Shown here piece after piece: positions 1 to 41,022 of a DNA stretch of 41,022 nt. A model generated the notes under the pieces. That model saw nothing but the letters and a program-made list of their open reading frames with translations. It searched no databases and had not been told where the DNA came from. The stretch covers positions 1 to 41,022 of the forward strand of contig JAHLLM010000046.1 in the NCBI GenBank assembly GCA_020444175.1, read 5' to 3'. This DNA is from Desulfobulbaceae bacterium (GTDB taxonomy: Bacteria; Desulfobacterota; Desulfobulbia; Desulfobulbales; SURF-16). Made by a program: the position numbers and the translations under genes. How positions within the stretch are numbered: the stretch's first letter is position 1; every line of letters starts with the position of its first letter.

Positions 1-196
1 GTATTTTTTGAATTATTAATGCATTACAGTACCTGCTGCAAGACTGGCTGAGTTACAGTGGTAATCACAATTTTTTATCTGCGCTGTTGCCTGAGCTTGT
101 CCTGATATTTTCTGGGTAATTCTATCAACGTTGACACTCACGACACACTTTAGCCCCTGACCGGAAACAACGCCCCCGCTAACACCCTATTTTTCC

Positions 197-225
197 TTGA
201 CAAAATATTCTTCATTCGTTGTAAT
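197..225 (+). promoter_or_regulatory. Sigma-70-type promoter of the surface operon
   Basis: A perfect -35 hexamer TTGACA (197-202) is followed after exactly 17 bases by TGTAAT (220-225), which differs from the -10 consensus at one position. It lies about 50 bases before the LapG-like start at 274 and probably drives that gene and the HD-GYP gene behind it. Positions 1-190 show no gene I can support. Confidence 0.6.
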
Positions 226-273
226 CAAGCAAGCGAACTGCATTTTCCACATTTTAACCGCACCTCGACCTGT

Positions 274-942
274 ATGGGAAAAAACTTCTTGAACCTGACC
301 AAAGCCGTACCCCATATTTTTTATACCTTTTTTATATTCCTGCTCTTTGTCTCAGCGGCCCAGGCATCATCCGGTTTTTCCAACCTTTTCGGCTATAAGG
401 ATGAACCGCAAAGCGGACTGCAATATCTCCCTCAATGGCTTTCAGTTCTTGAGAGGCATATTATAGAAGATGTCCCTGAGGGTAATTGCACAGACACACT
501 TTTCAACCGCTGCCACTTAAAAAACTGGTATATTTTTTTATCATCCATCAGGAACAAACCTGTAAAAGAACAAATTCAAGCAGTCAATGCCTATGCAAAC
601 AAAAAAAATTATGTTCTCGATATATCAAACTACGGCCAAGAAGATTATTGGGCCATAGCCAAAGAGTTTTTCTATAACGGTGGAGATTGTGAAGATTATG
701 CCATCACAAAATTCTTTTCTCTCCGCTGGCTCGGTTTTGACAAGGAGACATTTCGAATCGTTATCCTTCAGGATGCCAACTTGCGTATTCCCCATGCCAT
801 TCTTGCCGTATCTTATAAGAATGACATCCTGATTCTCGATAACCAGACCCAACGAGTCGTCTCACACCGTGCCATTGCCCACTATCTGCCTCTGTATTCA
901 GTTAATGAAAAAAAATGGTGGCTTCATCTCCCAAAATTGTAA
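274..942 (+). CDS. LapG-like periplasmic transglutaminase-type cysteine protease
   Basis: A 222-aa protein of the bacterial transglutaminase-like cysteine proteinase family (DUF920), the family of LapG, which cuts large adhesins near their N-terminus and releases them from the outer membrane. Residues 14-31 form a hydrophobic signal peptide ending in SAAQA. The likely catalytic triad is visible: Cys139 in GGDCEDYA, His174 in IPHAIL and Asp189 in ILDNQ. The acidic residues flanking the Cys match those that bind calcium in LapG. No strong ribosome binding site precedes the ATG. The next gene starts 12 bases downstream, so the two are probably co-transcribed. No large adhesin or type I secretion genes are in the window; they may lie to the left. 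The family assignment is firm; the substrate is unknown. Confidence 0.88.
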   Translation: MGKNFLNLTKAVPHIFYTFFIFLLFVSAAQASSGFSNLFGYKDEPQSGLQYLPQWLSVLERHIIEDVPEGNCTDTLFNRCHLKNWYIFLSSIRNKPVKEQIQAVNAYANKKNYVLDISNYGQEDYWAIAKEFFYNGGDCEDYAITKFFSLRWLGFDKETFRIVILQDANLRIPHAILAVSYKNDILILDNQTQRVVSHRAIAHYLPLYSVNEKKWWLHLPKL

Positions 943-954
943 GAGAGTTTTTTT

Positions 955-3027
955 ATGAGCAAGCAGACCCCGAAGAAAAAACCATTTTTGCTGAGCAGTG
1001 CACTTTTGGTTGTGGTCTTAGCAGCAGGTATCTGGTCGGTTTTTTCTCTGGCACGTTACGAACTTGAAAGGGACCTGAATAATTGGCAACTTACCCTTTC
1101 GGTTATGGCAGACAACCGTTCCGCCAACCTTACCCATTGGACGGACGACAGATTTTCTGTTTTACGCGAACTTGCAGCAAACGGCTCTTTGCAGCTCTAT
1201 ACTCAGCAACTTGTCGACAGACCACCTCAAAAACAGGAGACAGAGGCTGTTCAACTCTCCTATCTCAGAAATCTTATTATCACCACGGCTCAACGCAGCG
1301 GATTTTACGATGAATCCAAAAGCACATCAACGGTACGAGCAAACTTTGCTTTTCATGCAGACAACGGTCTGGCGCTCATTTCTTCGAATAAAACAATCAT
1401 CACATCCACCCCTGGTCTCACTTCCCTTGATGCGACACTGAATCGTGCTGTTGATACAGTTTTTTCCACAGGAAAACATCTTTTTTCAGGCATAAATCTG
1501 AACGAGAACAACCAACCAGTTGCTGGCTATCTTGTTCCTGTTTTTGCTCTGCAGAAACAGATAAACAGCCAGAAACCTATTGCAGTCATCTATGGATTCA
1601 ATGACGCATCTCTTTCTTTTTACCACTTTTTAGATAGAAAAAATTTAGTGACAAAAACTTCGGAAACCATTCTTGTCCGCCAGGAAGGAAATCTGATATC
1701 CTATCTTTCTCCCCTGGCAGATGGAACCCCACCGCTAACCAGGAGCGTATCAGCTGATACGGATCAACTTGTAGCGTCATTTGCCTTGCTTCATCCTGGC
1801 AAATTCAGCCAGGGAATCGATTATGGCGGCAGGAAAACGCTCTTTACCAGCCGACTTCTTCCAGGACTCAATATGACTCTCATTCAGAAAATTTCCCTGG
1901 ATGAAGCATTATCTGAATCAAAACAGCATCAGCAATTTCTTCTCACCACTCTCTTAATGGCTCTACTGCTCAGCGCAGTATTGATAATTGCCGCATGGTG
2001 GTATGGAAGTTCGATAAAATCACAAAAAGCTGCTGCTGAACTTGTACAAAAAACCAGAGAACTTGAGTCTCAGAGCAACCTGCTGAATGCTATCAATAAC
2101 AACATGACTGATAATATTCTGCTGGTTGACTACCAGTCTCAACTTATTTTTGCCAATAAATCCCTCTATGATCTTCTGGGAATGACGGACGGGGAATTAA
2201 AAGGAAGAAGCCTCAGAAATATTTTTGGTCCTGATGCCGCCAAAAAATTCTATGAAGCACTGAACCTATGCAGCATCAAAAAACCGGTCAGCAGCGAAAT
2301 ATCATTATATATTGATGGTATGACTCATCTCTTTTTTTCGACCTCTCTTCAGGTAGAATACGCCTTCAAGGATCATGCTTCGTTTCTCATCACCTTAAGT
2401 GATGTCACACAGCTAGAGGAAGCACGCAGTAAAAAAGACAGGCTTATGAAACAAATCGTCAGTTCACTCATGCACGCCATTGATCTGCACGATCCCTATT
2501 CAGCCAATCATTCAGCAAAAACATGTCAGATATCGGTTGCCGTTGCAAAAGCAATGGGTCTTTCAACGTCACAACTTACAACCATTGAAATTGCCTCAAG
2601 TCTCTGCAATCTTGGCAAATTATCCATACCAAAAGAAATTCTTTTAAAACCGGAAAAACTTTCAAAAGATGAACAGCAGATTTTACGGAAAGAAACGGAT
2701 TTTGCTTCAGAAATCCTCTTTGAGATTGAATTTGAGGGACCTGTGCTCGAAACAATCTGCCAGAAACATGAATGTATAGACGGCAGCGGTTATCCGAAAA
2801 AGCTAAAGGGTGATGCTATACTGCTCACCGCCCGTATCCTGGCTGCCGCCAACTCTTTCGTGGCAATGACCAGTCCTCGATCCTACCGGGATCGTTTATC
2901 GGACCGTGAAGCAATCGATCAACTCCTTTCGCTTTCCGGAAACAAATATGACAGGCAGGTTGTAGCTGCTCTTTTTCATGTAATTGAAAATGAACAGGAG
3001 TTTCTTGAAACAACAACACAAAAATGA
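955..3027 (+). CDS. Membrane sensor with PAS and degenerate HD-GYP domain
   Basis: A 690-aa protein. A transmembrane helix near residues 11-30 is followed by a periplasmic region of about 300 residues, a second helix near 327-350, a PAS domain (about 375-490) and a C-terminal HD-GYP-type domain (about 500-680). HD-GYP domains normally hydrolyse c-di-GMP with a metal centre built on an HD pair. Here the HDxGK motif reads CNLGK (Cys551, Asn552), HHE reads KHE, and the His of the KxH motif is Glu, while DGSGYP is kept. Hydrolysis is therefore unlikely, but ligand binding is possible. It lies directly behind the LapG-like gene, and in other bacteria LapG is controlled by LapD, a degenerate c-di-GMP receptor. 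A similar role here is inference. Confidence 0.85.
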   Translation: MSKQTPKKKPFLLSSALLVVVLAAGIWSVFSLARYELERDLNNWQLTLSVMADNRSANLTHWTDDRFSVLRELAANGSLQLYTQQLVDRPPQKQETEAVQLSYLRNLIITTAQRSGFYDESKSTSTVRANFAFHADNGLALISSNKTIITSTPGLTSLDATLNRAVDTVFSTGKHLFSGINLNENNQPVAGYLVPVFALQKQINSQKPIAVIYGFNDASLSFYHFLDRKNLVTKTSETILVRQEGNLISYLSPLADGTPPLTRSVSADTDQLVASFALLHPGKFSQGIDYGGRKTLFTSRLLPGLNMTLIQKISLDEALSESKQHQQFLLTTLLMALLLSAVLIIAAWWYGSSIKSQKAAAELVQKTRELESQSNLLNAINNNMTDNILLVDYQSQLIFANKSLYDLLGMTDGELKGRSLRNIFGPDAAKKFYEALNLCSIKKPVSSEISLYIDGMTHLFFSTSLQVEYAFKDHASFLITLSDVTQLEEARSKKDRLMKQIVSSLMHAIDLHDPYSANHSAKTCQISVAVAKAMGLSTSQLTTIEIASSLCNLGKLSIPKEILLKPEKLSKDEQQILRKETDFASEILFEIEFEGPVLETICQKHECIDGSGYPKKLKGDAILLTARILAAANSFVAMTSPRSYRDRLSDREAIDQLLSLSGNKYDRQVVAALFHVIENEQEFLETTTQK

Positions 3028-3151
3028 GTGAGAAAACATGAATAAATTATTTCACCTTGACTCCTTGTGGTGATAGGGTAATAAACATTATCAAATAATT
3101 GTTATCTAGACGAAAAAGAATCATTTTAATTTACCTTGCATGGGGGATGAT

Positions 3152-4489
3152 ATGTTGTTGAAACTGGCTGCAAAGAAAAAACTGAAGGTACTGGCATTAA
3201 CTTTATCACTTTCATCTTGTTTTGCTCTTCCATCATTTTCCGCTTTTGCGGAAGAAGCACCTCCTCCCCTTACAGATGAACAGTTGCGTCAGGAAACAGA
3301 GAAACTTTTCCGCCAGGCCATGGAAAAAAGAGATTCCGGTGATATTTATTCTTCAATCGAGGATTTCCAGACCATCTTGAGCAATCAGCCCAAGCTCCAC
3401 AGGGCAAGGCTTGAAATGGCTGTTGCCTTCTACCAGACCTATCGATTTGAACAGGCTGTAAAAGAGGCGCAGTATGTTCTTGATGACCCGGAAACTCCTC
3501 CGAACGTCAGGGTTGCCATTCTTGCCTTCATGGCACAGGTTAAGCAGGATTCAGAGCGCCTTGGCGGGTCACAGCATACCTGGAAGTTCCCTTTTGAAGC
3601 AGGTTATATATATGATACAAACGTAAACGTCGGACCTGACAGCATTGCCGACATAGGTCTTCAGCCCGGCGCCGAGAAACAATCCGATTCCGGTTATATA
3701 GCTTCAGTCGGCGCCGAGCATACCTATCTCACCCGCAAACGTTACAACTGGGGCTCAAAGCCGACGTCTCTGCTCTGGCAGAGTGGTACAAATCTTTATA
3801 CCCGACAATATAATGATGAAGACCAGTACGACCTTACCGTGCTCAGCGTGAGAACCGGGCCGACATTTGTAACAACCGGCAGTTGGCGGGCTAATCTCAG
3901 CTTCCAGGAAGATATCATTGCCTGGGGGGGAAGCAAATATGCCCTGTTCAGCCATGCCATGGCTGCGTATACCTGGCACTGGGGAGAATCAGGTCTGGAA
4001 ACGACGATTGATGGACTTCTTTCCAGACGCGACTACTCGAAAGAAGGCTACCAGGGGCGCGACAGTGTTTACCTGGCTCCCCGTCTATCTGCGGGCTATA
4101 CCTTTTATGATGGGAAGATTGCCCTGCAATCCGGCATACAGTACATAAATGAAAATGCCACTGACGACTTTTACAGCAACGATGGTTTTAATGTTTATGT
4201 CAACGGCTCCTGGAAAATGCGTGAGCATACTTCAATTTATACCGGCTACAGTCATACTGAAAGCAGATATGACACACCTTATGACCGTTCGCTCCCAGGC
4301 TGGGATGAAGCCAGGGATGAAATTGAAAGAAGGTATAAAATCGGCTTGGTCCATACCTTCAAGAATTTTGGCATGCTCAGCGACTGGAGCCTTAATATTG
4401 AAACGACTCACACCACAACAGATTCAAATCTTTCGGCCTATGACTACAGTCGTTCCGTGACAACTGTGAGCCTCACCAGAAGATTTTAA
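3152..4489 (+). CDS. TPR plus beta-barrel outer-membrane protein, Slam/DUF560-like
   Basis: A 445-aa exported protein. A basic N-terminus and hydrophobic stretch end near SAFAEE. TPR-like helices occupy about residues 40-135. The rest is rich in alternating aromatic residues and ends in a C-terminal Phe (SLTRRF), typical of outer-membrane barrels. The sequence YDTNVNVGP at the start of the barrel is characteristic of DUF560/surface lipoprotein assembly modifiers, which move proteins across the outer membrane. I prefer the ATG at 3152 over 3140 because GGGGGA lies 5 bases before it. The next genes encode exported proteins that could be clients, but neither carries a lipobox cysteine, so the client relationship is speculative. 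The architecture is clear; the substrate is not. Confidence 0.78.
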   Translation: MLLKLAAKKKLKVLALTLSLSSCFALPSFSAFAEEAPPPLTDEQLRQETEKLFRQAMEKRDSGDIYSSIEDFQTILSNQPKLHRARLEMAVAFYQTYRFEQAVKEAQYVLDDPETPPNVRVAILAFMAQVKQDSERLGGSQHTWKFPFEAGYIYDTNVNVGPDSIADIGLQPGAEKQSDSGYIASVGAEHTYLTRKRYNWGSKPTSLLWQSGTNLYTRQYNDEDQYDLTVLSVRTGPTFVTTGSWRANLSFQEDIIAWGGSKYALFSHAMAAYTWHWGESGLETTIDGLLSRRDYSKEGYQGRDSVYLAPRLSAGYTFYDGKIALQSGIQYINENATDDFYSNDGFNVYVNGSWKMREHTSIYTGYSHTESRYDTPYDRSLPGWDEARDEIERRYKIGLVHTFKNFGMLSDWSLNIETTHTTTDSNLSAYDYSRSVTTVSLTRRF

Positions 4490-4546
4490 ATATAATTCAA
4501 TCTATTAATTTCCAGTTTTCCGGAAATTAAATACAATTTACTGAAC

Positions 4547-4561
4547 TAATAATCGTTCTCA
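4547..4561 (+). promoter_or_regulatory. Possible Fur-like operator
   Basis: TAATAATCGTTCTCA matches the 7-1-7 Fur pattern TGATAATnATTATCA at 11 of 14 defined positions. It sits about 150 bases upstream of the proline-rich protein gene. This is a motif match by eye only. Confidence 0.25.
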
Positions 4562-4709
4562 ATTGCAAATCTTCTCTATGCAATATCAGTAACCTATTGA
4601 CATTACACGAATTTAAAATATTAACATCACGCGGCATATGTTTTGCTGTATTTAAGAAGCATTAATTGAGAAAAGCATCGTACCTTATATAAAAATATCA
4701 GGTGATAAA

Positions 4710-5261
4710 ATGAAATTAAAAAAATCCTATATACTGACCATGCTACTTGGTGTCGGAATTGCTATGGGACAAAGCTCCGGAGTTTCTGCAGCACCTGGAG
4801 TTGATGACCAGATGTCACCATACAAATGGGGTCATTGGAGTCAATTGACAGCACCTGCTGCAGGGCCGGCACCTGTGCCTGCTCCACCTGTTGTGGCTCC
4901 GACAGCACCACCGACGCCAGTACCTATTGTACCACCGACAGTAGCGGCAGCGGTTGTGCCGCCGCCAGCGCCACCGGCAGTGGAGCCGCCGCCTCTTGAG
5001 CCACCGCCGCCGACGCCACCACCTGAGCCGCCGCCGCCTGAGCCGCCACCACCTGTGCCGCCGCCGCCAGTGCCTCCGCCGCCTGTGCCGCCGCCGCCTG
5101 AGCCGCCGACCATTGTCCCCCCAGGGACGAATCAACCACCTCCAGTAGCACCTCCAACAACTGCACCTGGAGGGTCGACTACAACAATACCCAGTGGACC
5201 ACCGAGTGGCCCACCAAGCGGTCCACCAAGTGGGCCACCAAGTGGGCCACCGTCGTTGTAA
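4710..5261 (+). CDS. Exported proline-rich repeat protein
   Basis: A 183-aa protein with a clear signal peptide (basic KLKK, hydrophobic core, cleavage near VSAA). The mature part starts with a short unique stretch (PGVDDQMSPYKWGHWSQL) and is then low-complexity. Residues about 50-140 are P/A/V/T-rich and turn into five-residue PPPP(E/V) repeats, and the C-terminus is PPSG repeated about five times in 12-bp DNA units. AGGTGA upstream of the ATG is a good ribosome binding site. Proline-rich segments of this kind often span the periplasm or peptidoglycan or act as a surface stalk, but I recognise no defined family. There is no lipobox Cys. The DNA is much more GC-rich than its neighbours because of proline codons. 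Confidence 0.75.
   Translation: MKLKKSYILTMLLGVGIAMGQSSGVSAAPGVDDQMSPYKWGHWSQLTAPAAGPAPVPAPPVVAPTAPPTPVPIVPPTVAAAVVPPPAPPAVEPPPLEPPPPTPPPEPPPPEPPPPVPPPPVPPPPVPPPPEPPTIVPPGTNQPPPVAPPTTAPGGSTTTIPSGPPSGPPSGPPSGPPSGPPSL
4976..5255 (+). repeat. Proline-codon tandem repeats
   Basis: About 4976-5110 holds degenerate 15-bp units encoding PPPP(E/V), and 5198-5255 holds about five 12-bp units encoding PPSG. They lie within the proline-rich gene and are prone to copy-number change. Confidence 0.7.
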
Positions 5262-5402
5262 GTGGAGATAAAATAATGAATGTCTGTAGCTTGATAAGCT
5301 AAAAGAACCTTAAGAGCGCAACTAAATAGAATAAATAGCGGCTCTGATATAATTTAAAAAAGAGAAAGTTTGCGCAGATAAATAATGAAATGAGGCCCAA
5401 AA

Positions 5403-6260
5403 ATGAAAAATCTCAATTACAAAATTATGAATACTGTCTTATTAGGCGGTTTTCTGTTAGCTGGAACAGCCTCAGCAAGTACTTGGTCTAATTCACAGGG
5501 CGCACTTTATTGGGATACTTTTTCAGGACTCACTAATTCCAATATAACTTGGTACGAAAATGACTCAACTGCTGCTAACAGAAAAACCACATATGCTGAA
5601 TCACGTATTGCAAATAATTGGTTTATGGATACAAATGTAGTAGCTTCTGCACCTGAAATTGGTATTTCAGGATGGGGTAGTCATGATCGAACAACACCAT
5701 TCCCTCCAGCCACTGCTTCAGGATACACAACTGCTGATTCGCTCAATGCCACAGTAGATGTAACGACTACTTTACCTGGAGAAATTTTAACTGCTGATGC
5801 TGCTTCATGGAGAAATGGAGTTTTTGATGTTTCCAACACGGGGACATACAATTTTCAAATCGACTATTCTTTCTCCCAAAATCTGGGTTCAACACTCTTG
5901 CCAGGCTCATCATCAGCATATTCATATATATATTTTCAATTCTTTACTGGTGCCTGGGAGTGGGTTGGAGACAATGCTACAGGACAATGGGTATGGCAAT
6001 GGAGACAATTCGGTGACCCAATACTACACGACATGTATAATGCACTAGCTGATACGATAGACTCAACTTCGGCATCACCTGGAAACGCAACATACTATTT
6101 CTCAAAAGATTTAGACGCAGGACAATACTATAACTTTACTGCCGGAGTATATACGTATGCAGGCGCTGATACATCAGCTGTACCCATCCCCGGTGCAGCA
6201 TGGCTTCTTGGTTCAGGGCTGGTTGGAATTCTGGCAATCAGGAAAAAATTTTCAAGTTGA
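5403..6260 (+). CDS. Exported protein with VPxPA/PEP-CTERM-like sorting tail
   Basis: A 285-aa protein with an N-terminal signal peptide (core VLLGGFLLAGTASA) and a mature region of about 230 residues rich in Ser, Thr, Trp, Tyr and Asn. The C-terminal tail has a VPIPGAAWLLGSG motif, a short hydrophobic helix and a basic end (RKKF). This three-part tail is the hallmark of exosortase-processed PEP-CTERM/VPLPA-CTERM proteins, which are usually exported with exopolysaccharide. The middle of the protein matches no family I recognise. No exosortase gene is in the window. A strong hairpin terminator follows. Its position after the Slam-like and proline-rich genes suggests a role at the cell surface. 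Confidence 0.8.
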   Translation: MKNLNYKIMNTVLLGGFLLAGTASASTWSNSQGALYWDTFSGLTNSNITWYENDSTAANRKTTYAESRIANNWFMDTNVVASAPEIGISGWGSHDRTTPFPPATASGYTTADSLNATVDVTTTLPGEILTADAASWRNGVFDVSNTGTYNFQIDYSFSQNLGSTLLPGSSSAYSYIYFQFFTGAWEWVGDNATGQWVWQWRQFGDPILHDMYNALADTIDSTSASPGNATYYFSKDLDAGQYYNFTAGVYTYAGADTSAVPIPGAAWLLGSGLVGILAIRKKFSS

Positions 6261-6283
6261 AAACGAAATAAATTTACCTCTCA

Positions 6284-6339
6284 AACAAACTAAAAAAGGT
6301 GTTTTAAGATAACTCTTAAAACACCTTTTTTAGTTTGTT
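6284..6339. terminator. Bidirectional terminator between the CTERM gene and purM
   Basis: A perfect inverted repeat with 26-base arms (6284-6309 and 6314-6339) and a 4-base TAAC loop. The arms contain A6/T6 tracts, so the hairpin can terminate in both directions between two convergent genes. Confidence 0.9.
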
Positions 6340-6368
6340 ATATATAAGCTAGTTGTTCGCAGCAAAAG

Positions 6369-7421
6369 CTATTCAACGTATTCTACAGCCCTCTCATCCT
6401 CTTTTCTTACATCAACTTCTCCAATCACATGGGGTGACTCGCCGAGGGCAATAAGCTGCTGGGTCACGTCATCAACAGCCTTTGAGTCAATAATCAGCAC
6501 CATACCAATACCGCAGTTAAATGTTCGGTACATCTCCAATTCGGAAATATTGCCTTTACTCTGCAGAAAATCAAATATTGGCATATTGGGCCAGCTGCCC
6601 TTCTGGATATTTGCTTTGGTGCCTTTTGGCAGAACTCTCGGAATGTTGTCTGTAAAGCCGCCTCCGGTAATATGAGTAAGGCCTCTTACTTTAAAATTTT
6701 TAAAAAGATTCAGTAAGGTCTCGACATATATTCTTGTAGGCTTGAGCAGCTCTTCTCCCAAGGTGCAACCGAGTTCAGGAACCTGATCATCCACCGTCAA
6801 GCCAAGTTCTTCAAAACAAATCTTGCGCACAAGGGAATAACCATTACTGTGAATACCGCTTGAAGTAAGACCGATTAACTTGTCACCTACTTTGATTTCC
6901 GAGCCGTCAATAATTTTGTCCCGTTCTGCTATGCCGACGACAAAGCCCGCTAAATCATAATCTCCGCCGGTGTAGAGCCCCGGCATTTCGGCTGTTTCTC
7001 CCCCGATGAGCGAACATTTAGATATTTCGCATCCCTTTGCAATACCTTTCACAACATCGGTTGCCACATCAACTTCAAGTTTGCCGACGGAAAAATAATC
7101 AAGGAAAAAAAGAGGTTGAGCGCCTGAAACGACAATATCGTTGACGCACATTGCAACCAGGTCGATACCGATTGTGTCATGTTTATTGCAAAGACTGGCA
7201 ATTTTCAACTTTGTGCCAACACCATCTGTCGAGGAGACAAGCACAGGATCGCTATATCGATCACCACCCAATGCAAAAAGTCCACCAAATCCACCAATAT
7301 CAGTCAAAACTCCTCTTCTGAAAGTTGATGAAACGAGTGGCTTGATATTTGAAATAAAATCATTAGCTTTATCAATGTCAACACCAGATTCGGCATATCT
7401 GGAACTGTGAGTTTGATCCAT
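6369..7421 (-). CDS. purM: Phosphoribosylformylglycinamidine cyclo-ligase (AIR synthase)
   Basis: A 350-aa enzyme of full usual length that closes the imidazole ring in purine synthesis (FGAM plus ATP to AIR). The N-terminus has the typical YAESGVDIDKAN. The ATP-binding and dimer region contains STDGVGTKLKIA, and the GGETAEMPG motif is intact, as is GLTSSGIHSNGYSL. It stands alone here, without purN or other pur genes beside it. A hairpin lies in its 5' leader, and a strong shared terminator with the convergent CTERM gene lies at its 3' end. Confidence 0.96.
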   Translation of the reverse strand: MDQTHSSRYAESGVDIDKANDFISNIKPLVSSTFRRGVLTDIGGFGGLFALGGDRYSDPVLVSSTDGVGTKLKIASLCNKHDTIGIDLVAMCVNDIVVSGAQPLFFLDYFSVGKLEVDVATDVVKGIAKGCEISKCSLIGGETAEMPGLYTGGDYDLAGFVVGIAERDKIIDGSEIKVGDKLIGLTSSGIHSNGYSLVRKICFEELGLTVDDQVPELGCTLGEELLKPTRIYVETLLNLFKNFKVRGLTHITGGGFTDNIPRVLPKGTKANIQKGSWPNMPIFDFLQSKGNISELEMYRTFNCGIGMVLIIDSKAVDDVTQQLIALGESPHVIGEVDVRKEDERAVEYVE

Positions 7422-7447
7422 CTTTTATTTACCGCCTAAAGTCTTTG

Positions 7448-7479
7448 AAAGTAAGTTCTCGCTGTCGAGAATTTACTTT
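7448..7479 (-). promoter_or_regulatory. Hairpin in the purM 5' leader
   Basis: Fourteen-base arms (7448-7461 and 7466-7479) with one G-U pair and a 4-base loop lie 27 bases upstream of the purM start. It does not resemble a PurR operator or a purine riboswitch core that I can identify. There is no U-run directly after it on the minus strand, so it is not an obvious terminator. Confidence 0.4.
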
Positions 7480-7772
7480 GCTGCTGTTAAGGCTGTTAGC
7501 CAGCCTATATAATTTTCCAAAAGAGCTGGATGCTCTAATTTGAAAAAGAAAAAAACGAAATTTATTATTATAAATTATTTACTTTCCAGCGCCTGAAATG
7601 TCAATCTGTTTTATCGCAACCACAAAGTACGATGGCGATAAGAAATAATTTTATATCCATTTATTTCAACAAGTTATACTGATGGCCTTTTTGCTTGACA
7701 AGCTGACAGGATCGATGAATGACCATTCATTGCTTTATTGATTTTATACACCAAATAAGGTAAATAGTAATT

Positions 7773-7871
7773 ATGAAAAAAAGTCAGACAAATAAAATTC
7801 TGATCATCATTGCCATATTGAGCTGGATGTTTATTAGTTATACAATAAATGATGGTCGATCACCTTCCTGA
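7773..7871 (+). CDS. Possible 32-aa membrane peptide
   Basis: A short frame starts MKKSQTNKILIIIAILSWMF and runs 32 residues. It has a basic N-terminus and one hydrophobic helix (about residues 9-23), as in single-pass membrane peptides or the start of an exported protein. The only AAGG is about 13 bases from the ATG, which is far. It is the only candidate gene in the otherwise empty stretch from 7480 to 7962. It could be a chance frame in AT-rich DNA. Confidence 0.3.
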   Translation: MKKSQTNKILIIIAILSWMFISYTINDGRSPS

Positions 7872-7962
7872 CTGACACCCCTCAATCAATCCCAGTCTGG
7901 GACAAGTTGTCCATTGCCCAAATAAAACACATTCTTTTACTTTTTTTTCAAGGAGTTTCAAT

Positions 7963-8622
7963 ATGCTGTGCTATGATACATGCATTAAATATGCACAAGA
8001 AAAACATTTTTGTCCTCACTGTAACATCAGGTTATCCTGTTGTGAAACACCACCTTTTCACATTGGCGACGGACTCGGCTGGGGAAGTGATGTCATGTTT
8101 ATCTGCTTAAATGATGAGTGCCCTGTTTATGTGAAAGGCTGGGAGCACATTGACCTGCAATATGGTCACAACGGAACATACCGTTACATGCTTTTACCTG
8201 GCGAAAAAAAAGGCGATTTTCTCATGGTGGGAAGCCCGGATGCTTTCACAGGGAGTATCATAGATCCTGAAGCACTTAAACAGCAAAACGTTCGTTATCA
8301 AAACGAAAAAAAAGCTCTTGCTCAGCTTGAAACATGTGTCGAAGAAAAGAATCTCGAACCCGTTCTTGCCCTTATTCTTGACGAAAAGGCAGGTCTTGAA
8401 GGACGATTGAGGTCTTGTAGAATTCTTGCTGAAGTTAATGATCTTAACTGTATTGATTCAATAAGAAACCACGAGTTCAAAAACACTGATGTTGAACAGG
8501 CAGTGAACATGGCTATTATCACCCTGTTAAAAGCAAATTTTAAAAAAGAATGCCCTTATTGTGCTGAAATCATAAAACAGCAGGCCAAAATATGTATGCA
8601 TTGCAATAAAGAGCTTGGGTAA
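7963..8622 (+). CDS. Zinc-ribbon domain protein
   Basis: A 219-aa protein, probably cytoplasmic. The N-terminal part carries Cys pairs (CPHC and CC, then CLNDECP) that look like a split zinc ribbon. The middle (about 100-185) is helical with a HEAT-like look, and the C-terminus has a classic short zinc ribbon CPYC...CMHC (about 197-216) of the UPF0547/double zinc-ribbon type. AAGGAG lies 7 bases before the ATG. I do not know its function; binding of nucleic acid or protein through the ribbons is the usual guess. It stands alone between purM and the tRNA-His gene. Confidence 0.75.
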   Translation: MLCYDTCIKYAQEKHFCPHCNIRLSCCETPPFHIGDGLGWGSDVMFICLNDECPVYVKGWEHIDLQYGHNGTYRYMLLPGEKKGDFLMVGSPDAFTGSIIDPEALKQQNVRYQNEKKALAQLETCVEEKNLEPVLALILDEKAGLEGRLRSCRILAEVNDLNCIDSIRNHEFKNTDVEQAVNMAIITLLKANFKKECPYCAEIIKQQAKICMHCNKELG

Positions 8623-8663
8623 CATACTGATTATAATAATTACTCAGTGAAAAACCATTCATT

Positions 8664-8697
8664 CCGGTTATTTTCGACTTGCTATTACCGGTTTAAT
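8664..8697 (+). terminator. Weak terminator after the zinc-ribbon gene
   Basis: CCGGT pairs with ACCGG about 20 bases later, and a T-rich stretch follows. The stem is short and interrupted, so this is a low-confidence call. Confidence 0.3.
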
Positions 8698-8842
8698 TTA
8701 TTATAAAAATCACACTTTGACAGTTGCTCGAAAATCACGTAACAATCTTTGACGCCTCAACTGTACTATTAAGAAGACGTCGGATATAATCGCTGTTTTT
8801 TTCTTCAACATCATCAAACTTACGCGAAATATTGAATTGTGT

Positions 8843-8920
8843 GGTGAGCGTAGCTCAGCTGGTGGTAGCTCCGGATTGTGGCTCCGGTGGTCGTGGGTTC
8901 AAGTCCCATCGCTCACCCCA
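8843..8920 (+). tRNA. tRNA-His (GTG)
   Basis: Acceptor GTGAGCG (8844-8850) pairs with CGCTCAC, followed by discriminator C and an encoded CCA ending at 8920. The anticodon stem CCGGA/TCCGG encloses a loop with GTG. The extra G at 8843 opposite C73 is the tRNA-His identity element. The T-arm is GTGGG TTCAAGT CCCAT. The 3' part of this gene is the attachment site of the element that follows. Confidence 0.96.
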
Positions 8921-8926
8921 TTTTTT
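8894..8926 (+). repeat. attL: tRNA-His 3' end
   Basis: A 33-bp sequence from the T-arm to the T-run is repeated exactly at 17922-17954. This copy belongs to the intact tRNA gene. Confidence 0.93.
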
Positions 8927-8930
8927 ACCC

Positions 8931-8966
8931 AAGGGTTTCAGGCAATTAGCTTGAAACCCTTTTTTA
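8931..8966 (+). terminator. tRNA-His terminator supplied by the element
   Basis: A 13-bp stem (8931-8943 with 8948 onward; one G-U pair) is followed by six Ts. It mirrors the host version at 17960-17997 beyond attR, so the tRNA keeps a terminator after integration. Confidence 0.85.
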
Positions 8967-9089
8967 TTTCATTATTATTCCCCCCACATTTCCCCCACTT
9001 TTTAATTATCGTTTCACCTATTACCCCTTAAGTCCTTTTATTGTTTTAAGAAACAAATTCCCCTATGCCATCCCTGACACCTAAGCCCC

Positions 9090-9121
9090 AAAAAAACCGG
9101 CCACCATCAGGTAGCCGGTTT
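9090..9121 (-). terminator. Minus-strand terminator at the left end of the element
   Basis: AAACCGGC pairs with GCCGGTTT around a 12-base loop, and on the minus strand it is followed by a run of Ts. It stops leftward transcription, probably from the 75-aa gene at 9467-9694, before the tRNA. Confidence 0.65.
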
Positions 9122-9258
9122 CATTATCAACACCATTGTGTTTTTTCATAGTTTTGGTCAAGGGTCTTTTCTTTCACTATCTTCAAGTCTTGTCCTTGAC
9201 AAGTAAATGGATGGTTGGTTTAGGTTAGATTAAACTCAAATTTTAAAAGGAGCCATCT

Positions 9259-9489
9259 ATGAAAAAAATCACCATGATAGCATCCTGTCTGGTTAACTCC
9301 AGCATGATATCGAGAATGGAAGATGCTGAAAATGCAGTTCGTCAGGCATTTAGTAATGACTTCCCAAACGATAATTTTGACACCTGGAACCAAGAGCTTC
9401 CTGACGATATTGCAAATAAAGTTATTAAAAATGTGGGCAGAGCGTCAAAAATAAATGTAACACGTTTCATTCAGGATTTTTGGGAATAG
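9259..9489 (+). CDS. Small element-encoded protein, unknown function
   Basis: A 76-aa protein starting MKKITMIASCLVNSSMISRM, with AAGGAG 7 bases before the ATG. The N-terminus is mildly hydrophobic, but there is no clear signal peptide. The C-terminal half looks helical (IANKVIKNVGRASKINVTRFIQDFW). It is the only gene of the element on the plus strand. A TTGACA at 9196-9201 could be part of its promoter, although the -10 is poor. Its end overlaps the end of the convergent gene by 23 bases. Lone opposite-strand genes at an island edge are often accessory or defence genes, but nothing in the sequence identifies this one. Confidence 0.6.
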   Translation: MKKITMIASCLVNSSMISRMEDAENAVRQAFSNDFPNDNFDTWNQELPDDIANKVIKNVGRASKINVTRFIQDFWE

Positions 9490-9694
9490 ACCCAATTCCT
9501 TTAAAGTCGTGGTTTATGGTCCGGTTTTTTTTCTTTGCGTCAAACTCCAATGCACTTCTGTCTTTCATGCAAATTGAAACAAAATCATCCAAAAATGAAA
9601 GATAATCGTATGAGCTAGCATCATCGGTATTTAGCCCAGCGCAAAAAACATCATCACCGCCATCATTATTGTTGGTAAATATTTTTATAATCAT
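9467..9694 (-). CDS. Small acidic element-encoded protein, unknown function
   Basis: A 75-aa protein starting MIIKIFTNNNDGGDDVFCAG. GAGGTG lies 6 bases upstream, a good ribosome binding site. It is acidic in the middle (DDASSYDYLSFLDDF) and basic near the end. It matches no family I recognise. It reads leftward after the capsid operon's terminator and overlaps the plus-strand 76-aa gene tail to tail. Confidence 0.6.
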   Translation of the reverse strand: MIIKIFTNNNDGGDDVFCAGLNTDDASSYDYLSFLDDFVSICMKDRSALEFDAKKKNRTINHDFKGIGSIPKNPE

Positions 9695-9749
9695 AGTTAC
9701 ACCTCACTATTGTCAAAATCAAAAATCCCTACAAATTTGTAATAAAAAG

Positions 9750-9800
9750 GCCCCTCTTGTGAAGTGATTTAAAATCACTGTGACCGTCACAAGAAGGGCT
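9750..9800 (-). terminator. Terminator of the capsid operon
   Basis: On the minus strand, GCCCTTCTTGTGA pairs with TCACAAGAGGGGC around a nested AGTGAT/ATCACT hairpin and is followed by CTTTTTATT. It lies about 180 bases beyond the end of the capsid gene. The bases in between (9801-9977) hold GC-rich inverted repeats but no gene I can support. Confidence 0.7.
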
Positions 9801-9977
9801 CCCAGGCCTGCAAAGGAGTTCAGACCATTTGCGTTTTGCTGTGCTCGGGCGAATTACGAAAAGCCCTGCGTGAACAAAGCGCCGTTCCTATCACGCCATC
9901 AGATTGACAAAGAGGGTTTGAGGACACCATTGCCCCGGGCGGCCCCCCATGTCAAAACATGCCGCCACACCATGACA

Positions 9978-11834
9978 CTATGACCTTTCAGCCAAAGTAA
10001 CAGCCCAAGAAAGAGTATCACCATTTTTCGGAGTAATAGCCTTGTTCCAAGTTCCCTGACCATCTACGCGCACAATTACCCTATAATCGGTCATATCTTC
10101 CATCCAACCGGGAGCATTGCTCTTGTCAATAGCAACCTCTTTTCGCAGACCTACTGCGTACTGAGTCCAATCAATAAGAGCAATATCGCCAACTGTTCCC
10201 AATGATTTCATATGCTCAGTAAAAATTACCTCAACACCAAAAATATAAAATTTGCCGTTGCTTTCCTTCAAAACAGGAACATGAGAGCCACCAGTCCCAA
10301 CCGGAATTGAAAGCTGGAGGAGTTGAGGTATTGCAGTCATATTTGCATGCCAGGTTGCGTTTTTGAGACAACGAGGCGCTACCCTAGCAAACATTTGTGC
10401 AAGGTTGCCATAGGTGATAGTGGATCCAAGTTGCCCTGTTTCTTTGGCAACTGTAATGAGTGACGGATTTGAAGAAGACAATGCGCCTTGAGGGCATCCC
10501 GCGCCAGAACCAAAGAAAAACTTGTCATCCAGGCCAAAGCCAACTGAAGAAACCAAAGCATTTTTCAACTGATCTTCAAAGCCAAGCCCATCAGCAGCAA
10601 GTTCGTTTGAAACCTGACAATAGATTGCGCCCTTCTGGGCTTTCAGTTCAATTTTTCGCATTTTGGCTGTCTGGCGTGTGCCTGTCCCTTGTTCAGCCAA
10701 CCATTGCATTTCAAAGCCCCCGTGTGTGGTTCCTCCACTTCTATCGTTACCGTCCCAGCCGGGGACATGCCGGGTGAGAGAGCTCATTGGCCACACTTGC
10801 GCACGGGGACGAACAATTTCATTTTCCAAAGATGAATCAAGCCACTCTGCAGCAAATTCTTCAGGCACAGAAAAGCCGCCCTCCGTGGCAACGGATTCAA
10901 CCATACTTGCCCTAGTGAGCCGGTCATCATAGCGGCTTGAATGGATGACATTTAAAAACTCTTCACCATTTTTAAAGCCACCACGATCAAGGTCTCTACT
11001 TTCGCCTAAATAAAACATGGCCCGATAACTGCGATCCTTACCGCATGGACCGCCACGGGTTTCAATTGTCTCTGAATCTCCGTCTTCATCTCCAATAGAG
11101 TCGGCAAAAGGAACAGGCCCGTTTGTGGTCGCGTTCATGCGTTTTTCAACTGCGACTTGGCCATTATCACGGAAGGTGACAAGGTCATCTCCGAATACTG
11201 CCGGCGCTAGTTCGTCAAAAGCACGCTGTTTCTCATGAAGCTGCAATTTTTCTTCATCGGTTATGGTTTCATTTTCGTCTTTGCTGATAAGGCTGCAAAT
11301 GCTTCTGTATAGTTTCAATAACTTCTGGTCTTTATTCATTATGTCTTTACCTCTTCGGTCATTTTTTTTCTGGTAAGATCGGCCAATTTTGGCATTGGGA
11401 TCTGCTGGAATTGCCACCAATGAAACTTCTAGCAATTGCCATCTTGCAACCCTCATAATATTGCCTTCAAATGTCCGCTTTAGGACTTGATAAGAAACAC
11501 TGACATGCTGCAAAACACCGTCAACAATGTCTTGCCATATCTCGTCAGCACGCGCCCCTTTGCTAACTCGCAAGTCACCCTTTAACGTGCTATCTTTAAG
11601 GGTGATATTTTCCACAACGCCAATCGGTAAATCTTTGTCATTGTGGCTGCAGAGTAACGGAACAGGGGAACGGCTCAGATCAATAGCTTCGTGCCTGTGC
11701 ACTAAAACTTCCTGGCCGTCGTAACGGTCAACTGGAAATTCTGTGCTTAATGTGGCTCGGACTGTGCGCGTTTCTATATTTATTTTTTTCCGGTCAAGCC
11801 TAAACCGGCATTTTGTTTTCTGCGTTTCGTCCAT
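9978..11834 (-). CDS. Fused HK97-type prohead protease and major capsid protein
   Basis: A 618-aa phage head protein. Residues about 10-160 are an S78-family prohead protease: His64 in LLCSHND with the following PIG, and Ser112/Ser114 in the HVSVSY motif, are its likely catalytic residues. A charged linker (about 165-260) leads to an HK97-fold major capsid domain from about 300 to the end (ESVATEGGFSVPEEF, later GSGAGCPQGALSS). Fusion of the two is known in some phages and lets the protease act as scaffold. AAGGAAAA precedes the first ATG. A second possible start, ATG at 11339 with AGAGGT upstream, would make a 453-aa linker-plus-capsid product. No portal or large terminase accompanies it. 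Confidence 0.9.
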   Translation of the reverse strand: MDETQKTKCRFRLDRKKINIETRTVRATLSTEFPVDRYDGQEVLVHRHEAIDLSRSPVPLLCSHNDKDLPIGVVENITLKDSTLKGDLRVSKGARADEIWQDIVDGVLQHVSVSYQVLKRTFEGNIMRVARWQLLEVSLVAIPADPNAKIGRSYQKKNDRRGKDIMNKDQKLLKLYRSICSLISKDENETITDEEKLQLHEKQRAFDELAPAVFGDDLVTFRDNGQVAVEKRMNATTNGPVPFADSIGDEDGDSETIETRGGPCGKDRSYRAMFYLGESRDLDRGGFKNGEEFLNVIHSSRYDDRLTRASMVESVATEGGFSVPEEFAAEWLDSSLENEIVRPRAQVWPMSSLTRHVPGWDGNDRSGGTTHGGFEMQWLAEQGTGTRQTAKMRKIELKAQKGAIYCQVSNELAADGLGFEDQLKNALVSSVGFGLDDKFFFGSGAGCPQGALSSSNPSLITVAKETGQLGSTITYGNLAQMFARVAPRCLKNATWHANMTAIPQLLQLSIPVGTGGSHVPVLKESNGKFYIFGVEVIFTEHMKSLGTVGDIALIDWTQYAVGLRKEVAIDKSNAPGWMEDMTDYRVIVRVDGQGTWNKAITPKNGDTLSWAVTLAERS

Positions 11835-11950
11835 ATTTTTCCTTTTTCTTCAAGCCAGCCTCAAGCGTTCACGCTTACCTATCAATGGTCACATTGGTGT
11901 GGTGCTGGGTTTATTTTTTTACGTTTTTTATCCATAAATGGGTTAATTGG

Positions 11951-12457
11951 TTATTTTTTGGTAAGTTCAGGCCTAAAGTCGGCTGGTTTCAACCGTTTCT
12001 GTTCAGACTTACTCAAAAGACCATATCGCGCCAGAAAAGCCGCCTGTGATTCAAAAATGAGGTTTTTCCCCTTGTCTAAATCCAGAATTTCAGGAATACC
12101 GAAGGAAGATTGAATTTTCGTTTCAAATCCATCTGTGTTTCCTTTACTGGAAATCTGCCAATACTCTTTTTTCATGTTTTTAAGCCGCTGGCCGCCTACC
12201 TGTTTCCTTAACCCTGGTGAATCATACTGCCACCACGCCCAAGGCCTTGACCCTGGGAAGTGTTTTATCCATTCGCGCAACAGTTTATACCTGCAGATCA
12301 ACCAGTGTTTGAAACCTGGATAGCTGAGAAATGAAAATTCATCATGAGGAATCTCTTCTTGGCTCGGCTCACGGCCATGTGAGAGAAAAAAAACATAATG
12401 CGTCTCAATTTCATAATCCGGTTTCCTGCGTTTTATTTGTCGTGGTTTTCTTGGCAT
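11951..12457 (-). CDS. Conserved phage/satellite protein of unknown function
   Basis: A 168-aa basic protein between the small terminase and the capsid gene. Striking residues include HGREP, a Trp/Pro-rich core (GSRPWAWWQYDSPGLRKQVGG, about residues 69-89) and a C-terminal ESQAAFLARYGLLSKSEQKRL. From memory, proteins with this RPWAWW...GG...E.Q..YL.R.GLL pattern occur beside P27-type small terminases in small prophage-like elements; I know no assigned function. It begins 8 bases after the terminase gene ends, so the two are translated together. A role in packaging or capsid assembly is inference from position. Confidence 0.7.
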   Translation of the reverse strand: MPRKPRQIKRRKPDYEIETHYVFFLSHGREPSQEEIPHDEFSFLSYPGFKHWLICRYKLLREWIKHFPGSRPWAWWQYDSPGLRKQVGGQRLKNMKKEYWQISSKGNTDGFETKIQSSFGIPEILDLDKGKNLIFESQAAFLARYGLLSKSEQKRLKPADFRPELTKK

Positions 12458-12465
12458 TTTTTATC

Positions 12466-12783
12466 TCAATATTGACGTGGCGGCCTTGGATCTTCCGGTG
12501 GTATATCAAGCTGCAATTCTCGAATTAACCGAGCAAATAGTATTTTGTTATCGCGTTCAGTCTTCTGCCCCGGATGTTCTTTTGTTTGATTGAACCTGTC
12601 CTTGATATAAGCTCCTTCCTTCTCTACCTCTGCTCTGGCTTCTGTTATCCTGTCCAGGCATTCACACGCAACTTGTAAAATTTTTAAATGGTGCGAATCT
12701 TCAAGCTGAAACTCATTTAAAACTTTCCGCCAAAACCTTTTTCCCTCATTTTGAAGGTGGCTTGCTGCTCTTGGTACTTTCAT
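12466..12783 (-). CDS. P27-family phage terminase small subunit
   Basis: A 105-aa protein that would recognise DNA for packaging and hand it to a large terminase. The helical N-terminal half (EGKRFWRKVLNEFQLEDSHHLKILQVACECLDRI) and the C-terminal half (KDRFNQTKEHPGQK...LIRELQLD) match the P27 small-terminase pattern, in which a conserved pre-HP segment precedes an R-LGLD-like end. GGAG lies 6 bases before the ATG. The partner large subunit is absent from the element, so a helper's large terminase would have to be used. This is consistent with redirecting helper packaging to satellite DNA. Confidence 0.8.
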   Translation of the reverse strand: MKVPRAASHLQNEGKRFWRKVLNEFQLEDSHHLKILQVACECLDRITEARAEVEKEGAYIKDRFNQTKEHPGQKTERDNKILFARLIRELQLDIPPEDPRPPRQY

Positions 12784-12854
12784 TGTTTCTCCAAAATTCG
12801 TATTAAACCGGGTTAATGCGCGTAAAAATTAGGTTGCCCAATCGGTATAGGTTT

Positions 12855-12893
12855 AGTAGGGCTCCAAAAATCTGAGCCCCCCCTACTCACTCC
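12855..12893. other. Hairpin between the small terminase and the 88-aa gene
   Basis: AGTAGGGCTC pairs with GAGCCC and a following CTACT across a 9-base loop with a C-rich bulge. It has no U-run, so it is not a typical terminator. It lies just upstream of the packaging gene and overlaps the end of the 88-aa gene. Its role is unknown. Confidence 0.35.
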
Positions 12894-13149
12894 ACACAAC
12901 ATCCAACAAAAAGCCTTGGAGCTTCATTGCAAGAATTCGCACATCTTTTTTTTGCCAATTGTCAGTAATCGAGGCGATACGGTCTTTGTGCTTCAGATAA
13001 AATTCTTTGCTTGGCTCATGAAGATCCTTCTCAACCTCATCAAGAAAGCCTGGGGCTGTGATTAACAAAGCGAATGGTTGCGCGTATCGTTTCATCAAAC
13101 TGGTTCTCTTTGAATCATCCTTTTTCAGCACTGCCTTTTTTAAATTCAT
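12883..13149 (-). CDS. Small element-encoded protein, unknown function
   Basis: An 88-aa protein, lysine-rich at the N-terminus (MNLKKAVLKKDDSKRTSLMKRY) and predicted to be mostly helical. It matches no family I recognise. AGGG lies only about 3 bases before the ATG, so initiation may be weak. It sits between the iteron array and the small terminase on the same strand as both neighbours, which makes it the first gene after the origin. Replication or packaging accessory roles are possible but unsupported. Confidence 0.55.
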   Translation of the reverse strand: MNLKKAVLKKDDSKRTSLMKRYAQPFALLITAPGFLDEVEKDLHEPSKEFYLKHKDRIASITDNWQKKDVRILAMKLQGFLLDVVWSE

Positions 13150-13227
13150 ATCCCTGAAACATTATTAATGGATTATGAGTATGTTTCTGGCCTTTTGACC
13201 GGATCCAAAATCCGTTTAAAACCAGGG

Positions 13228-13429
13228 AACTGTGGTAAACAGTTTCCCCCCCTATAGGGGACACGGTTACCACGGTTTTTTTATCCTATGATTTCAAACA
13301 CTTAAACTGTGGTAATTCGCCTTTACCTCGGTTTACCACTACCACGGTTATAATTGCTTGAATTAACAGTAAAAAAACTATGGTAATTGCCCTTTACCAG
13401 GTAACTACCACGGTTACCTTACCTCGGTT
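13228..13429. repeat. Iteron array, candidate replication origin
   Basis: Eight copies of an 11-mer with consensus (T/C)TACC(A/T)C(G/A)GTT. Forward copies lie at 13267, 13323, 13339, 13405 and 13419; reverse copies (AACTGTGGTAA or AACTATGGTAA) lie at 13228, 13305 and 13376. A perfect CCCCTATAGGGG palindrome (13249-13260) and an AACTGT/ACAGTT hairpin (13228-13244) lie among them. The array directly follows the primase/ATPase gene, as origins do beside pri-rep genes in phage islands. Confidence 0.72.
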
Positions 13430-13430
13430 T

Positions 13431-15245
13431 TTAGTCCTTAAACGCATAGTAGTTTTTCCTTTGTGAATGGGTTGCATCAGGGATTTCTTTTATTGTTCCC
13501 ATCTGAATAGCTCCGGTTATATATTGCCTTGCCGTCTTGTCCGAACATCCAGACTGCTGCATTATTGCTTCCTTCAATTGCTTCTGCCCTTCTACCTTCC
13601 CCCCCAACTCAAGAATGATTTCTCTCACCCTTCCAGGGGGACACATCACGTCACTTTCAGTAAGTCGATGAAGGAAATTTTTATCCCTTTCTAAAAGTAG
13701 TGGTTTAGGCTCCGGACCATTCCGAACCTTCACATATTCAAGGGTTCTCAAGATCTTATGCTCATGTTTCTTGTGGGTAAGAGCAAGGAGAGTATCAGCC
13801 CAATCCTTGATAGAAGACGCGCCCCTGGTCCGGTAGGCAGTAGCTACACCCTCGCTTGGCTTGCCGAAATGATGAACAACTATGGACGTTGTATTCGTCT
13901 TCCGGCTTATCTCAGTAACGGTATCAAGAATACGCCTCATCTGGACGTTATCATTTTCATTGACGCTGTGTAGGCTTGTGAGAGGATCCCAGATAATCAC
14001 ATCAGCATTGCTTTCTTTTATGAGCTCAAGGGCTAATTCTTTTCCTCTTGAAGTTCCAAGGTCAATTCGCAAAGTCGGTTCAGAGAACGATAGAAGGTCT
14101 GGAAAATTTTCTATTCCAAGGCCTTTGACCATTCGTTTCAGTCTTATGGCTTCAGTGTGCTCAGGATTCTCGAATTGAAAAGTAAATACCCTTCTGGACT
14201 TTGGAATATCCATTCCCAAAAAAGGCCAGCCCATAACAAGATGAAGGGCAAGTTCAAGCCTGAATGTGCTTTTCCCAACCCCGGACTCACCGGCAAGAAT
14301 CATCCCGGCCCCGGCTGGCAATATGCCATTTTCAATAACCTGATCTTGCTTAGAGTATTTCTTGGTCAGCAACTCGATTGCAGGAATAATTCTGCGTGGG
14401 GGGGTCCACAATGGAGTATTTTTAATACAATCAAGTATGGCTTCTTTTGCCTTTTCTCCTGAGTCGAAACGCTTAATAAAATCTGAAATATCTCCTTTTG
14501 AGGGCAAGTCCGGCAACTCAACAACCTTGACAATTGAGGCAACTTTAGAAACGCTTTCTGCCACTTTCTTTGTATGCTCTCTGCCAGGCTCGTCATTGTC
14601 TTGAAAAACGATTACTTCCTTTCCTTTCAAAAAATGGCTTAGTTCATCAGTCCACTTTCCGGCGCCACCTGGGTTACAGGTTGCACAAAAAGAATCTGAG
14701 CCATATAAGTTGTTGCAGTTAATTGAATCTTTTTCACCCTCAACAATGAATATCTTTTGAGCTTTTATAACCCTCGGCAGTTCAAAAAGAACCTTTCGTA
14801 ACCCTGCAGTACTCCACCTCCAGCCGCCATTACCATCTGGCCGCCTTTGGGGAAATTGCTTCTTATCCGTCCGGCATACTTGAAAAAGCAAATTGCCAGC
14901 TTCATCAACGTAGTCATAACTTTTAATTATGTTCATTTTGCTGTTATGGGCCTGAGTAGTAACCTGAGTATTTTCGTTGTCAGCAACCAAACCTTGATCG
15001 ATTGCCCACTGTTTAGCGGTTTTGAAATCACAACCCAAAGAGAGCTTGATAAGGTCGAACGAATCACCGTGTTCTTTGCAGTTGAAGCAATAAAAATTCT
15101 GGTCTTCAAAAAAAATGCTGAAACAAGTTCCACCGTTGCTATCATGACCTGCTGGGCAATTGCCTCCATAAAAACGACTACCATTCTTTTGTTCAGGTAA
15201 ACATCCTAAAACCCTTGCAGTTTCAACAATATCAGGCTTAACCAT
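13431..15245 (-). CDS. Primase/ATPase replication protein (CHC2, TOPRIM, RecA-like)
   Basis: A 604-aa replication protein. An N-terminal CHC2-type zinc finger (Cys30, His34, Cys53, Cys56) is followed by a TOPRIM domain (IVEGEKDS near 167-174 and FQDNDEPG near 214-221) and a RepA-like RecA-fold ATPase: Walker A GESGVGKST at 319-327, Walker B DVIIWD at 415-420, then VVHHFGKP. The C-terminal part looks like a helix-turn-helix segment (SGCSDKTARQYITGAIQMG). It would prime and unwind DNA at the iteron array lying just after its stop codon. Large primase-helicases of this type serve P4-like elements and phage satellites. The ribosome binding site GAGAG lies about 8 bases upstream. Confidence 0.9.
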   Translation of the reverse strand: MVKPDIVETARVLGCLPEQKNGSRFYGGNCPAGHDSNGGTCFSIFFEDQNFYCFNCKEHGDSFDLIKLSLGCDFKTAKQWAIDQGLVADNENTQVTTQAHNSKMNIIKSYDYVDEAGNLLFQVCRTDKKQFPQRRPDGNGGWRWSTAGLRKVLFELPRVIKAQKIFIVEGEKDSINCNNLYGSDSFCATCNPGGAGKWTDELSHFLKGKEVIVFQDNDEPGREHTKKVAESVSKVASIVKVVELPDLPSKGDISDFIKRFDSGEKAKEAILDCIKNTPLWTPPRRIIPAIELLTKKYSKQDQVIENGILPAGAGMILAGESGVGKSTFRLELALHLVMGWPFLGMDIPKSRRVFTFQFENPEHTEAIRLKRMVKGLGIENFPDLLSFSEPTLRIDLGTSRGKELALELIKESNADVIIWDPLTSLHSVNENDNVQMRRILDTVTEISRKTNTTSIVVHHFGKPSEGVATAYRTRGASSIKDWADTLLALTHKKHEHKILRTLEYVKVRNGPEPKPLLLERDKNFLHRLTESDVMCPPGRVREIILELGGKVEGQKQLKEAIMQQSGCSDKTARQYITGAIQMGTIKEIPDATHSQRKNYYAFKD

Positions 15246-15248
15246 GAA

Positions 15249-15377
15249 TCAACTCTCTGAAATTATTGTCAGTCGATCAAGAAACAAACTTGTTGTTCTG
15301 GTATATGGAAAGCGTGTAATAATTGAGGCTGCCAAGGGCAGACTGGCTTTAGCCAATATTTTCTTGAAAGCCTTCAT
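15249..15377 (-). CDS. Possible 42-aa peptide before the primase
   Basis: A short frame starts MKAFKKILAKASLPLAASII, is basic, and ends 3 bases before the primase start. It begins 13 bases after the AlpA-like stop. The AGG is only 2 bases from the ATG. It fills the gap in an otherwise tight operon, but may just be a translated leader for the primase. Confidence 0.35.
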   Translation of the reverse strand: MKAFKKILAKASLPLAASIITRFPYTRTTSLFLDRLTIISES

Positions 15378-15390
15378 AACCTGGAAATTG

Positions 15391-15648
15391 TTATGCCATC
15401 CGTTTTTGGTTTTTGACGTAAACTGCATCGCGTTGTAGCCAGTCCAAAATTGCATCTTTTGGGTATCGAATACCGGCACCCTTCAGCCTGATAAAATCAG
15501 GGCCGGTTCCTTCAAATCTCTTATTGGCAAGGGTCTTTGTTGAACCTGCAAGCCCAAGTTCAACAAGTTCATCAGCAGAATTTAAGGGCTTCAAATTCTC
15601 CGAGATGTTTTCCAAGAAAGTCTTTGTGACTTTAGTTTTGAGTGCCAT
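15391..15648 (-). CDS. AlpA/excisionase-like helix-turn-helix protein
   Basis: An 85-aa protein. Residues about 25-72 (DELVELGLAGSTKTLANKRFEG...RLKGAGIRYPKDAILDWL) fit the MerR-like winged HTH of AlpA and phage excisionases. The helix pair reads a site, and the RYPKDAILDWL end is the usual YxxxDLxxWL closing motif. Such proteins activate satellite or island genes, or promote excision. AAGGAA lies 7 bases before the ATG. It precedes the primase, a common order in P4-like and phage-inducible islands, so it is the best candidate for the induction switch of this element. Confidence 0.75.
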   Translation of the reverse strand: MALKTKVTKTFLENISENLKPLNSADELVELGLAGSTKTLANKRFEGTGPDFIRLKGAGIRYPKDAILDWLQRDAVYVKNQKRMA

Positions 15649-15674
15649 TTCTGGTTCCTTAATTGGTTAAAATA

Positions 15675-15730
15675 AAAAAGCCCCACCGATGGACAACAAC
15701 GCAATGCGATGTACCATCAATGGGGCCTTT
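15675..15730 (-). terminator. Terminator inside the element, before the AlpA-like gene
   Basis: On the minus strand GGCCCCATTGATGG pairs with CCATCGGTGGGGC and is followed by six or more Ts. It separates the ribbon-helix-helix-like gene pair from the AlpA-primase operon. Confidence 0.8.
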
Positions 15731-15767
15731 GGGTAACCGTTGCCGGTCTCGCAGGTATCCCGTTTTT

Positions 15768-15914
15768 TTAGTCTTCGAGTTTTGACTTTGTGTTGACGAA
15801 AACCTGACCTATCCCACCTTGGTTCATATTGATTTCAAGTTGAATCTGGCCAGTGAATTTGTCAGCAATCGCCTTAGTTATCGCTTCAACTATTTTTTTA
15901 ATTTTTGGTGTCAT
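15768..15914 (-). CDS. Small protein after the ribbon-helix-helix-like gene
   Basis: A 48-aa frame starting MTPKIKKIVEAITKAIADKF and ending NTKSKLED. It overlaps the end of the upstream gene by 17 bases, so it may be translated by coupling. The N-terminal half forms an amphipathic helix; the second half looks like a beta hairpin. An upstream in-frame ATG at 15983 would lie deep inside the previous gene and is less likely. Function unknown. Confidence 0.5.
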   Translation of the reverse strand: MTPKIKKIVEAITKAIADKFTGQIQLEINMNQGGIGQVFVNTKSKLED

Positions 15915-16251
15915 TGTCGTCTTCTGGAAGTTCAATTTTTGGAGTCCAGAGAGTGCGAGTTGCTTTATCTGTGATAACATCAATTCCTATGTTCTCACAT
16001 TCGGCAATAAATTTTTTCTCATCCCATTGTTCCTTGTCAGCATTAAAAATGATCCTCGTCAACAGGCGATCAATCTCGGCATCACGGTTTTCAATATTTG
16101 CATGTTTATAGGCCCTATCTAATCGGATTTCAAATGATCCGAGAAAATTTTCGATCATCTTTCCGATCATTACATTCGACTGCTTCGCTCGTACTTTTAA
16201 AAGAGCGTAAGCACCCTCATCCATTTTGATACCAAAGTTTTTAACAGCCAT
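15898..16251 (-). CDS. Ribbon-helix-helix-like protein of the element
   Basis: A 117-aa protein. The first 40 residues (MAVKNFGIKMDEGAYALLKVRAKQSNVMIGKMIENFL) resemble a short strand followed by two helices, the layout of Arc/CopG-type DNA-binding proteins. The rest is charged and helical with no motif I know. It lies between the integrase terminator and the AlpA-like gene, where a repressor of the element would be expected. The regulator reading is inference; the frame is supported by length and by its coupled neighbour. Confidence 0.55.
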   Translation of the reverse strand: MAVKNFGIKMDEGAYALLKVRAKQSNVMIGKMIENFLGSFEIRLDRAYKHANIENRDAEIDRLLTRIIFNADKEQWDEKKFIAECENIGIDVITDKATRTLWTPKIELPEDDNDTKN

Positions 16252-16412
16252 AATTTACACCATCACTATAGTTTTAATTAATTCATTAATCTCAATATAA
16301 CCACAACAAATTTAATTTCAATAGAAAAATTTAATTCTATACCATAAATTCAATTAACTCTAAAAAAACCAGCTCCCACTTTGATCAAAATTTCAGGTGC
16401 AATAACATTTTG

Positions 16413-16450
16413 CACAAAAAAACGGGCCAACCAATTAAGGTCAACCCGTT
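16413..16450 (-). terminator. Terminator of the integrase gene
   Basis: On the minus strand AACGGGTTGACC pairs with GGTTGGCCCGTT (three G-U pairs) around a 6-base loop, followed by eight Ts. It lies about 90 bases after the integrase stop. Confidence 0.8.
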
Positions 16451-16537
16451 GATATCGCGCACTTATTACTAAAACTATATTCGACTAGAAACGGTTAAAA
16501 CCCGTCTTCCAGTCTACAAAATGTAATTATTTTTCAT

Positions 16538-17764
16538 TCATCCAGGAAATGAACATATTTTTTCTTCACCTAATTCCTCTCTTTTTTGGTTGAAGGTAGC
16601 TGCCATAGCCTTGACTGCATCCTGCTTATGATCCGGTATTAAATGGCTGTATCGCTCTGTCTGCGTAATCGTCTTATGCCGGGCAAGCTCTTTTATTGTA
16701 TAAAGTGGAGTTCCTTGAATTGCCAACCATGAACAGAAAGTGTGACGCAAGCTATGAAAAACAACTCTGTATCTGCGGTCTTGTGCATCGATATTGTCAT
16801 TCAGGCCCATGTCAAAAACTGTTCTTTTGAAAGTATCGCTAACTTTGTATTGCCTCCCCCCGTCCTGTCCCTGGAAAACATAATCGTCAAGACTTGAGTT
16901 ATCCTGAATCCGATTCAAGAGCATTTCTTTCACATTATCAGTCATGAAAACCTGCTGGCTCTCCCCGGCTTTTGTTTCCGGTAAATGAATGATGTTCTGC
17001 TTGAAATCAACATGCCCCCATTTCATGTCAAGGATTTCCCCGGCCCTTAATCCACACTGAAGCGCCAGTAATGCCTGATCATGGGTTTGAGGGGAACGCT
17101 CGGATAATTCTTTTAAAAGCTCAGAGGCTTCTTGGTGACTTAGAAAACGCAACCTTCTATTATTAACTTTCGGGAAACTAATTTTTGATGTCGGAATGTT
17201 CCCTTGGAAGTGGTCCCACGCAACAGCTTTTCTAAAAATGGAACGAATCAGGGTAAGACAGTGATGAACAGTTTTTGGAGATAATCCCTTTTTGCTCAGA
17301 TCTCTTTTGAATCTTTCAAGATGAAGAGGTGAAATGTCTTTCAACGGCAAATCAGCAAAAGCCGGTTTCAAATGATTATTGTACCTGCTCAAGTGGCTTT
17401 TTTTTGTGGAGCCTTTGACAGTTTTAAAATACTCTTCAGCAACAGTCCCGAATGTGATATTAATTTTTTCTTCATACTCCTGTTGCTGCTTTTCTTGCTC
17501 CTGCCGTTCAAGCTCCATTTGCCTCATTTCTTTGATAGACTGTGGTCGTTTCCCTAGCTTGATATTGTCCACAATGACGGATCTTATTTTTGAAGCTTTT
17601 AAGGCATTCATCCCCCTAGACCACCTACCGGCAGACTCATCTATTTTTTTTCCATCACGCCAATAACGAATATAAAAGGTTCTATCTGGTTTGCCGTTAT
17701 GTTGCCTAGTGGTATGTTCAGTGTATCTGATATCTGCGTATTGGGTTTTTACCCATCCACTCAT
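16538..17764 (-). CDS. Tyrosine integrase of the tRNA-His element
   Basis: A 408-aa P4-like site-specific recombinase that would integrate and excise the element at the tRNA-His 3' end. The catalytic residues are all visible: Arg240 (GLRAGE), Lys265 (ETKAGES), His337 and Arg340 (HSLRHTF), His363 (ARHKTI) and the nucleophile Tyr372 (ERYSHL). A SAM-like core-binding domain (about 105-185) and a charged coiled segment (about 75-102) precede it. I place the start at 17764 (MSGWVKTQ) because GGAGGT lies about 7 bases before it; a start at 17785 has no such site. The gene begins about 160 bases from attR, the normal position for a tRNA-targeting integrase. It is intact. Confidence 0.93.
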   Translation of the reverse strand: MSGWVKTQYADIRYTEHTTRQHNGKPDRTFYIRYWRDGKKIDESAGRWSRGMNALKASKIRSVIVDNIKLGKRPQSIKEMRQMELERQEQEKQQQEYEEKINITFGTVAEEYFKTVKGSTKKSHLSRYNNHLKPAFADLPLKDISPLHLERFKRDLSKKGLSPKTVHHCLTLIRSIFRKAVAWDHFQGNIPTSKISFPKVNNRRLRFLSHQEASELLKELSERSPQTHDQALLALQCGLRAGEILDMKWGHVDFKQNIIHLPETKAGESQQVFMTDNVKEMLLNRIQDNSSLDDYVFQGQDGGRQYKVSDTFKRTVFDMGLNDNIDAQDRRYRVVFHSLRHTFCSWLAIQGTPLYTIKELARHKTITQTERYSHLIPDHKQDAVKAMAATFNQKREELGEEKICSFPG

Positions 17765-17921
17765 AACCCACCTCCTTTCCCCCATATTTCCCCCATATTT
17801 CGAGATACACAGGGAAACAAAGTGATTTTTTCATGTCGCGAAACGTTATGAATTTAATGTAATATCAGACAATTAAGAAGTAAAGTGATTTTTGAGGAAA
17901 AGTAAGGAAATTATTAAAAAT

Positions 17922-17954
17922 TGGGTTCAAGTCCCATCGCTCACCCCATTTTTT
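17922..17954 (+). repeat. attR: duplicated tRNA-His 3' end
   Basis: Exact 33-bp copy of 8894-8926 without the 5' part of the tRNA. It marks the right end of the element. Confidence 0.93.
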
Positions 17955-17959
17955 TACAT

Positions 17960-17997
17960 AAGGGATTCAGGCAGATAGCCTGAATCCCTTTTTTTGT
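17960..17997 (+). terminator. Original host terminator of tRNA-His
   Basis: A perfect 13-bp stem AAGGGATTCAGGC/GCCTGAATCCCTT with a 5-base loop and seven Ts, directly beyond attR. It was displaced from the tRNA by the insertion. Confidence 0.85.
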
Positions 17998-18017
17998 CTG
18001 AGCTATGCAAAAGACTT

Positions 18018-18115
18018 AGCAGGCTTTTGAAAAATGTAACAAGTACCCTAAAGGGCATAAACTATGCGGAGACAAGGATTTATGCCCTCGCAGTAGTTTT
18101 TCAACAGCCTGTCAG
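18018..18115. repeat. Dispersed hairpin repeat, copy 1
   Basis: Begins AGCAGGCTTTTGAAAA and ends GCAGTAGTTTTTCAACAGCC plus TGTCAGG, with a nested GGGCATAAA/TTTATGCCC hairpin. The two ends pair imperfectly and match those of the copy at 36957-37012. It looks like a small mobile or regulatory repeat. Confidence 0.65.
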
Positions 18116-18444
18116 GTGTCATCAATAGTGTCAACACATTGCCCTAATATCTCTTCTCAAGACCTCCCTTAAAACTGTCCTCTGAATCTTATCTACATCA
18201 TGACCACCCGGGATGTCCTTCCCGCAGTGTGTGATTATAAGGGATACAAACAAAAATCCATGCGACAATTTGCCATCTACCCAATGCTAATAAATAGTAT
18301 TATTTTTATTATCAAATATAAATTACGTAACAAAAGTTCTGCTTCCTTTTACACTGGTCTATTTTTAATACCTTGGCAGATTAGCAACATAACTCTGTTT
18401 GGTTTCATCAAAAATCAACCTTCTAATTACCTCGTAATATTAAT

Positions 18445-18750
18445 ATGATATACCACGTACCTTCTTCAGTCCTTTTAAAGACAAGCAAATGCCAACACAA
18501 CTTCTCATGTCTCCAAACAGAAAACAAGAAATGTCCCGGTAACTGTGAATCTCTCGATGGCGTTATTGGTGAAACTATTATTCCGCTGAAAAACAAGGAA
18601 GAAAATCCTTCCTGTCCCTACCGTGTTACTGCCTTTGATTTTCAAATGTGCACTTGTCCGACATATATAGCACTTCATCAACAAAAGCATAAAAAGTCCC
18701 TCTCCCCTGAAAAAGAAAACAACAACACTTTTCATGTGAATCCGGGATAA
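18445..18750 (+). CDS. Small Cys-rich protein
   Basis: A 101-aa protein starting MIYHVPSSVLLKTSKCQHNFSCL. Seven or more cysteines fall in pairs: C-x4-C near 16-21, C-x3-C near 30-34, then CPYR and CTCP near 57-71. From memory, small proteins with the pattern VPSS...SKC...FSCL...CPYR...CTCP occur in other Desulfobacterota, which makes this more credible than a chance frame. The pattern suggests a metal or Fe-S site, but no function is known to me. There is no clear ribosome binding site. The remaining stretches 18116-18444 and 18751-19162 show no gene I can support. Confidence 0.6.
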   Translation: MIYHVPSSVLLKTSKCQHNFSCLQTENKKCPGNCESLDGVIGETIIPLKNKEENPSCPYRVTAFDFQMCTCPTYIALHQQKHKKSLSPEKENNNTFHVNPG

Positions 18751-19162
18751 TTTCTGCATTATATCAGGCAACAACCTCACCCCTCAAGGCGCACCTTCCC
18801 ATCTGCGCTCTTTATCCTGCTCCTTTTACTTATCATTGGCATACTTTATCTTGTATATTTTTTTATCTTCTCCTGAACCAGTGGAGTATGAATTGTCAGA
18901 CATATTGACTCTACTACCCCTTTATTTGTCATAGTTGATTTTAACTAACCGGACGTTCACTTCTGTAGCAACGTCGCTAAGATACTTTACACTGCCAATT
19001 AAGCTCCCTATAAATTTTTCCCATTTGCTTTCAGCGTTTCAGGCATCAATGTTTTTTTCTCACCCACGGTCAGTTTTTTTCTGCTATCCTATTTAAACCT
19101 TATTAACCATTAAACGAAGCACTTCTCAAACACGGTTTTCACTTAATACTATTCTTTAGTCG

Positions 19163-19180
19163 TTGAAGAATATTCTTCAA
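19163..19180. promoter_or_regulatory. 18-bp perfect palindrome upstream of the copper-efflux operon
   Basis: TTGAAGAATATTCTTCAA is a perfect dyad centred 126 bases before the GTG start of the first efflux gene. With no loop it fits a dimeric regulator's operator rather than a terminator. It does not match the CueR or CusR consensus closely. No regulator gene is next to the operon. Confidence 0.5.
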
Positions 19181-19297
19181 AACATAAGTATCACCAACAA
19201 AACTTTCCAACGGAACAACTTGATTTCACAGGATTTATAAGTTTCGGCATCAACTTTGCACAGTAGTATTTGAAATCTTTTCATAAGGAGAGAAACA

Positions 19298-20587
19298 GTG
19301 AAACATCTTGGACATCTCGTTCTTACTTTTATTTCGTTTACCTTATTGAGCCAGGGAGTGCTCTGTGCAGCGGAAAATCAAGATAGTTTCGTTTTGGACA
19401 ACCTTGTTAAAGAAGCACTCACCAACAATCCGGAATTAAATGCTGCAAAAGACCGCTGGAAGGTCTATGAAAACAAAATCGTTCCAGCCGGTTCACTGAG
19501 TGATCCAACCTTTTCCTTTTCTTTGAGCAACTATCCGGTTGACACCTTTCAGGGCAATGAGTTTGCCATGAGTGGCAAGATTTTAAAACTTGCGCAAAGT
19601 TTTCCTTTTCCCGGCAAACTTTCTGCCCGCCGGGAAATCGCCACTGAACAGAGCAAATGGTTCAAGGCGGTATGGAATGAAGGAAGACTTCAATTAACAC
19701 GTTTTGTCAAAGATGCGTATTACCTGCTTTATTATTACGACAAGTCCATTGCCATTACCCAAAAAAATCTGCAGCTTTTAAAGGATTTTACACGCCTCAC
19801 TGAAACGAACTACGAAGTTGGTAAGGGTCTGCAACAGGATGTTCTGAAAGCTCAGGTGGAGCATTCCAAATTGACGGATCGGCTTTTTAATTTGAGCCAG
19901 CAACGGGATTCGAATCTTGCCGAGCTGAACCGGCTCCTCAACCGTCCGACATCAACACAGATAGAAAAACTGGATGATTTTGAACCTGTTGATATCAAAA
20001 TAAGTCTTGCCGATTTACAGGAAGATTCCCAGATAAACCGGCCAATGTATGCGGCCTATGATTCGCTTATAAACCGCTATAAAGCTGAAAAAAAGCTGGC
20101 TCGTCTTGATTACAAACCGGATTTTAAGGTTGGTCTGGCTTATAGCTTTCGGGAATCCAACCCTGCTGATGGGGGAACGGATTTTGCCGGACTTGAATTT
20201 TCCATGAACCTTCCGATTTTTCAAAAAAAGCGTGATGCTGCTGTTGCTGAAGCAGACTCGGGTCTGCGCATGGCCTCAAAGCAGTACGACGATTTTCAAA
20301 ACAAGGTTCATTTCAACATTCATGATGCCTATACACAGGTGAAAAAAAACTTTGCCCAGGCCCAACTCTACAAAAGCGGCATTATCCCCCAGGCACGCCA
20401 GGTCCTCGAAGCTTCCATCAGCAACTATCAAGTAGGAAAAGTAAACTTTTTCTCGCTTCTTGATAATTTCATGACCCTCTACAACTATGAAATGGAATAC
20501 TACAAAGTATTGACAGATGGGCAAAGGAACATTGCTCGCTTAGAAGCAGAAACAGGCCAGACAATGAGGCAAGATATGGGTCTCTGA
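19298..20587 (+). CDS. TolC-family outer-membrane channel of Cu/Ag efflux (CusC-like)
   Basis: A 429-aa outer-membrane efflux protein. A signal peptide (LVLTFISFTLLSQGVLCAA) is followed by the two repeated helical/barrel halves of the TolC family, with typical segments ALTNNPELNAAKDRW and GLAYSFRESNPADGG...FSMNLPIF. The start codon is GTG, supported by AAGGAG 7 bases upstream. It would provide the exit duct for the exporter encoded behind it; the adaptor gene follows after 38 bases. Assignment to metal efflux comes from the neighbours. Confidence 0.9.
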   Translation: MKHLGHLVLTFISFTLLSQGVLCAAENQDSFVLDNLVKEALTNNPELNAAKDRWKVYENKIVPAGSLSDPTFSFSLSNYPVDTFQGNEFAMSGKILKLAQSFPFPGKLSARREIATEQSKWFKAVWNEGRLQLTRFVKDAYYLLYYYDKSIAITQKNLQLLKDFTRLTETNYEVGKGLQQDVLKAQVEHSKLTDRLFNLSQQRDSNLAELNRLLNRPTSTQIEKLDDFEPVDIKISLADLQEDSQINRPMYAAYDSLINRYKAEKKLARLDYKPDFKVGLAYSFRESNPADGGTDFAGLEFSMNLPIFQKKRDAAVAEADSGLRMASKQYDDFQNKVHFNIHDAYTQVKKNFAQAQLYKSGIIPQARQVLEASISNYQVGKVNFFSLLDNFMTLYNYEMEYYKVLTDGQRNIARLEAETGQTMRQDMGL

Positions 20588-20625
20588 TGTCAGGTACGTT
20601 TTAATTTTAAGAATCAGGTATAAAA

Positions 20626-22122
20626 ATGACAAAAAGCGCCTTAAAAAAAATATGCTCCATCCTTTTTATCATTCTTCTTGTTGGCTCAGGAATTTATCAA
20701 TTCGGCAACAGACAGCAGAGTCACGATCATGTTGAAGACGCAATAAGCCCGACAAATGCAACAGCCTCAGAGCAACAGTATACCTGCGGAATGCACCCCT
20801 TTATTATCCAGGATGGACCGGGAACATGCCCGATATGCGCCATGGATCTCACTCCTGTTAAAGCAGGTTCAACAGGGTCAGCCACAAAACCATCCGGGGA
20901 ACGCAAGATCAAATACTGGGTTGCTCCTATGGATCCCAGCTATATCAGAGAAACTCCCGGAAAATCGCCGATGGGAATGGATTTGGTTCCTGTTTACGAA
21001 GATGAAGCAGCCACCGGATCTGTTATTACCATCGATCCCGTCACCCAGCAGAACATGGGAGTTCGCACGGCGACAGTCACCAGGCGTGACATACATCGCA
21101 CTGTCAGTACTGTTGGCATTGTCGGCTATGAAGAGCCGCATCAATATTCGGTGAACAGTAAAATCGACGGCTGGATAGAGCGGCTCTATGTCAATGAAAC
21201 AGGTGAATTTGTCAAAAAGAATCAACCACTCCTGGAAATCTACAGTCCGGAACTCGTGGCAGCCCAGGAAGAATTCCTGCTCGCCCTTCGCAACCGAGAC
21301 GCACTCAAGGGGAGTGTTCTGGCAGATATATCAGCCGGAGCAGAGCGACTTCTTGAGTCTTCCCGCAAACGTCTGCGCTACTGGGACATCAGCAAAAATC
21401 AGATAGAACAGCTTGAAAAAACCGGTAAGTCCAGCAAAACACTTATGCTTTATGCACCCTATGATGGCGTCATTACGTTGAAAAAAGCCTACCAGGGCAT
21501 GTTTGTAAAAACAGGCATGGAACTCTTCCAGTTGTCTGACATATCAAGTGTCTGGGTATACGCGGATATTTATGAGAACGAACTTCCCTGGGTCAAAGTC
21601 GGTGGGAAAGCACAGATACACGTACCATACAGGTCAGAGCCCATCCATGGTGTTGTGAGCACAGTCTATCCCTATGTCGATCCAAAAACTCGAACAGTAA
21701 AGGCACGTATTGATCTTGAAAATCAGGACTTCGATTTGAAACCGGACATGTATGTCAAAGTGGAGCTTAATACAGAGTCGGTAAAAGATATCCTCACGGT
21801 TCCAGTGGAAGCGGTTCTCAATTCAGGCGATAAACAAACGGCATTCGTGGCCTTGGGTAATGGCAAATTTGAACCCCGGCTTGTAAAACCAGGCTTGCAG
21901 AGTGAAGACGGCTATATTGAGATACGGCAAGGTCTACTGGAAAACGAGCGTGTCGTGACATCATCCCAGTTCCTCTTTGATTCGGAGAGCACTTTGCGTG
22001 AGGCAATTAAAAAAATGATGCCCAATCAAAAAATCGAAAATCCTGTTCAGAAAAATAATGATGCTTTAAATTCGCTTTTTGATGAGAGCGAGGATGAGGA
22101 CCTCGATACGTTATTTGAATAA
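20626..22122 (+). CDS. CusB-like RND adaptor with two heavy-metal-binding domains
   Basis: A 498-aa periplasmic membrane-fusion protein. A membrane anchor (residues 9-23) is followed by a first heavy-metal-binding segment YTCGMHP...GTCPICAMDL (52-75), a second degenerate one YWVAPMDP...SPMGMDLVPV (97-123), then HlyD-type lipoyl, helical hairpin and beta-barrel domains. CusB proteins bind Cu(I)/Ag(I) with methionines and pass it to CusA. The second domain has lost both cysteines and keeps the MDP and MGMDL methionines. The C-terminal tail is acidic (DESEDEDLDTLFE). It lies between the TolC-like and RND genes, so a complete tripartite pump is encoded. Confidence 0.93.
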   Translation: MTKSALKKICSILFIILLVGSGIYQFGNRQQSHDHVEDAISPTNATASEQQYTCGMHPFIIQDGPGTCPICAMDLTPVKAGSTGSATKPSGERKIKYWVAPMDPSYIRETPGKSPMGMDLVPVYEDEAATGSVITIDPVTQQNMGVRTATVTRRDIHRTVSTVGIVGYEEPHQYSVNSKIDGWIERLYVNETGEFVKKNQPLLEIYSPELVAAQEEFLLALRNRDALKGSVLADISAGAERLLESSRKRLRYWDISKNQIEQLEKTGKSSKTLMLYAPYDGVITLKKAYQGMFVKTGMELFQLSDISSVWVYADIYENELPWVKVGGKAQIHVPYRSEPIHGVVSTVYPYVDPKTRTVKARIDLENQDFDLKPDMYVKVELNTESVKDILTVPVEAVLNSGDKQTAFVALGNGKFEPRLVKPGLQSEDGYIEIRQGLLENERVVTSSQFLFDSESTLREAIKKMMPNQKIENPVQKNNDALNSLFDESEDEDLDTLFE

Positions 22123-22173
22123 TCAATCGATCCGACGATTATCCTGTTTAACAGGAATAAATGAGAAACCGAC

Positions 22174-25100
22174 ATGCTTGAAAAAATAATTCATTGGTCC
22201 ATCCGCAACAAATTCATGGTTATACTCATGACCATTTTTCTCATTGCCGCCGGGCTGCATGCTGTCAGACAGACATCTATCGACGCCATTCCCGATCTTT
22301 CCGATGTGCAGGTTATTATTTTCACAGAGTACCCGGGTCAGGCTCCCCAGGTTGTCGAAGACCAGGTCACCTATCCCCTCACCACGCAGATGCTCGCCGT
22401 GCCGCATTCAAAGGTTGTTCGCGGCTATTCTTTTTTCGGATTTTCATTTGTCTATGTCATTTTTGAAGATGGCACTGATATATACTGGGCACGATCACGG
22501 GTTCTGGAATATCTCAACTATGCAACGGGTAAACTGCCCCGAGGTGTTTCGCCCAGTCTTGGTCCTGACGCCACCGGTGTGGGTTGGGTTTATGAATACG
22601 TCATTGAAAGCGACCACCATGATCTCCAGCAGCTTCGTTCAATTCAGGACTGGTATTTACGGTATGAACTGGCGGCAGTAAACGGTGTTGCCGAAGTAGC
22701 AAGCATTGGCGGCTTTGTTAAACAATATCAGGTAGCAATCGATCCGGACCGGTTGCTTGCCTACCATATCACTCTCCCTCAAATCAGAAACGCTATTAAA
22801 AAAAGCAACAACGATGTCGGCGGTCGCCTGGTTGAGATGGGAGAAACAGAATTTATGGTGCGTGGTCTCGGCTATTTTCAGTCCACAAAGGATATCGAGC
22901 AGGTTGTGGTGGGTACGGACAAAAAAGGCACGCCGATTTTACTCAAGGATATCGCCCAGGTAAACATCGGCCCGGAACTTCGTCGCGGGGCGGCAGAACT
23001 TGATGGTACAGGGGAAACCGTGGGCGGCATTATTGTCATGCGATATGGCGAAAACGCTCTTGAGGTCATTGAAAACGTAAAGAAAAAAATAGAATCCCTC
23101 AAAGCAGGTCTACCGGAAGGGGTCACATTTAAAACGGTCTACGACAGATCGGGACTGATTGAACGTGCCGTCAATACACTCAAGGAAAAACTGATAGAGG
23201 AAAGCATTGTCGTCGCCCTGGTTACCGCTCTTTTCCTGTTCCACCTTCCCAGCGCACTTGTCGCCATATGCACCCTTCCCATTGCGATACTTGCCGCCTT
23301 TGTCATCATGAACATTCAAGGAATCAACGCCAACATCATGAGCCTCGGAGGAATTGCCATAGCCATCGGCGCCATGATTGATGCAGCCATCATTATGATT
23401 GAAAATGCCCATAAGCATTTTGAACGCGACAGAGGGAAAAAACCCCACTGGGATATTATTCTTGACTCGGCAAAGGAGGTCGGCCCCACCCTTTTCTATT
23501 CTCTGCTGGTCATCACCATTTCCTTTCTGCCCATATTTACCCTGCAGGAACAATCTGGCCGCCTCTTTAAACCGCTGGCCTTTACCAAAACATACGCAAT
23601 GGCGGCAGCGGCCTTTTTATCAGTTACCCTTGTCCCGGTTCTCATGGGTTTCTTTATTCGCGGCAAGATAAAACCGGAAACGGCAAACCCTGTAAACAGG
23701 CTTCTAATCAGGCTTTATCACCCGGTTGTCGACTTTGTCCTCAAATGGAGAAAAATCACTCTTCTTATTGCCTTTGCCCTGGTCCTTTCCATAGCGTGGC
23801 CGGTAAGCAGAATGGGCTCGGAATTCATGCCTCCTTTAAATGAGGGAGATCTCCTCTACATGCCGACCACCATGCCGGGCATATCCATTACTAAGGCAAA
23901 AGAGCTTCTGCAACAGACCGATCGTATTATTGTCTCCTTTCCCGAAGTTGAACGTGTTTTCGGTAAAATTGGCCGGGCGGAAACAGCCACGGACCCGGCT
24001 CCGCTTTCAATGCTTGAAACCACCATTACCCTTAAACCTGAAAGTGAGTGGCGCAAGATTCCAATTTCCCGATTTTACAGTGACTGGCCCGACTGGACGA
24101 GCCAGGCGCAAAAAATCCTGCAACGCATCTTTCCGGAAGAAAAGCCAATAAGCCAGGACGCCTTGATTGATGAGCTCAATAATGCAATACAGTTTCCAGG
24201 ACTTACCAATGCCTGGACCATGCCCATTAAGACACGGATAGACATGCTTTCAACGGGCATTAAGACCCCGGTTGGCATTAAGGTAATGGGAGATGACCTT
24301 AATATTTTAAACAGGCTCGGAGAAGAAATCGAGGCCATTGTCAAACCTCTGCCCGGCACATTAAGCGCCTACTCGGAAAGGGTTGTTGGCGGAAATTATC
24401 TTGATTTCGTCATTGATCGTGCGGCGGCAGCCCGCTACGGACTGACAGTGGGAGATGTTCAGGATATCATCCAGTCAGCCATCGGCGGCATGAATGTTTC
24501 CCAGACAGTTGAAGGCCTGGAAAGGTACCCGATTAATATTCGATATCAGCAAGATTACCGCAACGACCTTCCCTCCCTGAACCGCGTTCTCATCCCCCTG
24601 GCGGACGGAACCCATATTCCCATTTCCCAGGTAGCCACAATAAAGATCACCAAGGGGCCTCCAAGTATCAAAAGCGAAAACGCCAGAAGAACCGCCTGGG
24701 TCTATGTCGACATTAAAGGAATTGACGTCGGAACATACGTCAAGCAGGCACAACAGGCAGTCTCTGAAAAGATAGCGCTGCCGCCCGGTTATTCGATAGT
24801 CTGGAGCGGCCAGTTTGAATATATGGAAGCGGCGAAAAAACGGCTTATCGTCATCATACCGCTCACCATTCTGGTCATATTTACCATCATCTATCTGAAC
24901 ACGAAATCATTGATTAAAACGGCCATTGTTTTTCTTGCCGTCCCCTTTTCCCTTGTTGGTGCGTTCTGGTTTCTTTACCTGCTCGGCTACCATACCTCCG
25001 TTGCCGTCTGGGTCGGCCTCATTGCCCTGGCTGGACTTGATGCCGAGACCGGTGTTGTCATGCTCCTCTATCTTGATATTTCGCACCAAAAATGGAAGGA

Positions 25101-25410
25101 CAAAAATAAGATGTCCACCAGAGCGGACCTGACTGAGGCAATTCATCATGGAGCGGTTAAACGCATTCGACCAAAGGTGATGACTATCTGCGTCATTATC
25201 GCCGGCCTTCTGCCCATCATGTGGAGTCATGGTGCCGGGGCGGATGTCATGAAACGCATTGCCGCCCCCATGGTTGGCGGAGTTGTGACCTCAGGAATCA
25301 TGGAACTGATGGTGTATCCTGTTATTTATTATCTCTGGCGAGGGCGGTCTCTCAAGAATTCCCTTCCCACTGATGCAAAGTCGACTGTAACCCAAACAAT
25401 AAAGGAGTAA
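22174..25410 (+). CDS. CusA/CzcA-type heavy-metal RND transporter, probably Cu(I)/Ag(I)
   Basis: A 1078-aa inner-membrane proton-driven pump of normal length. Twelve membrane helices with two large periplasmic loops fit the profile: an N-terminal helix (MVILMTIFLIAAGLHAV), SIVVALVTALFLFHLP, and GGIAIAIGAMIDAAIIMIENAHKHFE with the TM4 acidic residue. The segment WTMPIKTRIDMLSTGIKTPVGIKVMG is typical of the copper/silver branch and contains the methionine used for metal binding in CusA. It follows the adaptor by 51 bases and precedes a Met-rich protein by 4. Metal specificity is inferred from motif and context; zinc/cobalt pumps are the main alternative. Confidence 0.94.
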   Translation: MLEKIIHWSIRNKFMVILMTIFLIAAGLHAVRQTSIDAIPDLSDVQVIIFTEYPGQAPQVVEDQVTYPLTTQMLAVPHSKVVRGYSFFGFSFVYVIFEDGTDIYWARSRVLEYLNYATGKLPRGVSPSLGPDATGVGWVYEYVIESDHHDLQQLRSIQDWYLRYELAAVNGVAEVASIGGFVKQYQVAIDPDRLLAYHITLPQIRNAIKKSNNDVGGRLVEMGETEFMVRGLGYFQSTKDIEQVVVGTDKKGTPILLKDIAQVNIGPELRRGAAELDGTGETVGGIIVMRYGENALEVIENVKKKIESLKAGLPEGVTFKTVYDRSGLIERAVNTLKEKLIEESIVVALVTALFLFHLPSALVAICTLPIAILAAFVIMNIQGINANIMSLGGIAIAIGAMIDAAIIMIENAHKHFERDRGKKPHWDIILDSAKEVGPTLFYSLLVITISFLPIFTLQEQSGRLFKPLAFTKTYAMAAAAFLSVTLVPVLMGFFIRGKIKPETANPVNRLLIRLYHPVVDFVLKWRKITLLIAFALVLSIAWPVSRMGSEFMPPLNEGDLLYMPTTMPGISITKAKELLQQTDRIIVSFPEVERVFGKIGRAETATDPAPLSMLETTITLKPESEWRKIPISRFYSDWPDWTSQAQKILQRIFPEEKPISQDALIDELNNAIQFPGLTNAWTMPIKTRIDMLSTGIKTPVGIKVMGDDLNILNRLGEEIEAIVKPLPGTLSAYSERVVGGNYLDFVIDRAAAARYGLTVGDVQDIIQSAIGGMNVSQTVEGLERYPINIRYQQDYRNDLPSLNRVLIPLADGTHIPISQVATIKITKGPPSIKSENARRTAWVYVDIKGIDVGTYVKQAQQAVSEKIALPPGYSIVWSGQFEYMEAAKKRLIVIIPLTILVIFTIIYLNTKSLIKTAIVFLAVPFSLVGAFWFLYLLGYHTSVAVWVGLIALAGLDAETGVVMLLYLDISHQKWKDKNKMSTRADLTEAIHHGAVKRIRPKVMTICVIIAGLLPIMWSHGAGADVMKRIAAPMVGGVVTSGIMELMVYPVIYYLWRGRSLKNSLPTDAKSTVTQTIKE

Positions 25411-25414
25411 AACA

Positions 25415-25912
25415 ATGAAAAATCTCATTACAAAATTTTTCCCGGCACTTTTTTGTCTTTCAATTTTCCTTGCCCTGCCTGTTGCAGCAATGGATATGGA
25501 TCATGGCGCCATGGACCACGGATCAACAACCATGAATGATGATAGCAGCGGCATGGACATGGATGGAGGCTTAATCATGCTCCATAATGATGTCCAAGGC
25601 AGCATCAAAGCATCGGCGCATATGCGGGACGTCAGCAAAGCCATGGCTGAAATGGGTATGAAGGCAACCCATCACTTCATGGTCATGTTCGTTGATCAGA
25701 GCAGCAATAAAACCCTTGATACAGGAATCGTCGCGGTGAAGATTACTGCTCCCTCGGGAGTCAAGACAAAGGCTATAAAATTAATGGCAATGAGCGGAAG
25801 CTTTGGTGCAGATGTGACGCTTGACGAGACAGGCGAATACCTCTTTGAGGTCGGCAGCAAACTCAGTGATGGAAAGAAGAGGAAATTCCATTTTAAATAT
25901 ATGATGATGTAG
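25415..25912 (+). CDS. Periplasmic Met/His-rich metal-binding protein
   Basis: A 165-aa exported protein: signal peptide to about residue 24 (LPVAA), then a Met/His/Asp-rich stretch (MDMDHGAMDHGSTT...GMDMDGG) and a beta-rich domain of about 110 residues ending in FHFKYMMM. The Met/His segment is of the kind that binds Cu(I)/Ag(I). The ATG lies 4 bases after the pump's stop codon, with AAGGAG 8 bases before it, so it is clearly part of the operon. It may deliver metal to the adaptor as CusF does, but it is larger and lacks an obvious CusF fold, so this is inference. Confidence 0.82.
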   Translation: MKNLITKFFPALFCLSIFLALPVAAMDMDHGAMDHGSTTMNDDSSGMDMDGGLIMLHNDVQGSIKASAHMRDVSKAMAEMGMKATHHFMVMFVDQSSNKTLDTGIVAVKITAPSGVKTKAIKLMAMSGSFGADVTLDETGEYLFEVGSKLSDGKKRKFHFKYMMM

Positions 25913-25971
25913 CAGCTCATTGTGGGGGAGGACGGCGGACTCTGTGTCATGCGCCCTCCCCTACTCCCGGT

Positions 25972-26238
25972 TCAATGCAAGGTAATGCGCACCTTATTGC
26001 TTCTGGGAAATTCTTTTTTGAGAAGTGTTTTTAAAAGCTTGCGAATCTTGTCAGTCTTGAGAGTAAAAGTTGCTGTTTCAAAACCATTTTCCTGAACCTG
26101 CAACACATCATCACCCATCCTGGTAATATGAATAGATCGATCCCTTTTGTAGGTCAATAAATGAAGAGATGATTCCAGCGGGAGACTTTTTATTTTTTGT
26201 ACAACAAAGGGAATAACTGCAGACTTATCAATCATCAT
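25972..26238 (-). CDS. Conserved hypothetical protein coupled to the Mut7-C gene
   Basis: An 88-aa protein starting MMIDKSAVIPFVVQKIKSLP. The start (26238, or 26235) overlaps the last codons of the upstream gene by up to 11 bases, which suggests translational coupling. The frame also runs further upstream to 26358, but that part lies inside the other gene and is not convincing. The protein looks alpha/beta (HLLTYKRDRSIHITRMGDD...FTLKTDKIRKLLKTLLKKEF). I do not recognise the family. Confidence 0.65.
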   Translation of the reverse strand: MMIDKSAVIPFVVQKIKSLPLESSLHLLTYKRDRSIHITRMGDDVLQVQENGFETATFTLKTDKIRKLLKTLLKKEFPRSNKVRITLH

Positions 26239-26995
26239 TTTCCTGTTCCTGGTTTTCTTCCCTGCCCAGAATGGTCTGCAGTTCAATCTCCATCCTGTCC
26301 CGATGAGAACCGGGCCAGTAAATCTTACGGCAGCAAGGGCATTGATAAAAAACGTCAAAATATTTCTTTGTCAACGGCTCGAGAAGATGCAGGATCTCTC
26401 TTTTAGTGACTGCAGCAAGAAGCCCGTTGCACTGAAGGCAACGCGTAAACGGATTTATCTTTTCTTTTAAGCGGAAAAGTCTGACCACCTCAAGCAATTG
26501 ATCTTTCGGTTTGCCGGCCCTTACCAGATGACCAAAGGTAACAATTTTTCGTTTTAAAAGATTTCTGTCTTTTGTTAAAAGAATGCGTCGTTGACAGGAT
26601 GAAATGGCAGCGAGCGTTTCATCGCCGAGGTTTGGATCAAAAAACGTATCAAAGCCCAGAAATCGCAATTTGGAAGCGAGTTTGCCGACATTGACATCAA
26701 TCAAAAATCGAGGCTCTGCAATAGATTCATTGCGCAATAATGATGTTTTTGAAAAATCGCTGTCAGCTGATATAGGGAAAACGTCTATTTTCTCGTTGCC
26801 ACAGATAGCAAACTCAAAATCCACGTCCCGCCCATCGGCAAGAATTTTCTCAACTTCAGGATGAGGAATACCGTAGGATTCGATCACATCTTTGACAGAG
26901 GATTTCCTGGACAACTCGACCCGCACACAATCAAGACGTTGAAATTTTTTTGGCAGCAACTCAACAAGATTTCCTTGAAATTGCAGAGTAATCAT
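26228..26995 (-). CDS. Mut7-C RNase-domain protein with ubiquitin-like N-terminus
   Basis: A 255-aa protein. The N-terminal 80 residues (MITLQFQGNLVELLPKK...) form a ThiS/ubiquitin-like domain often fused to Mut7-C. The Mut7-C domain (about 90-240) is a PIN-type nuclease fold with FLIDVNVGKLASKLRFLGFDT and LTKDRNLL, followed by a zinc ribbon CLQC...CPCC. Proteins of this type are predicted RNases; the biological target is not known. I use the ATG at 26995; a TTG at 27007 would add four residues. It overlaps the following small gene. Confidence 0.82.
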   Translation of the reverse strand: MITLQFQGNLVELLPKKFQRLDCVRVELSRKSSVKDVIESYGIPHPEVEKILADGRDVDFEFAICGNEKIDVFPISADSDFSKTSLLRNESIAEPRFLIDVNVGKLASKLRFLGFDTFFDPNLGDETLAAISSCQRRILLTKDRNLLKRKIVTFGHLVRAGKPKDQLLEVVRLFRLKEKINPFTRCLQCNGLLAAVTKREILHLLEPLTKKYFDVFYQCPCCRKIYWPGSHRDRMEIELQTILGREENQEQENDD

Positions 26996-27018
26996 AGCAA
27001 CACACAACCATCTTCAGC

Positions 27019-27993
27019 CTAGAAGCTTGTCGAATTTTCATTACGGAGATAGTGTAATAAATCTTCCATGTCATCCCATAAAGGCGCAGTTAAAGTAAAC
27101 CTTTCGCCGGTTCGCGGATGATTAAAGGATAAAGAAAGAGAATGAAGACATTGACGGGAAATACTGAATCCCGGCAACTTATTTTTTTTCCTGCCATACA
27201 TGATATCACCAGCCACCGGGCAGCCAAGTGAAGACATATGTACACGAATCTGATGCGTCCTGCCGGTTTCAAGCTTCAGTTTAACCAAACAGAAGCGCTG
27301 GAACTCTTCCAAAATTTCCCAGTGGGTCAAAGCATGGCGTCCACCTTGCTGCAGGATAGACATTTTCTTACGGTGAACAGGATGCCGACCAATAGGGGCA
27401 TCTACTTTTCCACGTTTTTCCCGTGGAATACCATCGAGTATGGCAAGATAATATTTTTCTACATTCCGGGATTTAAATTGATCAACCAGACTCTGATGGG
27501 CCTGATCATTTTTGGCGACGATCATTATGCCTGAGGTATCTTTATCGAGCCTGTGCACAATACCGGGACGCTGCTCCCCGCCTATCCCGGATAAATTTCG
27601 ACATTGGTAAAGCAAGCCGTGAACAAGAGTCCCATGGTCATGACCATGTGAAGGATGCACGACGAGCCCTGGAGGTTTGGATAAAACAATAATATCCTCG
27701 TCTTCAAGAAGTACGGGGATGGAAAGTTTTTCCGGAATCAGGACGGATGGTTCCGCAGGGGGGAGAAGTATACGAACACTCTCCCCGCTTTTAAGCCGGT
27801 AACCGGTTTTTTTTAACTGATCGTCAACAAGAATATTTCCGGATCGAATAAGGCTCTGCACGCGGGTGCGTGTGAGATGGGAGAACTGATCAAGATCAGC
27901 AACGTACTGATCCAAACGTTTGCCGTTGAAATCAGAAGATACGATAAGCCGGCACACAATCTCCTGATCAAAATGTGCATTCTGGTTATTCAA
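27019..27993 (-). CDS. RluD-like rRNA pseudouridine synthase
   Basis: A 324-aa enzyme with an N-terminal S4 RNA-binding domain (about 18-75) and a pseudouridine synthase domain carrying the RluA/RluD signature HRLDKDTSG with the catalytic Asp, followed by GRTHQIRVHM. It converts uridines in large-subunit rRNA to pseudouridine. The listed start is TTG with no ribosome binding site; a GTG at 27957 with AGGAG 3 bases before it is an alternative and removes 12 residues. Exact target uridines cannot be read from the sequence. Confidence 0.9.
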   Translation of the reverse strand: MNNQNAHFDQEIVCRLIVSSDFNGKRLDQYVADLDQFSHLTRTRVQSLIRSGNILVDDQLKKTGYRLKSGESVRILLPPAEPSVLIPEKLSIPVLLEDEDIIVLSKPPGLVVHPSHGHDHGTLVHGLLYQCRNLSGIGGEQRPGIVHRLDKDTSGIMIVAKNDQAHQSLVDQFKSRNVEKYYLAILDGIPREKRGKVDAPIGRHPVHRKKMSILQQGGRHALTHWEILEEFQRFCLVKLKLETGRTHQIRVHMSSLGCPVAGDIMYGRKKNKLPGFSISRQCLHSLSLSFNHPRTGERFTLTAPLWDDMEDLLHYLRNENSTSF

Positions 27994-28148
27994 GACAAGG
28001 AAAAAGGCCGTAATAAGAAAAAATAAACTGGCAGAAAGTCCTGTAACTGACCATCCGCCAATGTAATATCATAAATTATGCACGAGTCGACGGTGACTGA
28101 GTGTTTTTTTTTTGCGAAACCGTTACAGTTAACAAAAAGATATGGAAA

Positions 28149-28631
28149 CTAGTTATTAAAAATTTTCTCTATATCTTCTTCAACCTGATCTTCCTTGATA
28201 TGATTTGCAAGGGCAATCTCCTTCATGAGAAGACTCTTTGCGGTATCAAGCATCTTTCTTTCTCCGAAAGAGAGATCCTTGTCCTCTTTAAGAAGATAAA
28301 GGTCGCGTAGCACTCCTGCGATTTTGAACACAGAACCGGTTTTAATTTTCTCCATGTACTGGCGGTATCGCTGATTCCAGGGCTGTGCTTCAATTTCTAC
28401 GTCTCTGTCTTTTAAAATCTCAAAAACTTTGTCCGCTTCAGTTGAAGAAATAATTCCCCGCAATCCGACACTGTCGCTGGTAGTTGTCGGAATCATAACA
28501 ACCATACTTGAGTCAATGATTTTCATGACATAAAATGATTGTTCAAATTCGCCGACAACTCTTTTTTCAATGGATTGAATCTGACCTACACCATGAGCTG
28601 GATATACTGCCATATCACCTTTATTAAACAC
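28149..28631 (-). CDS. CarD-family transcription regulator
   Basis: A 160-aa protein that binds RNA polymerase and stabilises promoter opening. The N-terminal RID/Tudor-like domain shows FNKGDMAVYPAHGVGQIQSIE, and the C-terminal helical DNA-binding domain shows WNQRYRQYMEKIKTG...LSFGERKMLDTAKSLLMKEIA. I choose the GTG at 28631, because GAGGGG lies 6 bases before it and the length then equals the family norm; longer readings to 28718 add an unrelated, unsupported tail. A 400-base spacer with an inverted-repeat element separates it from pth. Confidence 0.88.
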   Translation of the reverse strand: MFNKGDMAVYPAHGVGQIQSIEKRVVGEFEQSFYVMKIIDSSMVVMIPTTTSDSVGLRGIISSTEADKVFEILKDRDVEIEAQPWNQRYRQYMEKIKTGSVFKIAGVLRDLYLLKEDKDLSFGERKMLDTAKSLLMKEIALANHIKEDQVEEDIEKIFNN

Positions 28632-28959
28632 TGGATACCCCTCTGTTCGCCCCATTAATGGAAAAAAGAATCTGATCATTATCAGAATTTTGGAAAGAAA
28701 ACACACGCCTTGAGGCAAGAAATGAATTGCATAATAACACCATTTGTCGATTTACGCAAATGAAGGTTCAAAAGTATCTGGAGAATGAAAAAGAAGTGGT
28801 GCTCAATTTACCAAATAAAGAGCGAAGCAAGCAGTGCGGGATACGATTCTTGTTTTCTATTAAGAATATAATTCTAATAGTTACAAAAAGAATGGGCAGA
28901 TTCCTACCAAGAAGGTTGTCCGAGAATGGCCTTCTGGACAGGTAGCAATCTAATTTTTT

Positions 28960-29097
28960 CGTAACTATTCAGCTGCACCTCATCTTTGAACGATCAGGCC
29001 TGCTCACATAGACGGGCTATACCCTCGCAGGCCTGCTCGGAGTCTCCACTTCGTTGCGCTTACCTGTTCAAATCTAAGGCACATCTGAATAGTTACG
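28960..29097. repeat. Inverted-repeat element between carD and pth
   Basis: Thirteen-base perfect terminal inverted repeats, CGTAACTATTCAG (28960-28972) and CTGAATAGTTACG (29085-29097), enclose about 110 bases that include a repeated CAGGCCTGCTC. The size and ends fit a MITE or a similar non-coding repeat. No gene is visible in 28719-29116. Confidence 0.6.
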
Positions 29098-29116
29098 GCC
29101 TGGAGTTGAGGCCCAT

Positions 29117-29707
29117 TTAGAGCCCTCGCTGAATAGATACATTTTTTCTAACATTAATTTTATTCATGGCATGTTCAATGCCTTTGGAGATAATCAGTCC
29201 TACGGCATCATAAACTTGGGGCATTACTGTTTCTACAACCTCTTCTTCAGACTTTGACATTTTAGTTAAAACGTAACGCTCGACCGGAATAATATCATCA
29301 GGTCTGCCAATGCCGGCTTTAATTCGGATAAAATTTTTACTGCCCAGTAAGGAGATGATTGAGCGAATTCCGTTGTGTCCGCCAGCGCCCCGATTAATAA
29401 CAATTTTCAGTTTCCCAACAGGCATATCAAGATCATCATGAATGACAATTATGTTTTCCGGGGGAATCTTATAATACAAAGCAGCGGCGGCAACTGACTT
29501 ACCGCTCAGGTTCATAAAAGTCTGTGGCTTGAGGAGCAGGGCTTGTTCTCCTTCAATCAGAGTTTTTGCTGCATCAGCCGTCCATTTGCTGGCCGACAAC
29601 TCAACTCGCAACTGCCTTGCCAGATAATCAAGAAAAAGAAAGCCAATATTATGACGCGTTTTGTTGTATTTTGTACCAGGATTTCCGAGTCCAGCCACAA
29701 GGAACAT
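29117..29707 (-). CDS. pth: Peptidyl-tRNA hydrolase
   Basis: A 196-aa enzyme that recycles peptidyl-tRNA released from stalled ribosomes. Family motifs are intact: GLGNPGTKYNKTRHNIGF with the catalytic His, KPQTFMNLSG, HDDLDMPVGKLKI and GGAGHNGIRSI. Length is normal. It follows rplY with a hairpin in between, a gene pair that is widely conserved. Confidence 0.97.
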   Translation of the reverse strand: MFLVAGLGNPGTKYNKTRHNIGFLFLDYLARQLRVELSASKWTADAAKTLIEGEQALLLKPQTFMNLSGKSVAAAALYYKIPPENIIVIHDDLDMPVGKLKIVINRGAGGHNGIRSIISLLGSKNFIRIKAGIGRPDDIIPVERYVLTKMSKSEEEVVETVMPQVYDAVGLIISKGIEHAMNKINVRKNVSIQRGL

Positions 29708-29731
29708 GTCTCATCACCAGTCAATGCCAAT

Positions 29732-29766
29732 AAAAAAGCCGAAAAAGGTATACTTTTCCGGCTTTT
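29732..29766. terminator. Hairpin between rplY and pth
   Basis: AAAAGCCG and CGGCTTTT arms with further A/T pairing around GTATA. T-rich tracts on both sides let it work in either direction. It probably reduces read-through from rplY into pth. Confidence 0.75.
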
Positions 29767-29801
29767 CTATGCAATTGTAGATTTCTACTCAAACTTCTTT
29801 A

Positions 29802-30407
29802 TTATTCTGTAGCTTCTTCCTCGTCAGCAACAGCAGGCTCTGCGTGGGGCGAAACAACGGAAACGCAAACTTTTTCTGCATCATCAAGTAATGTCACGGA
29901 ATCAGGAATACTTAAATCTTTACAGGAAATTTTGTCATTAATATTCAAAGGAGAAACATCAATATCAATAGAATCAGGAATATCGAGGGGATTTCCTTTT
30001 AAGGTAACCGTGTTTGCACTTACGATCATATCTCCACCAAGATCGACACCTGCGGCTTTTCCTTTATAGGTAACAGGAACAATGAAAGAGCTGGGCGCAT
30101 CAAGGGAGATTTCGTAAAAATCAGCATGTTTCAAGGTATCGTAAATCGGATCAACCTGAACTTCCTTAATGAGAACATGCCTTTTTTCTTCACCACTGTC
30201 TGTTGTAATATCAAGATTGACAACAGCATTACGCCTCTGCAGATTCAAGAGGGTTTTAGTAAAGATTTTTGTATCAAGGATTAATGGCATAGGGTCACTT
30301 TTAGGCCCATACATGATAGCCGGTGTTTGTCCGGACCGACGTAAAGTCCGTGCAGCACCTTTTCCGAAATTTGTTCTAACTTTGGCAGTAACATCTACCT
30401 GTAACAT
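29802..30407 (-). CDS. rplY: 50S ribosomal protein L25, CTC form
   Basis: A 201-aa long-form L25. The N-terminal 5S-rRNA-binding domain begins MLQVDVTAKVRTNFGKGAARTLRRSGQTPAIMYG, and the C-terminal TL5/CTC domain ends in an acidic tail (EPAVADEEEATE). I use the start at 30407 because GAGGAGG lies about 8 bases upstream; the frame extends to 30446 without support. It sits between prs and pth, an order found in many bacteria. Confidence 0.96.
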   Translation of the reverse strand: MLQVDVTAKVRTNFGKGAARTLRRSGQTPAIMYGPKSDPMPLILDTKIFTKTLLNLQRRNAVVNLDITTDSGEEKRHVLIKEVQVDPIYDTLKHADFYEISLDAPSSFIVPVTYKGKAAGVDLGGDMIVSANTVTLKGNPLDIPDSIDIDVSPLNINDKISCKDLSIPDSVTLLDDAEKVCVSVVSPHAEPAVADEEEATE

Positions 30408-30541
30408 TGTGACAACCTCCTCACCCGATTTATCGGTCATTGGCAATCATGACTGCCAATTATTTATTAAAATTTTCATATAAAACAGAAACAAAAAAAT
30501 CAAACAATACTAACAAAGAAATCCTGATAAAAATAAAAGAG

Positions 30542-31495
30542 TTAGACAAACAGAGAGCTTACTGAATCCTCAGAATGAATACACTGAATGGAGTCTCCGA
30601 GCAACTCTGAAACTGAAAGCACTTTTATTTTATCGCAATTTTTAGCCCCATCCGCCAAAGGAATGGTATTCGTTACCACAAGGTTTTTAAGTTGTGAGTT
30701 TTGAACTCTTTCAATCGCCGGTCCGGACAAAACCGCGTGGGTGGCATAGGCATGCACCTCTTCAGCCCCGGATTTGATTAAAATATCAGCCGCCGAACAA
30801 AGTGTTCCGGCTGTATCAACCATATCATCGAGAAGAATTGCATATTTTCCTTTAACGTCTCCAATAACATTCATGGCTTCTGCTTCATTGGCCCGGGCTC
30901 TTCTTTTATCAACAATAGCGAGATCAGCATCCAGTCGTTTGGCAAAAGCGCGGGTGCGGACAACTCCACCGGCATCCGGAGAAACCAGAACAACGCTTTT
31001 CCCTGAAAATGAAGAAGAAATATCTTTCAAAAGAACTGGCGCTGCATAGAGATTATCAACCGGGATGTTAAAAAAACCCTGAATCTGACCTGAATGAATA
31101 TCCATGGTCAAAACCCTGCGTACTCCCACCGCCATAAGCATTTCGGCAACAGCTTTAGCGGAAATGGGCACTCGCGGTGCAACTTTTCTGTCCTGGCGCG
31201 CATATCCGTAATAGGGAATAACTGCGGTAATACGTCGGGCAGATGCACGCCTGAGGGCATCTGCCATCAGGATTAATTCCATCAAATGGTCATTAACAGG
31301 TGTAGAAGTAGGCTGAACAACAAAAACATCTTTGCCGCGGACATTCTCGCCGACCTCTACATAAGTTTCACCATCGCTGAATTTTCGAACTTCTGCTTTG
31401 CTGAGTTTAAGGTCAAGATGACGACATATATCTTCAGCAAGTGCTCTGTTGGCGTTTCCAGTGAAGATCTTCATTTCTTTCTTTACCGTACCCAT
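30542..31495 (-). CDS. prs: Ribose-phosphate pyrophosphokinase (PRPP synthetase)
   Basis: A 317-aa enzyme making PRPP from ribose 5-phosphate and ATP for nucleotide, His and Trp synthesis. Motifs are intact: [34 protein letters not shown], the [10 protein letters not shown] loop and the PRPP-binding [10 protein letters not shown]. The start could also be the ATG at 31474 (MKIFTGNAN), which fits the family start well; neither has a strong ribosome binding site. It lies between tRNA-Gln and rplY. Confidence 0.96.
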
Positions 31496-31570
31496 ATCGA
31501 AGTCCGTTCCTTATGACAGCACCCCTGAAAGCGAGATGCAATCTTTCATTCCCTGTTTTAATTATAAATA

Positions 31571-31645
31571 TGGCTGGGGCGGTAGGATTCGAACCTACGA
31601 ATGCAGGCGTCAAAGGCCTGTGTCTTACCGCTTGACGACGCCCCA
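31571..31645 (-). tRNA. tRNA-Gln (TTG)
   Basis: On the minus strand the acceptor TGGGGCG (31645-31639) pairs with CGCCCCA, followed by G and an encoded CCA. The anticodon stem CAGGC/GCCTG encloses a loop with TTG. The T-arm is GTAGG TTCGAAT CCTAC. It sits between ispE and prs. Confidence 0.96.
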
Positions 31646-31686
31646 GCTGAAATTTTATTTAAATATATTTTTATTATGATACTATT

Positions 31687-32565
31687 TCAGACAGACGAGA
31701 GAGGATGCGTGTAAAAAACCTTTCCTGGAAATTCTTTATCTAAATCTTCTACTGCAGATAAAGCCGAATCATGGTGATCAAAAATACCGAAAACGGTTGG
31801 ACCGCTCCCTGACATCAAAGACCCCATTGCCCCGTAATCATTAAGTTTTTCCTTAATCTCCCCGATTACCGGATAACGCTCTATCGTAACATTTTCCAGA
31901 TCATTGTAGAGTTTTTTGAACAAAGCTCTCTCTATGAAGGGGCCTAAGATATAAGGATTACCTTCAATTGTCAACGCAAATTTACCGATTTGCGTTGAAT
32001 CAAAGTTCTCAAAAACCCATTTTGTCGAAACTGGAAAACCGGGGTTGACCAAAACAAGACTGCAATCGGTAAGAGATTGCTTTACTTGAAGTTTCTCGCC
32101 AACTCCTCCGGCAAGAGCGGCCTGACAATCAGCCACAAAAAAAGGAACATCAGCACCAAGACCAAGCCCTAATCTCATGAGCCGGTCATGACTCAGGCCG
32201 GCATCATAAATCACATTCAAACCATTCAGAACGGCCGCAGCATCGCTGCTGCCTCCGCCAAGACCTGCGGCCAGAGGAATATTTTTCCTCAGGGTTATCT
32301 CTATCCCCCCAAGAATACCTGTTTCCTTGAAGAAAATATCCGCAGCCTTAAAGGCCAAATTCGTATCATCTTCCGGCAAATCCGAATCAGGACAATGGAG
32401 TGTTATACCCGAGGGTCGGAGATTGAGTTGCAGAGTGTCAGCCAGGCTGACTTTCTGCATCCAGGTTAGCAGCTCATGATACCCGTCCTCACGGCGAGAC
32501 AAAACCTGCAAAAACAAATTTACTTTTGCTGGAGCTGATACGTGAAGCGTCTTGCCACTCGCCAT
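31687..32565 (-). CDS. ispE: 4-diphosphocytidyl-2-C-methyl-D-erythritol kinase
   Basis: A 292-aa GHMP kinase of the MEP isoprenoid pathway. The N-terminus shows SAPAKVNLFLQVLSRREDGYHEL, the ATP loop PLAAGLGGGSSDAAAVLNGL, and the C-terminus MSGSGPTVFGIF. It begins 1 base after the DUF1844 stop codon, so the two are co-translated. Length is normal. Confidence 0.96.
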   Translation of the reverse strand: MASGKTLHVSAPAKVNLFLQVLSRREDGYHELLTWMQKVSLADTLQLNLRPSGITLHCPDSDLPEDDTNLAFKAADIFFKETGILGGIEITLRKNIPLAAGLGGGSSDAAAVLNGLNVIYDAGLSHDRLMRLGLGLGADVPFFVADCQAALAGGVGEKLQVKQSLTDCSLVLVNPGFPVSTKWVFENFDSTQIGKFALTIEGNPYILGPFIERALFKKLYNDLENVTIERYPVIGEIKEKLNDYGAMGSLMSGSGPTVFGIFDHHDSALSAVEDLDKEFPGKVFYTHPLSSV

Positions 32566-32566
32566 T

Positions 32567-32872
32567 TCAGGATTTTGCCTTCACATACCTCATCTGCAGA
32601 TCATAGAGCAATTTATTCAGCATATTATTTTCGTCTTCGGAAAGATTGCCTTTGGTTTTCTCTTTTAAAACATTCAAGGTATCGATTGTATGTTTGGCAA
32701 GAGTAAGATCCTGTTTCTTCATACCTGTCTCAGGATCAGGAATCTCGCCTAAAAGAAAAAGGGCTGAGGTGTTGAGTGACATGATAAATGCGGAAAACGT
32801 AACTTCAGGCATGACGCATTTTCCATCAACCATCTCGCCGCCGGCACACCGGCATTTTTTTTCATCAGTCAT
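32567..32872 (-). CDS. DUF1844 protein
   Basis: A 101-aa protein. The segment TFSAFIMSLNTSALFLLGEIPDPETG...DLTLAKHTIDTLNVLKEKTKGNLSEDE...LLYDLQMRYV is the typical DUF1844 sequence. An unusual N-terminal CRCAGGEMVDGKC stretch with three cysteines precedes it. The function of the family is unknown. It lies between serA and ispE, 34 bases after serA and 1 base before ispE. Confidence 0.88.
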   Translation of the reverse strand: MTDEKKCRCAGGEMVDGKCVMPEVTFSAFIMSLNTSALFLLGEIPDPETGMKKQDLTLAKHTIDTLNVLKEKTKGNLSEDENNMLNKLLYDLQMRYVKAKS

Positions 32873-32906
32873 TCCCTTACCCCACCCTTACCTTTTTCTT
32901 CTTGTT

Positions 32907-34502
32907 TTATGAAAGATCCAGAACCATGGCACTGGAGATATTGTCAAGCTTTCTCACGGACTCAAGCTGTTCCTTTGAAATCAACGTGTCTGTATTTAAA
33001 AGAATAACATTACGCGTCTTGTCTCCCTCTCCAGACTCCCGTCCAACAGTCATCCTGGAGATATTCACTTTGGCGTTCCCCAATACCGTGGCCAGAGAGC
33101 CGATGACTCCCGGAACATCGATATTGTAAACAAAAAGCATGGGGCCATCAGGCAAAGCCTCAAGACGGAAAGTATTCACACGTACAAGGCGGGGCTCTTT
33201 TTTTCCAAACACTGTTCCGGCAAGGACGTTTTCACCTTCAGAGGTTTTCACCTTTATGGATACCAGGTTTGTAAAATCATCAGAGTCACTGGTTTTAGAT
33301 TCTGTAACGCGTATTCCCCTGTCTTTTGCTATCATGGGAGCATTAACAAAGTTTACAGCATCTTTGAGAATCGGAGTAAAGAGGCCTTTGAGAAAGGCTA
33401 CGGTGATGGGACTCGTTTCCATCTCGGCAAGATCACCGATAAATTCAATATTAACCTCTTCAACGCCCCCCTTGGCGATCTGCATATGAAAAGAACCAAG
33501 CATCTCGGCAAGGGAAATATAAGGACGAACCTTTGACAAAACATCAGCACTGACCGAAGGCACATTCACTGCATTTGTTACCGTACCGGTTAAAAGATAA
33601 TCTGCCATTTGCTCCGCAATGGTTACAGCGACATTTTCCTGGGCCTCGGAAGTTGAGGCACCCAAGTGAGGTGTACAGATAAAATTATCAAGACCGAGTA
33701 ATGGTGTGCCCTCCAGAGATGTAGGTTCTTTCTCGAAAACATCGAGAGCTGCGCCCCGGATTTCACCATTTTTCAATGCCTCGTACAGCGCCTCCTCATC
33801 AACTACACCTCCCCGGGCACAATCGATGAACATGGCGCTTTTCTTCATATTCTTAAATTCATTAGTGGATAGTATTTTACTTGTTTCCTTGGTCAGAGGC
33901 ACATGAACTGAAATATAATCAGCGCGCTTACACAAATCCTCAAGGCTGACCAACTCTACGCCAAGCTTATCAACAAGATCTTTCGGCATGTGGGGATCAA
34001 AGGCAATGACTTTCATGTGCAGGCCCTGAGCACGATTGGCAACAATGGCGCCAATACGACCAATACCGACTATACCCAGTGTTTTACCGGTAACTTCCCG
34101 TCCCTGAAATTTTTTCTTGTCCCAGCCGCCTTCTTTCATTCTGGCCGTTGCCTGGGGGATATTCCGCGTAAGAGACATCATCATGGAAATGGCATGCTCG
34201 GCAGCCGTGGTGGCGTTCCCGTCAGGTGCATTCATGACCACGATGCCACGCTTGCTGGCTTCTGGAATATTTACATTGTCAAGGCCGATTCCGGCTCGAC
34301 CAACAACTTTCAGATTTTCAGCAGCCTCGATAATTTCTTCGGTAACTTTGGTGGCACTTCGAATAACAAGCCCATCATATTGAGAAATAATTTTCTTCAG
34401 TTCTTCAGGAGGTAAACCTGTGTTGATATCAACCTCAAGTCCGGCATCCTTTAAAATTTGAGCTCCAACCGGGGCTAAGTTATCACTAATAAGTACCTTC
34501 AT
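32907..34502 (-). CDS. serA: D-3-phosphoglycerate dehydrogenase, long form
   Basis: A 531-aa enzyme for the first step of serine synthesis. The NAD-binding Rossmann motif GIVGIGRIG and the catalytic Arg (CARGG), Glu (DVFEKEP) and His (TPHLGAST) are present. The C-terminal half has the allosteric substrate-binding domain and an ACT domain (DVPGVIGSLATVLG) for serine control. AAGGAG lies 6 bases before the ATG. Confidence 0.97.
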   Translation of the reverse strand: MKVLISDNLAPVGAQILKDAGLEVDINTGLPPEELKKIISQYDGLVIRSATKVTEEIIEAAENLKVVGRAGIGLDNVNIPEASKRGIVVMNAPDGNATTAAEHAISMMMSLTRNIPQATARMKEGGWDKKKFQGREVTGKTLGIVGIGRIGAIVANRAQGLHMKVIAFDPHMPKDLVDKLGVELVSLEDLCKRADYISVHVPLTKETSKILSTNEFKNMKKSAMFIDCARGGVVDEEALYEALKNGEIRGAALDVFEKEPTSLEGTPLLGLDNFICTPHLGASTSEAQENVAVTIAEQMADYLLTGTVTNAVNVPSVSADVLSKVRPYISLAEMLGSFHMQIAKGGVEEVNIEFIGDLAEMETSPITVAFLKGLFTPILKDAVNFVNAPMIAKDRGIRVTESKTSDSDDFTNLVSIKVKTSEGENVLAGTVFGKKEPRLVRVNTFRLEALPDGPMLFVYNIDVPGVIGSLATVLGNAKVNISRMTVGRESGEGDKTRNVILLNTDTLISKEQLESVRKLDNISSAMVLDLS

Positions 34503-34875
34503 GACTGCTCCTTTATCCTAAAGCTAAACTGTAGTTATAATAAATATTCTATAAAAAAAACAAAGTAACCATTCCCGAGTACCTCATCTTCACGCACAAA
34601 ATCGCTTGTCAGCGGTCAGTGGTACAGTCGAATAGCTGCGATTTAAAAGATTGACGGTTTCGTATTTATGCCCTTGAGGGTAAAAACCACTCAACCGCCA
34701 CCAACTAATATGCAACCTGTTGATATTACGCAGGCGTAAGGTCAGCGTCTGAACTTGTTGCGACTTCGTCAAAATTGGATACTTTTTCCCTTTGCGGCCT
34801 CTCACAATATAAAAACGAAAACGCTTAATATGATGTTATTGAAGGAGTTTGTCAAGATCAAACAATGAGAGCTGC
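34503..34875. other. Non-coding spacer upstream of serA
   Basis: No gene I can support. AAATCGC and GCGATTT form a loose inverted repeat at about 34600-34643. A minus-strand frame of 71 codons (34590-34805) starts with GTG, has no ribosome binding site and no recognisable family; it could be a remnant. The serA promoter should lie in the left part. Confidence 0.4.
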
Positions 34876-35349
34876 TTAATCCTTAAAACATGCCGAAAAG
34901 TCCACTGGCTCTTCATCTTCTTCCTCATTTTTCTTGACCTTGGCCATTTCCTGTCTCACGCGGAACTCATTCTTGAAATCTTCCATTTTTCGTTCAAGAA
35001 ATTTTTCCGGAAAAAGTTCACTCCCTACGTATTGAAGTGAATTTTTTTCCAGCTGGGCAAGCATTTCGCTCAGCAGATCGTCCTTTTCAGACTCATCGAT
35101 AAAGGTCCGTTCTTTCACAACAGTGAAGACAAGTCCATTTTTACACCTGTCCTTAACAAAGATTCGAAACTCAGTATCTTCCACTGAATCCGCAAAATCG
35201 TCCCGGAGCGGAAGAAGAGCATCACATTTGACCTTTATGAGCCATCTATCTGCTGCTATTTTTCGTGACAGATTATAAAATGAAACATGGATGCCGTTTG
35301 CAAGATTCATTGAAGAAAGAAGGGGCGCGGATTGTTTGTTTTCTATCAT
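34876..35349 (-). CDS. Conserved hypothetical protein
   Basis: A 157-aa soluble protein starting MIENKQSAPLLSSMNLANGIHVSFYNLSRKIAADRWLIKV. The first 85 residues look beta-rich; the second half is helical and charged, with an acidic tail (KKNEEEDEEPVDFSACFKD). I recognise no family, but the frame is long, has normal composition and stands between two defined genes. There is no clear ribosome binding site. It is divergent from cysS. Confidence 0.7.
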   Translation of the reverse strand: MIENKQSAPLLSSMNLANGIHVSFYNLSRKIAADRWLIKVKCDALLPLRDDFADSVEDTEFRIFVKDRCKNGLVFTVVKERTFIDESEKDDLLSEMLAQLEKNSLQYVGSELFPEKFLERKMEDFKNEFRVRQEMAKVKKNEEEDEEPVDFSACFKD

Positions 35350-35448
35350 AATGTATATGGGTGGTTGATTCGGTTTCGGGAAAAGGGTATAAAGTATTTT
35401 CTGTTCAACGATAACATATGCACATAATCAGCTTAGTACGGAGCTCAC

Positions 35449-36915
35449 ATGACCGTTTCCATCTATAATACAAAGAGTGGTAAAAAAGAAGTTTTCTCTC
35501 CCCTAGAAAAGGGCCATATCAAGCTTTATGTTTGCGGCATAACGGCCTACGATTTCTGCCATATCGGCCATGCCAGATCCACTCTGGTTTTCGACATGAT
35601 TGTCAACTATTTACGGTACAAAGGCTACAAGGTCACCTATGTACGCAATTTTACGGATATAGATGACAAAATCATTAAACGAGCCCGCGAGCAACATACC
35701 ACAACCGAAGAACTTGCCAACCGTTTTATTGATGCTTTTCATGAAGATATGAAAAGTCTTGGCAATACTCCTCCGACTCTTGAACCCAAAGCAACTGAGA
35801 ACATCCCTGAAATTATTAAGATGATTGAAGATTTGATTGCCAACGGCTTTGCCTATGCAGTTGATGGTGACGTTTATTATAAGGTTGCGAACTTTGATGA
35901 GTACGGAAAACTTTCCAGAAGAAATCTCGACGACATGATGGCCGGAGCGCGCATATCGATCAATGAGCAAAAACAAAACCCCATGGATTTTGCTCTTTGG
36001 AAAAGCAGCAAGCCAGGCGAGCCGGTATGGGATAGCCCATGGGGAGGCGGCAGGCCAGGATGGCACATTGAATGCTCGGCAATGAGCCGTAAATATCTCG
36101 GTGACTCCTTTGACATTCATGGCGGAGGAAAGGATCTAATCTTTCCGCATCATGAAAATGAAATAGCCCAAAGCGAAGCCGCTTCCGGCAAACCGTTTGC
36201 CGCCACCTGGATTCATCACGGCTTTGTGACCATTAAAGATGAAAAGATGTCAAAATCTCTTGGCAACTTCCTGACCATCCGCGAAATTCTTGAAAAATAC
36301 CCTGCTGAAGTTTTGCGTTTTTTTGTTTTTTCAACCCATTATCGCACACCTCTTGATTTCTCTGAAACAGCGATGAAAGATGCTGAGGCAGGTCTTGACC
36401 GGCTTAATACCTGCCTTGCTGAAATTTCCCAACTGCCCAAAGAAGGTAATCCGGATCAAAAAAGCGCTGCCGGCAAAAAAAATATAACAAAAATTACTTC
36501 TCTCACTGAACGCTTTGTCAAGGCCATGGACAATGACTTTAACAGCGCCCAGGCAATGGGTCATATTTTTGATGCTGTCAAAGCACTGAACACCATAAAA
36601 CAGGCGCTTCCCGCCTCCCCCGCTGAATCCGACCTTACGCTTCTGCACTCCGGAGCCAAAACGATTAGAGAACTGGCCGCCATTATGGGGCTTCTCAAAA
36701 AAGACCCTCTGCTTTATATTAAAGAAAAGCAGGATAAAATCATCAGCCGGCTTGACATCACCGAGGCAGAGATTGATAATTTGCTTCAAGAAAGAAATAA
36801 AGCCCGGGAACAAAAAAACTGGGCCAGGGCCGATGAAATCAGGGATCAACTTTTATGCCATAATGTAGAAATAAAAGACAGTTCCGAGGGCACAACCTGG
36901 CAAGTAAAAATTTAA
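35449..36915 (+). CDS. cysS: Cysteinyl-tRNA synthetase
   Basis: A 488-aa class I aminoacyl-tRNA synthetase. The zinc ligands begin with Cys29 in YVCGITAYD, the HIGH motif reads HIGHARS, WHIECSAMS and FPHHENEIAQSE complete the zinc site, and KMSKS reads DEKMSKSLGNF. The C-terminal DALR/anticodon region is complete. GGAG lies 6-7 bases before the ATG. It charges tRNA-Cys; the gene stands alone with a dispersed repeat behind it. Confidence 0.97.
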   Translation: MTVSIYNTKSGKKEVFSPLEKGHIKLYVCGITAYDFCHIGHARSTLVFDMIVNYLRYKGYKVTYVRNFTDIDDKIIKRAREQHTTTEELANRFIDAFHEDMKSLGNTPPTLEPKATENIPEIIKMIEDLIANGFAYAVDGDVYYKVANFDEYGKLSRRNLDDMMAGARISINEQKQNPMDFALWKSSKPGEPVWDSPWGGGRPGWHIECSAMSRKYLGDSFDIHGGGKDLIFPHHENEIAQSEAASGKPFAATWIHHGFVTIKDEKMSKSLGNFLTIREILEKYPAEVLRFFVFSTHYRTPLDFSETAMKDAEAGLDRLNTCLAEISQLPKEGNPDQKSAAGKKNITKITSLTERFVKAMDNDFNSAQAMGHIFDAVKALNTIKQALPASPAESDLTLLHSGAKTIRELAAIMGLLKKDPLLYIKEKQDKIISRLDITEAEIDNLLQERNKAREQKNWARADEIRDQLLCHNVEIKDSSEGTTWQVKI

Positions 36916-36956
36916 TATGAGTGAGTGCCTGTTTGAGATATGAGCAGGCAGTAACA

Positions 36957-37012
36957 GCAGGCTGTTGAAAAGCGTAGCGAGCGCAGTAGTTTTTTTTAAC
37001 AGCCTGACAGGG
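36957..37012. repeat. Dispersed hairpin repeat, copy 2
   Basis: Begins AGCAGGCTGTTGAAAA and ends GCAGTAGTTTTTTTTAACAG plus CCTGACAGG, with the centre GCGTAGCGAGC. The two ends pair into a long hairpin. The outer parts match copy 1 at 18018-18115, but the centre differs and is shorter. It lies between cysS and the Memo-like gene. Confidence 0.7.
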
Positions 37013-37022
37013 AGGGCAAACC

Positions 37023-37820
37023 ATGATACGGACTCCTGTAGTAGCCAACCAATTTTACCCGGGCGATCCGCTCATTCTGGAAAATACCCTTAAAGACCTT
37101 ATACCGGAACAGACTGAGCCCAAACCGGCAATAGCCGTCCTCTCTCCCCATGCCGGTTATATTTACTCCGGATCAGTTGCCGGGGAAACTTTTGCCAACT
37201 CACAAATCCCGCAAGACGTTGTTATTCTCGGTCCTAATCATCATGGACAGGGGGCGCCAATAGCTCTGATGAATGATGGCGAGTGGCAAACGCCACTGGG
37301 CAATGTGAAGATTAATAATGAGTTGGCTGCACTGATCGCAAAACCTCCTGTCGAAATCGATGACCTGGCTCACCGCTTTGAACATTCCCTTGAAGTACAG
37401 GTCCCCTTTCTGCAATACCTCAGAAAAAATGTATCTATTGTCCCCTTGGTCATCTCCCATATTCCCTATTCCACCTGCGTGGCTGTAGGGAAAATTCTTG
37501 CACTGGCGATTAAAGAGTACGCCAAACCGGTGCTGATAGTCGCCAGCACCGACATGACTCACTACGAACCCCGGGAATCCGCCGCACGAAAAGACCATCT
37601 GGCCCTGGATCACATCAAGAGTCTTGACCCACAGGGACTCTATAATACGGTTGTTGAAAAACGTATTTCAATGTGCGGCATCATGCCCAGCACCATTGCC
37701 CTTGCCGCAGCTATGGAACTAGGGGCAACAAAATCGAATTTAATACGATATACCGACTCTGGTGAAGTAAGCGGGGATACGGATCATGTGGTGGGATACG
37801 CCGGCGTTTTGATCTCATGA
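37023..37820 (+). CDS. amrB: AmmeMemoRadiSam system protein B (Memo-like)
   Basis: A 265-aa protein of the Memo family, related in fold to class III extradiol dioxygenases. Family motifs are visible: SPHAGYIYSGSVAG, GPNHHGQG, HSLEVQVPFLQYL, STDMTHYEPRE and CGIMPS. In bacteria it is usually encoded with AmmeMemoRadiSam A and a radical-SAM protein; neither is in the window. GGGAGG lies 7 bases before the ATG. The biochemical role of the system is not well known to me. Confidence 0.9.
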   Translation: MIRTPVVANQFYPGDPLILENTLKDLIPEQTEPKPAIAVLSPHAGYIYSGSVAGETFANSQIPQDVVILGPNHHGQGAPIALMNDGEWQTPLGNVKINNELAALIAKPPVEIDDLAHRFEHSLEVQVPFLQYLRKNVSIVPLVISHIPYSTCVAVGKILALAIKEYAKPVLIVASTDMTHYEPRESAARKDHLALDHIKSLDPQGLYNTVVEKRISMCGIMPSTIALAAAMELGATKSNLIRYTDSGEVSGDTDHVVGYAGVLIS

Positions 37821-37895
37821 AATCAAAACAGCGTAAATTTAACTTGACTTTTCCGGCTGTTTTTTCTAAATAAAACCTTTCCTACTGCACAGTAA

Positions 37896-37969
37896 TGGGA
37901 GATCGTCTAATGGCAGGACAGCAGACTCTGACTCTGCTTATCGGGGTTCGAATCCCTGTCTCCCAGCCA
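37896..37969 (+). tRNA. tRNA-Gln (CTG)
   Basis: Acceptor TGGGAGA pairs with TCTCCCA, followed by G and an encoded CCA (37967-37969). The anticodon stem GCAGA/TCTGC encloses a loop with CTG. The T-arm is CGGGG TTCGAAT CCCTG. It complements the TTG isoacceptor at 31571-31645. Confidence 0.95.
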
Positions 37970-37980
37970 AGGTTATTTCA

Positions 37981-38019
37981 AGGACTCAAGCTTGGTACAA
38001 GCTTGAGTCCTTTTTTTTG
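37981..38019. terminator. Terminator after tRNA-Gln and the FAD gene
   Basis: A perfect 14-bp stem (37981-37994 with 37998-38011) with a 3-base loop is followed by eight Ts on the plus strand. It lies 6 bases from the end of the convergent FAD-enzyme gene and may serve both directions. Confidence 0.9.
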
Positions 38020-38024
38020 TGCTC

Positions 38025-39455
38025 TTATCCCTTCTCCTGTTTCTCTTCTTCATGATATTCATCATCCGCATTGACCGACCAGACATCATGCTTGGCACCA
38101 AGAATATTTTCCACGGCATACAAAGCTGTTAGAATCGAATGATCCATATTATTGTACTTGAACAACCCGTAACGGCCGCAAAGTTGCAGGTTGCGAAACT
38201 GCTGCAAATATTTTTTTATTTTCTCAATATGACCGGCATAATTTTCGTCGTAAACCGGATAGCACTTCGGCATCCTGACCACAAAACCGTCAAACACCTT
38301 TTCCGGAGAGAGCAGGCCGAGGTGGGCAATCTCCTCTTTGCCCAATTGAAGAAGATCTTCATCACTCATAGACCAAAGATCGTCTCCTTCCCAACAAAAA
38401 TATTCCAGCCCCAGGGATGAGTATTTATCATCGGGAACCATTGCCGGACTCCAGTTGGCAAAACACTGTATACGCCCCATTTTCACCTTGGAGTCATGAA
38501 TATAGATCCAGGTGTCCGGCAGACTCTGTGGTTGGTCGATCAGCAGATTTATCGTCAATAAAGCGCGATAGCGGAGAGCCCTGGCTGCATCAACAACATC
38601 TTGAGGAGGAGCCGGCTGCATATTCAATATGAGTTTGGTGATCGGCATTGTGGAGATAAAATCGGTTGCACTCTGCCGACTTTCACCTTCAGGATTCTCC
38701 ACAACCACTTCTTTGATCAAATCCCCCTCATGAATAATCTGCTTGACTCGATGCTTCAGCAAGACCGAGGCTCCATGTTCCTGGGCTCCGGTGGCCATGG
38801 TTTCATACATCTGACCAGGCCCGAGGCGTGGGTATTGGAATTCATCTATAAGGGTCTTAATAACTTTCTTCGACTTGAAGAGCGCATTCATCACTGCGCT
38901 CCACAGGGAAAGACCTTTTATGCGCTGTGCGGCCCATTCCGCCCTGATATCTTCACAGGAAATCCCCCAAACCTTTTCCGTGTAGGTTTTGAAAAATATT
39001 CTGTACAGCCTTGACCCGAAACGATTTGAAACCCATTCTTCAAAACTTTCTTCCGGACAAACGGGAAAAAGCCGAGCCTTCAAATAACTGGTCCCAATCA
39101 GAATGGAATTGAAAACACCAAGTCCCAAAAGAGCATTTTTTGCCTGGAGAGGATAATTGAAGAATTTCCCATTGTAATAAATACGCGACAGGCGGGAACG
39201 CACTAGGAAATCTTCACCAAGAACCTCATCCCATAGGGCGTTTACTTCAGGGATCTTGGTAAAAAACCGATGTCCGCCAATATCAAAACGAAAACCTTTA
39301 TACTCAATTGTTCTACTTATTCCTCCCACCATGGTATCCGCCTCAAAGCAGGTAACAGGAATTTTTCGTTTGGCACAATCATACGACGCGGTGAGCCCTG
39401 AAGGGCCTCCGCCAATGACAATTACGTTTTTATCCAGACGATGTGCTTCAGTCAT
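38025..39455 (-). CDS. FAD-dependent oxidoreductase, UDP-galactopyranose mutase-like
   Basis: A 476-aa flavoprotein. The FAD-binding motif VIVIGGGPSGLTASYDCAKR (residues 11-30), followed by FEADTMVGGISRT, and the segment GFRFDIGGHRFFTK are typical of the UGM/protoporphyrinogen-oxidase-like group found in polysaccharide loci. The substrate cannot be read from the sequence; a nucleotide sugar or lipid-linked sugar is likely given the neighbours. Its ATG overlaps the last 8 bases of the GtrA gene, so they form one operon. The C-terminus ends in a charged tail (EYHEEEKQEKG). Confidence 0.85.
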   Translation of the reverse strand: MTEAHRLDKNVIVIGGGPSGLTASYDCAKRKIPVTCFEADTMVGGISRTIEYKGFRFDIGGHRFFTKIPEVNALWDEVLGEDFLVRSRLSRIYYNGKFFNYPLQAKNALLGLGVFNSILIGTSYLKARLFPVCPEESFEEWVSNRFGSRLYRIFFKTYTEKVWGISCEDIRAEWAAQRIKGLSLWSAVMNALFKSKKVIKTLIDEFQYPRLGPGQMYETMATGAQEHGASVLLKHRVKQIIHEGDLIKEVVVENPEGESRQSATDFISTMPITKLILNMQPAPPQDVVDAARALRYRALLTINLLIDQPQSLPDTWIYIHDSKVKMGRIQCFANWSPAMVPDDKYSSLGLEYFCWEGDDLWSMSDEDLLQLGKEEIAHLGLLSPEKVFDGFVVRMPKCYPVYDENYAGHIEKIKKYLQQFRNLQLCGRYGLFKYNNMDHSILTALYAVENILGAKHDVWSVNADDEYHEEEKQEKG

Positions 39456-39867
39456 TCAAAACTTTCTTTTTATGTTTCGAAAACAACAGTTTTCGTCGAA
39501 CAAAAAAATTCCACAGATAGACAAAGACAACTGCTGCTATCTTTGCAATCATATATTGTCCATTCAGTACTGGAGTTAAAACAGCCAAAATGAGATCATT
39601 CAGAAGAAGTCCACCCAACCCCACAAAAAGAAAAATCATAAATTCAGAACGGGCACTCTTAAATGATCTATATCTGAATACCCACTGTATACTCAGGTAG
39701 TAATTAACAAAAAGACCAACCAGAAAGGATAGTGTTGCCGACAAAAGATAGTGCAGGCTTGCCCACTCTGTCAGAGAGTATAAAAGGAAAAAATCAACGA
39801 TGAACGCCACTCCGCCAACAACTGTGTAGCGACTCAGTTCCCCTACTAATTTTTTTGTAGCATTCAT
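39448..39867 (-). CDS. GtrA-family membrane protein
   Basis: A 139-aa protein with four membrane helices. GELSRYTVVGGVAFIVDFFLLYSL, YLLSATLSFLVGLFVNYYLSIQWVF and the ending VYLWNFFVRRKLLF are the family's hallmarks. GtrA-like proteins are thought to help flip polyprenyl-linked sugars for surface glycosylation. I start at 39867 (MNATKKLVGEL); the frame upstream to 40047 lacks family similarity. The 346 bases from 39868 to 40213 hold no other gene I can support and should contain the divergent promoters. Confidence 0.87.
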   Translation of the reverse strand: MNATKKLVGELSRYTVVGGVAFIVDFFLLYSLTEWASLHYLLSATLSFLVGLFVNYYLSIQWVFRYRSFKSARSEFMIFLFVGLGGLLLNDLILAVLTPVLNGQYMIAKIAAVVFVYLWNFFVRRKLLFSKHKKKVLND

Positions 39868-40213
39868 TTCAACAGTTACATCTTTTTTAGACAAAGCGAA
39901 CGTCACCCCGTAAAGCAGAGTACCACAAGGGGTTTGCGTAAATGTATTATAAATCCATCTGTCTCCCTTCGAGGGATACCCAATAGTGCTGTTTGAGGAA
40001 GACTTAAAAAAAGAATATCGTAGTATCCTTTCGGAACAGTTTGTCAAAATACAATTCCGACAAAAAGTGTTTAATTTTACTGGACCACGTCAATCTTAGA
40101 AAGTATTCTTTTTTTAATCATCAATTAATTATCATAAAAATGGTTTGAAAATCTCCTGAAAAAAGCTTGGAACTAGCTGCACAGCATATGTGTATATTCT
40201 TAAAAAAGACTAA

Positions 40214-40981
40214 ATGCTCTATAGTAAACTCCGTAAATTTGCTTCCTATATTCGTAAAACACCCCTACACCCCCAGTGGTTAATGAATGTCGAGAACCCT
40301 TTAGGAAAGAAGCAGATAGGTAAAAAGGTCGACAAAGGTTTCCATTTGGATATTGGCTGTGCGGACCAGAGTCTTCAAAATTTTATTTCCCCTGAAGCAA
40401 CTTATATCGGTATAGATTACCTCACAACAGCTTCGAAGCTCTATAAAACAAAGCCTCTGGTATATGCAGATGCCCAAGCTTTACCTTTTTTGTCTGCCAG
40501 TATTGATATCGTTACTTTGTTGGATGTTTTGGAGCATATACCCGATGCACCTTTAGCTCTTGCTGAAGCGTTTCGAGTACTAAAACCAAGAGGCAGAGCT
40601 ATACTATCCGTACCTTTTCTTTATCCCATTCATGATGCGCCATTCGACTTTCAACGCTGGACTTCTCATGGTTTAAAAAAAATGGCTGAAGACTGCGGAT
40701 TTTTCATAGAAAAAGAAATAGCAGTGGGAAATCCAAGTCAAAGTGCAGCGCTCATTGCCTGTATCGCTGCCGTTCGTAACACTCTAGAATTACTCAAATC
40801 ATACAATTTTATTGGACTCATTCTTCTATGCGTGCTCCCTTTATTTATTCCAATCGTAAATATTTCAGGATGGGCACTAGGTAAAGTGAGCGGGCAAGAT
40901 AATATAATGCCGTTTTCCTACAATTTCTTTTTAGTAAAACCTGAATCTGCAGGGAAAGAAGCTTTAGACTCAACTTTCTGA
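40214..40981 (+). CDS. Class I SAM-dependent methyltransferase
   Basis: A 255-aa methyltransferase. SAM-binding motif I reads FHLDIGCADQSL (residues about 43-54), an acidic residue follows in YIGIDY, and the Methyltransf_11-type DVLEHIPDAPLALAEAFRVLKPRG is clear. A hydrophobic stretch at about 200-222 may be a membrane anchor, which is unusual for the family. It reads away from the GtrA/FAD pair and probably modifies a sugar or lipid of the same surface pathway. The start has no clear ribosome binding site. The last 41 bases of the window show nothing. Confidence 0.85.
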   Translation: MLYSKLRKFASYIRKTPLHPQWLMNVENPLGKKQIGKKVDKGFHLDIGCADQSLQNFISPEATYIGIDYLTTASKLYKTKPLVYADAQALPFLSASIDIVTLLDVLEHIPDAPLALAEAFRVLKPRGRAILSVPFLYPIHDAPFDFQRWTSHGLKKMAEDCGFFIEKEIAVGNPSQSAALIACIAAVRNTLELLKSYNFIGLILLCVLPLFIPIVNISGWALGKVSGQDNIMPFSYNFFLVKPESAGKEALDSTF

Positions 40982-41022
40982 GAAGACTTAACGCGCTAAA
41001 ATTACTGGATTATATCCAGCCG

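Follow-up and report, generated by a model that had tools for sequence, protein, structure and literature searches.

A probable phage satellite in tRNA-His of a Desulfobulbaceae bacterium, with its own small terminase and protease-capsid fusion and no detectable large terminase or portal

The window, a stretch of 41,022 nucleotides from a Desulfobulbaceae bacterium, harbors a 9.03-kb element in tRNA-His, the ends of which were set by an exact 33-bp direct repeat. Its features, with TerS and TerL denoting the small and large terminase, are the following:

8844..8920, plus strand: tRNA-His(gtg), the integration target (ARAGORN)
8894..8926, plus strand: att repeat of the tRNA side, 33 bp (tRNA-His 3' end and T run; exact repeat)
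8931..8961, plus strand: terminator-like hairpin with a 13-bp stem, carried in by the element
9259..9489, plus strand: 76-aa ORF, weak family matches at most
9467..9694, minus strand: 75-aa ORF of phage family phrog_23433, of unknown function (E 1.8e-12)
9978..11834, minus strand: prohead protease (S78) / HK97 major capsid fusion, 618 aa (PF04586, PF05065, TIGR01554)
11951..12457, minus strand: p168, 168 aa, TerS-linked, homologous to the N-terminal domain of some TerLs
12466..12783, minus strand: TerS, P27 type, 105 aa (family matches and homologues)
12883..13149, minus strand: 88-aa ORF, no family in Pfam, PHROGs or NCBIfam
13431..15245, minus strand: primase-helicase, 604 aa (CHC2 zinc finger, Toprim, AAA_25; phrog_239, 4e-50)
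15391..15648, minus strand: AlpA/excisionase-like small DNA-binding protein, 85 aa (weak: phrog_2528, 4e-4; HTH_17, 0.12)
15898..16251, minus strand: 117-aa ORF, no significant family in Pfam, PHROGs or NCBIfam
16538..17785, minus strand: tyrosine integrase, 415 aa (PF00589, 5e-28)
17922..17954, plus strand: att repeat, distal copy, 33 bp (exact repeat)
17960..17990, plus strand: terminator-like hairpin 3' of the distal att, which probably served the tRNA in the original chromosome as its terminator

Both att repeats proposed by an earlier sequence-only reading of this DNA were recovered as exact 33-bp copies (8894-8926 and 17922-17954). With up to 3 mismatches allowed, their 25-base core has two occurrences in the window, whereas 100 shuffles gave none. 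A genome of the same genus (G001) shares the upstream gene and the tRNA-His, after which other chromosomal genes come, so the site is empty there. The 50-nt stretch with the hairpin at the tRNA-side att is 82% identical to its counterpart at the distal att, and the hairpin borne by the element may thus replace the tRNA terminator; as a class, terminator-like sites are no more frequent here than in shuffles. The coding space had been called filled, which holds only loosely, as accepted ORFs cover 7060 of the 8995 bases of the element.

Family matches recovered all of the integrase, replication module, small terminase and protease-capsid fusion that had been claimed. Alignment of the integrase showed that the conserved R, H-x-x-R, H and Y positions, whose roles we presume from general knowledge, are all present. 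A scan of IMG/VR with the primase led to 4 distant loci. PADLOC matched the primase to two DnaG-like models, but a role as a component of a reverse-transcriptase system was rejected, since only ~50-60 residues are covered and the matches can be read as a shared primase domain; p168 and four small ORFs gave no PADLOC match. The 85-aa AlpA-like protein lies in the same slot as in relatives, according to a profile search whose profile itself includes this protein. Both parts of the fusion exceed the family cut-offs (PF04586, 1e-6; PF05065, 3e-29), and the protease part aligns with relatives across the His and Ser regions. TerS matched phrog_83 (7e-6), TIGR01558 (2.5e-6) and PF05119 (4.8e-5). In both Pfam and NCBIfam its score falls below the curated cut-off; its identity was nevertheless accepted because homologues support it.

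The packaging motor and the remaining virion parts had been reported as missing, and our scans agree. Pfam, PHROGs and NCBIfam scans of the element's ORFs (10 proteins each time, in slightly differing sets) gave no match to TerL or portal, nor to tail or lysis genes, while head-tail connectors and HNH endonuclease yielded nothing beyond a chance-level phrog_333 match on TerS (E 0.18). Across the whole genome, the three families tried (portal PF04860, TerL PF03354 and TerL PF03237) were absent as well.

The reduced gene set is not confined to this bacterium. TerS and capsid without detectable TerL or portal were found in 10 complete elements of 8.1-11.4 kb, the one in the window included, so the recurrence proposed as a check was observed, and a set that never recurs, which would have pointed to a decayed prophage, was not what we saw. 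Six of them lie between att repeats at tRNA genes (window, tRNA-His, 33 bp; L037, Arg, 48; L039, Met, 49; L058, Arg, 64; L045, Arg, 40; L085, Leu, 41), while four are contigs with direct terminal repeats of 119-144 bp (L051, L094, L081 and L097) and hence probably circular. Integrase was undetected in one of the ten (L094) and protease was detected in two (window and L094), with profile and PHROG scans finding none in the other eight. The presence of a capsid in all ten is partly a matter of selection, as having one was a picking criterion; still, these capsids come from several lineages and were therefore captured repeatedly. Relatives were found both in bacteria of other genera and among virus sequences from the environment, and because similar islands recur in this way the element looks like a genuine satellite, a parasite of viruses, and not debris. 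The sequences themselves show the element with its ends and genes, as well as the recurrence of this gene set. Our literature search, with p168 outside its scope, returned no account of satellites with TerS and capsid but without TerL and portal; an earlier description is possible.

Tycheposons and VEIMEs are marine integrative elements, some with satellite traits. The element in the window displays traits of Gram-negative PICIs, namely site-specific att with a tyrosine integrase, its own primase and a small size (9.03 kb). Like cfPICIs, it has integrase and att, a replication gene, TerS, HK97 capsid and protease. As described, however, cfPICIs also encode TerL, portal, connectors and HNH and take only tails from the helper (PMC10690885), whereas none of these four was found in the element, and the portal and TerL families mentioned above are also absent from the genome. 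The proposal of a distinct, more reduced class is therefore fair against cfPICIs, but satellites whose only head gene is a capsid homologue are already known (Ccm of SaPIbov5, PmCI172, EcCICFT073). EcCICFT073 resembles our element in its integrase, regulator, primase, single capsid gene and lack of annotated TerL or portal, but differs in having a decoration gene. It is described as dependent on helper TerS (PMC6092414, PMC6739421), and it had no match to p168, TerS, capsid, protease, TerL or portal profiles. PmCI172 could be compared for its major capsid protein homologue alone, from the published description (PMC6092414). SaPIbov5 and other cos SaPIs with Ccm share with the window an island-encoded HK97-fold capsid homologue and no portal. 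They are described as retaining just the 3' part of terS, with the phage cos site present (PMC5052747).

The closest full-length capsid relative (L035, 43.9% identity over 611 aa) sits in a cfPICI-like island in tRNA-Arg with TerL and portal. No relative with a full head-tail module at the same site was encountered, yet this one does come from a fuller island. Capsid matches were present in 3 of 58 relatives, counting the window's own genome (the G021 match was left out of locus inspection), and another search matched 14 other genomes, with 7 left out of inspection (G209, G212, G414, G463, G474, G501 and G511). An AlphaFold model of the fusion (8 sequences) was weak (pLDDT 40.4).

The fused protease speaks for a protein that builds its own shell and against one that co-assembles, but we put an own shell at only about even odds. 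The competing possibility, to which we give appreciable but lesser weight, is that the satellite protein takes pentamer positions in a mostly-helper shell and forces a small head. There is a direct precedent: Ccm of SaPIbov5 is described as co-assembling with the helper capsid protein, forming the pentamers of T=4 shells and no capsids when alone (PMC5052747, PMC8569155). The lack of a detected protease in eight of the ten complete elements points the same way, no SaPI protease being identified in the published description (PMC8569155). However, the window capsid, unlike Ccm, has a fused PF04586 domain, which would be redundant if the shell were the helper's, and its sister capsid L035 belongs to an island that encodes both TerL and portal itself. 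Additionally, Ccm is described with a shortened delta domain (87 versus 128 in the helper; PMC8569155), whereas seven of the eight other satellites measured have 118-157 residues ahead of the shell domain (73 in L046), close to the 114-154 residues of nine unfused phage rows; in the window and the other fusions this length depends on the chosen cut point and provides no test.

Concerning p168, no significant family was found in Pfam, PHROGs or NCBIfam. Its position after TerS is reported as new here: a stand-alone p168 directly follows TerS in all ten of the first cases, with gaps of -2 to 14 nt that rest on p168 start codons picked by us. A TerS search then gave 27 loci. In 11 of these TerS is immediately followed by a stand-alone p168, and none of the 11 has TerL or portal. 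At L049 the pair stands together with a portal. In the complete elements p168 was undetected in three of ten (L037, L081 and L097). In a viral contig (L047) p168 is fused to TerL in a 740-aa protein (p168 part, E 1.9e-15), whose TerL ATPase begins at residue 260, and in a phage contig (L084) the p168 core forms the N-terminus of a TerL encoded directly after TerS (E 8e-6, over a match of 33 residues only). Since the same domain or its core makes up the TerL N-terminus in these two viral contigs, p168 looks, by homology, like a detached TerL docking domain.

The protein is rare: of 395 genomes sampled across the phylum 4 have it, among them the genome of the window. Order-level searches hit 1 of 193 genomes around the window; around G541 and G370 the figures were 1 of 24 and 1 of 85, and the single hit was always the centre genome itself. 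Searches by tblastn with three p168-domain queries (window, L039 and the L047 N-terminus) against 50,697 phage records, and with the window p168 against 72,556 plasmid records, returned nothing. The window TerS found just two weak phage records, both of one phage, and the L037 TerS found none. Single-protein scans of IMG/VR with p168 or TerS gave no relatives, and alignment-based searches there outperformed them. The AlphaFold model of p168 (7 sequences) was weak (pLDDT 61.5) and had no fold match in the PDB. A profile match to PDB 8fje chain 'E8' (E 0.0017) was taken as chance, because a short motif repeats four times along the chain and none is significant alone.

That p168 is an adaptor between TerS and TerL is a plausible suggestion, a little short of even confidence. 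A role in interference, like that of SaPI Ppi, with p168 as a TerL mimic soaking up helper TerS or blocking helper TerL, is a less likely alternative. It would agree with the resemblance to the N-terminal part of some TerLs and with packaging interference being described as a satellite strategy (PMC6739421), but the stand-alone p168 directly follows the satellite's own TerS, in the slot held by TerL in L084, and is therefore better read as a partner of that TerS.

We consider it improbable that the capsid gene is vestigial or accessory and its product without a role in transfer. EcCICFT073 is reported to show unchanged transfer and interference when its capsid homologue c1499 is deleted (PMC6092414), a complete island with TerS-p168 has no capsid (L059), so that a capsid is not obligatory, and the last part of the L051 capsid gene is matched by another, short ORF, suggesting a possible frameshift near the end; against this, capsids of several lineages occur in all ten complete elements, for which a capsid was one selection criterion, and the window's is intact. 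It is highly improbable that the element is an inert remnant of a prophage or cfPICI from which TerL, portal and tail genes have been lost: the fuller L035 island and the absence of three helper-part families from the genome would suit it, but nothing is truncated relative to relatives in the att repeats, the integrase, the primase, TerS, p168 or the capsid, no tail or lysis match exists among the scanned ORFs, and this reading is weakened by the recurrence of the reduced set, next to unrelated capsids, in further genera and in terminal-repeat contigs.

A satellite with a borrowed motor is thus the reading we hold with high confidence. With good though somewhat lower confidence, we regard the whole as an intact integrated phage satellite with its own integrase, replication, TerS and capsid-protease, helper-dependent for the rest. 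We infer the mechanism as follows. Upon helper infection the element would excise and replicate, and satellite TerS would mark satellite DNA. The helper would supply the packaging ATPase/nuclease (TerL), portal and tail, while p168, as a detached TerL N-terminal docking domain, may let satellite TerS engage helper TerL. The capsid protein, with its own protease, would make or dominate a small shell around the helper portal. More tentatively, there may be widespread satellites with a split terminase (own TerS and p168) that plug into foreign motors, repeatedly capture a capsid for their own small shell and need the helper just for motor, portal and tail; in such a group TerS-p168 would be the defining core and the capsid interchangeable.

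The element bridges satellites that just redirect packaging and those building whole heads, and suggests a way, open to experiment, in which the TerS of a satellite could bring in a motor that is not its own. Should p168 prove to be a TerL docking domain in free form, the contact between TerS and TerL could readily be dissected with it, while a satellite shell needing the portal of another phage would probe how strictly capsid and portal must match. The TerS-p168 pair also provides a search handle for satellites that known-family tools may miss.

The island in tRNA-His, which lies on a single 41-kb contig within a 5.4-Mb genome, is bounded by an exact 33-bp direct repeat (att), and a 25-base core of this repeat had no chance matches in 100 shuffles. 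Each att copy has a similar terminator-like hairpin behind it, which suggests that the element carries a terminator to replace that of the tRNA it enters. The features of the site are as follows:

8844-8920, tRNA-His
8894-8926, att copy 1, starting within the tRNA gene
8931-8961, terminator-like hairpin with a 13-bp stem, 3' of att copy 1
17922-17954, att copy 2
17960-17990, terminator-like hairpin with a 13-bp stem, 3' of att copy 2

In the same-genus genome G001 (locus L068), the same upstream gene (protein 76.7% identical) and tRNA-His are directly followed by genes matching 26228-29707 of the window (matched by eye from the ORF list), so the site is empty there and the window holds a second, separate insertion beyond the element. 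This insertion (18000-26200), between the element and the G001-matching genes, contains ORFs named by eye as TolC-like, adaptor-like and RND-pump-like.

All function-assigned genes of the element are minus-strand genes, arranged as integrase, AlpA-like, primase-helicase, small terminase (TerS), a 168-aa protein (p168) and a prohead protease-capsid fusion, with small unknown ORFs interspersed. In the integrase, conserved residues are retained at the R, H-x-x-R, H and Y positions, and the protease can be aligned with its relatives across the His and Ser regions. The large terminase (TerL) and portal had no match among the element ORFs scanned. The capsid gave one match in its own genome, itself, and thus has no second relative there; searches of this genome with PF04860, PF03354 and PF03237 were negative, while they were positive in 4, 3 and 6 of 14 control genomes, respectively.

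When 395 genomes of the phylum were searched with the capsid, 15 matched, counting the window's own, and ten regions were fetched from seven of the 14 others and from one genome of a separate relatives search. In four of them (L036, L037, L038 and L039), an island carries integrase and capsid, with neither TerL nor portal matched; L036 has a TerS-like gene of a different kind (phrog_18735, E-value = 0.006). L035 and L041 resemble capsid-forming PICIs (cfPICIs), carrying a protease-capsid fusion with TerL and portal (phrog_9, 1e-146 and phrog_12, 1e-115 in L035), and the 566-aa fusion of L035 shares 43.9% identity with the window's over 611 aa. L040, L042 and L044 resemble ordinary prophage head modules by eye, and L043 is a 3.9-kb contig. 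Among 50,697 phage records, none of the 100 matching ones spans 80% of the window's fusion. Separately, contigs of Acetivibrio mesophilus (L002-L006), and also L007-L010, hold a repeated cassette amid RHS-like and other ORFs, with several copies in one genome. Its capsid is 53-57% identical to the window's and is accompanied by a 130-aa protein, a primase-like protein of ~733 aa, a 101-aa protein and a transposase-like one (names by eye); inspection of L002-L010 by eye showed no TerS, TerL or portal.

Concerning p168, a three-row alignment matched four of the 395 genomes (five loci, with the window's own among them), as did an eleven-row one, and the three-row search of IMG/VR gave eight loci, or six after merging near-identical contigs (L047/L048, 100% identical, 6148 bases; L050/L051, 99.7%, 4076 bases). 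The protein stands alone in 10 of these 11 distinct loci, and in all ten TerS lies -2 to 14 nt ahead of it, with p168 starts picked by us. TerL is found in none of the ten, portal in one (L049) and capsid in seven (window, L038, L039, L058, L045 and L051 by profile, L046 by phrog_617); the contigs L049 and L052 are short. L059 (about 8169-15980) is a complete island with a 24 bp att and TerS-p168 and lacks a capsid, which argues for TerS-p168 as the core and the capsid as optional. Near the tRNA, the end of L059 carries a HIRAN-like ORF (by eye) matching the PADLOC candidate PDC-M03B (3e-10). On the 4.3-kb contig L049, TerS, p168, portal and prohead protease are consecutive (1233-3860), with no TerL between them; L049 is perhaps an intermediate between the TerS-p168 group and the cfPICI-like islands. 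In L052, three ORFs in a row (5035-6633) resemble prohead protease relatives by eye; the protease profile gave no match.

Ten elements with TerS and capsid are complete, the window's included. Four have direct terminal repeats and are therefore probably circular; their lengths are given minus the repeat:

Complete elements with TerS and capsid
Window, 9,028 bp, att
L037, 9,289 bp, att
L039, 10,089 bp, att
L058, 9,669 bp, att
L045, 11,360 bp, att
L085, 8,114 bp, att
L051, 10,934 bp, 119-bp terminal repeat
L094, 10,320 bp, 144-bp terminal repeat
L081, 8,571 bp, 123-bp terminal repeat
L097, 8,059 bp, 127-bp terminal repeat

By profile, TerS is present in all ten, integrase in nine (not L094), AlpA-like in seven, p168 in seven (not L037, L081 and L097), and TerL and portal in none. 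The capsid matches by profile in nine and by phrog_2263 (5e-55) in L097; in L094 its gene spans the contig ends, and in L051 (3861-5365) a 47-aa ORF lies after it in a different frame and matches the C-terminal part of the capsid profile, as also in L050, so the L051 gene may be frameshifted near its end. A protease occurs in two (window and L094, phrog_53). ORFs of at least ~350 aa are accounted for by integrase, replication protein and capsid and by a tape-measure-like protein in L045, except for a 396-aa L045 frame without a PHROG match; short ORFs were scanned in part. Tape-measure-like proteins occur on two TerS-p168 contigs, L045 (8058-9323, phrog_9483, 7e-15) and L052 (6667-7509, phrog_8462, 2e-17), and the scanned ORFs showed no other recognisable tail gene; such a satellite perhaps sets its own tail length.

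A search of IMG/VR with a TerS alignment gave 27 loci. The alignment holds no p168 sequence, but all four of its rows come from loci with TerS beside p168, so the sample leans toward such loci, and L046 was known from the search with p168. Stand-alone p168 comes after TerS in 11 (L046, L077, L080, L082, L085, L092, L094, L095, L096, L098 and L100; weakest matches L096, 7e-5, and L095, 2e-5), of which none has TerL or portal and eight have a capsid (seven by profile, L046 by phrog_617). TerL occurs in five others (L075, L076, L084, L088 and L093), and the remaining 11 have neither; with counts this small, the test of mutual exclusion is not a strong one, and the TerL profile was built on three sequences and iterated once. 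Two loci join p168, or its core, to TerL. L047 encodes a single 740-aa protein with the whole p168 domain (both signature motifs) followed by TerL, whose ATPase domain starts at residue 260. On the 92.9-kb contig L084, a 694-aa TerL starts 3 nt after TerS, its residues 40-72 match the p168 core (E-value = 8e-6), and portal, protease (weak match, 6e-4) and capsid genes lie downstream. No p168 motif was seen in the other TerLs examined (L075, L088, L093, L035 and L041). Thus, p168 holds the TerL slot in satellites and forms the TerL N-terminus in some phages. The TerL of lambda contacts TerS via its N-terminal part. Given its fusion to TerL and its gene position, we infer that p168 is an adaptor.

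A 24-row capsid tree, in which some rows (L046 most) have long branches, requires 8 label changes to place the nine satellite capsids, and well-supported branches force at least 6 of them. Shuffling the labels gave a count as low in 389 of 500 trials, so the satellite capsids cluster no more than shuffled labels do. Satellites thus acquired capsids repeatedly. The window capsid pairs with the cfPICI-like L035 (95/98), close to L036 and the Acetivibrio cassettes. For cfPICI capsids, three origins have been reported (PMC11389934). Integrases are mixed as well, since identities to the window's range from 36-39% (L059, L037, L058 and L036) through 31% (L039), 29% (L051) and 27-28% (L035 and L041) down to 23% (L045).

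The reported cfPICI gene set comprises capsid, protease, portal, connectors, TerL, TerS and HNH (PMC10690885), whereas portal, connectors, TerL and HNH were not found in the element. Lone capsid homologues are described in PICIs, namely Ccm of SaPIbov5 (PMC5052747, PMC8569155) and those of PmCI172 and EcCICFT073 (PMC6092414), so there is precedent for an island with a capsid but neither motor nor portal. EcCICFT073 is annotated with genes for an integrase, a regulator, a primase, a capsid protein and a decoration protein, and TerS, TerL and portal are absent from the annotation; our profiles had no match in it, and deletion of its capsid gene is reported to give no phenotype (PMC6092414). The literature searched yielded no description of the TerS-p168-capsid set, of p168 or of a protease-capsid fusion in such satellites. 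A strong rival is Ccm-like co-assembly of the satellite capsid; however, the element has its own protease, and the region before the shell domain, shortened in Ccm, is mostly not shortened in the unfused satellite capsids. Most likely, a helper phage would induce the island, TerS would mark its DNA and the helper would provide TerL, portal and tail; with its own protease, the element could plausibly build its own small shell.
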